A stretch of 64,000 bases of DNA, taken from contig NZ_JAIMJB010000018.1 of the NCBI RefSeq assembly GCF_021295345.1, positions 1 through 64,000 of the forward strand. The letters are read 5' to 3'. The translations under genes and the position numbers were made by a program. Shown here in pieces: positions 1-64,000 of the stretch (position 1 is the first letter of the stretch; each line of letters begins with the position of its first letter). Source of the DNA: Motilimonas eburnea (GTDB lineage: Bacteria; Pseudomonadota; Gammaproteobacteria; Enterobacterales; CBDFNC01). The notes beneath the pieces were generated by a model. That model searched no databases and was not told the DNA's origin. It saw only the letters and a program-made list of their open reading frames with translations.

Positions 1-153
1 TGTTTGTCTCCACTTTTAAAAAGTGAAATCAAACTATATGTTTGTGTAAACACTCAGAAACATTGATAAATAAATCGTTTTGGCGATTCGTTACCATTGC
101 GTTGTTAGCCGTGGCTTTCAACATGAGCATTCACACAGATTGCATGATTAGAT

Positions 154-165
154 TGTTAAAGAACA
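154..165 (-). promoter_or_regulatory. rRNA leader boxA antitermination site
   Basis: Read on the minus strand this is TGTTCTTTAACA, followed by ATCTAAT, which matches the boxA of gammaproteobacterial 16S leaders. It lies downstream of two rRNA-type promoters on the same strand. The 16S gene itself would begin beyond position 1 and is not in the window. Confidence 0.8.
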
Positions 166-205
166 GTGACTCGGTGGCTTTCGCTTCACCTCGTCAGGGC
201 TGCGC

Positions 206-233
206 ATTCTACGCTAGCCGCTTTGAAAGTCAA
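206..233 (-). promoter_or_regulatory. rRNA operon promoter, proximal
   Basis: On the minus strand: -35 TTGACT, a 16-base spacer, -10 TAGAAT, then a GC-rich GCGCAG discriminator. This is the classic stringently controlled rRNA promoter form. It sits about 40 bases upstream of boxA and reads toward the left edge. Confidence 0.82.
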
Positions 234-352
234 TCGTTAATTTGAAGAAATTTTCGATTTTTCTTTCTGGTTAGAAACCGAAGCTTTTAACCACCTGATT
301 AGGCTTCAAGCCTTGCTCCGTAAGAGCCGCTGTGCCGTGTCAGTGGATGCGC

Positions 353-380
353 ATTATAGGGAGATTCGTTTTCGGCGCAA
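353..380 (-). promoter_or_regulatory. rRNA operon promoter, distal
   Basis: On the minus strand: -35 TTGCGC, a 16-base spacer, -10 TATAAT, followed by GCGCATCC. It forms a tandem pair with the promoter at 206-233 and has the same spacing and a similar GC-rich discriminator. Tandem promoters are usual for rRNA operons. Confidence 0.75.
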
Positions 381-523
381 GGCTTTTTTTGAAGTTTTTC
401 ACACTTTGACGCTATTCGAACAAAACTCCCTCAAAATGAGCGATTTTGCATCATTTTAAACGACCAATAGCGACATCTCGTTCGCTTTTATTAGGGAACC
501 TCTTATGTGTCGTTTGCTATGCA

Positions 524-556
524 TAAAAAAAGGCGACCCTGAGGTCGCCTTTTTTA
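524..556 (-). terminator. Terminator of the atp operon
   Basis: A perfect stem, AAAAAAAGGCGACC against GGTCGCCTTTTTT, lies directly after the atpC stop. It has A/T tracts on both sides, so it can work in both directions. It separates the ATP synthase operon from the rRNA promoters that read the same way. Confidence 0.85.
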
Positions 557-572
557 CTCTAAAGTAAGCTTG

Positions 573-1004
573 TTATTTACGTCTAACGCCTTTGGTTAGT
601 TCAATAACACGAAGCTTAGCAATCGCTTTTTGTAGCTCGGCTGAAGCACGAGCAAAATCAACATCACCATGTGATGAGCTAATTTTACTTTCCGCAGCAC
701 GCTTCGCTTCTTCTGCTTTAGCTTGATCCAGGTCTTCACCTCGGATAGCTGTGTCAGCGAGAACGGTTACGCCGCCAGGTTGTACCTCTAGGATACCACC
801 AGAAACGTAAAACACTTCTTCGTGACCGTGTTGTTTAACCAGACGCACCATACCCGGTTTGATCGGAGTCAGTAGAGGTGTGTGGCCAGGTAAGATACCT
901 AGTTCACCTTCCGCACCCGAAACCTGGATAGATTCTACGCGACCGCTGAAAATTTGTTTTTCAGCGCTAACGACATCCAGATGCGTGGTCATTTGATTAC
1001 TCAT
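573..1004 (-). CDS. atpC: F1Fo ATP synthase subunit epsilon
   Basis: 143 residues, the usual length. The N-terminal beta-sandwich (about 1-85) contains the conserved [14 protein letters not shown] segment, followed by the C-terminal two-helix domain (about 90-140). Epsilon forms the central stalk with gamma, couples to the c-ring, and its C-terminal helices can inhibit ATP hydrolysis. It is the last gene of the atp operon, 16 bases after atpD, and is followed by a strong terminator. Nothing unusual was seen. Confidence 0.97.
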
Positions 1005-1020
1005 AACACTCTCCTGCTAA

Positions 1021-2442
<1,422 letters not shown>

Positions 2443-3309
2443 TTAAACCGCTGCAGCGCCGCCACAAATCTCAGATAGTTCCTGAGTAATGGCTGCTTGA
2501 CGAGCTTTGTTAGCAACTAGTTGTAGATCGTCGATCAGGTTACCTGCGTTATCGGTTGCCGCTTTCATTGCAACCATACGGGCAGCTTGTTCACAAGCGA
2601 GGTTTTCAACCACACCCTGATAAACCTGAGACTCAACAAAACGATTCAGCAACGTGTCTAAAATAGACTTAGGTGCTGGCTCGTAGATGTAATCCCAACT
2701 GTGTTTGCTTAGCTCTTCATCACTTTCAGCTTTTGGCAAAGGTAGTAACTGATCGATTGTTGGTTTTTGCACCATGGTATTTACAAACTTGTTGTAAACC
2801 ACGAACAGGCGATCGAGCTTGCCCTCATCGTACGCATTCAACATCACTTGAACCGAACCGATGAGATCATTTACCGATGGGCTATCACCTAACCCGCCTG
2901 CTTGTGCTACTACATTACCGCCATGGCTATTGAAAAATGCGGTGGCTTTATTACCAATAACAGCAATATCAACCTCAACATTTTTCTCGCTCCAATCCTT
3001 CATGCCGTGGATGGCTTGTTTGAATAAGTTAATATTCAAGCCACCACACAAACCACGATCGGTTGAAATGATAATGTAGCCAACGCGCTTAGCTTCCCTT
3101 TCTTCTAGATAAGGGTGTTGGTATTCCAACTTACCAAGTGCGATGTGACCGATCACCTTGCGCATTGTTTCGGCATAGGGACGGCTGCTTGACATACGAT
3201 CTTGCGCACGTCGCATCTTAGATGCTGCAACCATCTCCATGGCGCCAGTGATCTTTTGAGTGTTTTTAATACTCGCGATCTTGTTACGTATTTCTTTAGC
3301 GCCGGCCAT
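2443..3309 (-). CDS. atpG: F1Fo ATP synthase subunit gamma
   Basis: 288 residues. It begins [20 protein letters not shown], the conserved gamma start, and ends with the conserved helix [19 protein letters not shown]. These N- and C-terminal helices form the coiled-coil rotor shaft inside the alpha3beta3 hexamer and transmit c-ring rotation. It sits in standard operon order between atpA and atpD. Confidence 0.98.
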
Positions 3310-3357
3310 TTTGTAACTCCTATATGATTAAATACTGACTGCTATGCAGTTCAGCTT

Positions 3358-4899
3358 TTACCAGGTTTGAGTTGATTTGAAGCTTTCTAAAATGCTTGTT
3401 AGCTTAGCTTCAATTTCACCACTGTAATCACCTGATTCATTAAGAGCTGCAATGAAATCGCCGTGCTCGTTTTTAGCGTACGAAAGCAGTGCTGCTTCAA
3501 AATCCAACACCTTGTTCAGCTCAACATCGCGTAAGAAACCTTTCTCAGCAGCAAATAGTGCCAATGCTTGCTCTACGATAGACATAGGCGCGTATTGGTT
3601 TTGCTTCATTAGCTCGGTTACTTTTTGACCATGGTCTAGCTGCTTACGCGTTGCTTCATCAAGGTCTGATGCAAATTGAGCAAACGCTGCTAGTTCACGG
3701 TATTGAGCTAGTGCTGTACGGATACCGCCAGATAGCTTTTTAACTAGTTTAGTTTGCGCCGAACCACCTACACGAGATACCGAGATACCAGGATCAACCG
3801 CTGGACGGATACCGTTGTTAAACAGTTCAGTCGTTAAGAAGATTTGACCATCGGTAATCGAGATTACGTTAGTTGGTACGAATGCTGATACGTCACCCGC
3901 TTGGGTTTCGATAATAGGTAGTGCAGTTAAAGAACCGGTTTTACCTTTTACTTCACCATTAGTGAATTTTTCTACGTAGTTTTCGTTAACACGAGCAGCA
4001 CGCTCTAGTAGACGAGAGTGAAGGTAGAATACGTCACCTGGGTATGCTTCACGACCTGGTGGACGTTTTAGCAGAAGTGAGATTTGACGATAAGCAACTG
4101 CTTGCTTAGACAAATCATCATATACGATTAGCGCATCTTCACCACGGTCACGGAAGTACTCACCCATGGTACAACCAGAGTAAGGCGCTAGGTATTGTAG
4201 CGCTGCTGCTTCAGAAGCAGATGCAACCACTACGATAGTATTTTCTAGCGCGCCGTGCTCTTCTAGTTTACGTACTACGTTAGCAATAGTTGAGGCTTTT
4301 TGGCCGATAGCAACGTAGATAGAGAAGATGCCAGAGTCTTTCTGGTTGATGATCGAGTCAATCGCGATCGCCGTTTTACCAGTTTGACGGTCACCGATGA
4401 TAAGCTCACGCTGACCACGACCAACAGGGATCATGGCGTCGATTGCTTTCATACCGGTTTGTACAGGTTGGTCAACCGATTTACGGTCGATAACGCCTGG
4501 TGCAATCACTTCGATTGGAGCAAAGCCATCGTTTTCGATTGGGCCTTTACCATCGATAGGCTGGCCTAGGGTGTTAACAACACGACCCAGTAGACCTTTA
4601 CCTACTGGTACCTCAAGGATACGACCAGTAGATTTAACTTTTTGACCTTCTGCTAGATCCTGATAAGGACCCATTACAACCGCACCTACTGAATCACGTT
4701 CTAAGTTTAACGCGATGGCATAGTTGCCGTTTGGCAGTTCAATCATTTCACCTTGCATACAGTCAGCAAGGCCATTAATACGAAGAATACCGTCACTTAC
4801 AGAGACGATTGTACCTTCGTTTCGAGCTTCACTAACAACGTTGAAATTTTCAATACGCTGTTTGATCAGATCACTGATTTCTGTGGAATTCAGTTGCAT
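3358..4899 (-). CDS. atpA: F1Fo ATP synthase subunit alpha
   Basis: 513 residues when started at MQLNSTEIS, identical in form to the enterobacterial start. An in-frame ATG two codons upstream (4905) would add MS, but the GGGGA ribosome binding site is only one base from that ATG and seven from the chosen one, so the shorter form is preferred. The P-loop GDRQTGKTA lies near residue 170. Alpha provides the non-catalytic nucleotide sites of F1. The stop of atpH lies 12 bases upstream. Confidence 0.97.
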
Positions 4900-4911
4900 G
4901 CTCATTCCCCG

Positions 4912-5445
4912 TTAGGATTGCAGTGAGTCTGCTAAGCGGTCTAGTTTGCCGCGAACAGAACCATCAATAACCAAGTCGCCAGCAGTGATGACAACACCAC
5001 CTATGAGTGACTTGTCGACACTACAATTCAGCTTCACTTTGCGTGCGAGACGTTTTTCCAAAGAAGCACTGATTTTGGCTTCTTGGTCTTTAGTTAACTC
5101 AACAGAAGAAACCACATTGGCTTCAATTTCTTGGTTGTAGTCAGCTACATAAGCTAAGAACAACTCATTAACTAAAGGTAAAACACTCAAGCGTCCATTT
5201 TCGGCCATCACCTTGATCAGATTCAGGCCATTCTCGTCAAGTTGACCTTCACAGATACTGACAAATATCTCGGTCAATTCAGCGCCGGCTCTATCACCAT
5301 GTAGCAGCTGAGCGATACTGTCATTGTTTGCTACCTCGGCAGCAAAAAATAGCATCTCAGCCCAAGCTTCGGTGTTACCTTTTTCAACGGCAAAATCGAA
5401 AGCTGCTTTAGCATAGGGGCGAGCAATGGTTGTCAATTCAGACAT
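4912..5445 (-). CDS. atpH: F1Fo ATP synthase subunit delta
   Basis: 177 residues, the usual size. It starts with the conserved segment [14 protein letters not shown], an N-terminal helical bundle that binds the top of the alpha subunits. It ends with the conserved segment around [21 protein letters not shown]. Delta joins F1 to the peripheral b2 stalk. It lies 14 bases after atpF and 12 before atpA. Confidence 0.97.
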
Positions 5446-5459
5446 AAAGCCCCACTCCC

Positions 5460-5930
5460 TTAAAGTTCAGCTACAAGTTTGTCAACGATATCGGCATTCG
5501 CCGCTTCATCAACAGAACGCTCGATGATTTTCTCCGCACCAGCAACAGCAAGAATCGCAAGTTGTTTACGAAGTTCTTCTTTAGCTCGGTTGCGCTCTGC
5601 TTCAACTTCCGCTTGGCCTTGGGCGATAATTTTCGCACGCTCAGCTTCTGCTTCTTGTTTCGCTTCATCGACAATTTGATTTTTACGCTTGTTCGCTGCA
5701 TCAATAATTTCTGCTGCTTGCTCTTTCGCTTGTTTAAGCTGGTCACCAGCTTTAGCTTGCGCAAGATCAAGGGCTTTTTCTGCACGACTCGCGTCGGCTA
5801 GACCATCAGCAATTTTCTTCTGACGCTCTTCGATCGCCTTCATTAATGGTGGCCACACGAACTTCATGCAGAACCATACAAATAGTGCGAACGAGATCGC
5901 TTGGCCTAGTAGGGTAGCGTTAATACTCAT
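5460..5930 (-). CDS. atpF: F1Fo ATP synthase subunit b
   Basis: 156 residues. One N-terminal membrane helix (about 5-27: [20 protein letters not shown]) is followed by a long charged Ala/Lys/Glu-rich coiled coil (about 30-130) and a short C-terminal delta-binding segment. As a dimer it forms the peripheral stalk that holds alpha3beta3 against the a subunit. Repetitive coiled-coil composition creates long open frames in other phases here, which are not genes. Confidence 0.97.
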
Positions 5931-5963
5931 AACGACACACCTCCTTAATTAAGGAAACTAATA

Positions 5964-6257
<294 letters not shown>

Positions 6258-6267
6258 TTAAAAAAAT

Positions 6268-7483
<1,216 letters not shown>

Positions 7484-7654
7484 TTAGTTCTCCCAGCTTA
7501 GTTTATTGTTTGTGAATGAATTATTAACACTAGGATAATGAATTTATTCAACTGTACAAAAAACGCCACAAATTATACTTGGAAAGCGGCACAATGCAAC
7601 TCGGGAAAGCATTGATTACAAGGGTTTTGCGGGAAAAGAAAGTAACGGGACATC

Positions 7655-7709
7655 ACAAAAAGGGGATTGCTTTGTAAAAGCCCCGTTTTACACGACATTA
7701 GGTCGTGTT
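7655..7709 (-). terminator. Possible terminator after parB
   Basis: Read on the minus strand, a stem ACACGAC/GTCGTGT overlaps the parB stop. A second, bulged stem (GGGGCTTT...AAAG...CCCC) then ends in TTTTT. It would end the mnmG-rsmG-parA-parB transcript before atpI. Confidence 0.5.
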
Positions 7710-8616
7710 AAGGCATAAATTTGCTTAAAATATCGTCGAGCTCAGCCCCAGATTGATAATCGATCACCAATTTACCAGAGCCTTTTTTTCCTTGTTTTAT
7801 AGACACTTGCGAACCTAAAAAGTCAGAAAGCTTTGATTCTATAGAAATTAGGGTTGGATCCGCTTCTTTCTTCGGTTTTTCCGAGTTAGAAGCCGACTGT
7901 TGCTTGATTAACTTTTCGGTATCACGAACCGTCAACTCTTTTGCAACAACCTGTTTTGCCAATTCAGACTGCAGCTCGCCCGAAACAGCCAGTAGAGCAC
8001 GCGCATGCCCCATGTCTAAATCACCGTGCTCTAACAAGGTTTTTACATCTTCATTCAAACTGTTAAGGCGAAGTAAGTTTGTTACAGAGGTACGCGATTT
8101 ACCAACCGCTCTAGCCACTTCTTGGTGGGTGAGTTGAAATTCTTGCATCAGGCGTTGCAGTGCTACCGCTTCTTCCATCGCATTGAGATCTTCACGCTGG
8201 ATATTTTCAATCAACGCGATGGCCACCGTGGCCTCATCGGAAACATCCTTCACAACGCAAGGAACGGTATCTAAACCCACTTGCTTAGCCGCTCGCCAAC
8301 GGCGTTCACCCGCAATGATTTCATAATCTTGCTCGCCAATTTCCCGAACCACAATAGGTTGAATGATCCCTTGAACACGGATTGAGTTAGCTAACTCTTC
8401 CAACGCGTCGGGCGACATGTCCTTACGTGGCTGATATTTACCTGAGCGCAGCGCTTTCACACTTAACTCTTGCAAATCACCTTTTAATTCTGTCGCACGA
8501 TGTTGGGCGTTTTCACGGCTGATATCCGCTTCCACTTGGGCTTGACGTGCTGCAGCACTGGTTCCCAACAGCGCATCTAAGCCTTTACCTAGGCCTCTTT
8601 TTCTTGGCAGATTCAT
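7708..8616 (-). CDS. parB: Chromosome partitioning protein ParB
   Basis: 302 residues. It begins with the typical RGLGKGLDALLG segment that contacts ParA. The ParB/Spo0J nuclease-like N-domain follows with the CTPase motifs GERRWRAA (near 105) and ENIQREDLNAMEEA (near 138), then the helix-turn-helix THQEVARAVGKSRTSVTNLLRL (near 165-185) that reads parS. The C-terminal part dimerises. It loads at parS as a CTP-dependent clamp. Three perfect parS palindromes lie further right (42806, 45342, 47142). It lies 9 bases after parA. Confidence 0.97.
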   Translation of the reverse strand: MNLPRKRGLGKGLDALLGTSAAARQAQVEADISRENAQHRATELKGDLQELSVKALRSGKYQPRKDMSPDALEELANSIRVQGIIQPIVVREIGEQDYEIIAGERRWRAAKQVGLDTVPCVVKDVSDEATVAIALIENIQREDLNAMEEAVALQRLMQEFQLTHQEVARAVGKSRTSVTNLLRLNSLNEDVKTLLEHGDLDMGHARALLAVSGELQSELAKQVVAKELTVRDTEKLIKQQSASNSEKPKKEADPTLISIESKLSDFLGSQVSIKQGKKGSGKLVIDYQSGAELDDILSKFMP

Positions 8617-8625
8617 ATCCAGTCT

Positions 8626-9417
8626 CTATGCGTGTGCAGGTTGAGTTTGTTGTTGCTCTTCGCGGCGTAACATTTCACCAGCAAGGGCTAAATAGGCTTT
8701 GGCGCCGTTTGACCCCTTATCATAATACATGGCGGGAGCACCAAAACTCGGCGCTTCAGCTAATCTGACATTACGTGGGATCACGGTGCGATACACTTTC
8801 TCACCAAAATGCTGTTTTAACTGATCCGACACGTCGGCAGATAAACGATTACGCGGATCGTACATGGTGCGCAAGATCCCTTCGATCTTCAAGCCAGCGT
8901 TAATCACCGCAGCAAGCTTACTGATGGTATCAACCAAGGCCGTTAAACCTTCAAGGGCATAATATTCACACTGCATCGGCACCAATACAGAGTCAGCGGC
9001 AGACAGCGCGTTCACCGTCAGCATGTTTAATGATGGCGGGCAATCGATAAAAATGTAATCGTACAGATGCGCTTCAGCTTCTAACATGCTTCGAAGCCTC
9101 GTTTCTCTTGCGAAACAATCCATTAGTCTAATTTCTGCCGCCGTGACATCACCGTTAGCGGCAATCAGATGATAGCCACCCGTGGTTTCTTTCACGACCG
9201 CTTGCGATACCGGCATCTCATCAATCAGAACATCATAAGCCGTGGCATCGACATTGTATTTATCAACACCGCTGCCCATGGTGGCATTACCTTGAGGATC
9301 GAGATCAATAACTAAGATTTTACGTTTGGTTGCAGCCATGGATGCGGCCAGGTTTACACACGTAGTGGTTTTACCTACACCGCCTTTTTGGTTGGCTATC
9401 GCTATTATTTTTCCCAC
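8626..9417 (-). CDS. parA: Chromosome partitioning ATPase ParA (Soj)
   Basis: 263 residues. The deviant Walker A motif KGGVGKTT is at residues 10-17, the A' motif DLDPQGNA near 40 and the Walker B segment YIFIDCPPSLN near 120. It is a nucleoid-bound ATPase that moves ParB-parS complexes and so segregates origins. No N-terminal helix-turn-helix is present, so it is the chromosomal (type Ib-like, Soj) form. It follows rsmG by 35 bases, in the standard gammaproteobacterial order. Confidence 0.97.
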   Translation of the reverse strand: MGKIIAIANQKGGVGKTTTCVNLAASMAATKRKILVIDLDPQGNATMGSGVDKYNVDATAYDVLIDEMPVSQAVVKETTGGYHLIAANGDVTAAEIRLMDCFARETRLRSMLEAEAHLYDYIFIDCPPSLNMLTVNALSAADSVLVPMQCEYYALEGLTALVDTISKLAAVINAGLKIEGILRTMYDPRNRLSADVSDQLKQHFGEKVYRTVIPRNVRLAEAPSFGAPAMYYDKGSNGAKAYLALAGEMLRREEQQQTQPAHA

Positions 9418-9452
9418 GATGTTCCCTATAGAACACCTTGCCGTAGCAGGCG

Positions 9453-10073
9453 TTACACTTTTTTAATCAAAACCAGATGGCGTTGGCCTTCTAACTCTGG
9501 AACCGTTAATTTGTGCGTAGCCACTAATTCAAAACTGGATGGTAAGCTAGCGATTTCATCTTCGGGTAATATCCCCTTTAATGCGATAAAAACGCCTTGC
9601 TGTGAAGGTAAATGGGGACACCAATTTAGCATGTCGTGTAGAGATGCGAACGCACGACTTAACACCCCATCAAATCCAATCTCATCTTGATATTCTTCTA
9701 CTCGACTTTGCACTGGGGTGACATTTTTGATCCCCAGTTCGAGTAAAACCTGACGGATAAACCGAATTCGCTTACCTAAGCTATCTAACAGCACAAACTC
9801 CTTGTCAGGGTTCATGATGGCTAAAGGCAAGCCTGGCAAACCAGGTCCAGTTCCCACATCAATAAAACGTTGTCCTTGTAAATACGGACTCACAACGATG
9901 CTATCGAGAATATGTTTTACTAACATATCTTCAGGGTTACGCACTGAAGTCAGATTGTACGCCTTGTTCCACTTATGCAGCAAGTTGACCAAGCCAATCA
10001 ACTGTGATTTTTGTTGATCGGACACCGATAAATCAGTCTTTTTTATCAAAGCGTCCAGTTTTTGTTCTAACAC
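9453..10073 (-). CDS. rsmG: 16S rRNA (guanine527-N7)-methyltransferase
   Basis: 206 residues. The SAM-binding motif [17 protein letters not shown] lies near residue 66-82, and the RsmG fold runs through the whole protein. It methylates G527 of 16S rRNA. The start is GTG at 10073, with AAGGG upstream, 12 bases after the mnmG stop, so it is co-transcribed with mnmG as is usual (gidA-gidB). Loss of the family enzyme is known to give low-level streptomycin resistance. Confidence 0.96.
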
Positions 10074-10085
10074 GCGTTACCCTTC

Positions 10086-11975
10086 TTAGCTAACTTTGCG
10101 AAGCAAACCCATTTTTTTCAAATGAATTAGCAAAATCGACACCGCCGCAGGCGTAATACCTGAAATACGAGACGCTTTTCCGACGGTTTCAGGTTTTGCA
10201 TCGGCTAATTTCGCTTTCACCTCGTTGGAGAGGCCAGAAATATTAGCGTAATCAAAATCGGCAGGGATCAAGGTATGCTCATTGCGTTTTTGACGGTTAA
10301 TTTCTTCTTGCTGACGCTCAATGTAACCCTGATATTTAATTTGGATCTCAACTTGCTCCGCCGCTTGAACGTGCTCAAGTCTTGGTCCTAAGGCTTCAAT
10401 TTCCATCAAAGAGTCATAGCTAAGCTCAGGACGACGTAACAATTCTTCTAACGAATGCTCACGAGTCAGTGGATTTTTCAACTTGGCATTCAGTTGTTCT
10501 AGGTAGTTAGACCCCGTATGGGCCCAAGTAGATCGTAGACGTTGACGTTCGGTTTCAATCAGCTCGAGCTTTTCATTGAACGCCTGCCAGCGAACATCAT
10601 CCACTAGGCCTAATTCACGTCCTTTCGAGGTTAAACGAATATCCGCATTGTCTTCGCGTAGTAACAAGCGGTATTCCGCACGACTGGTAAACATCCGGTA
10701 TGGTTCTTTAGTGCCTAAGGTTGAAAGATCATCAATTAATACACCAATGTAAGCTTGATCGCGTTCTGGGCTCCAACCGGCTTTGTCTTGTGCAAACAGT
10801 GCCGCATTCATACCTGCGATCAAACCTTGGGCACCGGCTTCTTCGTAACCTGTTGTGCCGTTAATCTGGCCAGCAAAGAACAAACCTTGAATAAATTTGT
10901 TTTCAAAGGTTTGTTTTAAATCTCGTGGATCAAAGTAGTCATACTCAATGGCATAACCAGGGCGCGTGATATGCGCATTTTCAAAGCCCTTCATCGAGCG
11001 CACGATATCAACTTGAACGTCAAACGGTAGGCTAGTGGAGATCCCGTTAGGGTATAACTCGTGCGTGGTTAAACCTTCAGGCTCAATGAAGATCTGATGA
11101 GATGATTTATCAGCAAACCGCATCACCTTATCTTCAATCGAAGGACAATAGCGAGGCCCAACACCTTCAATCACACCAGAATACATTGGGCTGCGATCCA
11201 AATTATTGCGGATCACTTCATGAGTTCGATCGTTGGTGTGCGTGATATAGCAAGGGATCTGCGTAGGATGATCTTGGCGCGATCCTAAAAACGAGAATAC
11301 GGGTGTTGGATTATCACCGGCTTGAACCTGTAATGCTGAGAAATCAACGCTTCTGGCATCAATCCGTGGTGGCGTGCCGGTTTTTAAGCGATCAATGCGC
11401 AGTGGTAACTCGCGTAAACGATGAGCCAATGAAATGGAAGGAGGATCACCTGCGCGTCCCCCGCTGTGATTTGCTAAACCTATGTGGATCAATCCGTTAA
11501 GGAAAGTGCCTACGGTTAATACCACAGATTTCGCTTTGATCTTTAGGCCCATCTGGGTCACGACGCCGACAACGCGATCGTTTTCTACGATCAGATCATC
11601 ACAGGCTTGTTGGAAGATCTTTAAGTTTGCTTGATTCTCTAATTTGCTTCTCACCGCCGCTTTGTACAAGGCCCGATCTGCTTGTGCTCGGGTAGCGCGA
11701 ACTGCGGGTCCTTTACTTGAATTCAAGGTTCTAAACTGTATACCAGCAAGATCCGTTGCTTGAGCCATGATCCCGCCTAGCGCGTCGATCTCTTTGACTA
11801 AGTGCCCTTTACCGATCCCACCAATTGCTGGATTACATGACATTTGGCCAAGGGTATCAACGTTATGTGTCAGTAATAGGGTATTTTGTCCCATTCGAGC
11901 TGCCGCTGCAGCGGCTTCGGTGCCAGCATGGCCACCACCGACAACGATCACATCAAAATACTCGTGGTAATTCAT
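10086..11975 (-). CDS. mnmG: tRNA U34 carboxymethylaminomethyl synthase, FAD subunit MnmG
   Basis: 629 residues, full length. The FAD-binding [10 protein letters not shown] motif is near residue 13, and the conserved segments [12 protein letters not shown] (near 275) and [20 protein letters not shown]-like (near 370) are present. With MnmE (34395-35762 here) it builds the cmnm5 modification at the wobble uridine of several tRNAs. It is the first gene left of oriC and reads away from it, as in E. coli. Confidence 0.98.
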
Positions 11976-11997
11976 AAATCCTCAATAAAGCAGCATA

Positions 11998-12336
11998 GAT
12001 CTAACAAACAGCCGCGCATTCTAACTCTATTTTGTGTTGGGGAGAAGGATCAAATGATCATTAAAAAAATCCCTTTGGATCTAAATAAATATATATAGAT
12101 CTTTAAAGATCTTTCTTATTAGATCTATATATTAGATCTCACAAGATCAGTGGATAACCAAGTTATTGATCATCGGATCAAGATCTTAAGTCAGATCATT
12201 GAGTGTGGAAATAGTGGGATCATCACGGGCATTCCCTGCGCTTAACTGGGTTACTTATCCACAAGACTAATCTGATATTAATCTGTGAATAGGATAACTA
12301 ATGGTTAATCAGAGCTAAATTGCATAGTTATACACA
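11998..12336. other. oriC: Chromosomal replication origin oriC
   Basis: The gene-free stretch between mnmG and mioC, the same place as E. coli oriC. It contains 14 GATC sites between 11998 and 12221. An AT-rich unwinding segment with repeated AGATCT-like units covers 12078-12140. DnaA boxes are AGTGGATAA (12149-12157, one mismatch), TTATCCACA (12255-12263, perfect) and TTATACACA (12328-12336, E. coli R2 type). Dense GATC implies Dam methylation and SeqA sequestration. The right-hand limit is approximate. Confidence 0.93.
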
Positions 12337-12432
12337 GAAAAAAGATGGAATTTGGGTATGAAGTTTCATTGTTTATCGTTAATTGAGCAACTGAAGAGAA
12401 GGCTTTTGAAGGAAAAGGCAGGTTTACATAGC

Positions 12433-12456
12433 AGGGAGCTTAGCTGATAGCTCCCT
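12433..12456 (-). terminator. Hairpin after mioC
   Basis: AGGGAGCT and AGCTCCCT form an 8-bp stem with an 8-base loop, just past the mioC stop. There is no clear U tract, so termination is uncertain. It may limit mioC transcription into oriC. Confidence 0.35.
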
Positions 12457-12465
12457 TATCTATCG

Positions 12466-12927
12466 TTATTTTTGGTATTGAGTTAATTGATTCAGCCATT
12501 GCGGGATCCACTGCTCAGCCGCATCTTCTGGTATAGGGTAGGCTTGGATATCGATGGTTAATGGGTCGGCGGTTTGTACTGCGCCAAGTTGTTGCAATTG
12601 GTTGTCCATCTTAAGCCCAGCCTCACAAAACGTATCGTAACTTGAGTCACCTAATGCAATAACTGCATACGGCAGGCCACGTAAGTTGGGTTGTTGCTGT
12701 GCTAATTGCGTTGCAAACTCAACAATAGATTCGGGATAGTCTCCGGCACCATGTGTCGATGTGACTACTAGCCAAATATGGGCTTCATCATAAGGAAGCG
12801 CCGCTAAGTTAGGCGGATTATGAATGTGTGTGCTAAACCCTGCTTCTTCTATATAAGGAACCAATGCATCGGCTATGTACTCTGATGCTCCCATCGTCGT
12901 ACCGACGAGTAAATGAATTGTTGCCAT
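12466..12927 (-). CDS. mioC: Flavodoxin-like protein MioC
   Basis: 153 residues from the ATG at 12927. That start is chosen over an upstream one (12963) because TAGGAGG lies six bases before it and the protein then begins MATIHLLVGTTMGASEYIAD, the usual MioC start. The flavodoxin FMN-binding loop (GTTMGASE) and the second loop (STHGAGDYPES) are present. MioC has been linked to biotin synthase electron transfer in vitro. It reads toward oriC, as in E. coli, where its transcription affects origin activity. Confidence 0.95.
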   Translation of the reverse strand: MATIHLLVGTTMGASEYIADALVPYIEEAGFSTHIHNPPNLAALPYDEAHIWLVVTSTHGAGDYPESIVEFATQLAQQQPNLRGLPYAVIALGDSSYDTFCEAGLKMDNQLQQLGAVQTADPLTIDIQAYPIPEDAAEQWIPQWLNQLTQYQK

Positions 12928-13008
12928 AAATATCCTCCTAACGTAACAGGATAAATCTATCATAATGGCTTATATTTACGTAAATAACTTTATCCTTATG
13001 CCAGACTG

Positions 13009-13392
13009 ATGAGTAAAGTACTGATAATAGAAGATGACGAGCTGATGGTGCGCATGTTGGTTAGGTTGCTTAATAAGCTTGAGCTTGAGGCAATCACCTC
13101 AGAGTTAGTGCCTACGGATGAACAGCTAAAAGAGGCCTGTTTAGTCATTTCTGATATCTCATTACCCAATGTCCCAGGCATTGCACATATTGAGAAAATC
13201 GCTAAATCAACATGTTGCAACAAGCTGCCTGTCATCGTTATTTCTGGTATGGATATCACTACCCTCGAATCAACCCAAACCTTACTCAAGCTACTTAATG
13301 TTAATTTATTGGGGACTTTTAGAAAACCTTTTAACAAGAAGCAACTATCTGATTTTATAAAAGAAAGTATAATAGAGACGGTGGTAAAGTAG
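13009..13392 (+). CDS. Single-domain response regulator (receiver only)
   Basis: 127 residues made only of a receiver domain. The acidic pair is EDDE (residues 8-11), the phospho-acceptor Asp lies in VISDISLP near 49, the Thr/Ser position is in VISGMD near 82, and the conserved Lys is in FRKPFN near 107. There is no output domain, so it must act by protein contact (CheY or Spo0F style). No kinase gene adjoins it. It is divergent from mioC and precedes the bufferin operon by about 100 bases. Target unknown. Confidence 0.85.
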   Translation: MSKVLIIEDDELMVRMLVRLLNKLELEAITSELVPTDEQLKEACLVISDISLPNVPGIAHIEKIAKSTCCNKLPVIVISGMDITTLESTQTLLKLLNVNLLGTFRKPFNKKQLSDFIKESIIETVVK

Positions 13393-13492
13393 CTATTTTG
13401 TGATTTTTTTGAAATTTTTATCCTGATTGTCCGGTTCTATTAATTGAACTTAGCCAAGTGGCTACAACGCAAAAAAGTGAAGGATAAAAGTT

Positions 13493-13753
13493 ATGCAAAA
13501 ATCGAATCTTATGTTGGCTTCAGCCATTTCAGGTGTATTGGCATTAGGTGCAACCCTGGCTGCTGCCCCCGCTGTGGCTGCAGAGAAAGAGAAATGCTAT
13601 GGCGTAGCGAAAGCCGGGCAAAACGATTGTGCCACTAAAACAACTTCTTGTGCTGGTACCTCTACGGTTGATAACCAAGGTGATGCGTTTATCGCCTTGC
13701 CTAAAGGCTTATGCGATAGATTGGCTGGCGGCAGTTTAACGCCGAAAGAATAA
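13493..13753 (+). CDS. bufA: Bufferin-type precursor peptide (DUF2282), BufA/HvfA
   Basis: 86 residues. A Sec signal peptide (about 1-29, ending APAVA) is followed by a short mature part with four cysteines at 35, 46, 53 and 74, in contexts [17 protein letters not shown] and GLCDRL. This is the bufferin/HvfA pattern. In this family a DUF692 (MNIO) enzyme modifies cysteines to thiazole- or oxazolone-type groups, and the exported peptide binds copper. The stop overlaps the next start (TAATG), so translation is coupled to the enzyme gene. GAAGGAT precedes the ATG. Confidence 0.9.
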
Positions 13754-14598
13754 TGACTTGCCCTATTAGTGCACTTGGGGTTGGCATTGGCTTACGCCAT
13801 CCCCATTTTGCAGAAATCTTGGCTCAGCGCCCCGCTTTGGCATTTGTTGAAGTACACAGTGAGAACTATTTTAATCCACATAGCCGAAATCGCGCATACC
13901 TAGATCAAATAGCCCAACATTATGCCTTAAGTTGCCATGGTGTTGGTTTGTCATTAGGGAGTAAAGATCCTTTATCCAGTGAACACTTAGCCCAATTAAA
14001 AGCCTTAGTGGATGCGTACAACCCGGCTCTAGTGTCTGAACATTTAAGCTGGGGATCCATTGATGGTCGCTACTTTAATGATCTTTTACCCCTACCTTAT
14101 ACACAGGAAATGGTGCAACACTTTGCTGAGCGTGTGGATCAGGTTCAGCAGATCTTAGGCAGGCAGATCTTAATTGAAAACCCTTCGGCGTATTTGCAGT
14201 TTTCCCATGCCGATCTTTGCGAGTGGGAAGTGTTAAACCTGTTGGTTGAGAAAACGGGATGTGGATTGTTGCTCGATTTGAACAACATTTATGTGAGTTC
14301 GATGAATTTAGGATTTGATTGTGATACTTATCTGGCATCGATCGATCATAACGCGGTGGTTGAGATCCATTTAGCCGGATTCACTCGCAAGCACTTAGGG
14401 ACGGGTGAAATACTGATTGATACCCATGGCAGTCGAGTGAGTGATGCGGTGTGGGATTTATATTCCCAATACCTCAAGCGAGATCCTGCTGTGGTGACAT
14501 TAATTGAATGGGACACGGACATTCCCCCGCTGGAGGTGTTGCTAGAAGAGCAGCAAAAGGCACTGGCGATAAACAGGGAGCAAGATCATGGCTGCTAA
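13753..14598 (+). CDS. bufB: DUF692 multinuclear iron oxidase (MNIO), BufB/HvfB
   Basis: 281 residues, a TIM-barrel DUF692 protein. The conserved metal-ligand contexts are VEVHSENYF (near 32), CHGVGLSLG (near 57), ILIENPSAY (near 137), LLLDLNNIYVSS (near 174), EIHLAGF (near 204) and IEWDTDIP (near 253). MNIO enzymes use an iron cluster and oxygen to remodel cysteine in precursor peptides, here presumably the adjacent BufA. It overlaps bufA by one base and the next gene by 11. Enzyme class is certain, substrate is inferred from neighbourhood. Confidence 0.93.
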   Translation: MTCPISALGVGIGLRHPHFAEILAQRPALAFVEVHSENYFNPHSRNRAYLDQIAQHYALSCHGVGLSLGSKDPLSSEHLAQLKALVDAYNPALVSEHLSWGSIDGRYFNDLLPLPYTQEMVQHFAERVDQVQQILGRQILIENPSAYLQFSHADLCEWEVLNLLVEKTGCGLLLDLNNIYVSSMNLGFDCDTYLASIDHNAVVEIHLAGFTRKHLGTGEILIDTHGSRVSDAVWDLYSQYLKRDPAVVTLIEWDTDIPPLEVLLEEQQKALAINREQDHGC

Positions 14599-15367
14599 TC
14601 TTTCCCTGAGTGAACTGCAACACGCTTTCGCCGAATGGTTATCTGGTAAAGAAAGCGAACTCACTCCGCATATCAAATCGCATCCATTGGCTGCTCAACT
14701 GTCGCCGCAGCAGCGAATGCAGATATATCAAAATAATTACTTGGTGAGTTGTACTGATGCATTAAAAGCCACGTACCCGTTAACTCAACAGTTAGTCGGT
14801 AACGAATGCTTTACCCAGCTGGCTCGGCAATGGATCAAGCTATATCCCCCTGCGAGCGGCAATATTATTGAATACGGTGAGGGCTTCGCCCCTTGGTTGA
14901 CAAGCCAAGAACGGCTTGAGTCATTGCCCTATTTGGCGGACTTTGCTGCTCTGGAATGGCGAGTCGAGCAAACTTGCCATGCTGAGTTGAATGAAAGCCC
15001 TTTTCCCTTTACCGAATTAGCCGAGGTTGATGAGTGTCGTTTTGGTTTACTTGCCTTCCAGTTGGCACCGCAGTATCGCTTAGTCGCCAGTGACTATGCC
15101 ATCGGCGACATTTATCACATGCTACAAAAGCAACAAGTGGAGGCGCTTGATTTTTATCGGCCGCAGCATTTGTTATTGCAAAAACAATCAGATTTTTCCG
15201 TAACATTACATCCAGTTGAGCCTTTGGCGTATCAGTTCTTAGTGGCTTGTCAGCAGCAGAAGACCCTTGAAACGATCGCCCAAACTATGGCCATGGATCC
15301 CAGTCTCTATCTACAAAGGTTTATTCAACAAGGCGTATTGAGCCGCTTTGTGTGTAAGGAGGTTTAA
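14588..15367 (+). CDS. bufC: DUF2063 partner protein, BufC/HvfC
   Basis: 259 residues. The N-terminal half (about 5-100) matches the DUF2063 pattern QRMQIYQNNY...ALKATYPLTQQLVG, and the C-terminal half is a winged-helix-like recognition region. In bufferin/Hvf operons this protein binds the precursor and pairs with the DUF692 enzyme. It overlaps bufB by 11 bases and is followed by a DoxX gene, the usual four-gene order. Confidence 0.9.
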   Translation: MAANLSLSELQHAFAEWLSGKESELTPHIKSHPLAAQLSPQQRMQIYQNNYLVSCTDALKATYPLTQQLVGNECFTQLARQWIKLYPPASGNIIEYGEGFAPWLTSQERLESLPYLADFAALEWRVEQTCHAELNESPFPFTELAEVDECRFGLLAFQLAPQYRLVASDYAIGDIYHMLQKQQVEALDFYRPQHLLLQKQSDFSVTLHPVEPLAYQFLVACQQQKTLETIAQTMAMDPSLYLQRFIQQGVLSRFVCKEV

Positions 15368-15368
15368 C

Positions 15369-15809
15369 ATGCGTTTTTTAATTCAAAAATATGAACAAGC
15401 TGTCGATGCGAGCGACCACTATGTCGTTCCCTTGGTATTGTTACTCATTCGGGGTTGGGTTAGTTGGGTGTTTTTTCGCTCTGGGCTCATCAAGTTCAAC
15501 AGTTGGGATAGCACCTTGTACCTATTTGAATATGAATATCAAGTGCCTTTGTTGCCATGGCTATGGGCAGCCTATTTAGGGACGGCTGCAGAGCTCATCT
15601 TACCTGTTTTATTGGTGTTAGGTCTGTTTACTCGTCCAACTGCATTCGCATTGTTTGTATTTAATATTATTGCCGTTGTTTCTTACCCCACCTTGTGGGC
15701 TGGCGGGTTTAATGATCATCAACTTTGGGGAATGATGTTGATGGTTTGTGTGTTGTGGGGGGCTGGACCCATTAGTGTCGATCGCTGGTTAGCAAAAAAG
15801 TGGGGCTGA
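15369..15809 (+). CDS. DoxX family membrane protein, HvfD-like
   Basis: 146 residues from the ATG at 15369, which has AAGGAGG six bases upstream. The longer frame starting at 15348 overlaps bufC and lacks such a site. Four membrane helices (about 22-42, 68-90, 93-112, 118-138) make it a DoxX/SURF4-type protein. It is the last gene of the bufferin operon. DoxX proteins accompany many such operons, but their exact role, perhaps redox or export support, is not settled. Confidence 0.88.
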   Translation: MRFLIQKYEQAVDASDHYVVPLVLLLIRGWVSWVFFRSGLIKFNSWDSTLYLFEYEYQVPLLPWLWAAYLGTAAELILPVLLVLGLFTRPTAFALFVFNIIAVVSYPTLWAGGFNDHQLWGMMLMVCVLWGAGPISVDRWLAKKWG

Positions 15810-15861
15810 TCTGTCGATAGGTTGTCGAGAAACCAGCCTGCCACTCGGCAGGCTGAGTCAA

Positions 15862-16539
15862 TTAGAAATATAAACGCACCACTGATTCGGTTACACAAGC
15901 TGGACGGCGACAGCCTTCAATCTCTACCGAAATTTCTTTAACTAACTCAAGTCCGCGTTTAATTGGATTGACTTTGCACAACCGAGTTCGAGCACGAATA
16001 CGACTGCCAACCTTAACCGGATAAGGGAAGCGGACTTGGTTCAAACCATAATTCACCGTCATTTTGGCTGTTGGATAGCGTGGGTTATCACTGTCTACAC
16101 TTTCGGTTAACACAGGTAACAGGGACAAGGTTAAGAAACCATGGGCTATGGTTGTTTTAAATGGGGACTGTTCCTCTGCTCGTGCGGGATCGGTATGGAT
16201 CCACTGGTGATCTTGGGTTACGTGAGCAAAGTCATCTATGGTTTGTTGAGTAATATCAAACCAAGGCCCCACATGTATCTCTTCACCTAATTGCTGAGAT
16301 AGCTGCTCTAGCACCGCCTCGGCTTTTGGGTGTAGTTCAATTGTCTTATGGGCAGTGCTAGACGTATCGTTAGAGATAAGTTGATGTTCTCTCGCCCAGT
16401 TTACCAATTGGCTGTTATGCGCCTTGTTGAGAAACTCAATCCAATAGTCACGAATTGTTGGCGAGAGCCAATCTTTTAGCTCAAATGGATTTTGTGCCAG
16501 AATTTCTTTTTTCTGTTTGAGAAAATCAACCACTTTCAT
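15862..16539 (-). CDS. MaoC-like (R)-specific enoyl-CoA hydratase family protein
   Basis: 225 residues. The C-terminal hot-dog domain (about 85-215) carries the hydratase signature FAHVTQDHQWIHTD with the catalytic Asp/His, followed by SPFKTTIAHGFLTLSLLP. The N-terminal 80 residues are helical and unassigned. Such proteins hydrate trans-2-enoyl-CoA to (R)-3-hydroxyacyl-CoA, often linked to PHA or fatty-acid metabolism. No lipid genes adjoin it, so the pathway is unknown. It converges with the bufferin operon. Confidence 0.85.
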   Translation of the reverse strand: MKVVDFLKQKKEILAQNPFELKDWLSPTIRDYWIEFLNKAHNSQLVNWAREHQLISNDTSSTAHKTIELHPKAEAVLEQLSQQLGEEIHVGPWFDITQQTIDDFAHVTQDHQWIHTDPARAEEQSPFKTTIAHGFLTLSLLPVLTESVDSDNPRYPTAKMTVNYGLNQVRFPYPVKVGSRIRARTRLCKVNPIKRGLELVKEISVEIEGCRRPACVTESVVRLYF

Positions 16540-16579
16540 ATCGCTAACCTATACAATTAAGTTACATGATTAAGAGTTT

Positions 16580-16660
16580 ATACCCAATCAACCTAGAGAT
16601 GCTTGATTTCAGCGAAAATGTTAAGCCGCTGGTAGAAGGCTGTTGAGGTTAATTAGGTAT
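16580..16660. mobile_element. Possible 81-bp MITE-like element
   Basis: ATACCCAATCAACCT at the left end matches, in inverted form, AGGTTAATTAGGTAT at the right end: 13 of 15 positions. The element is 81 bp, non-coding and intergenic, between the MaoC-like gene and ogt. A TA target duplication is possible but ambiguous. No other full copy was seen in the window. Confidence 0.45.
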
Positions 16661-16824
16661 TAGTAGGGTTACTTGATCTATTTATCCAGCTTGGTGTCGA
16701 TTATTTTTACCAACTTATCATAAGTTCTTGATCAGGATAAAGGTAAGTTCCTGTTTTGTGACTAGCTGGTATAACCCATTATTTATACATATGCTTTGCA
16801 AGCCATAAATTGTAAAACAATACG

Positions 16825-17316
16825 CTACAAAACACCTTCAATTTTTAATAATTGTTCTTTAATGGCTAACCCTGCGGAATAACCGGCTAGCTTACCAGAT
16901 GAGGCAATAACCCGATGACAAGGGGTGCAGATGATCAGAGGGTTTTTACCTATGGCTTGTGCGATAGCTCGAACGGCTTTGGGTTTAGCAAGTTGATCGG
17001 CCATCCATTTGTAAGTGACCGTACTGCCGTAGGGGATTTTCGTGAGTTGATGCCAAACTTGACACTGAAAATCACTGCCGTGAAAAGCAACTGGGAGTTT
17101 AAATTGCTCGAGTTCGCCGTTGAAATAGGCATCTAGTTGCTTTTGAGTTTCGCTAAAAAGTGCGTATTCGGGGGCTGTCGAGGCCTGAGTCAGCTGCTGA
17201 TAATGGGGGAGGTAGGGCAGCTTTTTTTGCCTACTAAAATACAACCCTGTTAGCTTATTTTGTTCGCTAAACGCAAGCATCTCGCCTGCCGCAGATTTGA
17301 ATCGAGTGTAAAACAC
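16825..17316 (-). CDS. ogt: Methylated-DNA-protein-cysteine methyltransferase
   Basis: 163 residues. The active-site motif PCHRV occurs in IICTPCHRVIASSGKLAGYSAGL near residue 130, and the helix-turn-helix segment VRAIAQAIGKNP near 113. The protein removes O6-alkyl groups from guanine by irreversible transfer to its own cysteine. There is no AdaA regulatory domain, so it is the Ogt form rather than Ada. It is a single-gene unit. Confidence 0.94.
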   Translation of the reverse strand: MFYTRFKSAAGEMLAFSEQNKLTGLYFSRQKKLPYLPHYQQLTQASTAPEYALFSETQKQLDAYFNGELEQFKLPVAFHGSDFQCQVWHQLTKIPYGSTVTYKWMADQLAKPKAVRAIAQAIGKNPLIICTPCHRVIASSGKLAGYSAGLAIKEQLLKIEGVL

Positions 17317-17970
17317 GCTTGGTCCCTCAGTATCACACTGATAACAGTGAGTGTTGCATTCTAAGCGGAATCGAGTGAGCCATGATGACTCAAATCAATT
17401 CATCAATGATTTTTCTTTGATTTCATGCGTGGCTTAACGGATATAGCACGCTCACGGGGAATCCCTGAGTATGGCTTACGTGTGTCGGTCCGTTATGGAT
17501 TAACTTTACCTGTTGTCAATGGTCTACAGTTCGTCGATTCATTGGCTAAGATAAGCGGATGGGTATTATATTTTATTTATGTATATATAAGTTATATGTT
17601 TGGGTTATTAGTCTTGCTAATAGTTTGGCTATACTATTACGTTTTAATATTCAGTTGTTTATGTTTATTTATGAATATGCTCGCTATCCCATGTATTTTT
17701 GGCGTATCATTTTGGGGGACTTGTTATTTATAGTTTTTTTATATTAAATGTGGCTAAACACAGTATTATATAATTGTGCTATGAAAGTTTTGTCGGTTTG
17801 ATTGGTTTATCTGTCTAAGCTGATTATTTGGGTGTATTACAGCGTATTAATCATCATCTGACAGCGATTTTAACTTTGAACAAGCAAGTTGGTTTTGGTT
17901 ATCGTGGAACGCATTGGGAGACGCCATAACTAATGGGCCACCAGCTTGTTTGTTCTTCTCTTTTCGAGAT
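17317..17970. other. Gene-poor stretch without a recognised function
   Basis: About 650 bases of AT-rich DNA. Two overlapping open frames on the plus strand (17425-17733 and 17559-17747) are Phe/Tyr/Leu-rich, lack ribosome binding sites and resemble no family known to me. They are probably chance frames in low-GC DNA. The composition is unlike neighbouring genes, so a decayed or acquired insert is possible. Confidence 0.4.
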
Positions 17971-17998
17971 AAAAAAAAGCCGGCAGGGAGAGCCGGCT
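17971..17998 (-). terminator. Strong orphan rho-independent terminator (minus strand)
   Basis: AGCCGGC (978-984 of the 17-kb block) pairs with GCCGGCT (992-998) around a 7-base loop. On the minus strand it is followed by eight U residues. No supported gene reads into it from the right, so it may end a non-coding RNA transcribed from about 18000-18250. Confidence 0.75.
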
Positions 17999-17999
17999 A

Positions 18000-18240
18000 A
18001 AAAGGAAGTAGTACTTGAACAGCCTAACCTTGCCTAGACCAGCCCGGTTAGTTGATGGTGTTATCTTACCCCGGCTATTGATTTTATCTATAAGGGAAAA
18101 CCTAGATATTATGACAGCTGATAGCTGAGGGAACCTCTCCTTATTGCTTTGGGTATAACAGGCAAAAAAGTGATATATTGATTTGGCTCTAACATGGTGT
18201 TGGGCCAATTATGTTCTAATGACCTACACACCTAAGCTCC
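18000..18240 (-). ncRNA. Candidate small RNA ending at the 17971 terminator
   Basis: The DNA upstream of the orphan terminator is about 300 bases long, carries no plausible gene on either strand, and lies in front of tmaR, which reads the other way. A minus-strand transcript here would be a free-standing small RNA. No convincing sigma-70 promoter was found, so the 5' end is unknown. This is a proposal only. Confidence 0.3.
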
Positions 18241-18310
18241 CTAGGGTGGTGAGTTACTTGCTTTGCATTTGTCAATGTAGGTGACCGTGTTTTGCTTGAT
18301 GAGGTAAGAA

Positions 18311-18628
18311 ATGAGTAACGTATTAGAATTAGTAAAAAATACACGTCGCAAGAATAAGCTAAAGCGTGAAATATTAGATAACGACAGCAAGGTTCGTGAC
18401 AACCGTAAGCGTGTTGACCTATTAGACAATCTGCTTGATTACATTCGCCCTGAGATGACTCAAGAAGAGATCATTGCCATTGTTGAAAATATGAAAGCTG
18501 ACTATGAAGATCGTGTCGATGACCACATCATCAAAGGTGCGGAATTATCGAAAGAGCGTCGTGAGATTAACAAAAAAATCCAAGAGTTTTCGCGCTCTTC
18601 TGCGCTAAAAGCCAAGGCAAAAGGCTAA
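18311..18628 (+). CDS. tmaR: Pole-localising protein TmaR (DUF496, YeeX)
   Basis: 105 residues, close to the 109 of E. coli YeeX. It shares the signature segments [36 protein letters not shown] and AELSKERR. It is entirely helical, with coiled coil along most of its length. In E. coli TmaR clusters at a cell pole and captures enzyme I of the PTS, tuning sugar uptake. GAGGTAAGAA precedes the ATG, and a terminator follows at 18647. Confidence 0.93.
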
Positions 18629-18646
18629 CCATGAGCCGCCTCGTAG

Positions 18647-18670
18647 AAAAGCCCGTTATGGGCTTTTTTT
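18647..18670 (+). terminator. Terminator after tmaR
   Basis: AAAAGCCC, a 5-base loop, then GGGCTTTTTTT forms a compact stem with a T tract, 18 bases past the tmaR stop. Confidence 0.8.
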
Positions 18671-18937
18671 ATTGCTGAAAGCGCCGTTTTAGCGGCGTTT
18701 GAGAAAAGAAAAGCCGCTTTTTACTGACACGCTTAAATTGGAATACGTGTCTATTTACGCTAAAATCTTGGGTGAAATAGGGTTTTAAGCTCTCACCCCG
18801 AGATTTGGCGAATAATAATACCTATATTTTGCCTAGACTACGTTATGGACTCACTGGATCCTGACCTATTGCCTTACCACTGAGTTCATTGGTTTAAGGT
18901 GATCGGAGATGGTATTCACTTTAGGAGCGTCGTGCGA
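18671..18937. other. Intergenic stretch with an inverted repeat
   Basis: AAATCTTGGGTGA (18763-18775) pairs imperfectly with TCACCCCGAGATTT (18793-18806). A shorter GC hairpin lies at 18681-18697. No T tract follows the long repeat. No gene was found, and the stretch probably carries the leader and promoter of the next gene. Confidence 0.3.
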
Positions 18938-19732
18938 ATGGATTCCACTTTTGTTATTTTAGAGCGCATTGCGCAAAATGCTGATTGGCCCACGACGCAA
19001 TCATGGACCCAAATGCTGCAACGTGAATTTCAAGCTGCGCTTGATTTACTTGATGGCTATCGTGATGATCCAGAAACCCTCTACCGCGCAATGAATTTGT
19101 TTATCGTGATGCCTAATGGTTGTTACGGTAAAGCGGGTGCAGGCGCGGTCTTATTGGCCGCTAGCCACTTTGAATCTAAGCTAAGCACCGAGGTGGCCAA
19201 TGCTATTTCTCATTGGATAGAATCGGCCAAACTCGTCAATGACAGCATCCCCGCCGTCAGAGCCATAGAAGTGAATTTTTTAGTGCGCTCTGAGCAAATG
19301 GAATTAGCGGCAAGCAAGCTAAAAGAGCTGGTAAAGATTAACCCCGATGATTATTGGGCTTGCCGTAGTGCGTTAAATTATTGGGCTGAAACGGGGGATT
19401 TGGCTCAAGTGGCTATTTGGGGGAAGCGGGCTGAAGATAATGCGCATAGTTCGCGACGTTGGGAACAAGTCATTTGGCAAATGGGAGTTATCGCCCAGCA
19501 GCAGAAACTTTGGCAGCAAGCATTGGGCTTTTATGAGCAATTGTTGTCGGGAAATAACCAAGATTCACACCTATACTTACGTATGGCACAGGTATTATTT
19601 GCTTTATCCGAGCATAAGCGGGCACTGGCCTATATCAAGCAGTCATTAGCGATTAAGTCTACTCCGGTAGGTGAACAGCTCCAGAAAGATATTTTAAAAG
19701 CCAGTGTTTGGTGGCGTAAGTTATTGCCCTAG
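18938..19732 (+). CDS. TPR-repeat protein of unknown function
   Basis: 264 residues from the ATG at 18938, which has TAGGAG ten bases upstream. The frame is open from 18899 but without a better site. The C-terminal half (about 100-260) is built of helix pairs typical of tetratricopeptide repeats, such as KLWQQALGFYEQLL and EHKRALAYIKQSLAI. There is no signal peptide, so it is cytoplasmic and probably a protein-interaction scaffold. Its end overlaps the convergent HAD gene by four bases. Confidence 0.7.
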   Translation: MDSTFVILERIAQNADWPTTQSWTQMLQREFQAALDLLDGYRDDPETLYRAMNLFIVMPNGCYGKAGAGAVLLAASHFESKLSTEVANAISHWIESAKLVNDSIPAVRAIEVNFLVRSEQMELAASKLKELVKINPDDYWACRSALNYWAETGDLAQVAIWGKRAEDNAHSSRRWEQVIWQMGVIAQQQKLWQQALGFYEQLLSGNNQDSHLYLRMAQVLFALSEHKRALAYIKQSLAIKSTPVGEQLQKDILKASVWWRKLLP

Positions 19733-20343
19733 TTGAGCGCCCATTTGTTTTGGTGGGCGGTGCGAAAGGCGTCTGTTAGTTCAAACACGGTTTGATATAC
19801 CCAATCAGCCTGATCGCGATACTGTTTGTTTAGTTCTGGATCATACAAACAAGACCACACCTTGGCATTTTTTGCCACTTCAATATCAAACCAATAATCA
19901 CCTACATATAACAACTCATCATGGGCAATACCCCATTGTTTAGCGATGATATGTATGCCTTCAGGATCGGGTTTCGCTTTACAGTCTTCTCGAGTGAGGA
20001 GCAAGGGAATATTTAGGTCAAACTTATCCAATACATATCGGCTAGCATCGCGCATATTACGCGTTAACACCGCCACGGGTAGGGCAAGTTGCTCCAGTGT
20101 ATCCAATAGCTCTGTTACCCCGCCTATCTCTTGTGCGGCTTTGGCGCCAGCCATTTCATGTTGATAAATACGTTGTTTTGCGGTGGCTATCTGTTGTGGG
20201 CACTGCAGGGTTTCTAGATGTTCTAAGATAGGCGTGTTAGCGGGAAAGTTTAAATCAAGGCGTAGTTGGTCAAAGTCGAGTTTTGAGTCGACTAAGGTGC
20301 CGTCTAAATCAAAAATCACCCCTTTGATTTTGCTCAGCTCCAT
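19729..20343 (-). CDS. HAD superfamily phosphatase, phosphoglycolate-phosphatase-like
   Basis: 204 residues. Motif I is FDLDGTLVDS (residues 11-20), with both catalytic aspartates. Motif II Thr lies in VLTRN near 93, motif III Lys in CKAKPDPEG near 122, and motif IV in GDYWFDIEVAKNA near 147. The small helical cap between motifs I and II makes it subfamily IA. Substrate cannot be told from sequence. It converges with the TPR gene, overlapping by four bases. Confidence 0.85.
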   Translation of the reverse strand: MELSKIKGVIFDLDGTLVDSKLDFDQLRLDLNFPANTPILEHLETLQCPQQIATAKQRIYQHEMAGAKAAQEIGGVTELLDTLEQLALPVAVLTRNMRDASRYVLDKFDLNIPLLLTREDCKAKPDPEGIHIIAKQWGIAHDELLYVGDYWFDIEVAKNAKVWSCLYDPELNKQYRDQADWVYQTVFELTDAFRTAHQNKWALN

Positions 20344-20411
20344 GATACCTCCAAATAACGCGCTGCTAACTGAGTTAAACTAACTATAGCGCGCAGCGCA
20401 TGATGATATTG

Positions 20412-23400
20412 CTACATAGATTCAAAAAGCTTCAGTAATTGGTCGCTGTCGGTCAAAATTTGTTGCTCTGCTTCTTTTTCGCCGTATACAGCATCGGCAA
20501 GCTCTTGTTTATGCTGCTGCAATTTTAATACTCGCTCTTCTACCGTTTTTTCGCAGATGAGCTTATAAACAAACACGGGTTTGTCTTGACCGATACGATA
20601 AGCTCGGTCGGTCGCTTGGTTTTCGGCCGCGGGGTTCCACCAAGGATCGTAATGAATCACCGTATCAGCGGCGGTGAGGTTTAAACCAACCCCACCAGCT
20701 TTCAATGAAATCAAAAAGACAGGCACATCCCCATTTTGAAATGAGTTAATCACGTCTGCGCGCTTTTGGGTTTGTCCTGTTAACTTAGCGTAAGGTATGT
20801 TGGCGTTTTTAAATTGGTTTTCAATTAACCCTAGCATTTGTGCAAACTGGGAAAAGATCAGGATCCGGCGTCCTTCTTCCAACATTTCTGGGACGATTTC
20901 CATTAAGAAATCCAGCTTAGCTGATTGACTGATTTTCTGTGCTTGCTCGAGTTTAACCAATTTGGGATCACAACAAGCTTGGCGCATTTTTAATAGGGCG
21001 TCTAAGAATTCAATCCGACTGCGCGCCAACCCTTTGCTAGCCAGTAAGCCTTGCACTCGCGATTCCATGGTGACGCGAATGCTCTCATATAAGGTGCGTT
21101 GCTCTGGTGGCATTTCAATCAAGTGGGTGATTTCGGTTTTCGGCGGCAGCTCTTTTGCGACTTGATCTTTGGTTCGGCGTAACAAGAAAGGCGCGATTTT
21201 TTGTTTCAACCAGAGTTTGGTTTGTTGATCCCCTTCCTTTTCAATAGGGGTTCGGTAGTGCTTATTGAATGCGCTTAAGTTACCTAAAAATCCTGGCATC
21301 AAAAAATCGTAGATAGACCACAGCTCACCCAGGTGGTTTTCCATAGGGGTACCCGTTAGGCATAAACGATGATCGGTATGCAATTTCTTCACGGTTTGGG
21401 TCATTTTAGCCGTTGGATTTTTAATCACTTGGGCTTCATCTAATATCAGCTCGCTAAACTCAAACGGCGCCAGTTCCTCACTGTCTCGCACCAATAGGGG
21501 GTAGGTGGATATGACAATGTCGTGATGATTTATCTCTTTAAATAACGCCTTTCGATCTGGGCCGTGTAACTTTAAGGTGGTTAAATTGGGAGTAAACTTT
21601 TTCGCCTCTGCCTCCCAGTTGCCCACCAAGCTGGTGGGACAAATCACTAACGCGGGTTTGTTAAGCTGGCCTATGTCTTTACGATGCTGCAAGAAGGCGA
21701 GGGCTTGAACGGTTTTACCTAAGCCCATGTCATCGGCCAAAATGCCTCCAAAGCCATATTCATACAAGAAATTGAGCCAGTTTAAGCCTTCTTGCTGATA
21801 GCTACGCAAGGTGGCTTTTAGGTTCGCCGATGGCGCAATCTCTTGGATACCCGAAAAATCAGCCAGCTTCTGAGCCAGCTTTTTAACGTGCTCGCCTCCA
21901 ATCCAGTGATTGATATCTGGTAATTGAGCGAGTACTGCGGCATGGCTATTGGGTAGCCGTAAGGTTTGACTGTCTGGATTGGTCAGTTCTTCTAAAATAG
22001 CTAAAATAGGCTCGATAGTATTGCGTTTGATGGTGAGCATCGCGCCATTTTTTTGCGGTAAAATGAGGTCACCCTGCTGCGATTTCCAATCGGTATGGCG
22101 TTGTAGCCATTCTAATAACATAGGCAGTAAAGGTACGTTACGACCTTCAACTTCAATGGTTAAGCCAATATCAAACCATTGGTTACTTTCTTCTATTTCA
22201 ACACTCATGCCTTGTACAGCTTGCGCTGACAGATCGATGTTATCGGCAAAATGAAGCTGCCAGCCAAGTTGTGTTAAGCGCTCGCCATGGAGTAATTTAA
22301 AGCCAAGCCAAAGCTCTTCTTGGCTCACTTTATCATTGCTATGCAAAAAGCCTTGTAGCACCTGCTTGTCGAGGCGTCCAGTGAGTAAATGTTGATTGGC
22401 CGGTTTTAATGGTAGGCTTTGGTATTGTTGCCATGCTTGCTGCTCTTGCTCGTGTTGGCGCTTAATATGGTAACTATTGCCTTCGATGCTAAAACGCGTT
22501 TGTCGCTCTAAATACACTACATTAGGGCAGAGTCTAACGTCGCCATATTGAAACCAAAACTCGGCTATCAGGCTCGCTTGTCCGGTTTCGAGCGTGCCTT
22601 TACTGATGCTAAGTATCGGCGTGAGTGGTGCATCGACTTCTATTTTGGGTAACTGAACGGGAGCTGGGATCACCTCTTCCGAAAAGTTAATTAACAACTC
22701 TTGGGTAAAGTGTCTGGCTTGTTGCTCGCCTAATACGGGTAGTTTTTGCAGTGCTCGTAATAATTCACCATCTAACTCACTGTCTATCGGGCCTGCGATT
22801 AATGCATCAGGGATCAGATACCATGGCTGCGGCGTGGGCAGCAGTTGCCAAGGCTCATCAATTCCATCTAGCTCAATGGCGAGTTGATATTGTTGTTGCT
22901 GCAGTTGCTGCCAAGCCAGGTTGAGGGGCAAAGGCGAGCCTAGCTGTAAAGGGGAGGCGGTACTTTGCCAAAAACACCGACCTGAAGAGAGCATGCGTTG
23001 CAGTGCAAGGGCGTCATTTTCGGTGCAAATCAAGGTGCTTTTGAGGTTGTACTTGTCATGCTCTTTAAGCAATAACAAGCGCACCAGATTTTTATCGAAG
23101 TCTGTCAGCCAAGAGTCAGACCAAGAGTAATCATTCACTAATTCTTCGAGGCGTTTGCTGCTAAATGCGCCGAAGCTGCCGTCACGCAGAGGTTTAGCGG
23201 CACCCACTTCAACCTGCACATGGCCATCTTTGTCATTGGACAAACAGTAGATGGCTTTCTCTTTGCTAAAATCAGCGTGAGTCTGGCTTTGTTGAAATTG
23301 TGGAGGCAGTTGACTAAACCAAATTTGATACGGGTCCGCTGGTTCTAATTGCTTTTGATACGCGAGTAATAAAGCGACGGCGTGTTTACAGTTCCAACCG

Positions 23401-23651
23401 ACCGGACATGAACACTGACTGCGGATGATCAACTTGCCCGGTTGATTGCTGGCCTTCACTTCGACATTGGTATTATAGGTCACGTCTTTATCCGCTCCCG
23501 TCAGGCTACCAATTAATTTGTCTAACTCAGGGCTATATTTGCACTTCTGTACCAAGCCATCGGTGAACACTTTTTGGCCGCGATCAAAGGTCGGGGTGCC
23601 AAAGCTATTACGTATGTCTTTTTCCGAATAATCCAACATGGTACTCAGCAT
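20412..23651 (-). CDS. SNF2-family helicase with N-terminal SWIM zinc finger
   Basis: About 1080 residues. A SWIM zinc finger (CSCPVGWNCKHAVALLL, near 80) is followed by a long middle region. The SNF2 ATPase has motif I LADDMGLGKTVQ (near 645), motif II DEAQVIKN (near 745) and the helicase C motifs VFLISLKAGGVGLNLT and ATDRAYRIGQ (near 960-1000). It is an ATP-driven double-stranded DNA translocase, and bacterial SWIM-SNF2 proteins have no firmly assigned role. The start is uncertain: codons at 23660, 23651 and 23639 all lack a good ribosome binding site. Confidence 0.9.
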   Translation of the reverse strand: MLSTMLDYSEKDIRNSFGTPTFDRGQKVFTDGLVQKCKYSPELDKLIGSLTGADKDVTYNTNVEVKASNQPGKLIIRSQCSCPVGWNCKHAVALLLAYQKQLEPADPYQIWFSQLPPQFQQSQTHADFSKEKAIYCLSNDKDGHVQVEVGAAKPLRDGSFGAFSSKRLEELVNDYSWSDSWLTDFDKNLVRLLLLKEHDKYNLKSTLICTENDALALQRMLSSGRCFWQSTASPLQLGSPLPLNLAWQQLQQQQYQLAIELDGIDEPWQLLPTPQPWYLIPDALIAGPIDSELDGELLRALQKLPVLGEQQARHFTQELLINFSEEVIPAPVQLPKIEVDAPLTPILSISKGTLETGQASLIAEFWFQYGDVRLCPNVVYLERQTRFSIEGNSYHIKRQHEQEQQAWQQYQSLPLKPANQHLLTGRLDKQVLQGFLHSNDKVSQEELWLGFKLLHGERLTQLGWQLHFADNIDLSAQAVQGMSVEIEESNQWFDIGLTIEVEGRNVPLLPMLLEWLQRHTDWKSQQGDLILPQKNGAMLTIKRNTIEPILAILEELTNPDSQTLRLPNSHAAVLAQLPDINHWIGGEHVKKLAQKLADFSGIQEIAPSANLKATLRSYQQEGLNWLNFLYEYGFGGILADDMGLGKTVQALAFLQHRKDIGQLNKPALVICPTSLVGNWEAEAKKFTPNLTTLKLHGPDRKALFKEINHHDIVISTYPLLVRDSEELAPFEFSELILDEAQVIKNPTAKMTQTVKKLHTDHRLCLTGTPMENHLGELWSIYDFLMPGFLGNLSAFNKHYRTPIEKEGDQQTKLWLKQKIAPFLLRRTKDQVAKELPPKTEITHLIEMPPEQRTLYESIRVTMESRVQGLLASKGLARSRIEFLDALLKMRQACCDPKLVKLEQAQKISQSAKLDFLMEIVPEMLEEGRRILIFSQFAQMLGLIENQFKNANIPYAKLTGQTQKRADVINSFQNGDVPVFLISLKAGGVGLNLTAADTVIHYDPWWNPAAENQATDRAYRIGQDKPVFVYKLICEKTVEERVLKLQQHKQELADAVYGEKEAEQQILTDSDQLLKLFESM

Positions 23652-23779
23652 CACTCTCAATGTTTTTCAGGAAATGGGCTCGATTATAGCGCTATTTAGG
23701 GCGTGAGTGGGAATTGTCTTTAATCAGGCAGCGTAGTTTGCGCTGCCTTTACGCTTGTTGCTTAAAAGCTAGCCTAATA

Positions 23780-24580
23780 TCAGGGCTTGGTGCAATTTGG
23801 TTTCTTATTCGCGGTTGGGGGGAGAGTGGCGATTTTATGCTGTAGATCTTGGATCCGAGTATTGTGAGACGGGTGAGTTGAAAACAGCTCAGGTGGATTA
23901 CTGCCCTTGGCCGCCTTAGCCATATTGAGCCACAACTTCACGCTTTCGTTAGGGTTAAAGCCCGCTTGAGCCATGAGCTCTAGGCCAAGCATATCGGACT
24001 CTGATTCCTGAGTGCGGCCATAAGGTAACAAGATACCGACTTGAGCGCCAAGGCCTAATCCTGCCATTGCGATGTCGTGATACTGACTTGAGCCCAGTGC
24101 TGCACTAGATAGCTGTAAACCTAAGTTAGTTAACTGAGTTTGTGATAACCGTTCATTGCTGTGATTAGCCAGAACATGAGCGACCTCGTGGCCGATCACC
24201 GTCGCCAATTGGTCTTGATTCTCTGCCACCTCGAGTAAGCCGGTATAGACACCGATTTTCCCTCCTGGTAGGGCAAAAGCATTGACCTGCTCGCTAGCAA
24301 AAACAACCACCTCCCAATTGGCGTAGCCCGCTTGTGGCGGAACTTGCTTGATAATGGCATTCGCCACGCAGCCCACGTATTGGTTGGTTTTTTGATCCTT
24401 GCTGATGGGGAGTTGCTTTTTCATTTCAGCAAACGATTGCTCACCGAGCTGAGACATTTCAGCGTTAGAGAACATAATGATCTGGTTACGCCCTGTGGGT
24501 GAAGTTGAACAGCCCGATAGCGACAGGGCCGCGACAAGTAACCCCAGTTTAAGTGAAGATTGACGAAATACAGCCAGCAT
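23780..24580 (-). CDS. M48 family metalloprotease, outer-membrane lipoprotein (LoiP-like)
   Basis: 266 residues from the ATG at 24580, preceded by AAAGGA; an upstream frame to 24631 lacks a site. The lipoprotein signal peptide ends in the lipobox LSGC (near 24). The zinc protease motif is HEVAHVLANH (near 137), and the third ligand Glu lies in the ESDMLGLELMAQAGF segment (near 190). It is probably a periplasmic quality-control protease attached to the outer membrane, like E. coli LoiP/YggG. It ends 59 bases before the PadR gene region. Confidence 0.9.
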   Translation of the reverse strand: MLAVFRQSSLKLGLLVAALSLSGCSTSPTGRNQIIMFSNAEMSQLGEQSFAEMKKQLPISKDQKTNQYVGCVANAIIKQVPPQAGYANWEVVVFASEQVNAFALPGGKIGVYTGLLEVAENQDQLATVIGHEVAHVLANHSNERLSQTQLTNLGLQLSSAALGSSQYHDIAMAGLGLGAQVGILLPYGRTQESESDMLGLELMAQAGFNPNESVKLWLNMAKAAKGSNPPELFSTHPSHNTRIQDLQHKIATLPPTANKKPNCTKP

Positions 24581-24639
24581 GGAAGTTCCTTTGCCAATGT
24601 TGAATAGGTATTTGAGAATAATAGCGCTCACTTTGCTAT

Positions 24640-25203
24640 TTAGTCTTGCTCTTGTTGCTCTTGCTCTGCAAGCTCATTTAATTCAGGTAACACTTGCTCA
24701 GCCCAGCTTAACCAAGCCTGCTCCATGATAATACCGCGCTGTAAGCTGAGGTAAGCCAGTTTGTCACCTTTACTCAGTAGGCTTTTATCAGACGGAAAAT
24801 GATCCAAAAAGCTTTCAAACTTGGCCAAAGACGCGCCATGCTCTTGTTGCAGTCGAACAATATCATCTCTTATTGATGAGGCATTGGCACATTCGCCAGC
24901 CATAAACTTGGCGAGAAAAGGAGAGTTAAGTAAGCGCTCTGAGGTAGGTTGTGCTAGCCATTGCTCCAAGGCTTGCTGCCCTTGTTGGGTGACCTTATAA
25001 ATTTTCTTATCGGGCTTGCCTTGTTGAGCTTGTTTGATACAGCTTATCAGGCCCTCGTTCGCCATTTTTTTTAATTCACGATAGATCTGCTGATGGCTCG
25101 CCTGCCAAAAGTTAGCGGATTTATCGTCATATTCTTTGGCTAGCTCGTATCCTGTCATATCCCCTTTTTGCAAGGTAATCAATAACACGTTTTTTAGGCT
25201 CAT
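24640..25203 (-). CDS. PadR family transcriptional regulator
   Basis: 187 residues from the ATG at 25203; the open frame continues 50 codons upstream but that part is polar, unlike the family. The winged-helix domain (about 1-80) begins MSLKNVLLITLQKGDMTGYELAKEYD, with the recognition helix ASHQQIYRELKKMANEGLI. The C-terminal helical dimerisation domain of the Vir_act_alpha_C type follows. PadR proteins repress detoxification or efflux genes. The adjacent M48 protease may be co-transcribed (60-base gap). Confidence 0.85.
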   Translation of the reverse strand: MSLKNVLLITLQKGDMTGYELAKEYDDKSANFWQASHQQIYRELKKMANEGLISCIKQAQQGKPDKKIYKVTQQGQQALEQWLAQPTSERLLNSPFLAKFMAGECANASSIRDDIVRLQQEHGASLAKFESFLDHFPSDKSLLSKGDKLAYLSLQRGIIMEQAWLSWAEQVLPELNELAEQEQQEQD

Positions 25204-25486
25204 ATCTGGCTCTTTATTATGATTGGGCGTGTAAATAATAACGAATTCATCTAATTTGTTCGAGTGTTGCTGCAGATGGGGTTCACTTTTATTGTGTTTT
25301 TTGACAATAAAATGCTGTCGCCTGATGATGGCGCGGTCTTTCTTTGATGCCAATCGATCTTGGCTTAATCAAAGGAGAGGGATCACAGTTTGTCTCGTTG
25401 GTTTTACTCAGTCATGTTGATTTCAAAAGGAAAATGAGGTTAACAGGCTACACTTAACGTATCTACCTTAGTTGTGAGTATGGCCT

Positions 25487-27253
25487 ATGATGAAATCTAT
25501 CTGCTTGATTGTGTTGCTTACTTGCCACTCATTTGCGGCTGCCGCTGCAACCACACATGAGCTTGAACTCGATTACCCCTTGATGCTGATGGGTCTGTTT
25601 GGTGGCTTGGCCATGTTCTTGTATGGCATGGAAAAAATGACTCAAGCCTTAAGTCGTGCCGCTGGCAGTAGAATGAAGTACGTGTTGGGCAAGCTGACCA
25701 CTAACCGAGTTAGCGGGGTGTTCACAGGGGCGGGGTTAACTGCGGTGATCCAATCCTCGTCGGTCACTACTGTGCTGGTGGTCGGGTTTGTTAGCGCGGG
25801 CTTAATGTCATTAAATCAGGCGGTTGGCATAATTATGGGGGCCAATATCGGCACCACCATCACAGCTCAAATCATCGCCTTTAAAGTCACTAAGGTGGCA
25901 TTGGCATTCATCGCGCTCGGTTTTTTAGGCCAAGTGATGGCCAAGACGGAATCGGCTAAAAACTACAGCAATATTCTATTTGGATTAGGGCTGTTGTTTT
26001 TGGGAATGAACACCATGAGTGATGCGATGTCGCCATTACGCACCTTTGCGCCTTTTGTCGACTTCATGGCAAAGATGAACAATCCCCTCTTCGCCATCAT
26101 GATTGCCGCCATCTTTACTGCCTTGGTGCAATCATCATCTGCCACCACGGGCATTGTTATTGTTTTAGCAAGTCAGGGATTTGTGAGTCTTGAATCCGGT
26201 ATAGCCATGGCCATGGGGGCCAATGTAGGGACATGTGTCACCGCTCTGTTGGCCGCCATAGGCAAGGGAGCGGAATCCAAGCAAACCGCTGGCTTGCATT
26301 TTTTGTTTAATGTCATGGGTGTGATTATCTGGTTACCCCTGATCGCCTTATTGGCTAATTTGGCCACCTCCATCTCACCAGCTTACCCTGAACTGCTAGG
26401 CGTTGAGCGTTTAGCGGTAGAAACCCCCAGACAAATAGCCAATGCGAATACCATTTTTAATGTCATGAACACCGTTATTATGCTGCCATTTAGCCATCTC
26501 TTTGTCGTCGCGGTAAAAAAGTTGGTGCCAGCAAAAGAAACCACCAAACCGCAACGGAGTTTGGCGTTAAAATATGTTCGAGAAGACTTTTTAGCGACGC
26601 CCGATATCGCGCTAGAGCAAACGAAACTTGAGGTTTCTCGCGTTGGCCGCCGCGTGGTGAACATGCTCAATGCCATGCCGCCTTTAGCGCAATCCATGGC
26701 CAGCGAGGTCGATAAGCAACAAGTGCGAGAAACACTACGTGACATCGCCAAAATAGAAGACGAAGTGGATATTCTCCATGGCAAGATTTTGCGCTATTTA
26801 GGCCAGTTACGCCAATCCCCCCTGACCGAGCTGCAGAGTAAGCAACAGATAAACTTGGTGAGTATTACCGATCATCTTGAAAACATAGCCGATACCATAG
26901 TGAACGTATTACTGCCCTTAAGTCATCACACCTTGGAATCGAATCTGATGGCCAGTAAGGAAATGCGCGTTGTGCTGGATACTACCCAAAGCCGGGTGCG
27001 AGAAGCCTTACTCGACAGCGTGAATGCCATTCGCCGCAACGACGATCAACTGGCCGAAAATGTGCTCAGCGCCAAACGTGAAATCAACGTGTTGCTGGAA
27101 AAGGTGTTAGCCCGCCAAGCCGAGCGCTTAGTGCAAAACACCGACGCCAGATTAGACATCTTTCGCGCGCAAATGGAATGGGTTAACGGCCTTAAGCACG
27201 TCTACACCCTAAGTAAACGCATCGCTAAGCTGCAATTGCGTAAGGTGAATTAG
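25487..27253 (+). CDS. Na+/phosphate cotransporter family protein with PhoU-like tail
   Basis: 588 residues. An N-terminal signal-like segment precedes two inverted Na/Pi repeats carrying the signature QSSS: VIQSSSVTTVLVVGF (near 84) and LVQSSSATTGIVIVL (near 213), each followed by GAN(I/V)GT. About eight membrane helices occupy residues 30-345. The C-terminal cytoplasmic part (about 380-580) is a PhoU-like helical domain. This is the NptA/YjbB class, which exports or imports phosphate with sodium. Confidence 0.92.
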   Translation: MMKSICLIVLLTCHSFAAAAATTHELELDYPLMLMGLFGGLAMFLYGMEKMTQALSRAAGSRMKYVLGKLTTNRVSGVFTGAGLTAVIQSSSVTTVLVVGFVSAGLMSLNQAVGIIMGANIGTTITAQIIAFKVTKVALAFIALGFLGQVMAKTESAKNYSNILFGLGLLFLGMNTMSDAMSPLRTFAPFVDFMAKMNNPLFAIMIAAIFTALVQSSSATTGIVIVLASQGFVSLESGIAMAMGANVGTCVTALLAAIGKGAESKQTAGLHFLFNVMGVIIWLPLIALLANLATSISPAYPELLGVERLAVETPRQIANANTIFNVMNTVIMLPFSHLFVVAVKKLVPAKETTKPQRSLALKYVREDFLATPDIALEQTKLEVSRVGRRVVNMLNAMPPLAQSMASEVDKQQVRETLRDIAKIEDEVDILHGKILRYLGQLRQSPLTELQSKQQINLVSITDHLENIADTIVNVLLPLSHHTLESNLMASKEMRVVLDTTQSRVREALLDSVNAIRRNDDQLAENVLSAKREINVLLEKVLARQAERLVQNTDARLDIFRAQMEWVNGLKHVYTLSKRIAKLQLRKVN

Positions 27254-27603
27254 GGCGAGATCCGCTAAGGGTAAGTTTATCTCGCCAAAAAGGTGATCGG
27301 ACTTATTTACTATGTCCTCCTTTATCCATTTGGCTGGGATGTTGATAGCATTGTTCTCTTTTGAGCGGATCAATAGATCTTAGTTGGGTTGGGCCAGATT
27401 GTAGTGCTTGAAGACTCAAGAGTTGTTACGTTTGAAAGAGCTATACATCACTTCTACTAGTAATTATCCTATTAATAATCATCGTAAAACCAATATAATA
27501 ACTAAATGAAAGCTCTTAAACACAAATGTTTTGGCCTCTAGTTAGTGATTAAAGATATTCGTACAAGGTTGTGGGGGGAACCAATGCACTGGGAGTGGTT
27601 GAT
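27254..27603. other. Left boundary of the defence-like insertion
   Basis: About 350 bases without a gene. A hairpin (GGCGAGA at 27254, TCTCGCC at 27280) lies right after the transporter stop and may end its transcript. The rest is AT-rich. No tRNA, direct repeat or integrase was seen, so the insertion mechanism is not visible. Confidence 0.4.
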
Positions 27604-30600
27604 ATGTCAATAATTGTTAGTCAGGAGTTTATTGAGCCATCGGATATTGAGCAGGAAATAGCTAGGCAACAACAGACTAGTGTTATCGAAGTTGGCGCTC
27701 AATCTCTGCCTTATCAAAATTTAGACCCAGCGCAGTTCGAGTGCTTACTTTGGGATCTGTTTCGCAGCGGTTTTGAAACAGATCTTGGGCATGACTATAC
27801 GCGACTGATGCTCACAGGAGCAGATCAGGGGCGCGATGTATGGATGACCTCGCACGAAATCCCGGTTGGCTTAGTCCAGTGCAAACGCTATAGCGAGAAG
27901 ATTACCCAAAAAGAAACAATAAAAGAGATCGTTAAGTTTCTTCTTTACGCAGACCTGAATAGGAAATTGTTACCAAAACCCGAGTGTTTCACTTATTACT
28001 TAGCTCTTAGTTGTGGCCCAACGGGTGAAGTTGATGAGTTTTTCAACACGCCAAGTTCATGGCTTAGAGATAACCTTGAAGAAATCGAAACAGCAGCCAA
28101 AGCTGTTATTGCTAAGTATGCTTCTCTAAAGATGGTTGATCTAAGCTGTGCAATGTCACCTCTGCGCGAGCGATTTCAAGCATTGAACTATAGGTTGTTA
28201 AGGCCTCATGAACTGGATAGAGCTCTTAGTATCCATACAGATGTGAGAGAGCGGCACTTTAGGATTCCGGTTCATTCACTGCAATTGTCCAGAGCTCCGT
28301 TTTCTGGTAATAATACCGCTGTACCAAACGACTTGGCTCAAGCTAGCCGACAGCTTGCCTGTTGGCAAAAGACTATTGAAAACCGATTTATAGAACGACC
28401 TGAGCTACAAGATTTGCTTCAGCTGGTTCATTCAAATGAGAGTAGTTGTCATATTCTGACTGGCGTATCAGGCAGTGGGAAATCGTCACTACTATCTGCT
28501 CTTTATGAACGCTTACTTGACGACGATTTTTCTGTTCTGGCAATTAAAGCGGATGAGTTAGATGTCAAGGTTAACGATCTGACTGAGCTGGCAGAAAGTC
28601 TCAAACTAAGTGGAAATCTTACCAATATTTTGCTTGGGGCTTCACAAACCAAACCAGTGGTATTGCTAATTGATCAAATGGATGCAGTTAGTGAGGTAAT
28701 GGATCAAAGCTCAAACCGTTTTAGAGTGCTTGTAGACCTGGTTGTTTCTCTAAAAAGTCGGTTTGAGAGCATTAAGTTAAGTGGCAAAAAGCCAGTTCAT
28801 ATCATCGTGACTTCTCGCCCCTTTGAGGCTAGTTTTGATACTCGTTTTACTCAGTTGGAAGCAAAGTATATTGAACTACCATTGCCTGAAAAGGCAGCTG
28901 TTGAAGCACTTTTAACTGACTTTGGGATAAAAATATCATCGATCCCGCCATCTATGTATCCAGCAATTCAAGTTCCTTTCGCTTTAAATCTGTATGTAAG
29001 CCTTATTAAGGCTGGTGAACAGCCTGACCAAGTTACGTCAAAGAACTTGTTACAGCGATGGCTGGATAAGAAACTGACAGACAGAGCAAGTCGAGCTGAA
29101 CAGATGCTTTTTTTAAAGCGTCTGGCTCAGGATATGGTGAGTAACGAAGTGCTCAGGCGTCCTGTTGATGCTTACCAGTTTGAGAGCGGCCACGTTATTG
29201 CAGCGCTTGAGGCGGCTGGTATTTTGTTGCGGTATGATAAGAATATAGGCTTTAGCCACCAAGCCTGGCTTGATGATTTTCAGGCTCAGAGTTTTAGCAA
29301 TTCAGATGATTTGTGTAGTTTCGTCTACCAAAAACAAGATGGCCTTTTTTCTAGAAGCACGATTTTGCGAGGACTTGAATCTTTGAGGGAAAGAGATCCT
29401 ATGGGGTATCAGTCGACTCTTGACTCATTACTCTTCGGTGGTCGATCACGACGTCATATCCTGCACCTGTTAGTTGATATCCTGGCAATTTCTCCAACCC
29501 CAAGTGCATCCGACGCTGAACGAATTCTTCGATTGATTAATGGTGACGTAGTTTTAGCTAAAAGAGCAATATCTAAAGTAGCGGCAAACTGGAGCAATTG
29601 GCGAGATCATTTGATAGCTAGCATACCAGAGATAATGGAAGAAGCTGAATATAGTAGTCACGTGGTGGAATGGTTGATCGCTGAGTCTAAACACGATGAA
29701 GGGCATGTCATATCACTACTTAACAGGCTTTGGTTTGAGCCTGCTTATGACGATATGACTCTTCGTGTACTATGGCGAGCTTCGGCATATTCAGAGGCCG
29801 CTTTTCGACTTTTTAGGCAATTAATGGCTAGGAATAATGCTGATTCGCTCTATATAGAAGGGTATCTATCAAATTTATGTGAGAAAGGATACACCAAGCA
29901 AGCATTAACCATTCTTGTTGCTTGGTTGAACTCGATCGATGACAAAACAGCATTAGAACAACATATCTACGGCTTCGAGAAACTTGCTATAAATCATCCC
30001 TTGGAATGTATCAAAGCGATATTGCCATGGGTAATACAGTTAATAGAAGAAAATAGCAGCGCAAAACTTGGTTACACTTACCGTAGTAGAATCAGGTCTG
30101 TTATTGAGAGGGATGAACAGTCCGATAGTAGTTCTTTGTTAGGTGGCCTCCGCCTTGCAATTTCAACTTCTGCCCAAAATACGCCAAACGAGTTGCTTCA
30201 ATTAATCAGACCATACATGGCTGTTGATATTGATGATGTACAGGTCATTGTTGCATCAGCTCTATTGTCTAATGGAAAACACTATGCGCAGGACATATAT
30301 GACTATCTGCTTGGTGACCGTTGTCGCTTACAGTTAGGTTCTGGTTACTTCAAAGATGAAGATAATGTCGGTTATACATTTAATGGCAGTGTTACCCTGG
30401 AACTGATAGAAGAAGCGGTCTCACTTTGGAATGATAAGCAAGTTTCTGTCATTAGAGATGCTATTGAGCAGTTCCGTTCGCATCAGCCAAGCGCTGATTA
30501 TCCTGCTGATATGAAGCTAAGGTGTATGCATTACAGCGAGGGTTACCGACTGGCATTACTTTCGAGGTTGCCATCAAAAGCTTTGTCCCCAAGAAGAAAT

Positions 30601-32157
30601 AGACAGATATCAGAAAGAGACAAAAGACACGAGCCTGCTATTGGTGAGCGTTCCAGAGGAGTTGGCATGGCTTCTGTCGTTAGGTCACCAATGTCCTCAG
30701 AACAGATGGGGAAAGCCCGAAAACAAGATATTTTAAATTTGCTCAATGAGATAACTGATCAGCATAAGCGTCATGGTGAGGGACGGCGTTGGCTTTCTGG
30801 TGGAGTCATTGAGTTGTCTAGCGCTTTTGGTTCGTATGCTGCCAACAACCCTGAGCAGGCAATAGAGCTTATTACGGATGAGTTTCGTCAGGGCTTGCAC
30901 GAATATGCGGCCTCTGAGGCTATTGAGAATTTAGCGAAGTCTGAAGTTGTAGCTCCAAAACAAGTAGTGAATCTTATCATCCAACTCAATCAGCGTGGGT
31001 TTAATTCGAAAGAGTGGATAACCGGCGTTGCCAGAGCATTCCAAGCTATAGCAGGAAGGGAAAATGGGTTAGATGATCAGTGTATTCAAATACTTTTGGG
31101 TTACTTAAACTCAAACTTAGATACAGGAAGTGAACTTGAGGGAGATTTCACGGGGGGGGGACCGGGGCAGGCCCTGCTCTTTGGTCATTCTAATGGCTTT
31201 CGTGCCGTCCCAGCTGGAAATTACACTATCATGTCTGCCATACATCAAGGGTTGCTTTGTCGCCAGCCCCCGAGTTGCGATACATGGGTAGATGTTTTAT
31301 TGCAGTTTTTAAATACATCACAAGACACAGAAACTTGGAAGTGTCTATTGCTGTTTCAATTTCGCCATTTACGTTGGGCGAGTCAAGATAAGTGTAATGA
31401 GTTGGTTAATCGGTTGGTTGATGAACATTCCCGTGTATTTTCGTTACCAACAACGGCTATGACAATCTGGGAATTAGCTGATGTATTACAGCCTGTAACA
31501 CTGCTAAAAATTGTTAGATACTGGCTATCTTCGAAATCATCAGTCTTGATTCAAGTTGCTGGAGAGTTTGTTACAGGGCAGCTGATCATTGGTAACGAGA
31601 ATAATGAACTACATCAGATTTGGAGTCAGCATTTCGGTCTAAAAGAACCTCATTTCATGCGTGGCATTATCCATGCGGCATGCACTGGTTGGCATGAGGC
31701 GGGAAAAGTTCGCGGCGATTCCCACAAAATGCTTATGGCGTGCCTTCAGGGTGACATAAAGGAGCTAGTCACTGCATTAAACAGTTTGTTTCCATATAGC
31801 AAGCAGATGCCAAATGATGAACTGACTTATGATGTGGTTGATTGGCTTGCTGGTCATCCTGAAGTTGTATCTGAGTTAAACAGGCACTGTCTGATTAGCA
31901 ATCTGGTCAAAATTAATTTTTCTCCTAAACTTCAACTCTCAATACTTGATATTGCTAAGAACTTAGTAAAATCGCAACAGAAAGCAAATCCAGAGCGCCA
32001 ATATTTTGAACATAGCGAAGAGTTGGTGCAACTAGCAGTTACTTTACAGAGAGGAGCTGGAGCGATAAAAGAAGGAGCAATAACTTTGTACGAAACCTTA
32101 TTGGATGCAGGCAACTATCAAGCAGAAAAAGCTGCGCAGGAAGCTTTGAGGTTTTAG
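27604..32157 (+). CDS. Avs-like STAND ATPase with N-terminal restriction-type nuclease
   Basis: 1517 residues from the ATG at 27604, with GGGAG nine bases upstream; the frame is open from a GTG at 27571. The N-terminal Mrr-like PD-(D/E)xK nuclease has GADQGRDVW (near 73-80) and VQCKRY (near 91-96). The STAND ATPase has Walker A GVSGSGKSSLL (near 287), Walker B VVLLIDQMD (near 353) and a VTSRPFE sensor (near 402). About 900 C-terminal residues form an alpha-solenoid, expected to sense a phage protein. The layout matches antiviral STAND proteins, closest in plan to the Mrr-bearing Avs4. An in-frame G9 tract lies at 31152-31160. Family assignment is from motifs and order, not a search. Confidence 0.75.
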   Translation: MSIIVSQEFIEPSDIEQEIARQQQTSVIEVGAQSLPYQNLDPAQFECLLWDLFRSGFETDLGHDYTRLMLTGADQGRDVWMTSHEIPVGLVQCKRYSEKITQKETIKEIVKFLLYADLNRKLLPKPECFTYYLALSCGPTGEVDEFFNTPSSWLRDNLEEIETAAKAVIAKYASLKMVDLSCAMSPLRERFQALNYRLLRPHELDRALSIHTDVRERHFRIPVHSLQLSRAPFSGNNTAVPNDLAQASRQLACWQKTIENRFIERPELQDLLQLVHSNESSCHILTGVSGSGKSSLLSALYERLLDDDFSVLAIKADELDVKVNDLTELAESLKLSGNLTNILLGASQTKPVVLLIDQMDAVSEVMDQSSNRFRVLVDLVVSLKSRFESIKLSGKKPVHIIVTSRPFEASFDTRFTQLEAKYIELPLPEKAAVEALLTDFGIKISSIPPSMYPAIQVPFALNLYVSLIKAGEQPDQVTSKNLLQRWLDKKLTDRASRAEQMLFLKRLAQDMVSNEVLRRPVDAYQFESGHVIAALEAAGILLRYDKNIGFSHQAWLDDFQAQSFSNSDDLCSFVYQKQDGLFSRSTILRGLESLRERDPMGYQSTLDSLLFGGRSRRHILHLLVDILAISPTPSASDAERILRLINGDVVLAKRAISKVAANWSNWRDHLIASIPEIMEEAEYSSHVVEWLIAESKHDEGHVISLLNRLWFEPAYDDMTLRVLWRASAYSEAAFRLFRQLMARNNADSLYIEGYLSNLCEKGYTKQALTILVAWLNSIDDKTALEQHIYGFEKLAINHPLECIKAILPWVIQLIEENSSAKLGYTYRSRIRSVIERDEQSDSSSLLGGLRLAISTSAQNTPNELLQLIRPYMAVDIDDVQVIVASALLSNGKHYAQDIYDYLLGDRCRLQLGSGYFKDEDNVGYTFNGSVTLELIEEAVSLWNDKQVSVIRDAIEQFRSHQPSADYPADMKLRCMHYSEGYRLALLSRLPSKALSPRRNRQISERDKRHEPAIGERSRGVGMASVVRSPMSSEQMGKARKQDILNLLNEITDQHKRHGEGRRWLSGGVIELSSAFGSYAANNPEQAIELITDEFRQGLHEYAASEAIENLAKSEVVAPKQVVNLIIQLNQRGFNSKEWITGVARAFQAIAGRENGLDDQCIQILLGYLNSNLDTGSELEGDFTGGGPGQALLFGHSNGFRAVPAGNYTIMSAIHQGLLCRQPPSCDTWVDVLLQFLNTSQDTETWKCLLLFQFRHLRWASQDKCNELVNRLVDEHSRVFSLPTTAMTIWELADVLQPVTLLKIVRYWLSSKSSVLIQVAGEFVTGQLIIGNENNELHQIWSQHFGLKEPHFMRGIIHAACTGWHEAGKVRGDSHKMLMACLQGDIKELVTALNSLFPYSKQMPNDELTYDVVDWLAGHPEVVSELNRHCLISNLVKINFSPKLQLSILDIAKNLVKSQQKANPERQYFEHSEELVQLAVTLQRGAGAIKEGAITLYETLLDAGNYQAEKAAQEALRF
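31152..31160 (+). repeat. Homopolymeric G9 tract inside the Avs-like gene
   Basis: Nine consecutive G bases encode part of a Thr-Gly-Gly-Gly-Pro-Gly segment. A slip of one base would shift the frame in the last quarter of the protein. Such tracts are known phase-variation sites in other bacteria. Confidence 0.7.
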
Positions 32158-32328
32158 AGTATTTTAACCTAATTAATTAGTAGTGGATTGCGGGAAAGGC
32201 ATTCCTCTTTTGGTAAATCGGTGCATTCGGCGTGTTGGCAGAGTAGGGCTTTCGCATGTGTAAGCCTAATTCTGACGCATTGGATAACTTTTATTTTACA
32301 AGTTAGATTGGAATAAGTGGTTGCGAAC

Positions 32329-34320
32329 ATGTTTCATATTGAAGACCAAGTGGATTTACAGGCTCTTTCTGAGTCAGCTGAATTAGAGTTTAAGCTTGCC
32401 CAGGGGAAAAATGGCAAGGGAAAGCTCCCTGATGATTTTTGGCCAACTTATAGCGCAATGGCTAATAGCCGTGGTGGCTATGTTGTACTTGGTGTTCGTG
32501 AAAAAAAAGGCAAATTGACACTTGCAGGAATTGAAGACATTGAAACCGTCCGTAAGCAACTTTTTGACACTGCAGGTAATCGTGACAAGGTTAACATTAA
32601 CTTATTGACTAATGATTGCGTGCAAGTGGTATCTGTAGAAGGTAAACAATTGTTGGTTATCGAAATTCCTGCCGCTCGTCGAGAACAAAAGCCCGTCTAT
32701 CTGAAAAACCAGCCTATGAAAGAGACTTTTATTCGCCTTCATGAAGGAGATCACCGTTGTAGCGAAGAACAAGTAAAACGCATGATGGCTGAACAGGTTG
32801 AAAGTAGTAGAGATGACAAGATCCTTAAAGGATTTGATTTTAGTGATATTGATCCTGATAGCCTTAGTGTATACAAAAATTTGTTTGCTGCAGCTAAGCC
32901 TCAGCACCCTTGGCTAGAGCTTGATCTATTTGATATGTTTAAGAAAATTGGTGGGTGGCGAAAAGATCGTCAAGCGGGAGTGGAAGGCGTTACGTTAGCA
33001 GGCGTACTTATGTTTGGCACATGGGAAGCGATTCAAGATGCCGCTCCACACTATTTTGTTGACTATCGAGAGAGAGATGAGGCCAATACTCAGCGCTGGA
33101 TTGATCGTGTCTATCCCGATGGTTCTTGGTCTGGAAATGTATTCGACTTTTATCGGCGTACATACAGAAAATTAATCACCGATTTAAAAGTTCCTTTCGA
33201 GCTGCAAGAAGGAGTACGGCTGGATGAATCTAAGGCTCATGAGGCAATTCGTGAAGCCTTGGTTAATACTCTTGTTCATGCTGATTATACTGGACGAAGC
33301 TCAATACTGATCGTTAAACGCCCTGATCTGTTTGGTTTTCGAAATCCAGGATTGATGCGTATACCACCGGAAATTGCAGTCAAAGGTGGAGAAAGCGATT
33401 GCCGTAACCGACGCATGCACCAGATGTTCTTGATGATCGGTGCTGGTGAGCGAGCTGGCTCAGGTATACCGAAGATTTACAGTGGTTGGGAGGCTGCTAA
33501 ATGGCGAACTCCAAAACTGTATGAGAAGCAATCGCCCTCTGAACAGACACTTTTAGAGCTATCAACAGCAAGTCTAATTCCTAACGAAGTTACAGATCTA
33601 CTAGGTTCTTTATTCGGTGATCGTTTTTACACGCTTGATGAACTTGAGCAGATGATTGTTGCAACGGCGGCTATTGAGGGATGGGTTAACCATGAGCGGG
33701 CATGCCAGTTAACAAGCAAGCACTCCCGTGATGTAACATTGACCTTGCCTAGGCTAGTTGATAAAGGCTTTTTGGTTGCAAGTGGTGTAAAGAAAGATAA
33801 GTCTTATAGTTTACCTGGTATGGACCCCCCTTCTCCCGAAGATGTTTTCTCAAATGCGTTAACCTCTCTCGACAACTTAACGCATAACGTCGACAGCTTA
33901 ACGTATAACGTCGACAACTTAACGCATAAAGATAGTAACTTAACGCATAGAAGCTTGGTTGATAAAGACAACAAAAGTGATAGTAGGGATTCACAGGGTC
34001 GCCTAATAAGCGATCAAATAGATAAGCCCTTTGTTTATGAGCTTGATGAATTGGCTGAAGCTTTCCGTTTGGAGCTTGTCCAATTAGGTGCTCAAGCTAG
34101 AGAGCAACGGCGCTTGGATACCAATACCATGAAGCAATTGATTCTCGAGCTTTGCAAAGGGCATTATATTTCCGTTGCTGTGCTTGAGGCGCTGTTAGAT
34201 CGTAAAGCACAAAGCTTACGCCAAAACTATCTGAAATCTATGGTATCTAAAGGAGAACTTAAAATGGCTTTTCCTCATAAACCTAATTCTCCAATGCAGG
34301 GATATACTAGCGTAGGCTAG
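32329..34320 (+). CDS. AlbA_2 / HATPase protein (COG2865-type, Schlafen-like N-domain)
   Basis: About 663 residues; the start may be GTG at 32317 or ATG at 32329. The N-terminal AlbA_2 (divergent AAA-4/Schlafen core) domain has ESAELEFKLA and YSAMANSRGGYVVLGV (near 15-60). The middle carries a GHKL-type ATPase region with EAIREALVNTLVHADY (near 320) and GAGERAGSGIPKIYSGWE (near 385). A repetitive linker (near 515-545) precedes winged-helix-like C-terminal segments. Such proteins are common in defence islands, but their action is unknown. It follows the Avs-like gene by about 170 bases on the same strand. Confidence 0.75.
   Translation: MFHIEDQVDLQALSESAELEFKLAQGKNGKGKLPDDFWPTYSAMANSRGGYVVLGVREKKGKLTLAGIEDIETVRKQLFDTAGNRDKVNINLLTNDCVQVVSVEGKQLLVIEIPAARREQKPVYLKNQPMKETFIRLHEGDHRCSEEQVKRMMAEQVESSRDDKILKGFDFSDIDPDSLSVYKNLFAAAKPQHPWLELDLFDMFKKIGGWRKDRQAGVEGVTLAGVLMFGTWEAIQDAAPHYFVDYRERDEANTQRWIDRVYPDGSWSGNVFDFYRRTYRKLITDLKVPFELQEGVRLDESKAHEAIREALVNTLVHADYTGRSSILIVKRPDLFGFRNPGLMRIPPEIAVKGGESDCRNRRMHQMFLMIGAGERAGSGIPKIYSGWEAAKWRTPKLYEKQSPSEQTLLELSTASLIPNEVTDLLGSLFGDRFYTLDELEQMIVATAAIEGWVNHERACQLTSKHSRDVTLTLPRLVDKGFLVASGVKKDKSYSLPGMDPPSPEDVFSNALTSLDNLTHNVDSLTYNVDNLTHKDSNLTHRSLVDKDNKSDSRDSQGRLISDQIDKPFVYELDELAEAFRLELVQLGAQAREQRRLDTNTMKQLILELCKGHYISVAVLEALLDRKAQSLRQNYLKSMVSKGELKMAFPHKPNSPMQGYTSVG
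33871..33954 (+). repeat. Four tandem 21-bp repeats in the AlbA_2 gene
   Basis: Four copies of a unit starting GACAACTTAACGCATAACGT, with a few changes in copies 2-4. They encode the heptad D-N-L-T-H-N-V and variants, and appear to be a flexible linker. The copy number could vary without breaking the frame. Confidence 0.85.
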
Positions 34321-34394
34321 GTTGTTAGCCCCAATTAATTTCTAATCCTGCAAGGTTAATCGGGGCTGAATTTGGTTATGGAGAGTTGCTTCTT

Positions 34395-35762
34395 TTATTT
34401 ACCTATACAAAAACTAGAGAATATCCGCGTTAACAGGTCGTCACTGGTAAATTCACCGGTGATTTCACTGAGTGCTTCTTGAGCTAAACGTAGCTCTTCG
34501 GCCAGCAATTCGCCCGCCATATACACTTCTAACTGCTCCTTGCCGTTATCGACATGGTGGCTGGCGATGTTCAAGGCTTCTAGGTGACGACGACGGGCCA
34601 TAAAGCCGCCTTCGGTGCTGCCTTGGTAGCCCATGATTTCCTTTAAATGCTCACGCAGGGCATCGAGACCTAGGCCAGTTTTGGCACTGATGCGATACAC
34701 GGGGTGGCCGTGATCTTCGCTGATAGAGAGAGATTCACCGGTTAAATCGGCTTTGTTGCGCACCACTGTCATGCCGATGTTTTGCGGTAGACGCTCCACA
34801 AAGTCGGGCCAAATTTTAGCGGGGTCAAGCTCATCCGTGGTGGTGCCATCCAGCATAAATAATACCCGATCAGCATTATTGATTTCTTGCCAAGCGCGCT
34901 CGATACCGATTTGTTCAACCACGTCTGGGCTCTCACGCAAACCAGCGGTGTCGATGATGTGCAGTGGCATGCCGTCGATATGAATATGTTCGCGTAATAC
35001 ATCTCGGGTGGTACCGGCAATTTCGGTGACGATGGCGGCTTCTTTACCGGCTAGGGCATTTAGTAAGCTCGATTTACCAGCATTAGGGCGGCCGGCTATC
35101 ACTACCTTCATGCCTTCACGCATAATGGCGCCTTGTTTGGCCTGATTTTGTACCTTGGCGAGCTTATCGATAATGGCGTACAGCTGGGCTTGGATATGGC
35201 CATCGGATAAAAAGTCGACCCCTTCTTCATCGGGAAAGTCGATGGCGGCTTCAACGTAAATACGCAGGTGGATCAGGGCTTCTACTAGCTCATGAATTTT
35301 ATTGGAAAACTCACCTTGCAATGAATGCAATGCGCTTTTGGCGGCTTGTTCCGAGGTGGCTTCAATAAGATCGGCAATGGCTTCGGCTTGGGCTAAATCC
35401 AGTTTGTCGTTCATAAAGGCGCGTTCAGAAAACTCACCGGGGCGAGCGCTGCGCACGCCATCGATAAGCAGAATACGTTTAATCAGCATGTCCATTACGA
35501 TGGGGCCGCCGTGGCCTTGCAGCTCTAACACGTCCTCACCGGTAAATGAATGTGGCCCTTTAAACAGCAGCGCTATGCCTTCGTCTAGCGCTTGATTGTG
35601 CTCATCTAAAAACGGCAAGTATTCGGCATAGCGAACGCGCGGTTGCTTGCCCAATACGATCTCAGCAACCTGCTCACAGGCGGGGCCAGAGACGCGAATA
35701 ATGCCGACGCCGCCGCGTCCAGGTGGAGTGGCTTGGGCTACAATTGTGTCGATTGAGTTCAT
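34395..35762 (-). CDS. mnmE: tRNA modification GTPase MnmE
   Basis: 455 residues from the ATG at 35762, giving the conserved start [21 protein letters not shown] frame from 35837 adds 25 unrelated residues. The folate-binding N-domain (1-118) is followed by a helical domain and an inserted G domain (near 216-375) with [20 protein letters not shown] and NKAD. The C-terminal CIGK motif carries the cysteine. It works with MnmG on tRNA wobble uridines. It is downstream of yidC on the same strand but separated by a terminator. Confidence 0.97.
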
Positions 35763-35823
35763 CTGAATATGCCTACTGCAATAGGTTATGCTTTTAGTTT
35801 GGTTATTATACTTGGTTAGTAAC

Positions 35824-35845
35824 AAAAAAGGAGCCAATCGGCTCC
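35824..35845 (-). terminator. Terminator after yidC
   Basis: Stem GGAGCC / GGCTCC with a 4-base loop. On the minus strand it is followed by TTTTTT. It ends the rpmH-rnpA-yidD-yidC transcript before mnmE. Confidence 0.85.
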
Positions 35846-35912
35846 TTGTTTCGGTATAGGTTAATCACCCATAGCTTTTAAGCATTGGTATTAAGCTGTG
35901 GCTAAGCCGTAG

Positions 35913-37577
35913 CTAAGCCGTAGCGTTCTTACCTAACCCTTTTTTGTCTAGCTCGCGGAAAATCATCCACTGTTGTAGCAAGGTAACTAGGTTACTCATT
36001 AGCCAGTACAGTACGAGACCTGAAGGGAAGAACAAGAAGAATGCCGTGAATACCACTGGCATGTATTGCATGATCTTCGCTTGCATTGGATCTTGGATAG
36101 TGGTCGGCGACATCTTTTGGATAAAGAACATACTAATACCCATCAGAATAGGCAGTACGTAGTAAGGGTCTTGTACCGATAGGTCGGTGATCCAACCGAA
36201 GAAAGGCGCATGACGCAGTTCTACCGACTCCATTAATGACCAGTAAAGCGCAATGAAGATAGGCATTTGCAATAAGATAGGTAAACAGCCACCCAGTGGG
36301 TTTACTTTCTCTTTTTTGTAAAGCTCCATCATACCTTGCGATACTTTTTGCTTGTCTTCACCGTAACGGTCGCGTAGCTGTTGGATCTTAGGCTGAAGTA
36401 AACGCATCTTCGCCATCGAGGTGTACTGTGCCTTGGTTAGCGGATACATCACCCCTTTGACCGCAAAGGTCACTAAGATAATCGCCACACCCCAGTTACC
36501 AACGATGCCTTGGAAGAACAATAGTAGTTGGAATAACGGTTGCGCAATAAACCATAGCCAGCCGTAGTCAACGGTTAGGTCTAAATGTTTACCTACCGCA
36601 GCCATTTCGTCTTGTAGCTTAGGACCAACCCATAGCTTAGTGCTTAGGGTCGCTTGCTCGCCAGCATTCACCGTTTGTGCAGGAGCGGTATAGCCAATCG
36701 CTGCATCACCACCAATCACGTTGCTATAAATGCGATTTTGTTGCTCTTCGCTAGGTACAAAAGCTGACACAAAGTAGTGCTCAAGCATCGCCACGTAACC
36801 GCCGTTCGTGTTGATGTTTAAGTTTTTATCTTGCATGTCGTCAAACGAGTACTTCTGGTAGCGCGTATCTGTTGCCGGTGCAGAATAAGCCGCGCCACGG
36901 TAAACAGGCATCACTAAACTGCCGCCAGAAGGTTGAATGGTTTGCTTTAATTGGCCGTAAAGGGTGAGGCTAATTGGGTTGTCTGAACTGTTAACAACTT
37001 GGTAGTCAATATCAACTTCGTAGCTGCCTTTTAGCAGAGTGAAGGTTTTGATGTATTTGACACCGTTTTCTGCAGTAAAGAATAATTTCGCAGAGACCTT
37101 ATCTTCACCTTCAGCAAGAACAAAGGCGTCTTGCTTAGTGGTGTAGTGCGGGCGGCCTTTTGGACTCGCATCTGGACCCTGGCCTGTTAAACCACTTTGG
37201 GCAATATAGGTGTTACCTTGCTCACTTTTCAGTAGTTTAAACGGGGCGGGCTCATCTTGAACCTCTGGGTACAACAGTAAGTCAGCTTCAACGATGTCAC
37301 CGCCCACGGTATCGATGATTAACTTAAGGGTATCACTCTCAAGTGTAATGCGTTTGTGCGCTGAAGTGCCTGATTCAACAGGAACGTCTTGGTTAGAGTC
37401 AGCAGAGGCTGCAGGCACATCGGCACTTAAATTGGTGCTAGTCGGCACACTCGCTGATTGTGTTGCGGCAACGGTTGGTTGCTCCGGTTGTGGGTTTTTA
37501 AATTCTGTCCAAGCGACAAAAAGTAAGTAACTCACAAACAGTAAACCAATAAGTAAAAAATTACGTTGAGATTCCAT
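35913..37577 (-). CDS. yidC: Membrane protein insertase YidC
   Basis: 554 residues. The N-terminal membrane helix (about 6-22) is followed by a Ser/Thr/Ala-rich linker and a large periplasmic beta-domain (about 60-340). Five helices of the insertase core (about 350-540) follow, including the hydrophilic-groove arginine in the MYPLTKAQYTSMAKMRLLQPK region. It inserts inner-membrane proteins, including subunit c of ATP synthase. It lies 7 bases after yidD. Confidence 0.97.
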   Translation of the reverse strand: MESQRNFLLIGLLFVSYLLFVAWTEFKNPQPEQPTVAATQSASVPTSTNLSADVPAASADSNQDVPVESGTSAHKRITLESDTLKLIIDTVGGDIVEADLLLYPEVQDEPAPFKLLKSEQGNTYIAQSGLTGQGPDASPKGRPHYTTKQDAFVLAEGEDKVSAKLFFTAENGVKYIKTFTLLKGSYEVDIDYQVVNSSDNPISLTLYGQLKQTIQPSGGSLVMPVYRGAAYSAPATDTRYQKYSFDDMQDKNLNINTNGGYVAMLEHYFVSAFVPSEEQQNRIYSNVIGGDAAIGYTAPAQTVNAGEQATLSTKLWVGPKLQDEMAAVGKHLDLTVDYGWLWFIAQPLFQLLLFFQGIVGNWGVAIILVTFAVKGVMYPLTKAQYTSMAKMRLLQPKIQQLRDRYGEDKQKVSQGMMELYKKEKVNPLGGCLPILLQMPIFIALYWSLMESVELRHAPFFGWITDLSVQDPYYVLPILMGISMFFIQKMSPTTIQDPMQAKIMQYMPVVFTAFFLFFPSGLVLYWLMSNLVTLLQQWMIFRELDKKGLGKNATA

Positions 37578-37584
37578 AATTTAG

Positions 37585-37845
37585 TTAATCTCTTTTGTTG
37601 GGTTTAGGAACGGGGTCGTACCCACCAGGGTTTAAAGGGTGACATTTTATAAGACGTTTGCCCGCTAACCAACAACCTTTTACCAATCCGTGCGTTTTAA
37701 TTGCCTCAATTGCGTAATGAGAGCAAGTTGGATGGAATCGACAGCGTGGTCCAAGCAGTGGACTAATAAGTATCTGGTAGGTCTTTATTAAGACTATGAC
37801 GGGCCAAGCGGCTAACCGTTGCAGCGGCGAACGATTCTTTGCCAT
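37585..37845 (-). CDS. yidD: Membrane protein insertion efficiency factor YidD
   Basis: 86 residues. The conserved core [20 protein letters not shown] (near 23-42) is followed by [14 protein letters not shown] (near 67). It is a small amphipathic membrane-associated protein that assists YidC-dependent insertion. The start lies inside rnpA (34-base overlap), the usual arrangement in this operon. Confidence 0.95.
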
Positions 37846-38168
37846 AGCTTACCTAATAGCTTCGTTAGCTCTTCATTACTGAGGTCGCCAGAGCCGCCTT
37901 TAGCGATGACAACCAAATCGACAGCGGGTAACTGATGCTGGCGGGTACGAAAGCTTTCTCTCACGATACGTTTTACTCGGTTTCTGCCTACCGCAAGTTT
38001 GATGTGCTTTTTTGGTATAGCAAGACCTAGCCTTGGATGGTTCAGACCATTGGCTTTAGCGAGTATGGTTATTTGTGGAGATGAAGCTGGAATGGCGTCT
38101 GAGAAGACATTTTTGAATTGCTCGGGAGTTAACAAGCGTAACTCCCGATTGAACGATAAATTAATCAC
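37812..38168 (-). CDS. rnpA: Ribonuclease P protein component
   Basis: 118 residues. The signature [13 protein letters not shown] lies near residue 62-74, with the basic RNA-binding face and LGLAIPKK segment. It binds RNase P RNA (rnpB, not in the window) and helps cleave tRNA leaders. The start is GTG at 38168. It follows rpmH by about 10 bases and overlaps yidD by 34. Confidence 0.96.
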
Positions 38169-38178
38169 GTCTGATTAA

Positions 38179-38313
38179 TTATGCGCTCAGGCGTGCGCGA
38201 CCTTTAGCACGACGACGCGCTAACACTTGACGACCGCCTTTGGTCGCTTTGCGAGCGCGGAAGCCGTGTGAACGCTTACGCTTAAGATTGCTAGGTTGAA
38301 AAGTACGTTTCAT
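38179..38313 (-). CDS. rpmH: 50S ribosomal protein L34
   Basis: 44 residues: it begins [20 protein letters not shown] and ends RLSA, almost invariant in bacteria. It is a small, very basic ribosomal protein. It is the first gene of the rpmH-rnpA-yidD-yidC operon. AGGAAAGAACC is upstream of the ATG. Its promoter lies in the AT-rich gap up to about 38600. Confidence 0.97.
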
Positions 38314-38609
38314 GGTTCTTTCCGTTATCAGTTAACTGTACAGTTGGCTTTCGTTCATAATGCTGTGAAAGACATTATGTCGGTTGGCCTCAAAAAAGAG
38401 GGCGAATTCTATACCTTGAACTAGGTCAAGTCAATTTAAATGCCATCATATTGGGTGAATTTTATTCAAAATAAAACTCGCCTTTCAAATACACCTTATA
38501 TATAGAGCTCATATTATAGTGCAAAGAAAGTGCGCGAGATTATATAGTGATTTGGCAATTAAGCAAGGATCCTAAGGATCGTCAGTGTAAACAGATGATC
38601 GCAAGCGAT

Positions 38610-39035
38610 CTAATTAAGCCAGGTTTCTTGAAACCAGCCCCATACCCCAAATGAAAAGCCAGGAATAAGGTCGATGCCGGCAGCGGACTTGAGCAAGTAA
38701 AGGATCAGCAGACCCAGGGCGGTGGAGAAGCATAAAAATACACTCAGGATCATGGCTTGGATCAAGCGAGATATATTGCGTTCGCGACGGCTAAGCTCTC
38801 GGCGGTTGCGCCCAGCCAGAAACACATAATAATAACGCCAACGCAGTAATTTTACGGTGCCGCGCAGATCGATGGCATGGTTACCCCAGCTGCGTGCGCC
38901 TAATGCCACTTTTAAATGGATCAGCTGCTCATCGCTAAAACTATCGTGAAGATCTTCGGGGATGCGCTCTAGCAGGTTTTGTACAAAAGGATCTTGTTTG
39001 ATCGAACCTTTAGGTTTACTCGGGGTTGGCTCCAT
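38610..39035 (-). CDS. Conserved membrane protein of unknown function
   Basis: 141 residues. The soluble N-terminal half (about 1-90) contains IPEDLHDSFSDEQLIHLKVALGARSWGNHAIDLRGTV, ending in the basic juxtamembrane segment GRNRRELSRRERN. Two membrane helices occupy about 92-117 and 120-138. I do not recognise a family with a known function. It is divergent from dnaA and lies between rpmH and dnaA, both origin-region housekeeping genes, which suggests a vertically inherited gene. Confidence 0.65.
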   Translation of the reverse strand: MEPTPSKPKGSIKQDPFVQNLLERIPEDLHDSFSDEQLIHLKVALGARSWGNHAIDLRGTVKLLRWRYYYVFLAGRNRRELSRRERNISRLIQAMILSVFLCFSTALGLLILYLLKSAAGIDLIPGFSFGVWGWFQETWLN

Positions 39036-39101
39036 CTTACTGAATCCTATAGCCTATTTTGTATTTATCATAAACCCTTGTCAGGGGCGGGTAAACTCAC
39101 C

Positions 39102-39110
39102 TAATCCACA
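39102..39110 (+). promoter_or_regulatory. Possible DnaA box upstream of dnaA
   Basis: TAATCCACA differs from the consensus TTATCCACA at one position and lies in the dnaA leader, where autoregulatory boxes occur in many bacteria. It is a single weak match, hence low confidence. Confidence 0.3.
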
Positions 39111-39260
39111 TAGTGAGAGCGGCATTGCCGATTGCTATCATAATCTGTTGTGATCTGTTTTTGTCAAGGCGCAAATTTGCCAATATGGTGATATAAAGCC
39201 TAGAGAATTCGGCCTTAGCAAGCTAAAATATGCGACCGTTTTTTTGTTTTGGAGTGATCT

Positions 39261-40640
39261 GTGTCTTCTTCAGTTTGGCAACATTGCCTCGTAAGATTAA
39301 AGGATGAATTGCCGGCAACAGAATTCAGCATGTGGATCCGCCCACTACAAACCGAGCTGAAAGATAATGTATTGACTTTTTATGCGCCTAACCGTTTCGT
39401 GTTGGATTGGGTGAGAGATAAGTACCTCAATCATTTTACCTCTTTGCTAGCCGAGTTTTGCGATAATGACATGCCGATCCTTAAGTTTGAGGTAGGCAGT
39501 AAACCCGTTGTGGTTGAAACCAAAGCAGCCAGTAAACCTGCACAGCAAGCGCCCGCCAATAATGCGAAACAAACCCCATGGGAGCAATCTGAAGCTAAAG
39601 CCAAACCAGAGATCTTTCACCGTAGCAATATTAATCTTAACTATACCTTTGATAACTTTGTTGAAGGTAAGTCAAACCAGTTGGGCCGCGCGGCTGCGCG
39701 CCAAGTGGCAGAAAACCCGGGGGGGTCGTATAATCCCTTATTTTTGTACGGCGGTAGTGGTTTAGGTAAAACCCACTTATTGCACGCCGTCGGCAATGGT
39801 ATTCGTGAGCACAAAAAAGACGCCAAGGTGATTTACATGCACTCGGAGCGTTTCGTGCAAGACATGGTGAAAGCCTTACAAAGTAACGCCATTGAAGAAT
39901 TTAAGCGTTATTATCGCAGCGTCGATGCCTTGTTGATCGATGACATTCAGTTTTTTGCCAATAAAGAGCGTTCTCAAGAAGAATTCTTCCATACTTTCAA
40001 TGCCTTACTTGAGGGTAACCAACAAATTATTCTCACCAGTGACCGTTATCCAAAAGAAATTGATGGCGTTGAAGACAGGTTAAAGTCGCGCTTTGGTTGG
40101 GGGTTAACTGTGGCCATTGAACCACCTGAGTTAGAAACTCGTGTGGCTATCCTTAAGCGTAAGGCCGCAGAGCATAACTTTGACCTTCCTGACGAAAGTG
40201 CTTTCTTCATCGCTAAGCGTTTACGCTCTAATGTGCGCGAATTAGAAGGGGCGCTAAACCGCGTGCGTGCAAATGCCGATTTTACGGGCCGTACAGCGAC
40301 CATCGATTTTGTGCGTGAAGCCCTGCGTGATTTACTGGCTTTACAAGAAAAGCTGGTCACTATCGACAACATCCAAAAAACCGTTGCCGAATATTACAAG
40401 ATAAAAATGGCTGATTTGTTATCTAAACGCCGTAGCCGCAGTGTGGCGCGCCCGCGTCAAATAGCCATGGCCCTAGCAAAAGAGCTCACTAACCATAGCT
40501 TGCCTGAAATCGGTGACGCCTTTGGTGGGCGTGACCATACCACTGTACTTCATGCGTGCCGTAAAATTTTACAGTTGCGTGAAGAAAGCCATGATATTAA
40601 AGAAGATTATTCTAACTTAATCCGAACCTTGTCATCTTAA
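39261..40640 (+). CDS. dnaA: Chromosomal replication initiator DnaA
   Basis: 459 residues, GTG start at 39261 with GGAG six bases upstream. Domain I (about 1-85) recruits DnaB, followed by a Lys/Ala/Pro-rich linker. The AAA+ domain has Walker [12 protein letters not shown] (near 165) and Walker B LLIDDIQF (near 225). Domain IV ends with the DnaA-box reader [14 protein letters not shown] (near 425). It opens oriC (11998-12336), about 27 kb away in this genome. It is the first gene of the dnaA-dnaN-recF-gyrB cluster. Confidence 0.98.
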
Positions 40641-40652
40641 GGAAAGGCCTCC

Positions 40653-41765
40653 ATGCATTTTTCTATTAATCGCGAAGCGTTACTCAGACCATTGCAATTA
40701 GTGACAGGCGCCTTAGGTAGCCGGCCCACTTTACCTATTTTGGGTAATGTATTAATCGAAGTGAGTGATAACTTACTTTGTTTAACGGGAACAGATTTAG
40801 AGGTTGAGTTAATTGGCCAGATGCCATTAGAAGGTGAGGTTCAACCCGGTCGTACCACAGTGCCAGCGCGTAAGTTACTGGATATCTGTCGTGGTTTACC
40901 GGATCAATCCGAAATTCGCCTGACCCTTGAGAATGAAAAGGTTATCTTGCGCTCTGGTCGCAGCCGTTACACCTTGTCTTCGTTACCGGCCAATGATTTT
41001 CCCAACATTGAATCCTGGCAAAGCATCGTTGAGTTCAGCTTGCCGCAAAGCCAAATGCGCCGCTTAATTGAAAGCACGCAATTTTCCATGGCGAGCCAAG
41101 ATGTGCGTTATTATCTCAACGGCATGTATTTCGAAACCGATGGCCACGAGCTGAAAAGCGTCGCCACCGACGGCCACCGTCTCGCTATGTGTTCAGTTAA
41201 ACTGGAACAAGCATTACAGAATCAATCTATTATTGTGCCACGTAAAGGCGTGCTTGAACTCATTCGTTTGCTCGATAACGATGACCAAGCTTTGCAAATA
41301 CAAATTGGCAGTAACAACATTCGCGCCATTACCGCAGGCTTTACCTTTACGTGTAAGCTTGTTGATGGACGCTTCCCTGATTACCGTCGGGTGATCCCTG
41401 ATAACGGTGACAAGGTGCTGTCATCGGGCCGTGAAGAGTTAAAGCAAGCCTTTGCCCGTGCTGCGATATTATCTAACGAAAAGTTCCGCGGGGTGCGTCT
41501 CACCTTGTCTGAGAACTTATTGAAGATCACGGCGAATAACCCCGAGCGTGAAGAGGCCGAAGAAATCCTTGATGTGAGCTTTCCGCCTCACGATTTAGAG
41601 ATAGGCTTTAACGTTAGTTATGTGCTGGATGTGCTAAATACGTTAAAATGTGAGCGAATTAAGTTCACGATGCGAGATGCTAATAGCAGCGCCTTGATTG
41701 AAGCTGACGAAGCCGCAGAGCAGGGCGCTGATGCCATGTATGTTGTGATGCCAATGCGCTTATAA
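40653..41765 (+). CDS. dnaN: DNA polymerase III beta sliding clamp
   Basis: 370 residues, the three-domain clamp fold. It begins MHFSINREALLRPLQLVTGA and ends with the conserved YVVMPMRL. The homodimer ring tethers polymerase III to DNA and docks many repair proteins. AAGGAAAGG precedes the ATG, and the gene lies 12 bases after dnaA. recF starts one base after its stop. Confidence 0.98.
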   Translation: MHFSINREALLRPLQLVTGALGSRPTLPILGNVLIEVSDNLLCLTGTDLEVELIGQMPLEGEVQPGRTTVPARKLLDICRGLPDQSEIRLTLENEKVILRSGRSRYTLSSLPANDFPNIESWQSIVEFSLPQSQMRRLIESTQFSMASQDVRYYLNGMYFETDGHELKSVATDGHRLAMCSVKLEQALQNQSIIVPRKGVLELIRLLDNDDQALQIQIGSNNIRAITAGFTFTCKLVDGRFPDYRRVIPDNGDKVLSSGREELKQAFARAAILSNEKFRGVRLTLSENLLKITANNPEREEAEEILDVSFPPHDLEIGFNVSYVLDVLNTLKCERIKFTMRDANSSALIEADEAAEQGADAMYVVMPMRL

Positions 41766-41766
41766 C

Positions 41767-42843
41767 ATGCCTATTACTCAGGTTAATGTAAGCCATTTTC
41801 GTAATATCAAGGCGGCCAGCTTAGAGCCTGATTTAGGGGTCAATTTACTGCTAGGCAACAACGGCAGTGGTAAAACCAGCATCTTGGAAGCCATTCACTT
41901 TTTAGGGCTTGGGCGATCGTTTCGCTCACATCTAACAAAACGTGTTGTGCAGCATGAACAAGAAGCATTTACCTTATTTGCGCGGTTTCAACAGCAACAA
42001 CAAAGTGTGCCTTTAGGCCTGCGCAAATCTCGTAGTGGTGAAACCGAGTTAAAGATTAATGGCCAGCGAGCCGAGAAGTTATCTCAGTTGGCTGAGCTGC
42101 TGCCCTTGCAGTTAATCCATCCAGAAGGCTACAGCTTGTTAACGGGTGGTCCAAAGGGGCGGCGTAGTTTTATTGATTGGGGAGTGTTTCATTTACAGCC
42201 CTCATTCTTCCCGCAGTGGTTAAGAGTAAAGCGTTTGCTTAAGCAACGTAATGCCGCCCTTAAAATGGCTGGCTCTTATCGGGATATTGGATTTTGGGAT
42301 AACGAACTGTGTGAGCGCAGTTTAGTGATTACCCAGCAACGACGCGAATATCTCAAGGAATTAGAAGTTGAGATATTGAGTACGGCAAATGACTTCTTGC
42401 CGGAATTTGATTTCACCTTAGATTTCTTTCAAGGGTGGGATAAAACTAAGGAGCTGCAGGGCTACTTGGAGCAGAATTTTGAGCGCGACCGTGCCTTAGG
42501 GTACACCAGTATTGGTCCGCAAAAAGCCGACCTACGCATTAAGGTAGACGGTGTTCCTGTTGCAGATGTGTTGTCCCGAGGTCAGTTAAAATTATTGGTT
42601 TGTGCTCTTAGGCTAGCCCAAGGCAAATTCCAAAATGGGGTAGGTTCAACTAAGTGTATTTTCTTGATTGATGACTTTGCGTCAGAGTTGGACCGAGAAA
42701 AGCGCATACCCCTGGCAAAACACATTGCCGAATCCGGCGCTCAAGTGTTTATCACTGCGATTGAAAAAGAGCAGGTAGAAGAACTCTTTGGGCAACAAAT
42801 TAAAGTGTTCCACGTGGAACACGGAAACGTTTCAGAGCAATAA
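41767..42843 (+). CDS. recF: DNA replication and repair protein RecF
   Basis: 358 residues. Walker A GNNGSGKTSILEAI is near residue 30, the ABC-type signature LSRGQLKLLVCALRLAQG near 262 and Walker B FLIDDFASELD near 298. It loads RecA at gaps with RecO and RecR. A 16-bp parS palindrome is embedded in the last codons (42806-42821), encoding the Val-Phe-His-Val-Glu-His stretch, so this part serves two purposes. Confidence 0.97.
   Translation: MPITQVNVSHFRNIKAASLEPDLGVNLLLGNNGSGKTSILEAIHFLGLGRSFRSHLTKRVVQHEQEAFTLFARFQQQQQSVPLGLRKSRSGETELKINGQRAEKLSQLAELLPLQLIHPEGYSLLTGGPKGRRSFIDWGVFHLQPSFFPQWLRVKRLLKQRNAALKMAGSYRDIGFWDNELCERSLVITQQRREYLKELEVEILSTANDFLPEFDFTLDFFQGWDKTKELQGYLEQNFERDRALGYTSIGPQKADLRIKVDGVPVADVLSRGQLKLLVCALRLAQGKFQNGVGSTKCIFLIDDFASELDREKRIPLAKHIAESGAQVFITAIEKEQVEELFGQQIKVFHVEHGNVSEQ
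42806..42821. promoter_or_regulatory. parS: parS site inside recF
   Basis: TGTTCCACGTGGAACA, a perfect 16-bp palindrome that fits the bacterial parS consensus TGTTNCACGTGNAACA. The palindrome extends to 18 bp (GTGTTCCACGTGGAACAC). It lies within the recF reading frame near its 3' end. Confidence 0.92.
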
Positions 42844-42847
42844 GTGA

Positions 42848-45277
<2,430 letters not shown>

Positions 45278-45305
45278 TCCCACCATAAAAGTGGAGATGA
45301 GTAAG

Positions 45306-45337
45306 AGGCCAAACAGTCAGTTGTTTGGCCTTTTTTA
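45306..45337 (+). terminator. Terminator after gyrB
   Basis: Nine-base-pair stem AGGCCAAAC / GTTTGGCCT with an 8-base loop, followed by TTTTTT. It ends the dnaA-gyrB cluster. Confidence 0.88.
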
Positions 45338-45341
45338 TTTA

Positions 45342-45357
45342 TGTTTCACGTGAAACA
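45342..45357. promoter_or_regulatory. parS: parS site downstream of gyrB
   Basis: TGTTTCACGTGAAACA, a perfect 16-bp palindrome identical to the canonical parS sequence. It lies directly after the gyrB terminator. The remainder of the gap to avtA (45278-45707) holds a REP-like element and no gene. Confidence 0.95.
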
Positions 45358-45588
45358 TAAATTCCTGAAAGTGAAATCGCGACACATATATACGTTATCT
45401 CGTTGGTCATTACCTTAAACAAAGCGGGTCTTAGTTAACCTTTCTATTGGTTAAGCGTGTAGGGTAGTTTCGCAGTATTTCCTAAACTTGCTCTGCAAAT
45501 GGAGCTTATAAACTTGAATCGGTGCTATTCGCTGAGGGTTTGACTATTACAGAAGGAAGGGGGATAAATGTGCTGGTAAGCTGGAGTC

Positions 45589-45622
45589 AGTCATATTCGC
45601 CGAGCAAGCTCGCCTCCCACAG
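45589..45622 (-). repeat. REP-like palindromic element A
   Basis: On the minus strand: CTGTGGGAG, then the stem CGAGC/GCTCG, then GCGAATAT. It shares the layout GTGGGAG-stem-GCGAA(A)T with elements at 59224 and 61377, with a different stem sequence. Confidence 0.65.
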
Positions 45623-45707
45623 GGATGGGCTGCGTGGTAAAGATAATGCCACTGTGGTTAGGTGGCATCATTATTTAATAATTCAAGAGTTTGGGTAAGA
45701 ATAGAGG

Positions 45708-46967
45708 TTAGCGATTATGCTCGGCATAAATAGCATTAACTTCACTCGCAATAATAGCAATGCCCTTTTCGACATCTTCTGGTTTTTGTGAGTAATTCAT
45801 CCGAATACACTCATGAGTGTGTTGCCATTCTTGCTCTAAGCCTGGGAAGAAGTAGTGGCCAGGTACGACTAAAACCCCCTTTTGCTTGAGTCTTTGGTAC
45901 AGCTCCTCACAAGTTACCGGCAGGTCCTTAAACCATAACCAAAGAAAAATGGCGCCTTCTGGTTTGTGAATACGAAACCCGGGAACAGCTATTTGTTCCT
46001 GCAAGAGACTAACTGCATGTTCCGCTCGTTGCTGGTAAAACGGCTTAACGATTTGCTCGCTCATCTCGATAATGGACTTATCTTGTATAAAAGGTAAAGC
46101 GAGCTCAGGGCCTATGCTTCCGGGTGATAAGGCAATGATGCCAGATAAGTTAGATAGGGCGGTGATGGTTTGTTCATTGGCAATGACAATGCCGCAGCGT
46201 GCGCCGGGTAAACCTAGCTTTGACAAGCTTAAGCACAAGATAATGTTGTCGTTCCATATGGGGTTGACGTCGGCAAAAATGATATTTGGAAATGGGGTAC
46301 CATACGCATTATCTATGATTAAGGGGATGCCTTTTTCTCGTGCGATGACATCCAGTCTTTGAAGCTCTTCATCTGTGACCACATTACCGGTTGGGTTGGT
46401 AGGGCGAGACACACAGATCAGGCCTATGTCATCACCCACTTCTAAATGGTCAAAATCAACATGATATTTAAATAAGCCCCCATCCAGTTCTTCGATACTG
46501 GGTTTGGCAGCGACAAATACTTCGTCGTCCAAGGTTGCATCAGCATAGCCAATGTATTCAGGCGCTAGCGGGAACAGGACCTTCTTGTGGCGGCCATCGT
46601 GGTATTTACCAGCAAACAAATTAAATAAATAGAAGAAGGCATTTTGACTGCCGTTCGTTAGCGCGATATTTTTCTTACTGATATCCCAGCCGTAAGTTTC
46701 ACGAAACAGGGTGGCTAAAGCATCGAGAAAGGTATCCTTCCCCTGTGGTCCATCATAGTTACCTAGGGCATCAATCAAGGCTCCTGATTGATTGAGCTCG
46801 TCCAGCTTGTGTTTGAACTTTGCTTCAATTTCAGGAATCGAGGCAGGATTGCCGCCACCGAGCATGAGGATATCGTCGCCACCGCGGATACCTTCATTGA
46901 GGTCATCCATTAACTGGGTTATGCCTGAATGGCGGGTAAACTTGTTACCAAAGGAAGAGAAAGACAT
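45708..46967 (-). CDS. avtA: Valine-pyruvate aminotransferase
   Basis: 419 residues, a fold-type I PLP enzyme. The start FGNKFTRHSGITQLMDDLNEG is characteristic of AvtA. SRPTNPTGNV lies near 190, the Asp/Tyr pair in IIDNAYGTPFPN near 220, and the Schiff-base lysine segment SLSKLGLPGARCG near 250. It interconverts valine and pyruvate with 2-ketoisovalerate and alanine. It is a single gene, with no terminator visible. Confidence 0.94.
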   Translation of the reverse strand: MSFSSFGNKFTRHSGITQLMDDLNEGIRGGDDILMLGGGNPASIPEIEAKFKHKLDELNQSGALIDALGNYDGPQGKDTFLDALATLFRETYGWDISKKNIALTNGSQNAFFYLFNLFAGKYHDGRHKKVLFPLAPEYIGYADATLDDEVFVAAKPSIEELDGGLFKYHVDFDHLEVGDDIGLICVSRPTNPTGNVVTDEELQRLDVIAREKGIPLIIDNAYGTPFPNIIFADVNPIWNDNIILCLSLSKLGLPGARCGIVIANEQTITALSNLSGIIALSPGSIGPELALPFIQDKSIIEMSEQIVKPFYQQRAEHAVSLLQEQIAVPGFRIHKPEGAIFLWLWFKDLPVTCEELYQRLKQKGVLVVPGHYFFPGLEQEWQHTHECIRMNYSQKPEDVEKGIAIIASEVNAIYAEHNR

Positions 46968-47411
46968 TTTTCAAACCTACTGAATAAGCTATCTAATATA
47001 GCGAGTCATCACTACGGAAAAATCGAGCAGTGAAGATAGCGGAAAATGGCAACATTGTCATGTTGAATTATGGCGCTGGCACTTGGCTGAAGTGACCATT
47101 TCAGGTTGTCTAAGCCTATGGCAAAACAGACTTCAAAATGATGTTTCACGTGAAACACTTTGATATCGGGCTGAGGCTAGTTAATAGAACACCTGCTGAT
47201 TGTGAGCAGAGTGTAGTTGGAATAGGGCTCGGTTGAGGATCATTATTGGTGGCGTGAAGGGGGCTATATTTTGGACTCAACCTAAATCAACACGTTTGGT
47301 TCATATCCAATAAATCACATGCAGCGAACTAAAATTTGTGATCCCAAGAACAAATGGGGCGCTATGATTTAAGTAAATTGGTGTTTTGAATAGATGGCTT
47401 GGAGAACAACC
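46968..47411. other. Intergenic region between avtA and udp
   Basis: About 440 bases between divergent genes. It holds a parS site (47142-47157) and the udp promoter region. TTTGTGATCCCAAGAACAAA (47335-47354) resembles a CRP site in its left half only. CRP and CytR control udp in E. coli, so this is suggestive at most. Confidence 0.4.
47142..47157. promoter_or_regulatory. parS: parS site upstream of udp
   Basis: TGTTTCACGTGAAACA, a perfect 16-bp palindrome identical to the site at 45342. It lies between the divergent avtA and udp genes. Confidence 0.95.
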
Positions 47412-48179
47412 ATGAGCACAGAAAATGTATTCCACTTAGGTATTAATGCGGCAGATATTGAAGGGGCAACCTTAGCCATTATACCGGGCGATCCTGCGCG
47501 CGTTGAACGTATTGCAAACTTGATGGAACAAGCCAAGTTCCTCGCTTCACATAGAGAATACACCATTTACCTCGCTAAGATAGATGGGCATAGTGTGGTC
47601 GTGTGTTCTACGGGCATTGGTGGGCCGTCAACGTCTATCGCCGTTGAAGAGTTGGCGCAAATTGGCGTACGAACCTTTTTACGCATAGGTACAACAGGCG
47701 CTATTCAACCCCATATTAATGTTGGGGATGTTATCGTTACGAGTGGTGCGGTGCGGTTAGATGGTGCTAGTTCGCATTTTGCGCCGATGGAATTCCCAGC
47801 TGTGCCAGACTTTGATGTGGCCACTGCGATGGTGGCAGCGGCAAAAGCATCGGGTGCAGACGTTCATGTGGGCGTGACCGCCTCAAGTGATACCTTCTAT
47901 CCAGGTCAAGAGCGCTACGATACCTTTTCAGGCCGAGTGGTTAAACGTTTCCAAGGCTCGATGGAAGAATGGCAACAAATGGGTGTGTTAAACTTTGAGA
48001 TGGAGTCAGCGACCTTGTTTACCATGTGTGCTAGCCAAGGTTTAAAATCGGGCTGTGTGGCAGGGGTTATTATTAACCGTACACAACAAGAGATCCCTGA
48101 TGAATCGCAAATGAAAGGCACTGAGCAGCGGGCAATTAGTGTTGTGGTCGACGCAGCACGTCGCTTATTGACGGCGTAA
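47412..48179 (+). CDS. udp: Uridine phosphorylase
   Basis: 255 residues from the ATG at 47412, with GGAG seven bases upstream; an upstream in-frame ATG at 47394 lacks a site. The nucleoside phosphorylase-I family motifs are [13 protein letters not shown] (near 21), [16 protein letters not shown] (near 65), [12 protein letters not shown] (near 90) and [14 protein letters not shown] (near 193). It splits uridine to uracil and ribose-1-phosphate in pyrimidine salvage. Confidence 0.96.
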
Positions 48180-48188
48180 AAAGCAATA

Positions 48189-48212
48189 TGGGAGCACAAC
48201 CTAGTGCTCCCA
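48189..48212. terminator. Hairpin between udp and the DUF389 gene
   Basis: TGGGAGCAC and GTGCTCCCA form a perfect 9-bp stem with a 6-base loop between two convergent genes. There is no long T tract, so it may be a weak bidirectional terminator. Confidence 0.5.
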
Positions 48213-48219
48213 ATGACGC

Positions 48220-50082
48220 CTATTCGCGGCGGATGACGACCTGAGCCTCCATAATCACATCGCGTTTTAGCTTACCTTCTACCACGTCTTTAATGGTATC
48301 CAGATCCGCCCCTGTTAATGCAGCAGGAGTGACAATTTGCAACGAGAGTTCAACGGGCTCTACCGCTCGAGCTTGAACATGGCGCAAGATAACGCTGCCG
48401 ATTTGCTCACCCTCAAGATCACGCACGATATTGGCTTCATCCGATAACCGCATAAAGCTAAATACCAGAGGGATGCTGACTAGGGCCACTGCGATGAGGG
48501 CAACACTCAACCCTTTTTTGGCGCGAGTAAAGGGCGCAAAGCCCAAGGCTAAAAACGTTAATGAGGCGGCAAACACGATGCCCGCTAAGTTAGTTAAGAA
48601 CAGTAGGAATGCGCCCCAAGCGACATGCCAATCGAGCCAGCCTAGACCTATTCCGGTGACCGCTAACGGCGGCACCAAGGCTACTGCGATAGCTACCCCG
48701 GCTAAACTTTTAGCTGCATCAATGCGGGCGTGAGCATAAGCACCGGCGATACCTGAGATAGCAGCCACGCCTAAATCAAGCAAGTTGGGGCTCAGTCGAG
48801 CTGCAATTTCATTGGTGATCACTTCCATCGGCATAATGAAGCTGGCGGTAGCGGAGAACAGTAACGCCATACATAAGCCTGTAGTGAGGGTTTTTGAACT
48901 GGCCATCATTAAATTGGGGTCTTGCCGTGTCAGCGCCATGGATAAGGAAATGATCGGTGCCATTAAGGGGGCAAGTATCATGGCACCGATAATTACGGGG
49001 GCTGAGCTGGCATATAAACCTATGCTCGCCAACAGGGTGGATAACACCATTAAGGTTAAAAAGGCGGGTGAAGCCGTGGCATTTTCGCGTAGCAACTGAT
49101 ACAGATCTTTAAACTCTTCAGGGGCAGCGTGGGCAATCCAAGACAGGGGTTTAGCCGCCATCGCGTTAATGGCTTCACCAGCCGGTAAGCGGGCCACCTT
49201 ACGTTGTTCTTTACTGCTTTGTGCGCAATCGACAATGGGAAGCGAATCCCCTACTAATAAACTTAAACAGCGCGGTTCAGTATCAATCACTAACTCATCA
49301 GCCGAGACTTTGCGGCTATCAATTTCATATTCAAGGGTGTGATTATTTGTGATGGTCAGGGTCTTTGTTTTTACCAAGCCAAGAAAATCGGGCTGCTTCA
49401 TCACTCGGTTAAAAGAGGCTTTGATAAAGAAGCTAAGGATCTCCATCACGCTACGGGGCGCCAAAATCATCGCATGGTGCATACCATCATTAGGGTGGCT
49501 GTCTGTTAAGATATTTCGTGAAAGCATCGACCCATGTGCGTGCTCGACGACGACGACCCCCACAGCTGCGGTGCTAAAACTGCTGTCATTGGCGGTGGTG
49601 AAGGTAAGGCGTTTAGGCAAAAAATCATTAACATGGCGAATGTTATGCAATGCCTTTTCAAGCCGTTCTTGCCACACATTACTTTGCCCACCCGGACGCA
49701 AACTAAAGCCATGGCCCAATACCACAGAGCTAAGCACTATTTCACTATTACAGCGTAAAATATCCACTTTTCTCGGCTTGGCTTGTTGTGCCGCTTTGAC
49801 TGCCTTTTCAAGGTTGCCTTCGAGGCAAAAACCGCGTCTAGCGTAACTTGCGTTAGGATGCGGTAGGATAGCTAATTGCCAGCCTCCGGCTATCGCGGCT
49901 TCCATGATGGCTGGCACATGTTGATCGCTCACATAAGCATAAACACGGCTATCAGGGTTGAACTGAGCTGGGTCATCGGCAGTCCATGCTTTAGGTAAAA
50001 TATCTTCTTCAAACAGCGGTAGGACTTTGTGAGTGATACCCTCACGGTCTTCGACATCAAATAATAAAAAGTTGTCAGACAT
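48220..50082 (-). CDS. DUF389 membrane protein with N-terminal kinase-like domain
   Basis: 620 residues. The N-terminal soluble region (about 1-320) resembles diacylglycerol/NAD-kinase-like domains, with AILPHPNASYARRGF near 72. The C-terminal DUF389 part (about 330-540) has at least six membrane helices and the conserved SAPVIIGAMILAPLMAPI and GIAGAYAHAR segments. A short cytoplasmic or periplasmic tail follows. It belongs to the TIGR00341 family, of unknown function. It is convergent with udp. Confidence 0.85.
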   Translation of the reverse strand: MSDNFLLFDVEDREGITHKVLPLFEEDILPKAWTADDPAQFNPDSRVYAYVSDQHVPAIMEAAIAGGWQLAILPHPNASYARRGFCLEGNLEKAVKAAQQAKPRKVDILRCNSEIVLSSVVLGHGFSLRPGGQSNVWQERLEKALHNIRHVNDFLPKRLTFTTANDSSFSTAAVGVVVVEHAHGSMLSRNILTDSHPNDGMHHAMILAPRSVMEILSFFIKASFNRVMKQPDFLGLVKTKTLTITNNHTLEYEIDSRKVSADELVIDTEPRCLSLLVGDSLPIVDCAQSSKEQRKVARLPAGEAINAMAAKPLSWIAHAAPEEFKDLYQLLRENATASPAFLTLMVLSTLLASIGLYASSAPVIIGAMILAPLMAPIISLSMALTRQDPNLMMASSKTLTTGLCMALLFSATASFIMPMEVITNEIAARLSPNLLDLGVAAISGIAGAYAHARIDAAKSLAGVAIAVALVPPLAVTGIGLGWLDWHVAWGAFLLFLTNLAGIVFAASLTFLALGFAPFTRAKKGLSVALIAVALVSIPLVFSFMRLSDEANIVRDLEGEQIGSVILRHVQARAVEPVELSLQIVTPAALTGADLDTIKDVVEGKLKRDVIMEAQVVIRRE

Positions 50083-50276
50083 TGGTTACCCTAATGTTAA
50101 ATAAAATGCACTGACCGCATTATGATGTTTAGTTGATAATCAAGCAAGAGGGCCTAACTTGCCGTAACCTAGCTTATATGAATAGCTTTATGTGGCTGCT
50201 ATTGATTGAATTATCTTTACCAATGGCGCTTGTTATTGTAGAAGTAGGTCAACAAAAAATAAAACAAGGATGTCCT

Positions 50277-51233
50277 ATGTTTAAGCTTCGTTGCGTGATT
50301 GGCCTTGCATTAGTCTGTTCAACTCATGCCTTTTCTACTGCTTCCCCTGAATCTAACCCGGCACAATGTCCTTATCCATTGTCGACGGTTGATAGGGATG
50401 ACTTAGCTGAGTTAATGCAGCAAGGTATTGAAAACTGTTTGCTTACTACGGGTAATAAGAATTTTACCCGCAGCCAGCATACACTCACCATTCCAACCGC
50501 GAAGGGCAAGGTGCGCTATGTCGATAAGCCTTCTGAGTTTGATACTCATAGAACTTATAAGTACATGGGCTATGATGCGAAAAATGACATGCACATGGTG
50601 GAAGGCAGTGGTGGGGAATGGCGTTGGCAGGAGCTGATACACCATACCAAAGGCTATAAATATACGCTCGATGGCCTGCTTATTGATGGCGGCATATCAC
50701 CAAATGCGGGCTGGGCCATGTTTACTTCTGGCGATCATTCTTGTGAGCATGAACTGTATATTGGCAAGTTAACTGTTAAAAATAGACAAGGGCAATTTAC
50801 CGGGGTGAAAGATCTAACGCCTCTGGTGAGTGTTTGCAAAAATGGCTTGATATCTAAACCGTTCAGCGTCAAATGGGTATCTCAAAGTCGTGCTCGAGTT
50901 GAGTGGAGCTGTGAGCAAAACTATCAGCGAGTGAGCAAAGATGAGACGCTACTGATAAACAAAAATGGTCAGTGGCAGGCAGATAGGTTGCCTTGTCTTG
51001 GTCAAGCAACTCAACAGGCTTCGACAAAAAAGGTTAACTCTAAGCCTGAGACCTTAGTTAAGGGGATGTCATTAACCGAGGTAGAGCAGTTATTTGGTGG
51101 CTTTGCTGAAGCTTTTCTGGTTGATCCATTAGCCTTGTTATCTGAAAGCAGTATTACTCGTATTTGGACGGTGAATGGCGCTAAGCTGAAGGTAAAGTTT
51201 ATAGATGATAAGGTAGAGAGCTGGACTTATTAA
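50277..51233 (+). CDS. Periplasmic protein of unknown function with BamE-like C-terminus
   Basis: 318 residues from the ATG at 50277, preceded by AAGGA; a frame from 50133 has no site. The N-terminal signal peptide (about 1-22) ends near THAFS. The central part is rich in Tyr, Trp, His and Lys without a known motif. The last 55 residues (KGMSLTEVEQLFGG ... LKVKFIDDKVESW) resemble the SmpA/BamE fold. It is a single gene. Confidence 0.6.
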   Translation: MFKLRCVIGLALVCSTHAFSTASPESNPAQCPYPLSTVDRDDLAELMQQGIENCLLTTGNKNFTRSQHTLTIPTAKGKVRYVDKPSEFDTHRTYKYMGYDAKNDMHMVEGSGGEWRWQELIHHTKGYKYTLDGLLIDGGISPNAGWAMFTSGDHSCEHELYIGKLTVKNRQGQFTGVKDLTPLVSVCKNGLISKPFSVKWVSQSRARVEWSCEQNYQRVSKDETLLINKNGQWQADRLPCLGQATQQASTKKVNSKPETLVKGMSLTEVEQLFGGFAEAFLVDPLALLSESSITRIWTVNGAKLKVKFIDDKVESWTY

Positions 51234-51271
51234 GCCAATTAAAGCAGCGCGCGAAGCGCTGCTAAATGGAT

Positions 51272-51745
51272 TTAAACCAACTCAAGCATGGTTTCGGCAC
51301 TTGATGCGCCGAAAGATTTGGCGGGCTCAACGTTCAGTGCGGTGACAACACCGTCTTTTACCAGCATGGCGTAACGTTGTGAGCGTGTGCCGCCAAATTG
51401 CCCCGTATCCATTTCCAAGCCAATGGCACGGGTAAAGCTGCCATCACCATCGGCCAGCATGACAATCTCATTGGCGTTTTGCGCTTCACCCCACGCCTGC
51501 ATCACAAAGGCGTCATTAACGGATAAACAAATAAGGCTGTCTACGCCCTTGGCTTTAAATTGATCGGCTAATACCACGTAGCCAGGCAAATGCGCTTCGG
51601 AGCAGGTCGGTGTAAAAGCACCCGGCACAGCAAAAAGCACGACCGTTTTGCCAGCAAATAATTCCTCCGTGGTCGGGTTGGTTACGCCTTGTTCGGTCAG
51701 TAGCGAAAAGGTGGCTTCGGGTAATTTATGGCCAACTTCAATCAT
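51272..51745 (-). CDS. Peroxiredoxin, Prx5 type
   Basis: 157 residues. The peroxidatic cysteine is in PGAFTPTCS (near 49), with conserved Thr and the Arg further on in the TRSQRYAMLVKDG segment (near 122). There is no C-terminal glutaredoxin domain, so reduction must come from a separate thiol donor. It reduces hydrogen peroxide and organic hydroperoxides. It is downstream of glyS but separated by a terminator. Confidence 0.93.
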   Translation of the reverse strand: MIEVGHKLPEATFSLLTEQGVTNPTTEELFAGKTVVLFAVPGAFTPTCSEAHLPGYVVLADQFKAKGVDSLICLSVNDAFVMQAWGEAQNANEIVMLADGDGSFTRAIGLEMDTGQFGGTRSQRYAMLVKDGVVTALNVEPAKSFGASSAETMLELV

Positions 51746-51834
51746 GATGTTCTCCTTAGGTGCTAGACGAAAATGCCTATACTGGTGATAAACACAATAG
51801 CTGCTGAGTATAATCTATGCTATTAAAATGACAT

Positions 51835-51864
51835 AAAAAAACCCGATACGGAGATCGGGCTTTT
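51835..51864 (-). terminator. Terminator after glyS
   Basis: On the minus strand, AAGCCCGAT and GTATCGGG pair around a short loop and are followed by TTTTTTT. It ends the glyQ-glyS transcript before the peroxiredoxin gene. Confidence 0.85.
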
Positions 51865-51885
51865 AAGGGGCTAGATGGGCTTAAC

Positions 51886-53952
51886 TTAGCCTTGTAATAG
51901 CGAAATATCTGCAATCTGTAAAAACAGGCCGCGTAGCTGGGTGAGTAGTGCTAAACGGTTTTGTTTTAGCGCTTCGTCATCCGCCATGACCATCACCGAG
52001 TCAAAGAAGGCATCGACGCTTTCACGTAGGCTAGCGAGCTCGGTTAGGGCTGTTTGATAATCACCTTTAGCAAACACTGGGCTCAAGCTCTCGCTTAAAG
52101 CGGCAACTTGACTTGCCAACGCTTGCTCGGCTGCTTCTTGCAGTAGCTCAGGGTTGACCTGGCCACCCGAAGTCACGTCATTCTTAGCCAGAATGTTACC
52201 CACACGTTTATTAGCTGCTGCCAATGCTGCCGCCGCCTCTAAGCTGCGGAAGTGGCTCACGGCTTTAACACGCTTATCAAAATCGGCTGGTTTAGTTGGG
52301 CGGTTCGCTAGCACTGCTTGGATCACGTCTACTTCTACACCGGCTTCTTGATACCAAGCGCGGAAACGACCGAGTACAAAATCAACCACATCTACGGCCA
52401 CATTGTCATTACTGAGCTTATCACCGTAGAGTTTAGCGCTTGCAGTGACTAAGTCGGTCAGATCCAGCGGCAGGTCTTTCTCTACGATAATACGTAGCAC
52501 ACCAATGGCGGCGCGGCGTAATGCGAATGGGTCTTTATCGCCTTTAGGTGTTTGGCCGATGCCAAAGATACCTACGAGTGAGTCCAACTTGTCAGCGAGC
52601 GCAACGGCACACGCGATTAACGAGTTAGGCAGCTGATCACCAGAGAAACGCGGCATGTATTGCTCATTAAGTGCTTGAGCGACTTCATTGGCTTCGCCGT
52701 CGTGCTTGGCGTAGTACATCCCCATGACGCCTTGAACGTCTGGGAATTCCATGACCATTTCGGTCATCAAATCGGTTTTAGACAGTAAGCCAGCACGTTG
52801 CGCATGGGTGCTATCTGCGCCAATTTGCTCAGCAATCACTTTGGCTAAATCAGCAATACGTTCAGATTTCTCTTTAAGTGTCCCTAGCTGCTTTTGGAAC
52901 AACACGGTCGCCAGCGAGTCAAGGCGGCTTTCAAGGGTTTTCTTCTTATCGGTATTAAAGAAAAATTCCGCATCGGCTAGACGAGGACGGACTACCTTCT
53001 CATTACCATCAACCACTTGTTTTGGATCGCGGCTAACAATGTTAGAGACAAAGATAAAACGTGGCATTAGATTGCCGTCTTTATCCAATACAGGGAAGTA
53101 CTTCTGATTATCTTTCATGGTGTAGATCAGCGCTTCCGAAGGCACTTCAAGGAATTTTTCCTCAAATGAACCGACCATGGTCACTGGCCACTCTACCAAG
53201 GAGTTAACTTCTTCTAAAAGGTCGTCATCGATGTCGGCAACCCCATTTTCATGGGCAGCCACGGCATTTACTTGCTCGCGAATGGCATCTTTACGGCGTT
53301 GGTAGTCAACAATCACCTTACCTTTCATGTCGAGTAGGTTTTCGTATTCATCGGCATGGCTAATGGTCATTTCGCCTTCACCTAAGAAGCGGTGGCCGCG
53401 GATCACGCGATCAGATTCGATACCAAGTAATTCACCTTGAATCAGCTCACTGCCGTACAGCATGGTGACCGTGTGCACTGGGCGAATAAACTGAGTTGGC
53501 TTGGCACCCCAACGCATCGGCTTAGGAATTGGCAGCTTAGCTAATGCGCTGGCAGCAATCGCAGGAATGAGTGCGGCAACAGGCTGGCCTTTTACTTCTG
53601 ATTTGTGTAGCAGCCATTCACCTTTATCGGTGACTAAACGCTCGGCTTGTTCAACCGTAATGCCATTGGAGCGCGCCCAACCTTGGGCTGCTTTAGTTGG
53701 ATTGCCATCGCCATCAAATGCAGCACTGACCGCAGGGCCGCGTTTTTCAACGATCTTGTCTGCTTGTGCGGCTTGCAATTGGCTAACCACGAGAGCCAAA
53801 CGACGAGGTGAAGCTAACCAGCGGACACCTTGGTGGGCCAGCTCGGCTGTGCTTAACTCTGCTTCAAAATTAGCGGCAAAGGCCTCGGCTAGGGTGCGCA
53901 GTGATTTTGGTGGTAATTCTTCAGTACCAATTTCAATTAATAAATTTTCCAT
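51886..53952 (-). CDS. glyS: Glycyl-tRNA synthetase beta subunit
   Basis: 688 residues. It begins [19 protein letters not shown], the conserved beta-subunit start. The tRNA-interacting core and the HD-like and anticodon-binding C-terminal domains follow. Bacterial alpha2beta2 GlyRS needs both subunits. It lies 8 bases after glyQ. Confidence 0.97.
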
Positions 53953-53960
53953 GTCTTCCT

Positions 53961-54866
53961 CTACGCCTGCTCTTTACAAAGTGGGAAACCTAGCTCTTCA
54001 CGCGCCGCGTAATAAGCTTCTGCTACCGCTTTAGATAGGGTACGCACACGTAAAATGTAACGTTGGCGCTCGGTCACCGAAATAGCATGGCGGGCATCCA
54101 GCAGGTTGAAATAGTGCGATGCTTTCATCACTTTTTCATAAGCAGGTAGCGGCAGTCCTTTTTCGATCAGCGCGTGACTTTCTTGCTCACATTGGTCAAA
54201 AGCGGCAAATAAGGCGTCTACATCGGCATGTTCAAAGTTGAAGGTGGATTGTTCAACTTCATTTTGATGGAAGATATCGCCGTAAGTCACGCGACCCATA
54301 GGGCCATCGGTCCAAACCAGATCGTAAACGCTATCAACGCCTTGTACGTACATGGCCAGACGCTCTAAACCATAGGTGATTTCACCCGTTACCGGAGAAC
54401 ATTCTAAACCGCCCACTTGTTGGAAGTAGGTAAACTGCGTCACTTCCATGCCGTTTAGCCAGATTTCCCAGCCAAGGCCCCAAGCACCTAAGGTGGGGGA
54501 TTCCCAGTTGTCTTCAACAAAACGAATATCGTGAATAGAAGGGTCGATACCAATCGCTTCTAAAGAATCTAGGTACAGCTCTTGGATATTATCTGGCGAA
54601 GGCTTAAGCACCACCTGAAATTGATAGTAATGCTGCAGGCGGTTTGGGTTTTCACCGTAGCGGCCATCGGTGGGACGGCGGCAAGGCTGCACATAAGCGC
54701 TGCTCATTGGCTCTGGGCCAATTGAGCGTAAGAAGGTTAATGGATGAAAGGTACCCGCACCCACTTCCATGTCGAGTGGCTGTGCAATCACACAGCCTTG
54801 GCGTGCCCAATAATCTTGCAACGCAAGGATCAGGCCTTGAAAGGTCTTGATATCGAATTTTTGCAT
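53961..54866 (-). CDS. glyQ: Glycyl-tRNA synthetase alpha subunit
   Basis: 301 residues. It is a class II aminoacyl-tRNA synthetase core, with [21 protein letters not shown] (near 11) and the motif around [16 protein letters not shown] (near 31). It activates glycine and pairs with GlyS. It is the first gene of the glyQ-glyS operon. Confidence 0.97.
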
Positions 54867-55033
54867 ATTGGCTTAGCTGCTTTTCTTAAAAAAATACGCG
54901 CAAGTATAACTTTTCTGGCACTGGGTTTATAGAGCGATTTTTGTGCCAAACCTTCGTTATGACGTATTTCTTTGACTTAGCAGAGCCTCGTCCAAAACCG
55001 AGAAGGCCATGGTAAAACGTGACGGGTTGTCTG

Positions 55034-55276
55034 TTAGCTTTTTTTGATGAGATAACGATAAGGGGAGGCGTCGATGTCACTGGCGACCAAGGTGTGATCC
55101 ATAAAGCGACAAAAACTAGGGATATCTCGGGTGGTTGAGGGATCGTCTGCAATCACCAACAATAGTTCGCCGCTGGCCATTTTACGCACGGTTTTACGTA
55201 TCATCATCACCGGCTCTGGGCAGCGTAGGCCCAAGGTGTCTAATTGCTGATCTGCACTTTGAAATATATCGCTCAT
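55034..55276 (-). CDS. tusA: Sulfur-carrier protein TusA
   Basis: 80 residues. The active-site motif [14 protein letters not shown] (near 15-28) carries the persulfide cysteine. It passes sulfur from IscS to the TusBCD-TusE relay for 2-thiolation of tRNA wobble uridine. That modification acts at the same position as MnmE/MnmG, both encoded in this window. It is a single gene upstream of glyQ. Confidence 0.95.
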
Positions 55277-55454
55277 GTTTTGCCAATCTTTACTATAAAA
55301 CTAGGTTATGTGAGGTTGAGTTAAATCATCTGAATAGTGATGAGCCGATCTGTAGTGATCTTGTCTGAATTCAGTTTTGGCCAAGCTCTGTCCCAGCATT
55401 TTTGCCAAAAGCCATTAAACTTAAAAAGGCAAGCATATCACTAAGGAGGCCGAT

Positions 55455-55640
55455 ATGTTACAGCAAATGATGCGGTTAAATCTCTATTGTGCGCTGGGTT
55501 TTTTTGCGTTCGCGATGATAGTCCTGAACAGCCCCATCGGCAATACCGCCACTTGGTTGACCAGTTTGATTTTGATTGCCATCGGTTTTTGGATAGAGCT
55601 GGGTGATGATTTTCAAGATGACGACGACGAGCTGGATTGA
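55455..55640 (+). CDS. Small membrane protein of unknown function
   Basis: 61 residues with two membrane helices (about 8-25 and 31-50) and a very acidic tail (ELGDDFQDDDDELD). An excellent ribosome binding site, AAGGAGG, lies five bases before the ATG, which supports it as a real gene. Family unknown. It lies between tusA (divergent) and the sugar-binding protein gene (convergent). Confidence 0.65.
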   Translation: MLQQMMRLNLYCALGFFAFAMIVLNSPIGNTATWLTSLILIAIGFWIELGDDFQDDDDELD

Positions 55641-55671
55641 GCTTATCCAAGGCATGAAGAATAAATCATTG

Positions 55672-56919
55672 TTATTGCGTCGCTTTTATCGCCACATGCA
55701 ACTGCTGAACGGCCTGTTCGGGCGTCACCCTAGGGTGATTAAAAAAGTGGCTGATCACATCCACTAACGCATTTTGGGTTAAACCCGTATTCGCCATCCC
55801 TTGGGCCAGTGAAGGCACCCGCTCAAACTGTTTAAAATCCTTGATATCTTGCTGCGAGCAAAAATCAAAGTGGGCGGGGCTGATATCTTGTCTGGCCGGA
55901 ATAGAGCCTTTTAATTGATTAAACGCGATTTGAATTTCGGGATCGGCAATGGTCTCTGCTAGGGCTTGTTGTGCTTGTTTGGCATCTGTGCCTTGATGAT
56001 GCTTAAAGAACACGAAAGTGTCGATATTATAACTAAATGTTTGTCCATTGCCTGGGGCCGCAAGGCAGAGGTAGTCCTTCTCGGGTACTAACCCCAACAG
56101 TTGTAATTCTCCTTTTACCCAATTACCCATCAGCACCATACCGGCCTTGTTCTCGGCTAACAGGCGCGCATTGGTGTCCCAATTGCGATCGATGGCTTGG
56201 TCATCAACAATCGGCCGCAGTGCTCGAAATTGTCTAAACGCAGCAACCAGTTTTTGGTCGTGGCTTGGTGTGATGTGGTGCTCGACAAAAATTTGCCGAT
56301 ACACTTGTGGGCCTAATTCGGCGATCACCACACTTTCAAACAGTAATGCATCTTGCCAAGGCTGCAAACCATGTGCAAAACCAATATAGCCGGCTTGGCT
56401 GATGGTTTGGCTGGCGCTAATAAACTCATCCCATGTTTGTGGCGGGGTTAACTTAAGTTCATCAAAAATGGCCTTGTTCAACCACAATGCGTTAACGCGA
56501 TGAATATTAAATGGAATAGCGACATGTTCAGATTGATAACGTAAATGTTGAGTGACCGTGGCAGGGAAAATACGCTCCCAATCTAAGGCGAGTGGGGTTA
56601 GGGGTTGTAGCAGCCCTAAGGATGCCCACTCTTGAATATCTGGCCCTTTTATCTGTGCGCTAGCCGGTGGATTGCCCGACATGGCTCGCGTGCGCAATAC
56701 CGTCATCGCGCTGCCTCCGCCGCCGCCGACAATCGCAAAATCTTGCCACTGGTGGCCTTGTTTGGCGAGGGATTCTTTAACCACATTTAACGCCGCTGAT
56801 TCGCTGTCTGAAGTCCACCAGTGCAATGCTTCAACCTTAGCCGCCCAGCTGGGACTGGCCGATGTGGCGGTGAGCGTTGCGGCGATAAGCCAATGGCAAA
56901 AGGGACGAGATAGACGCAT
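55672..56919 (-). CDS. Periplasmic sugar-binding protein, GtsA-like
   Basis: 415 residues. A signal peptide (about 1-26, ending PSWAA) is followed by a type-1 solute-binding fold beginning ALHWWTSDSESAALNVVKE. GNPPASAQIKGPDIQEWA (near 82) and MVLMGNWVKGE (near 258) resemble the glucose-binding GtsA proteins of pseudomonads. No permease or ATPase genes are present. The start overlaps the histidine kinase stop (TAATG), so it is co-translated with a sensor, suggesting a role in sensing rather than import alone. Confidence 0.85.
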   Translation of the reverse strand: MRLSRPFCHWLIAATLTATSASPSWAAKVEALHWWTSDSESAALNVVKESLAKQGHQWQDFAIVGGGGGSAMTVLRTRAMSGNPPASAQIKGPDIQEWASLGLLQPLTPLALDWERIFPATVTQHLRYQSEHVAIPFNIHRVNALWLNKAIFDELKLTPPQTWDEFISASQTISQAGYIGFAHGLQPWQDALLFESVVIAELGPQVYRQIFVEHHITPSHDQKLVAAFRQFRALRPIVDDQAIDRNWDTNARLLAENKAGMVLMGNWVKGELQLLGLVPEKDYLCLAAPGNGQTFSYNIDTFVFFKHHQGTDAKQAQQALAETIADPEIQIAFNQLKGSIPARQDISPAHFDFCSQQDIKDFKQFERVPSLAQGMANTGLTQNALVDVISHFFNHPRVTPEQAVQQLHVAIKATQ

Positions 56920-58421
56920 TAAAGCTCCGAATAGGGACTACGAGGTAAACGTAATTTTACCAGTAACCCGCCATCACTGGCATTGATCAGTTCGATATCG
57001 CCACAGTGGGCATGAACAATATTACGCACTATACCTAAGCCTAGGCCATAGCCTTCTTCTGCTTGATGTAAGCGTACATAGGGGTTAAATATACGTTGAT
57101 GTTGTTGCTCGGGGATACCAGGGCCACGGTCTTGAATGGTGATATGAAGGTCATCACCTATGTCCATTAAGGTGATCAGGGCTTGATCGCCATATTTGAT
57201 GGCGTTATCCACCAAGTTGGTTAAGCAACGTTTGAGCGCTAAAGGCTTGCCGCGGTAGGGGGCAACGTAATGGCCAATGATCCGAGTTTGCTGTGGGTAG
57301 ATTTCACAGACTTGATGGATCAGCTTCAACATGTCTACTTCGGCAATGTTTTCATGAATGTCTGTGTCTTTTACGGTTTGGATGGCGCCTTTAACCATCA
57401 TTTCCAGATCGTCTAAATCCGCGTTAAATTTTTCAATTTGCGTTTCGTCATCGAGTAACTCAGCACGCAGGCGTAGTCGCGTGATGGGGGTTTTTAAATC
57501 GTGAGAAATGGCACCGAATAACGATTCTCGATCAGCAATATAACGTTGCAACTTTTGCTGCATTTGATTAAACGCCCGTGTGGCGGTGAGCAGCTCCAGG
57601 GCGCCTTCTTCTTTCAATGGTGCTTGGTGTAAATCGATGCTCATGTCTGACGCGGCTCTTGCGAGGCGAGCCAGCGGCTGTGTTTGCCATTGGAATAATG
57701 CAAAGGTAAACAGCAATAAAAACAGCGTAGTTAAAATGATGGTGGTGAGCTGTGGGCTGGGGATCCAATCCTTGTGTTCGACGATATACGGGGGCGGCAT
57801 CAAGGCGGCAAGGTAAAGCCACTCATTCTTCGACAACTCAATTTGCAGCACCAAGATAGGCAAGTTTTGTTCGTGAGTCAGCAACGAGTAACTCGCCCAC
57901 GAGGGGGGGAGCTCGGAAAGTAAGGTGTTATTATTTAATACCTTGAGTTTGTCCGGCCGGGAAAAGTCTATTTTTACTGGATACTGAGGGCCGAGCTTTT
58001 CCCTTAGAATGTCGTGAATTTTATTGATCACTAAGTGTTTTTGCGCAGAGTCGGCAATCGGGGTCAGCTGGATTTCTTCGCTGTTAAGTGACACAAAGAA
58101 CCGCGAACCACCCATATTACGCAATTGATCTAATACGATATGGCGGTATTCAAGAGGCAGCTTTTTGAAAAAGCTAGCGGTGCTAGCGGCGCTATTTGCC
58201 AACTGTTCGGCATTACTGACCAGTGCGGTATTTTCTTGCTTGGTGAATAAGTTAACCCAAATAAAGCTGCTAATGCCTTGGGCTAGGGCTACCGACACAA
58301 TAATGATCATCACCATGCGGTGTAGCAAAGAGCGTGGCCACAGCCAAGCAAGCAGCCGCGTGGTGAGGTATTTAATTTGCTCCGTGCTAGCCTTCATGTC
58401 GGACGGTTGCGATAAGGACAT
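56919..58421 (-). CDS. Sensor histidine kinase (EnvZ/GtrS-like)
   Basis: About 500 residues; starts at 58433, 58421 and 58397 are all possible. A first membrane helix (near 35-60), a periplasmic domain and a second helix (TTIILTTLFLLLFTFALF) are followed by HAMP. The HisKA H-box is AISHDLKTPITRLRLRAELL (near 308). The HATPase has NLVDNAIKYGD, DRGPGIPEQ and GYGLGLGIV. It overlaps the upstream regulator gene and the downstream sugar-binding protein gene, so the three are one operon. Confidence 0.92.
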   Translation of the reverse strand: MSLSQPSDMKASTEQIKYLTTRLLAWLWPRSLLHRMVMIIIVSVALAQGISSFIWVNLFTKQENTALVSNAEQLANSAASTASFFKKLPLEYRHIVLDQLRNMGGSRFFVSLNSEEIQLTPIADSAQKHLVINKIHDILREKLGPQYPVKIDFSRPDKLKVLNNNTLLSELPPSWASYSLLTHEQNLPILVLQIELSKNEWLYLAALMPPPYIVEHKDWIPSPQLTTIILTTLFLLLFTFALFQWQTQPLARLARAASDMSIDLHQAPLKEEGALELLTATRAFNQMQQKLQRYIADRESLFGAISHDLKTPITRLRLRAELLDDETQIEKFNADLDDLEMMVKGAIQTVKDTDIHENIAEVDMLKLIHQVCEIYPQQTRIIGHYVAPYRGKPLALKRCLTNLVDNAIKYGDQALITLMDIGDDLHITIQDRGPGIPEQQHQRIFNPYVRLHQAEEGYGLGLGIVRNIVHAHCGDIELINASDGGLLVKLRLPRSPYSEL

Positions 58422-59097
58422 AACCAGCACCACGTATGGTTTTTATTAATTTAGGGTTTTTACCATTGTCACCAAGGCGCTGGCGTAGTCGGCTGAGTTG
58501 TACATCGATGCCGCGCTCCATCGGCAGGGCTTCACGGCCGCGGGTCGCGTCGGAAATGGTATCTCGGTCGAGGATTTGGTTAGGGTGCTGTAAAAACAAC
58601 ATCAGCATATTGTAGTCGGCACCGGATAACGCCAGCTCCTCGCCATCCTCACTTAATAGGTTGCGTTTTTGGGTATCCAAACGCCAGTTGGCAAAGTGAA
58701 TGTAACGCGCTTCGGCGCTGGCACTAAACTGCGCTCGTCGCAGTAAGGCTTTAATTCGCGCTAATAATTCCCGTGGGCTAAAGGGCTTGGCGATGTAATC
58801 ATCGGCGCCAATTTCCAATCCGATCACACGATCGGTTTCGTCTGAGTTAGCGGTTAACATAATAATGGGGACGTTAGAATCGCGGCGTATTTTTTGGCAT
58901 AAGGTAAAGCCGTCGTCACCGGGCATCATGACATCAAGAATGATCAGATCGGGTTGGTTTTGGCTTAAACATTGAAACATGGCTACCCCCTCTTCGGCGG
59001 TGGCCACATCAAAGCCTGATTTACTTAAGTACTGTTGCAGTAACTCACGAATCTCTTTGTCGTCATCGACAATTAGTATCTGTTTGGTACTTGTCAT
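58387..59097 (-). CDS. OmpR-family response regulator
   Basis: 236 residues. The receiver domain has VDDDKEI (near 10), the phospho-Asp in LIILDVMMPGDDG (near 54) and Lys in AKPFSPRE (near 105). The C-terminal winged helix runs about 135-230, with the conserved RDTISDATRGREALPMERGIDVQLSRLRQRLG and RGAGYVL. It is phosphorylated by the overlapping kinase. Gene order regulator-kinase-binding protein resembles the pseudomonad GltR/GtrS locus without its transporter. Confidence 0.94.
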   Translation of the reverse strand: MTSTKQILIVDDDKEIRELLQQYLSKSGFDVATAEEGVAMFQCLSQNQPDLIILDVMMPGDDGFTLCQKIRRDSNVPIIMLTANSDETDRVIGLEIGADDYIAKPFSPRELLARIKALLRRAQFSASAEARYIHFANWRLDTQKRNLLSEDGEELALSGADYNMLMLFLQHPNQILDRDTISDATRGREALPMERGIDVQLSRLRQRLGDNGKNPKLIKTIRGAGYVLIATVRHEG

Positions 59098-59223
59098 GTG
59101 TGCTTAGGGCTCAACCGTTGTGACTGGGTATAAGCTGTCATTGAAGCCTTGCTGATAACAAAATGCAATCGCTGTTTTGCATTAGTGTGGTGTGGCGCGT
59201 TACACCATTATGATCAGCTAGGC

Positions 59224-59299
59224 CTGTGGGAGTGGACATCCATTTCGCGAAATAAAGCGTTAATAGCGCATCATTCGCAATATAAATATCGCTCCCACA
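59224..59299. repeat. REP-like inverted pair B
   Basis: The plus unit is CTGTGGGAG, stem TGGA/TCCA, then TTTCGCGAAAT. The minus unit is TGTGGGAG, stem CGATA/TATTG (one G-U), then GCGAAT. The two face each other across about 20 bases, forming a BIME-like pair in the gap between the response regulator and chrR. Confidence 0.7.
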
Positions 59300-59305
59300 T
59301 AAATC

Positions 59306-59992
59306 TTAATACAGGAAGCGGCCTATTGGATTAAGCAGTTTACTTACACCTGAGGTGAAGTGAAGGGGGGCATTAGACACGGTATAACACAAACAACCTT
59401 CAGCGGTATAAGGGCTATGATGGTGCTCCCCATTTAAGATAATAAAGTCTCCCTTTTCATAGCGACCAGACTCATCTTCAAAGCAGCCATCCAGTAATAA
59501 GGTCAGCTCGTAGCCTTTGTGGGTATGATGAGGAATGGCACTATCGGCATCGATTTGTAATAAGCTAGCGTGCACGTCACCTTCGTCCAAACCTAATCGA
59601 GCACGCTGTATATTACCTAGGCCGCTCCATTTTGTTTGGCTAAACTGCCGAAGCGCGCGCGGCAGGGTGTAGGTTTTCTCACCTAGTGCCATCTGATTAC
59701 TGGACTCAACTGCGGCACTTTTTAAAGCGGGCGCGTCCGTTGGCTGCTCTGTAATGGCTGCCAGCATGGTAGCAAACTCATCAACGGGCTGAGCTGGGGT
59801 TGGTTCAGCTAGCTCGACAAGCGCCTCATTACCGCTAAACTCATCGGCCATGGCTTTTGTGGCTTTATCAGCAATTGCCTTGCAATGGGGGCAAAGCTCT
59901 AAGTGAGCACTTACTGCAATTGAAAGGGATGCTGGTAATTCACCTGCCACAAAGGCGTGAATCATCGTTGATTCGGGATGGTGTTTAATCAT
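59306..59992 (-). CDS. chrR: Zinc anti-sigma factor ChrR with cupin domain
   Basis: 228 residues. The N-terminal anti-sigma domain has zinc ligands H12, H30, C34 and C37 (HLELCPHC). The C-terminal cupin has H156, H158, E162 and H192, matching in spacing the second zinc site of Rhodobacter ChrR. It binds and blocks the RpoE-type sigma until singlet oxygen or organic peroxide is sensed. It overlaps the sigma gene by eight bases, the typical coupling. Confidence 0.95.
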   Translation of the reverse strand: MIKHHPESTMIHAFVAGELPASLSIAVSAHLELCPHCKAIADKATKAMADEFSGNEALVELAEPTPAQPVDEFATMLAAITEQPTDAPALKSAAVESSNQMALGEKTYTLPRALRQFSQTKWSGLGNIQRARLGLDEGDVHASLLQIDADSAIPHHTHKGYELTLLLDGCFEDESGRYEKGDFIILNGEHHHSPYTAEGCLCYTVSNAPLHFTSGVSKLLNPIGRFLY

Positions 59993-60599
59993 TGTGCAGC
60001 TCCATTTTTTCTTTCAATTTCTCTAAACCCAGACGTAAACGTGACTTGATGGTGCCAAGTGGAACGCCGAGGTGCTCTGCTAGCTCTTGGTGCGTCATCT
60101 CTTTTAAGTAAATGGCCTCTACCACTTCTTTTTGTTTGGGAGGTAGTGCCTCTAATCCTTGAATCAATTGTTCACGCATCAAATGATCGTCTTCGTAGTC
60201 CGGCTCGGGCTCCGCTTCTTCATACAGAGGCCATAAGTCGTCACTTAGGTTATCTTCTTTGTTATGTTGTATCTTTCTCAACATATCAAAGCTGTAGTTA
60301 CGCATGATGGTAAATACCCAAGTTGACGCTTTTCCTTTTTCCGGGCTATACAGTTGTGCTTTTCGCCATACTAAGCTCATGGTTTCTTGTACCAAGTCCA
60401 TGGCTAACGCCTCTTGGCGAAACTGTTTTAACCCGAACGCCTTGATTTTAGGAGCAAAGAAAGCAAAGAGCTTAGCAAATGCAGCCTTGTCTTGATGGCT
60501 AGCAACAGCCATTAGATATTGGTTTAAATCGGGTTGCACATCGACTGCTGATTCTGACTTGTTAATAGTGGCATCCGCTAACTGATTTGTTTGATACAT
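59985..60599 (-). CDS. rpoE: ECF sigma factor, RpoE/ChrR type (ECF11)
   Basis: 204 residues. Region 2 has MDLVQETMSLVWRKA and STWVFTIMRNYSFDMLRK (near 65-100). Region 4 has LPPKQKEVVEAIYLKEMTHQELAEHLGVPLGTIKSRL (near 150-190). The partner ChrR overlaps it, which makes it the ECF11 class rather than the RseA-linked envelope sigma-E. A candidate self-promoter lies at 60674-60700. Confidence 0.93.
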   Translation of the reverse strand: MYQTNQLADATINKSESAVDVQPDLNQYLMAVASHQDKAAFAKLFAFFAPKIKAFGLKQFRQEALAMDLVQETMSLVWRKAQLYSPEKGKASTWVFTIMRNYSFDMLRKIQHNKEDNLSDDLWPLYEEAEPEPDYEDDHLMREQLIQGLEALPPKQKEVVEAIYLKEMTHQELAEHLGVPLGTIKSRLRLGLEKLKEKMELHND

Positions 60600-60673
60600 G
60601 ATTCTATGCTCATCGTTGCTGATGTAAAGTCGCTGCTGTTGAGTTTCCGTAAAGCAGCACAGTTCGTATTATG

Positions 60674-60700
60674 AAACGAATGCCCCTGTGCAATGGATCA
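60674..60700 (-). promoter_or_regulatory. Candidate ECF11 promoter of rpoE-chrR
   Basis: On the minus strand: TGATC, 17 bases, CGTTT. The same TGATC-N17-CG layout occurs in front of two nearby genes (61324 and 61480). ECF11 promoters are known to have a TGATC -35 element. It implies autoregulation. Confidence 0.6.
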
Positions 60701-60716
60701 ATTCCTAGTGTGATTT

Positions 60717-61292
60717 TTATTGGCGAACATCATTATGTTGCAGTAACACATCATCAATCAGTTGAAGCAGCCCTTCAAATTGCAATTGCATAAACAATGA
60801 CTGTTTCTTTTCGGCCGGCATAGGTAATAATTCGAGCCAGCGTTGGCAAACCCAGGTTAAATCCTGCAGTGGTTGTTTCAGGTCTTGCTGTTGGTATAGC
60901 GCATGATCTTTAAGTAGCCGGGCCAAGCTATCGGCTACGAATTGATGTTCATCACCCACCGCTCTTGGTTGCCAGTTTTCCAATAGGGTGACTTCACCTT
61001 GACGTAAGCCGTCCTTATCTGTGGTAAAGCTATTGATTTTAAATCTCTCTTTGCCTTCGATGGAAATGCTCAAGGTGCCATCTTCAAAACGGTCAAAATC
61101 GTATATTTCAACCCGTGTACCTGCTTGCATCAATTCTTGTTGTGCCGCATCCGCAAAGCTACATAAGCCAAACCCAGTTTGATTGCGCAGAGATTCTGAA
61201 ACCATACGCTGATAGCGCGGCTCAAAAATTCTTAACTGTGTTTTCCCACCAGGTAGTAAAAAAACCGGTAAGGGGAAGAGGGCTAATTTCAT
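60717..61292 (-). CDS. LON-domain protein (Lon substrate-binding domain only)
   Basis: 191 residues. It matches the Lon N-terminal substrate-binding (LAN/PUA-like) domain: LFPLPVFLLPGGKTQLRIFEPRYQRMV at the start, with the rest filling the domain. There is no ATPase or protease domain. Such stand-alone LON proteins are often found beside ChrR-RpoE. The ATG is preceded by TAGGAAT. A TGATC-N17-CG promoter lies upstream (61324-61350). Function unknown. Confidence 0.88.
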   Translation of the reverse strand: MKLALFPLPVFLLPGGKTQLRIFEPRYQRMVSESLRNQTGFGLCSFADAAQQELMQAGTRVEIYDFDRFEDGTLSISIEGKERFKINSFTTDKDGLRQGEVTLLENWQPRAVGDEHQFVADSLARLLKDHALYQQQDLKQPLQDLTWVCQRWLELLPMPAEKKQSLFMQLQFEGLLQLIDDVLLQHNDVRQ

Positions 61293-61323
61293 CTTGCTAT
61301 TCCTATTGTGTATCCGATTATTA

Positions 61324-61350
61324 TTACGAGCGGCTATGACAGATTGATCA
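61324..61350 (-). promoter_or_regulatory. Candidate ECF11 promoter of the LON-domain gene
   Basis: On the minus strand: TGATC, 17 bases, CGTAATAA. It has the same spacing as the promoters of rpoE and the glutathione peroxidase gene. Confidence 0.6.
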
Positions 61351-61376
61351 CATCTTTGGGTAGATGCTAGGTAGGC

Positions 61377-61458
61377 CAGTAGGAGTAGCAGTCATGCTGC
61401 GAAATGCTTGGTGATGGTATTTAGGATAAATAAATCGCACCATCACTGGTGCTTCCAC
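61377..61458. repeat. REP-like inverted pair C
   Basis: The plus unit is CAGTAGGAG, stem AGCA/TGCT, then GCGAAAT. The minus unit is TGGAAG, stem CACCA/TGGTG, then GCGATTT. The pair lies between the two divergent candidate ECF11 promoters. Confidence 0.7.
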
Positions 61459-61479
61459 GATCTACTTAACACAGCAAAA

Positions 61480-61508
61480 TGATCAATTTGTACATGGCTA
61501 TCGTTTAA
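61480..61508 (+). promoter_or_regulatory. Candidate ECF11 promoter of the glutathione peroxidase gene
   Basis: TGATC (61480-61484), 17 bases, then CGTTTAAT. It has the same layout as the promoters at 60674 and 61324. It lies about 45 bases upstream of the start codon. Confidence 0.6.
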
Positions 61509-61550
61509 TTGCGATTAGGTGATGTCAAAACACGGTCTTAGGGGGAAACT

Positions 61551-62102
61551 ATGAAACATTTGTTCATCTTGGGCGCACTAAGTGCTGGGCTGGTGAGCGG
61601 CGCTAGTCAAGCTCAATGCCTTGATTTTTTGCAAACAACAAAACAAAAACTTAATTCAGACCAGCAAGTTGACTTGTGCGAGTTAACCCAAGGTAAAACT
61701 GTGCTGATCGTCAATACCGCCAGTAATTGTGGCTTTACCCCTCAATTTAAGGAGCTAGAGCAACTGCATCAAGACTACCAAGATCAAGGTTTGGTGGTGC
61801 TTGGCTTTCCATCGGATGATTTTTTTCAAGAAGAAGACAGTGAAAAAGACACCGCTAAAGTTTGCTATGTTAACTATGGCGTGACCTTTAATATGTTTGC
61901 GCCCATTTCGGTCAGGGGTAAGCAAACCGACCCCATCTTTAAGCACCTGACGGCACAATCGGCCTCGCCGAAGTGGAATTTTTACAAATATTTAGTCAGC
62001 GCCGATGGTAAGCAGGTCAAGCACTTTACCAGTACCACTAAACCAAGCAGTGATGACTTTCAGCAAACATTACAAGCCATGTTGGCTAAGGCAACACAAT
62101 AA
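61551..62102 (+). CDS. Exported glutathione-peroxidase-family protein
   Basis: 183 residues. A signal peptide (about 1-21) is followed by the thioredoxin-fold domain. The active-site Cys lies in NTASNCGFTPQ (near 60), and the Trp-Asn pair is in WNFYKYL (near 143). The usual FPxNQF segment reads FPSDDF, so the catalytic Gln is missing. It probably reduces peroxides in the periplasm. Preceded by a candidate ECF11 promoter. GGGGGAAAC lies upstream of the ATG. Confidence 0.9.
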   Translation: MKHLFILGALSAGLVSGASQAQCLDFLQTTKQKLNSDQQVDLCELTQGKTVLIVNTASNCGFTPQFKELEQLHQDYQDQGLVVLGFPSDDFFQEEDSEKDTAKVCYVNYGVTFNMFAPISVRGKQTDPIFKHLTAQSASPKWNFYKYLVSADGKQVKHFTSTTKPSSDDFQQTLQAMLAKATQ

Positions 62103-62188
62103 GTGAGTGATCTTATTTTACTTTAGTTTGTTAGGTGTTAATTTGGCCGCTGAAACTTAGGCCCCATCGCAACATTTGGAGAACGACC

Positions 62189-63202
62189 TTGTCTCGATTT
62201 ACTGCGCTAACGGAAAACGCGCATGAAAAATTATCAGCCAGCACAGGCGTGCTATTAACCAATTTAGGCACGCCAAAGGCCCCAACCGCGGCGGCGCTAC
62301 GTCCTTATTTGAAGCAATTTTTATCTGATCCTCGCGTGGTGGAAATCCCACGCTTGGTGTGGATGATTATTCTCCACGGTATCATTTTGCGCGTTAGGCC
62401 GGCTAAATCCGCCAAGCTGTACCAAAGCATCTGGATGGAAGGCGGCTCGCCTTTGCTAGTACATAGCCAAAACCAGCGTGATAAGTTACAGCAGCAACTC
62501 GATGCACAGGGGTTAAACGTTAAGGTCAAGCTAGCGATGCGCTATGGTGAGCCAGATTTGGCTAAGGTGATGCGTGAATTTCAGCAAGAAGGTATACGCA
62601 AGGTGGTGGTATTGCCACTTTATCCGCAATATTCAGGGCCCACCACGGGGTCGACCTTTGATGCGGTGAGCCGCGAGCTCAATCAATGGCGCTTTGTGCC
62701 GCAGTTGCACTTTATTAACAGCTATCATGACGACCCCAACTACATCACGGCATTGGCTAATTCGATCCGTGAAGACATCGCTGCTAATGGCATGCCCGAC
62801 AAATTAATATTGTCTTATCATGGCATGCCCAAACAGTTTTTCGACAACGGCGATCCTTACTATTGCCTGTGCATGAAAACCTCTCGCCTCGTGGTTGAGC
62901 AATTGGGATTAGATAAAGACCAAGTGATCACCTGTTTTCAATCGCGCTTTGGCAAGGCGGAATGGCTCAAACCTTACACCGACGCCACCTTAACTGGACT
63001 GGCTGAGCAAGGGATTAAAAATGTCGCGGTTGCTTGTCCGGCATTTAGTGCCGATTGTTTAGAAACCTTGGAAGAAATGGTGCATGAAAACCGCGATGTG
63101 TTTATCGAAGCGGGTGGTGAGCAATACCGCTATATTGCCGCATTAAACGATCGCGATGACCATATCGAGATGATGACAAAGCTGGTTAAACCCTATCTAT
63201 AA
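62189..63202 (+). CDS. hemH: Ferrochelatase
   Basis: About 338 residues, TTG start at 62189 with TTGGAG seven bases upstream; a frame from an ATG at 62135 has no site. Family segments are GVLLTNLGTPKAPT (near 20), LPLYPQYSGPTTGSTFD (near 150), the active-site His in LSYHGMPKQ (near 212) and PAFSADCLETLEEM (near 287). It inserts iron into protoporphyrin IX, the last step of heme synthesis. Porphyrins generate singlet oxygen, which fits the ChrR-RpoE neighbourhood (inference). Confidence 0.93.
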   Translation: MSRFTALTENAHEKLSASTGVLLTNLGTPKAPTAAALRPYLKQFLSDPRVVEIPRLVWMIILHGIILRVRPAKSAKLYQSIWMEGGSPLLVHSQNQRDKLQQQLDAQGLNVKVKLAMRYGEPDLAKVMREFQQEGIRKVVVLPLYPQYSGPTTGSTFDAVSRELNQWRFVPQLHFINSYHDDPNYITALANSIREDIAANGMPDKLILSYHGMPKQFFDNGDPYYCLCMKTSRLVVEQLGLDKDQVITCFQSRFGKAEWLKPYTDATLTGLAEQGIKNVAVACPAFSADCLETLEEMVHENRDVFIEAGGEQYRYIAALNDRDDHIEMMTKLVKPYL

Positions 63203-63532
63203 GTTTTTCATGTTCCAGTAAATAATAAAAAAGCACCTGTAATAGGTGCTTTTTTATTTTCTCTTTGATGGCGAAGGGGCATGGCAACCTCAATATTAAA
63301 GCGCCTGACTAGCTAAAATTGGGTTTAGCCGAACGAGTGTTATCACTGCAATTACCCTTCATGTAACAAAACGTTCTTCCTTCCTTTCCAGATCACTGAA
63401 TGCAAAAAAATATTGTACCTATCTCATTTTTGCTTCTTTATCAGATAAATAGCACGACATCGACCATACTGTTAGTGAACCATAAGAAGATCAGGGACGT
63501 AATCAAACCATCGAAATTTAAGCGGACAGTCA
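63203..63532. other. Gap between hemH and folM
   Basis: It holds the hemH terminator (63227) and presumably the folM promoter. No TGATC-N17-CG element was found. A chance open frame starting at 63400 overlaps folM in another phase and is not supported. Confidence 0.5.
63227..63257 (+). terminator. Terminator after hemH
   Basis: AAAAAAGCACCT, a 5-base loop, then AGGTGCTTTTTT form a clean stem with a T tract about 25 bases past the stop. Confidence 0.87.
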
Positions 63533-64000
63533 ATGAAACCAAGTATTGTTATTACCGGCGCGGGGCAAAGAGTGGGTCTAGCCCTAGCCAAGCATTATGT
63601 TGCCAAGAGGTATCAGGTGATCGTCAGTTATCGCAGCCATCGAGCAGGTGTGGATGAATTACGGGAGTTAGGCGTGATTTGTATTCAAGCCGATTTTGCT
63701 CACCAGCAGGGCATCGATGACTTCATTGCTCAAGTGCAGGCTAATACCACCACCATTCGGGCCTTGATCCACAATGCGTCAGATTGGGCGGCAGAAAAAC
63801 ATAGCCCAGATTTAGCTGGTTTGATGACACAAATGATGCAAGTGCATGTGCAAGTGCCTTATCAGATCAACCACGCTTTAGCGCCTTTGCTGCTAGCCTC
63901 AGAGCAGGCCGATATTATTCACTTCACCGATTATGTTGCCGATAAAGGTAGCCAAAAACACATGGCGTACGCCGCCAGTAAAGCCGCATTAGCTAACCTA
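63533..64000 (+). CDS. folM: Dihydromonapterin reductase FolM, partial (runs off right edge)
   Basis: 156 residues are visible and the frame is open to the end of the window. It is a short-chain dehydrogenase with the NADP-binding motif VITGAGQRVGLALAKHY (near 5-20). The conserved HNASDW segment lies near 80 and the catalytic YAASKAA near 145. FolM reduces dihydromonapterin to tetrahydromonapterin, a pterin cofactor. The next gene and the stop lie outside the window. The start is the ATG after GGACAGTCA. Confidence 0.88.
   Translation, partial: MKPSIVITGAGQRVGLALAKHYVAKRYQVIVSYRSHRAGVDELRELGVICIQADFAHQQGIDDFIAQVQANTTTIRALIHNASDWAAEKHSPDLAGLMTQMMQVHVQVPYQINHALAPLLLASEQADIIHFTDYVADKGSQKHMAYAASKAALANL

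Follow-up and report, generated by a model that had tools for sequence, protein, structure and literature searches.

Two neighbouring genes on the forward strand of the 64-kb stretch of DNA analysed here (the window), located directly downstream of their right-hand neighbour mnmE (trmE), raise the question of whether they encode one antiviral system or two. Gene 1 (27604..32157, + strand, ATG start) encodes a 1517-aa protein consisting of an Mrr nuclease, a STAND/NACHT-like NTPase and a helical sensor, and gene 2 (32329..34320, + strand, ATG start) encodes a 663-aa SLFN_AlbA_2 - HATPase_c_4 - Fic-like_C protein. Both open reading frames had been picked out in an earlier sequence-only reading and are present, with gene 1 starting at 27604 as given there; an alternative GTG start at 27571 (27571-32157) fits less well than this ATG, which has GGGAG upstream. 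Gene 2 was listed from a GTG at 32317 (667 aa), and the ATG at 32329 is favoured because two relatives start at that place (locus L065, MFHIEDKVDL; locus L091). We consider it probable that gene 1 encodes an antiviral STAND (NLR-like) receptor acting by itself and that gene 2 is a separate defence-associated cargo, the two not forming one system. This explanation is based on domain content, nuclease and nucleotide-binding motifs, effector exchange among relatives, the position at an island hotspot, and lack of co-occurrence.

In the gene 1 protein, Pfam finds Mrr_cat (1.7e-5), AAA_16 (3.2e-9) and nSTAND1 (6.9e-7), all above the curated cut-offs. The Mrr_cat effector domain of the PD-(D/E)xK type (27715..27948, + strand; residues 38-115, by Pfam and residue alignment) lies at the N-terminus, which contains the motif GADQGRD...VQCK. 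In an alignment with three relatives of this module (L028, L034 and L035), E46, D78, Q92 and K94 are conserved in all three and D74 in two; in these relatives the module sits in other contexts, in L028 with ABC-3C CTD3. Nearly all of residues 1-236 have pLDDT below 50 and the Mrr domain is left without a confident structure model, probably because the underlying alignment mixes unrelated N-termini. The nuclease, STAND ATPase and helical C-terminus first read from the letters are thus borne out by Pfam domains, motif and a predicted helical model.

The central NTPase, with a winged-helix and then a helical region (28321..29610, + strand; residues about 240-669, by Pfam, alignment and predicted fold), has intact Walker A (GVSGSGKS, 287-294) and Walker B (LLIDQMDAV, 354-362) motifs and a GFSHQ motif at 549-553, and the key NTPase motif residues are invariant in 14/14 family members. 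In the predicted model, with pLDDT of about 90 in this part, the NTPase and the following helical and winged-helix parts have the NACHT-type fold. Comparison of this core with chains picked by Foldseek only gave Z-scores of 19.6-21.4 for NLRP3, NLRP9, NLRC4 and NOD2 (rmsd 4.2-5.0 over 352-399 residues), compared with 14.2 for Avs4 (8dgf, rmsd 17.0) and 12.6 for EfAvs5 (9jap, rmsd 12.2). Among the compared chains, the modelled core therefore resembles the NACHT modules of animal NLRs more closely than that of Avs4. The fold matches also include a structure from a maltose system (8bob, Z 13.7), and transcription regulation is known among STAND proteins; both are compatible with gene 1 being a MalT-like signalling or transcription-regulating STAND ATPase with no defence role. 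This is the least probable of the alternatives weighed here, and a very remote one, as gene 1 has no Pfam match to a regulator domain that binds DNA, the nuclease motif is kept at the N-terminus, and the relatives bear other killing-type domains.

Avs1-Avs5 (AVAST) likewise join an effector, a STAND NTPase and a long, helical sensor at the C-terminus within a single protein, and the three-part layout of antiviral STAND proteins, proposed from the sequence, is upheld by the domains, motifs, helical model and fold matches. The label 'Avs-like' did not survive: gene 1 differs in having an Mrr domain as effector, and its matches to Avs models are limited to the P-loop region. The PADLOC Avs4 model gave 17.5 bits over residues 270-379 only, with no other Avs model matching up to an E-value of 1, and the NCBIfam Avs4 model gave 17.8 bits, far under its cut-off of 1500. 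A weak Avs2 match (7.5e-5) was found in one family member. A likeness in effector and core is offered by bNACHT25 and bNACHT32 (clade 6), described in the available text of PMC12169576 as bacterial NACHT proteins with a nuclease effector. These have an N-terminal PD-(D/E)xK DNase, and gene 1 shares with them a NACHT-type core by predicted fold (Z about 21); according to the same text, bNACHT25 carries the NCH1 helical domain, whereas gene 1 has instead a solenoid of ~850 residues. The Pfam NACHT model (PF05729) is not matched by the window protein at E-values up to 1, and gives weak scores of 21.6-25.4 bits for three relatives (L018, L025 and L027), compared with a cut-off of 26.7.

This solenoid (29611..32154, + strand; residues 670-1517), the putative sensor, is delimited from the structure model, in which the C-terminal part of gene 1 is helical with a mean pLDDT of 81. 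Many sensor columns are conserved across the 14 family members. The sensor model, which begins at residue 545, predicts a generic HEAT/ARM-like solenoid, with TMq values of 0.11-0.29 among the 50 fold matches listed, and a Z-score of at most 12.3 (rmsd 11.4) in the best comparison. The sensor profile matched no PDB sequence up to an E-value of 1, and no Avs chain appears among the 50 fold matches listed, which carries no weight against likeness to Avs. The nature of the sensor bears on an unlikely alternative, in which gene 1 senses foreign DNA, a plasmid or a conjugation signal and acts against mobile elements generally. The Mrr module, which we take to be of the type IV restriction kind (its Pfam name is 'Restriction endonuclease'), would suit such a role, as would the island location, which favours competition between elements. 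Against it stands the solenoid itself, since long solenoids on STAND cores are protein sensors in cases known to us. The available text of PMC12931631 describes them in this function.

Relatives were sought in genome contigs with a profile that combined a SEFIR-STAND protein of Nostoc with the window protein. This profile found 12 near full-length relatives, 13 with the Nostoc protein, at 23-30% identity. Of the 16 loci that it matched, four (L050-L053) align only in the NTPase region and were excluded from the alignments; L043 and L045, whose matches extend to residues 1021 and 1177 of the 1289-residue query, were retained. A common NTPase and sensor are joined to different N-termini in these proteins, matching PNP_UDP_1 (1.6e-14), DUF4062 (3.8e-16), bDLD1 (1.4e-23), HNH (5.9e-5) and an LmuA-like domain (4.2e-11) in relatives and SEFIR (1.2e-13) in the Nostoc protein. 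The N-terminal types thus include SEFIR, HNH, phosphorylase, DUF4062, death-like, LmuA-like and unassigned ones, most resting on one protein each, as the family is small. The sensor tree places the window protein within a clade of five with support of 100/100, which contains three N-terminal types. As judged from these alignments, effectors are interchangeable on a common NTPase and sensor, which is how antiviral STAND receptors are built from modules, and the family of gene 1 is a little-studied one in which one sensor is retained and the killing part exchanged. Titles and abstracts on combinations of Avs, STAND, Mrr, SEFIR and HEAT contained no description of it.

The best PADLOC match of gene 1 is PDC-M54A (58.8 bits), an uncharacterised candidate family that is not named in the literature searched; this match spans residues 281-563 of 1517, without the effector and most of the sensor, and the two PDC-M54A candidate models match 11/14 and 10/14 family members. 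Among proteins of solved structure, a 1523-aa 'AAA family ATPase' (PDB 9n00, 9n01 and 9yix) is the only one convincingly related in sequence, with a profile match over its residues 182-674 (E-value 3.7e-46); its N-terminus differs from that of gene 1, and the literature search found no publication or function for it. The distant gene 1 relative in L025 is closely related to this PDB protein (1942 bits), and in a profile alignment it pairs with the sensor model over the first half of the latter (hhalign 96.9%, 18% identity, 523 columns). In genome surveys scoring at most two candidates per genome, a full-length gene 1 match occurs in 1 of 345 genomes of the order, the window itself. At the level of the class, 30 of 369 genomes match, full-length only in the window's own; G648 and G633 match over the NTPase at E-values below 1e-30, and the remaining matches are weaker and short. 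A single-sequence scan of genome contigs with gene 1 gave 12 pattern matches and no relative, a scan of viral contigs with the family profile A1 gave 66 pattern matches, none confirmed, and phage records contain no match for the NTPase plus sensor.

Gene 2 is distributed differently, with matches in 51/345 genomes of the order, 15 of these (its own included) over most of the length, and in 20 phage records. Among 5426 E. coli genomes, 8 have gene 2 DNA matches, none over 80% of the query. Pfam finds SLFN_AlbA_2 (1.8e-12), HATPase_c_4 (4.6e-6) and Fic-like_C (5.7e-7), all above the curated cut-offs, and the order AlbA_2, HATPase_c_4 and C-terminal Fic-like/winged-helix domain is supported by Pfam and by an alignment of 15. 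According to the available text of PMC12839542, Schlafen AlbA_2 - HATPase - wHTH proteins occur in R-M and BREX loci; gene 2 has this architecture, but stands without an R-M system here. Six of 15 relatives adjoin type I R-M genes, and others lie beside Wadjet, beside SIR2-HerA, or alone, in agreement with the earlier statement that the family is frequent beside defence genes.

Whether gene 2 could be a regulator, an antitoxin-like partner or a second effector of gene 1 was suggested by their common strand, 171-bp spacing, similarly low GC3 and defence-type Pfam domains. The gap (32158..32328, + strand) contains no terminator-like site in a scan and no Rfam/RNA family, and its folding energy is as in shuffles (z -0.01). 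Yet gene 2 was found in 0/26 gene-1-like loci, and gene 1 in 0/15 gene-2-like loci, where the controls worked: the own query was recovered in 24/26 and 15/15 loci, gene 1 being too distant for detection by tblastn in L025 and L029. The 26 include 13 near full-length relatives; downstream sequence exceeds 5 kb in 10 of them and falls short of 1 kb in L042, L045 and L047. Because neither gene was found near the relatives of the other, the specific two-gene system that had been suggested is not supported, and their frequencies in the order also differ (51/345, 15 near-full, for gene 2; one full-length for gene 1). We regard such a system as very unlikely.

As a stand-alone receptor, the gene 1 protein would be kept inactive at rest by its NTPase. 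Binding of a phage product by the C-terminal solenoid would release it, and nucleotide-driven oligomerisation through the NTPase and winged-helix core would bring the N-terminal Mrr-type nuclease domains together, with DNA cutting and cell death or arrest stopping the infection; the phage ligand, the oligomerisation, the cutting and the immunity are what we infer. A constant sensor with exchanged effectors points to one conserved phage ligand. We tentatively propose that gene 1 represents a distinct, unnamed bacterial NLR-like receptor family, with a conserved HEAT-like sensor, probably for one conserved phage feature, an NTPase fold nearer to the NACHT of animal NLRs than to Avs, and at least seven kinds of N-terminus across at least four phyla (Pseudomonadota, Cyanobacteriota, Nitrospirota and Acidobacteriota). 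Such an NLR-like core would allow the switching of NACHT-type receptors to be compared in a further, bacterial branch. Gene 2 would be a Schlafen-type protein, a probable RNase or regulator, that landed at the same mnmE 3' spot.

The location had been described as between housekeeping loci, without integrase or tRNA. This is literally true, with no tRNA within the 64-kb window, but the spot is a hotspot of mobile islands: SGI1-type islands are described in the literature as attaching at the mnmE 3' end, whose last 18 bp lie at 34395..34412 (- strand), with no second copy found beside the island. Allowing up to 3 mismatches, just one further match turned up, at 7544 outside the island, and a comparison by short stretches taken around the mnmE end gave no better than 16-of-20 matches, at distances of about 10 and 17 kb. 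No integrase-sized reading frame accompanies the two genes, since 27254-34394 otherwise holds only two antisense ORFs of 101 and 81 aa, and no further + strand ORF of at least 80 aa. The locus thus has the mnmE 3' location of an SGI1-type element, and neither attL/attR direct repeats nor an integrase. The GC3 of the two genes (0.368 and 0.354) compares with 0.423-0.573 in six neighbours. Three sister genomes have different genes at the mnmE spot, one with an integrase there, and the pair most likely represents two defence cargoes, independent of each other, at a hotspot of islands. The 3' ends of mnmE and yicC, both known from SGI1-type resistance islands, are suggested as landing sites of small defence islets without their own integrase. 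As far as neighbours were assigned to families, only the distant gene 1 relative in L025 is seen next to a known defence gene (DSR2), so that neighbourhood offers no separate evidence of a defence role for L038-L049. A more distant genome contains an islet of a STAND protein and DSR2 between perfect 23-bp repeats.

Two genes on the + strand occupy the interval 27254-34394. It is flanked on one side by a Na/Pi-cotransporter-like gene at 25487-27253 (identified by eye) and on the other by mnmE, at 34395-35837 on the - strand. Gene 1 (27604-32157) encodes an Mrr nuclease-STAND NTPase-helical sensor protein of 1517 aa from its preferred start, ATG 27604. Gene 2 (32329-34320) encodes 663 aa from ATG 32329, preferred over GTG 32317 because two relatives start at the same place. 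GC3 is 0.368 in gene 1 and 0.354 in gene 2, against 0.423-0.573 in six measured neighbour genes. There is no tRNA in the window, in line with the sequence-only reading, which had placed the pair where no tRNA lies, and Rfam gave no match in the window. The same reading suggested that the pair could form a two-gene system, and here the co-occurrence count spoke against it: by tblastn, gene 2 was found in 0 of 26 gene-1-like loci (including 13 near full-length relatives, with L042, L045 and L047 holding less than 1 kb downstream) and gene 1 in 0 of 15 gene-2-like loci, while in the control, gene 1 and gene 2 were recovered in 24/26 and 15/15 of their own-type loci, respectively. In one genome, G079, a relative of gene 2 and a protein with the Mrr module both occur, separated by about 180 kb. 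The most fitting view of the two genes is as separate cargoes.

Gene 1 matches Mrr_cat (1.7e-5), AAA_16 (3.2e-9) and nSTAND1 (6.9e-7) in Pfam. Single-sequence searches gave few relatives, the top long one being a Nostoc plasmid protein with SEFIR replacing the nuclease (25% identity across query residues 249-1412; query length 1528). A two-row profile search of genome contigs yielded 16 loci, and in 12 of these (L038-L049) the match spans most of the NTPase and sensor; identity of the window protein to the 13 near full-length relatives is 23-30%. Their N-termini include a phosphorylase (L046), DUF4062 (L047), a death-like bDLD1 (L043), HNH (L044, and by resemblance L045), an LmuA-like nuclease (L038), a TIR-like domain by eye (L042) and short, probably helical stretches (L039-L041), with no Pfam match for the N-termini of L039, L041 and L042; in L048 and L049 the N-terminal domain is absent or nearly so. 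All 14 aligned members share the same residues in the NTPase motifs and in many columns of the sensor, and in a midpoint-rooted, sensor-only tree of 13 rows the window protein clusters with L038-L041 (support 100/100), a clade containing three N-terminal types. Thus, exchange of predicted effectors on a common putative receptor is shown at the level of sequence, in a family of few members. The uncharacterised PDC-M54A models of PADLOC match 11 and 10 of the 14 members. In L043, the bDLD1 STAND relative adjoins a divergent ORF, its start similar by eye (7063-8247 and 8665-12984), which suggests partner recruitment. Near the STAND protein of the sister genome G001 (L026, 6824-11533) lie ORFs (834-5171) that are type III restriction-modification-like by eye.

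The Mrr module is, judging from related stretches in other protein contexts, mobile, with relatives in an ABC-3C protein (L028; Pfam CTD3, 1.9e-50), a protein from an Agrobacterium plasmid and one encoded on a plasmid record of E. coli. E46, D78, Q92 and K94, which we take to be the catalytic residues of the PD-(D/E)xK fold, are conserved in all four aligned Mrr-module proteins. In L028 (8120-13842), one protein joins the module to CTD3, a domain of ABC-three-component systems, and is followed by a large ORF that by eye resembles the ATPase of such a system.

The sensor (residues 545-1517) is predicted to form a nearly all-helical solenoid (mean pLDDT 81, pTM 0.57), for which fold comparison gave only generic HEAT/ARM matches (TMq 0.11-0.29 among the 50 matches listed; best Z 12.3 at rmsd 11.4). 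The NTPase model (residues 237-669, pLDDT about 90) compares with NLRP3, NLRP9, NLRC4 and NOD2 at Z 19.6-21.4 and at lower Z with Apaf-1 (14.9), Avs4 (14.2) and EfAvs5 (12.6), a comparison of a predicted fold with Foldseek-picked chains that is no proof of descent. The protein had been called Avs-like: Avs4 and EfAvs5 do match the predicted fold of its NTPase, but rank behind the NLRs, and membership of Avs1-5 fails by model. Gene 1 is likewise not a bNACHT member by sequence, although its predicted fold is NACHT-like. The sole convincing solved relative by sequence is 9n00 (1523 aa; profile E 3.7e-46), for which a literature search found no paper. A close relative of 9n00, the STAND protein at the mnmE locus (L025) of the more distant genome G343, has a profile alignment to the first half of the gene 1 sensor. 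Gene 1 probably acts as a STAND/NLR-type antiviral receptor whose effector cuts DNA, its presumed sensing, oligomerisation and killing steps being carried over from studied STAND proteins as described in PMC12931631 and PMC12169576.

Gene 2 contains SLFN_AlbA_2, HATPase_c_4 and Fic-like_C (Pfam), in that order. It is common: among 345 genomes from the order, 51 have a match, 15 of them (counting its own) along most of the protein, and 26 plasmid records match, 11 over at least 80%. Six of the 15 loci adjoin type I restriction genes (L020 by annotation; L057, L060, L061, L062 and L065 by Pfam), two adjoin a phage integrase (L055, L056), three lie at the yicC 3' end (L058, L059, L064), and in three the gene stands alone or amid other genes (L019, L054, L063). 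The remaining one of the 15, in L030, is flanked by Wadjet genes on one side and SIR2-HerA on the other. Outside this set, a 72.5% relative on a Salmonella contig lies near tRNA-Pro, without defence neighbours. PMC12839542 describes Schlafen RNases that have a minimal histidine kinase and wHTH as fusion partners and are distributed across BREX and related loci; it also refers to a preprint that deals with the defence role of bacterial Schlafens. A 21-nt tandem repeat (33869-33949, 3.9 copies) encodes a repetitive linker in gene 2, and some relatives carry differing repeats at this site. The top-identity relative in the order search (86% over the first part; L065, 4438-13361) is split into two ORFs; it lies within a type I R-M operon, next to another AlbA_2 protein.

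PMC8409611 gives the mnmE (trmE) 3' end as the integration site of SGI1 and its variants, and names yicC as another SGI1-type target. Three sister genomes differ exactly at the mnmE 3' end. By eye, G001 has a RecQ-like gene and a small one, and G002 a thioesterase-like gene along with others; in G003 a tyrosine integrase (Pfam), which may be divided between two ORFs, begins 160 bp beyond mnmE. G343, from another family of the same order, carries at mnmE an 8.8-kb islet (L025, 1286-10079) flanked on each side by a perfect 23-bp repeat matching the mnmE end; it encodes the 9n00-family STAND protein (1524 aa) and DSR2 (PADLOC, 1.9e-139), with no integrase-sized ORF besides these. The gene-2 relatives at yicC agree with this picture of islets at SGI1-type sites: no second yicC-end copy was found in L058 or L059, and L064 (8154-11937) has a degraded one (17/20) about 3.2 kb away, beyond gene 2 and an IS200-like ORF. 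No second copy of the mnmE end accompanies the pair in the window; therefore, either its border has eroded or it arrived by another route.

Elsewhere in the window, the stretch at 11976-12465, which by eye has mnmG on one side and a mioC-like gene on the other, is likely oriC. Sites resembling DnaA boxes occur in it at 12255 and at 12328 (the window-wide box count is not above chance), and the cumulative GC-skew minimum falls near 12 kb.
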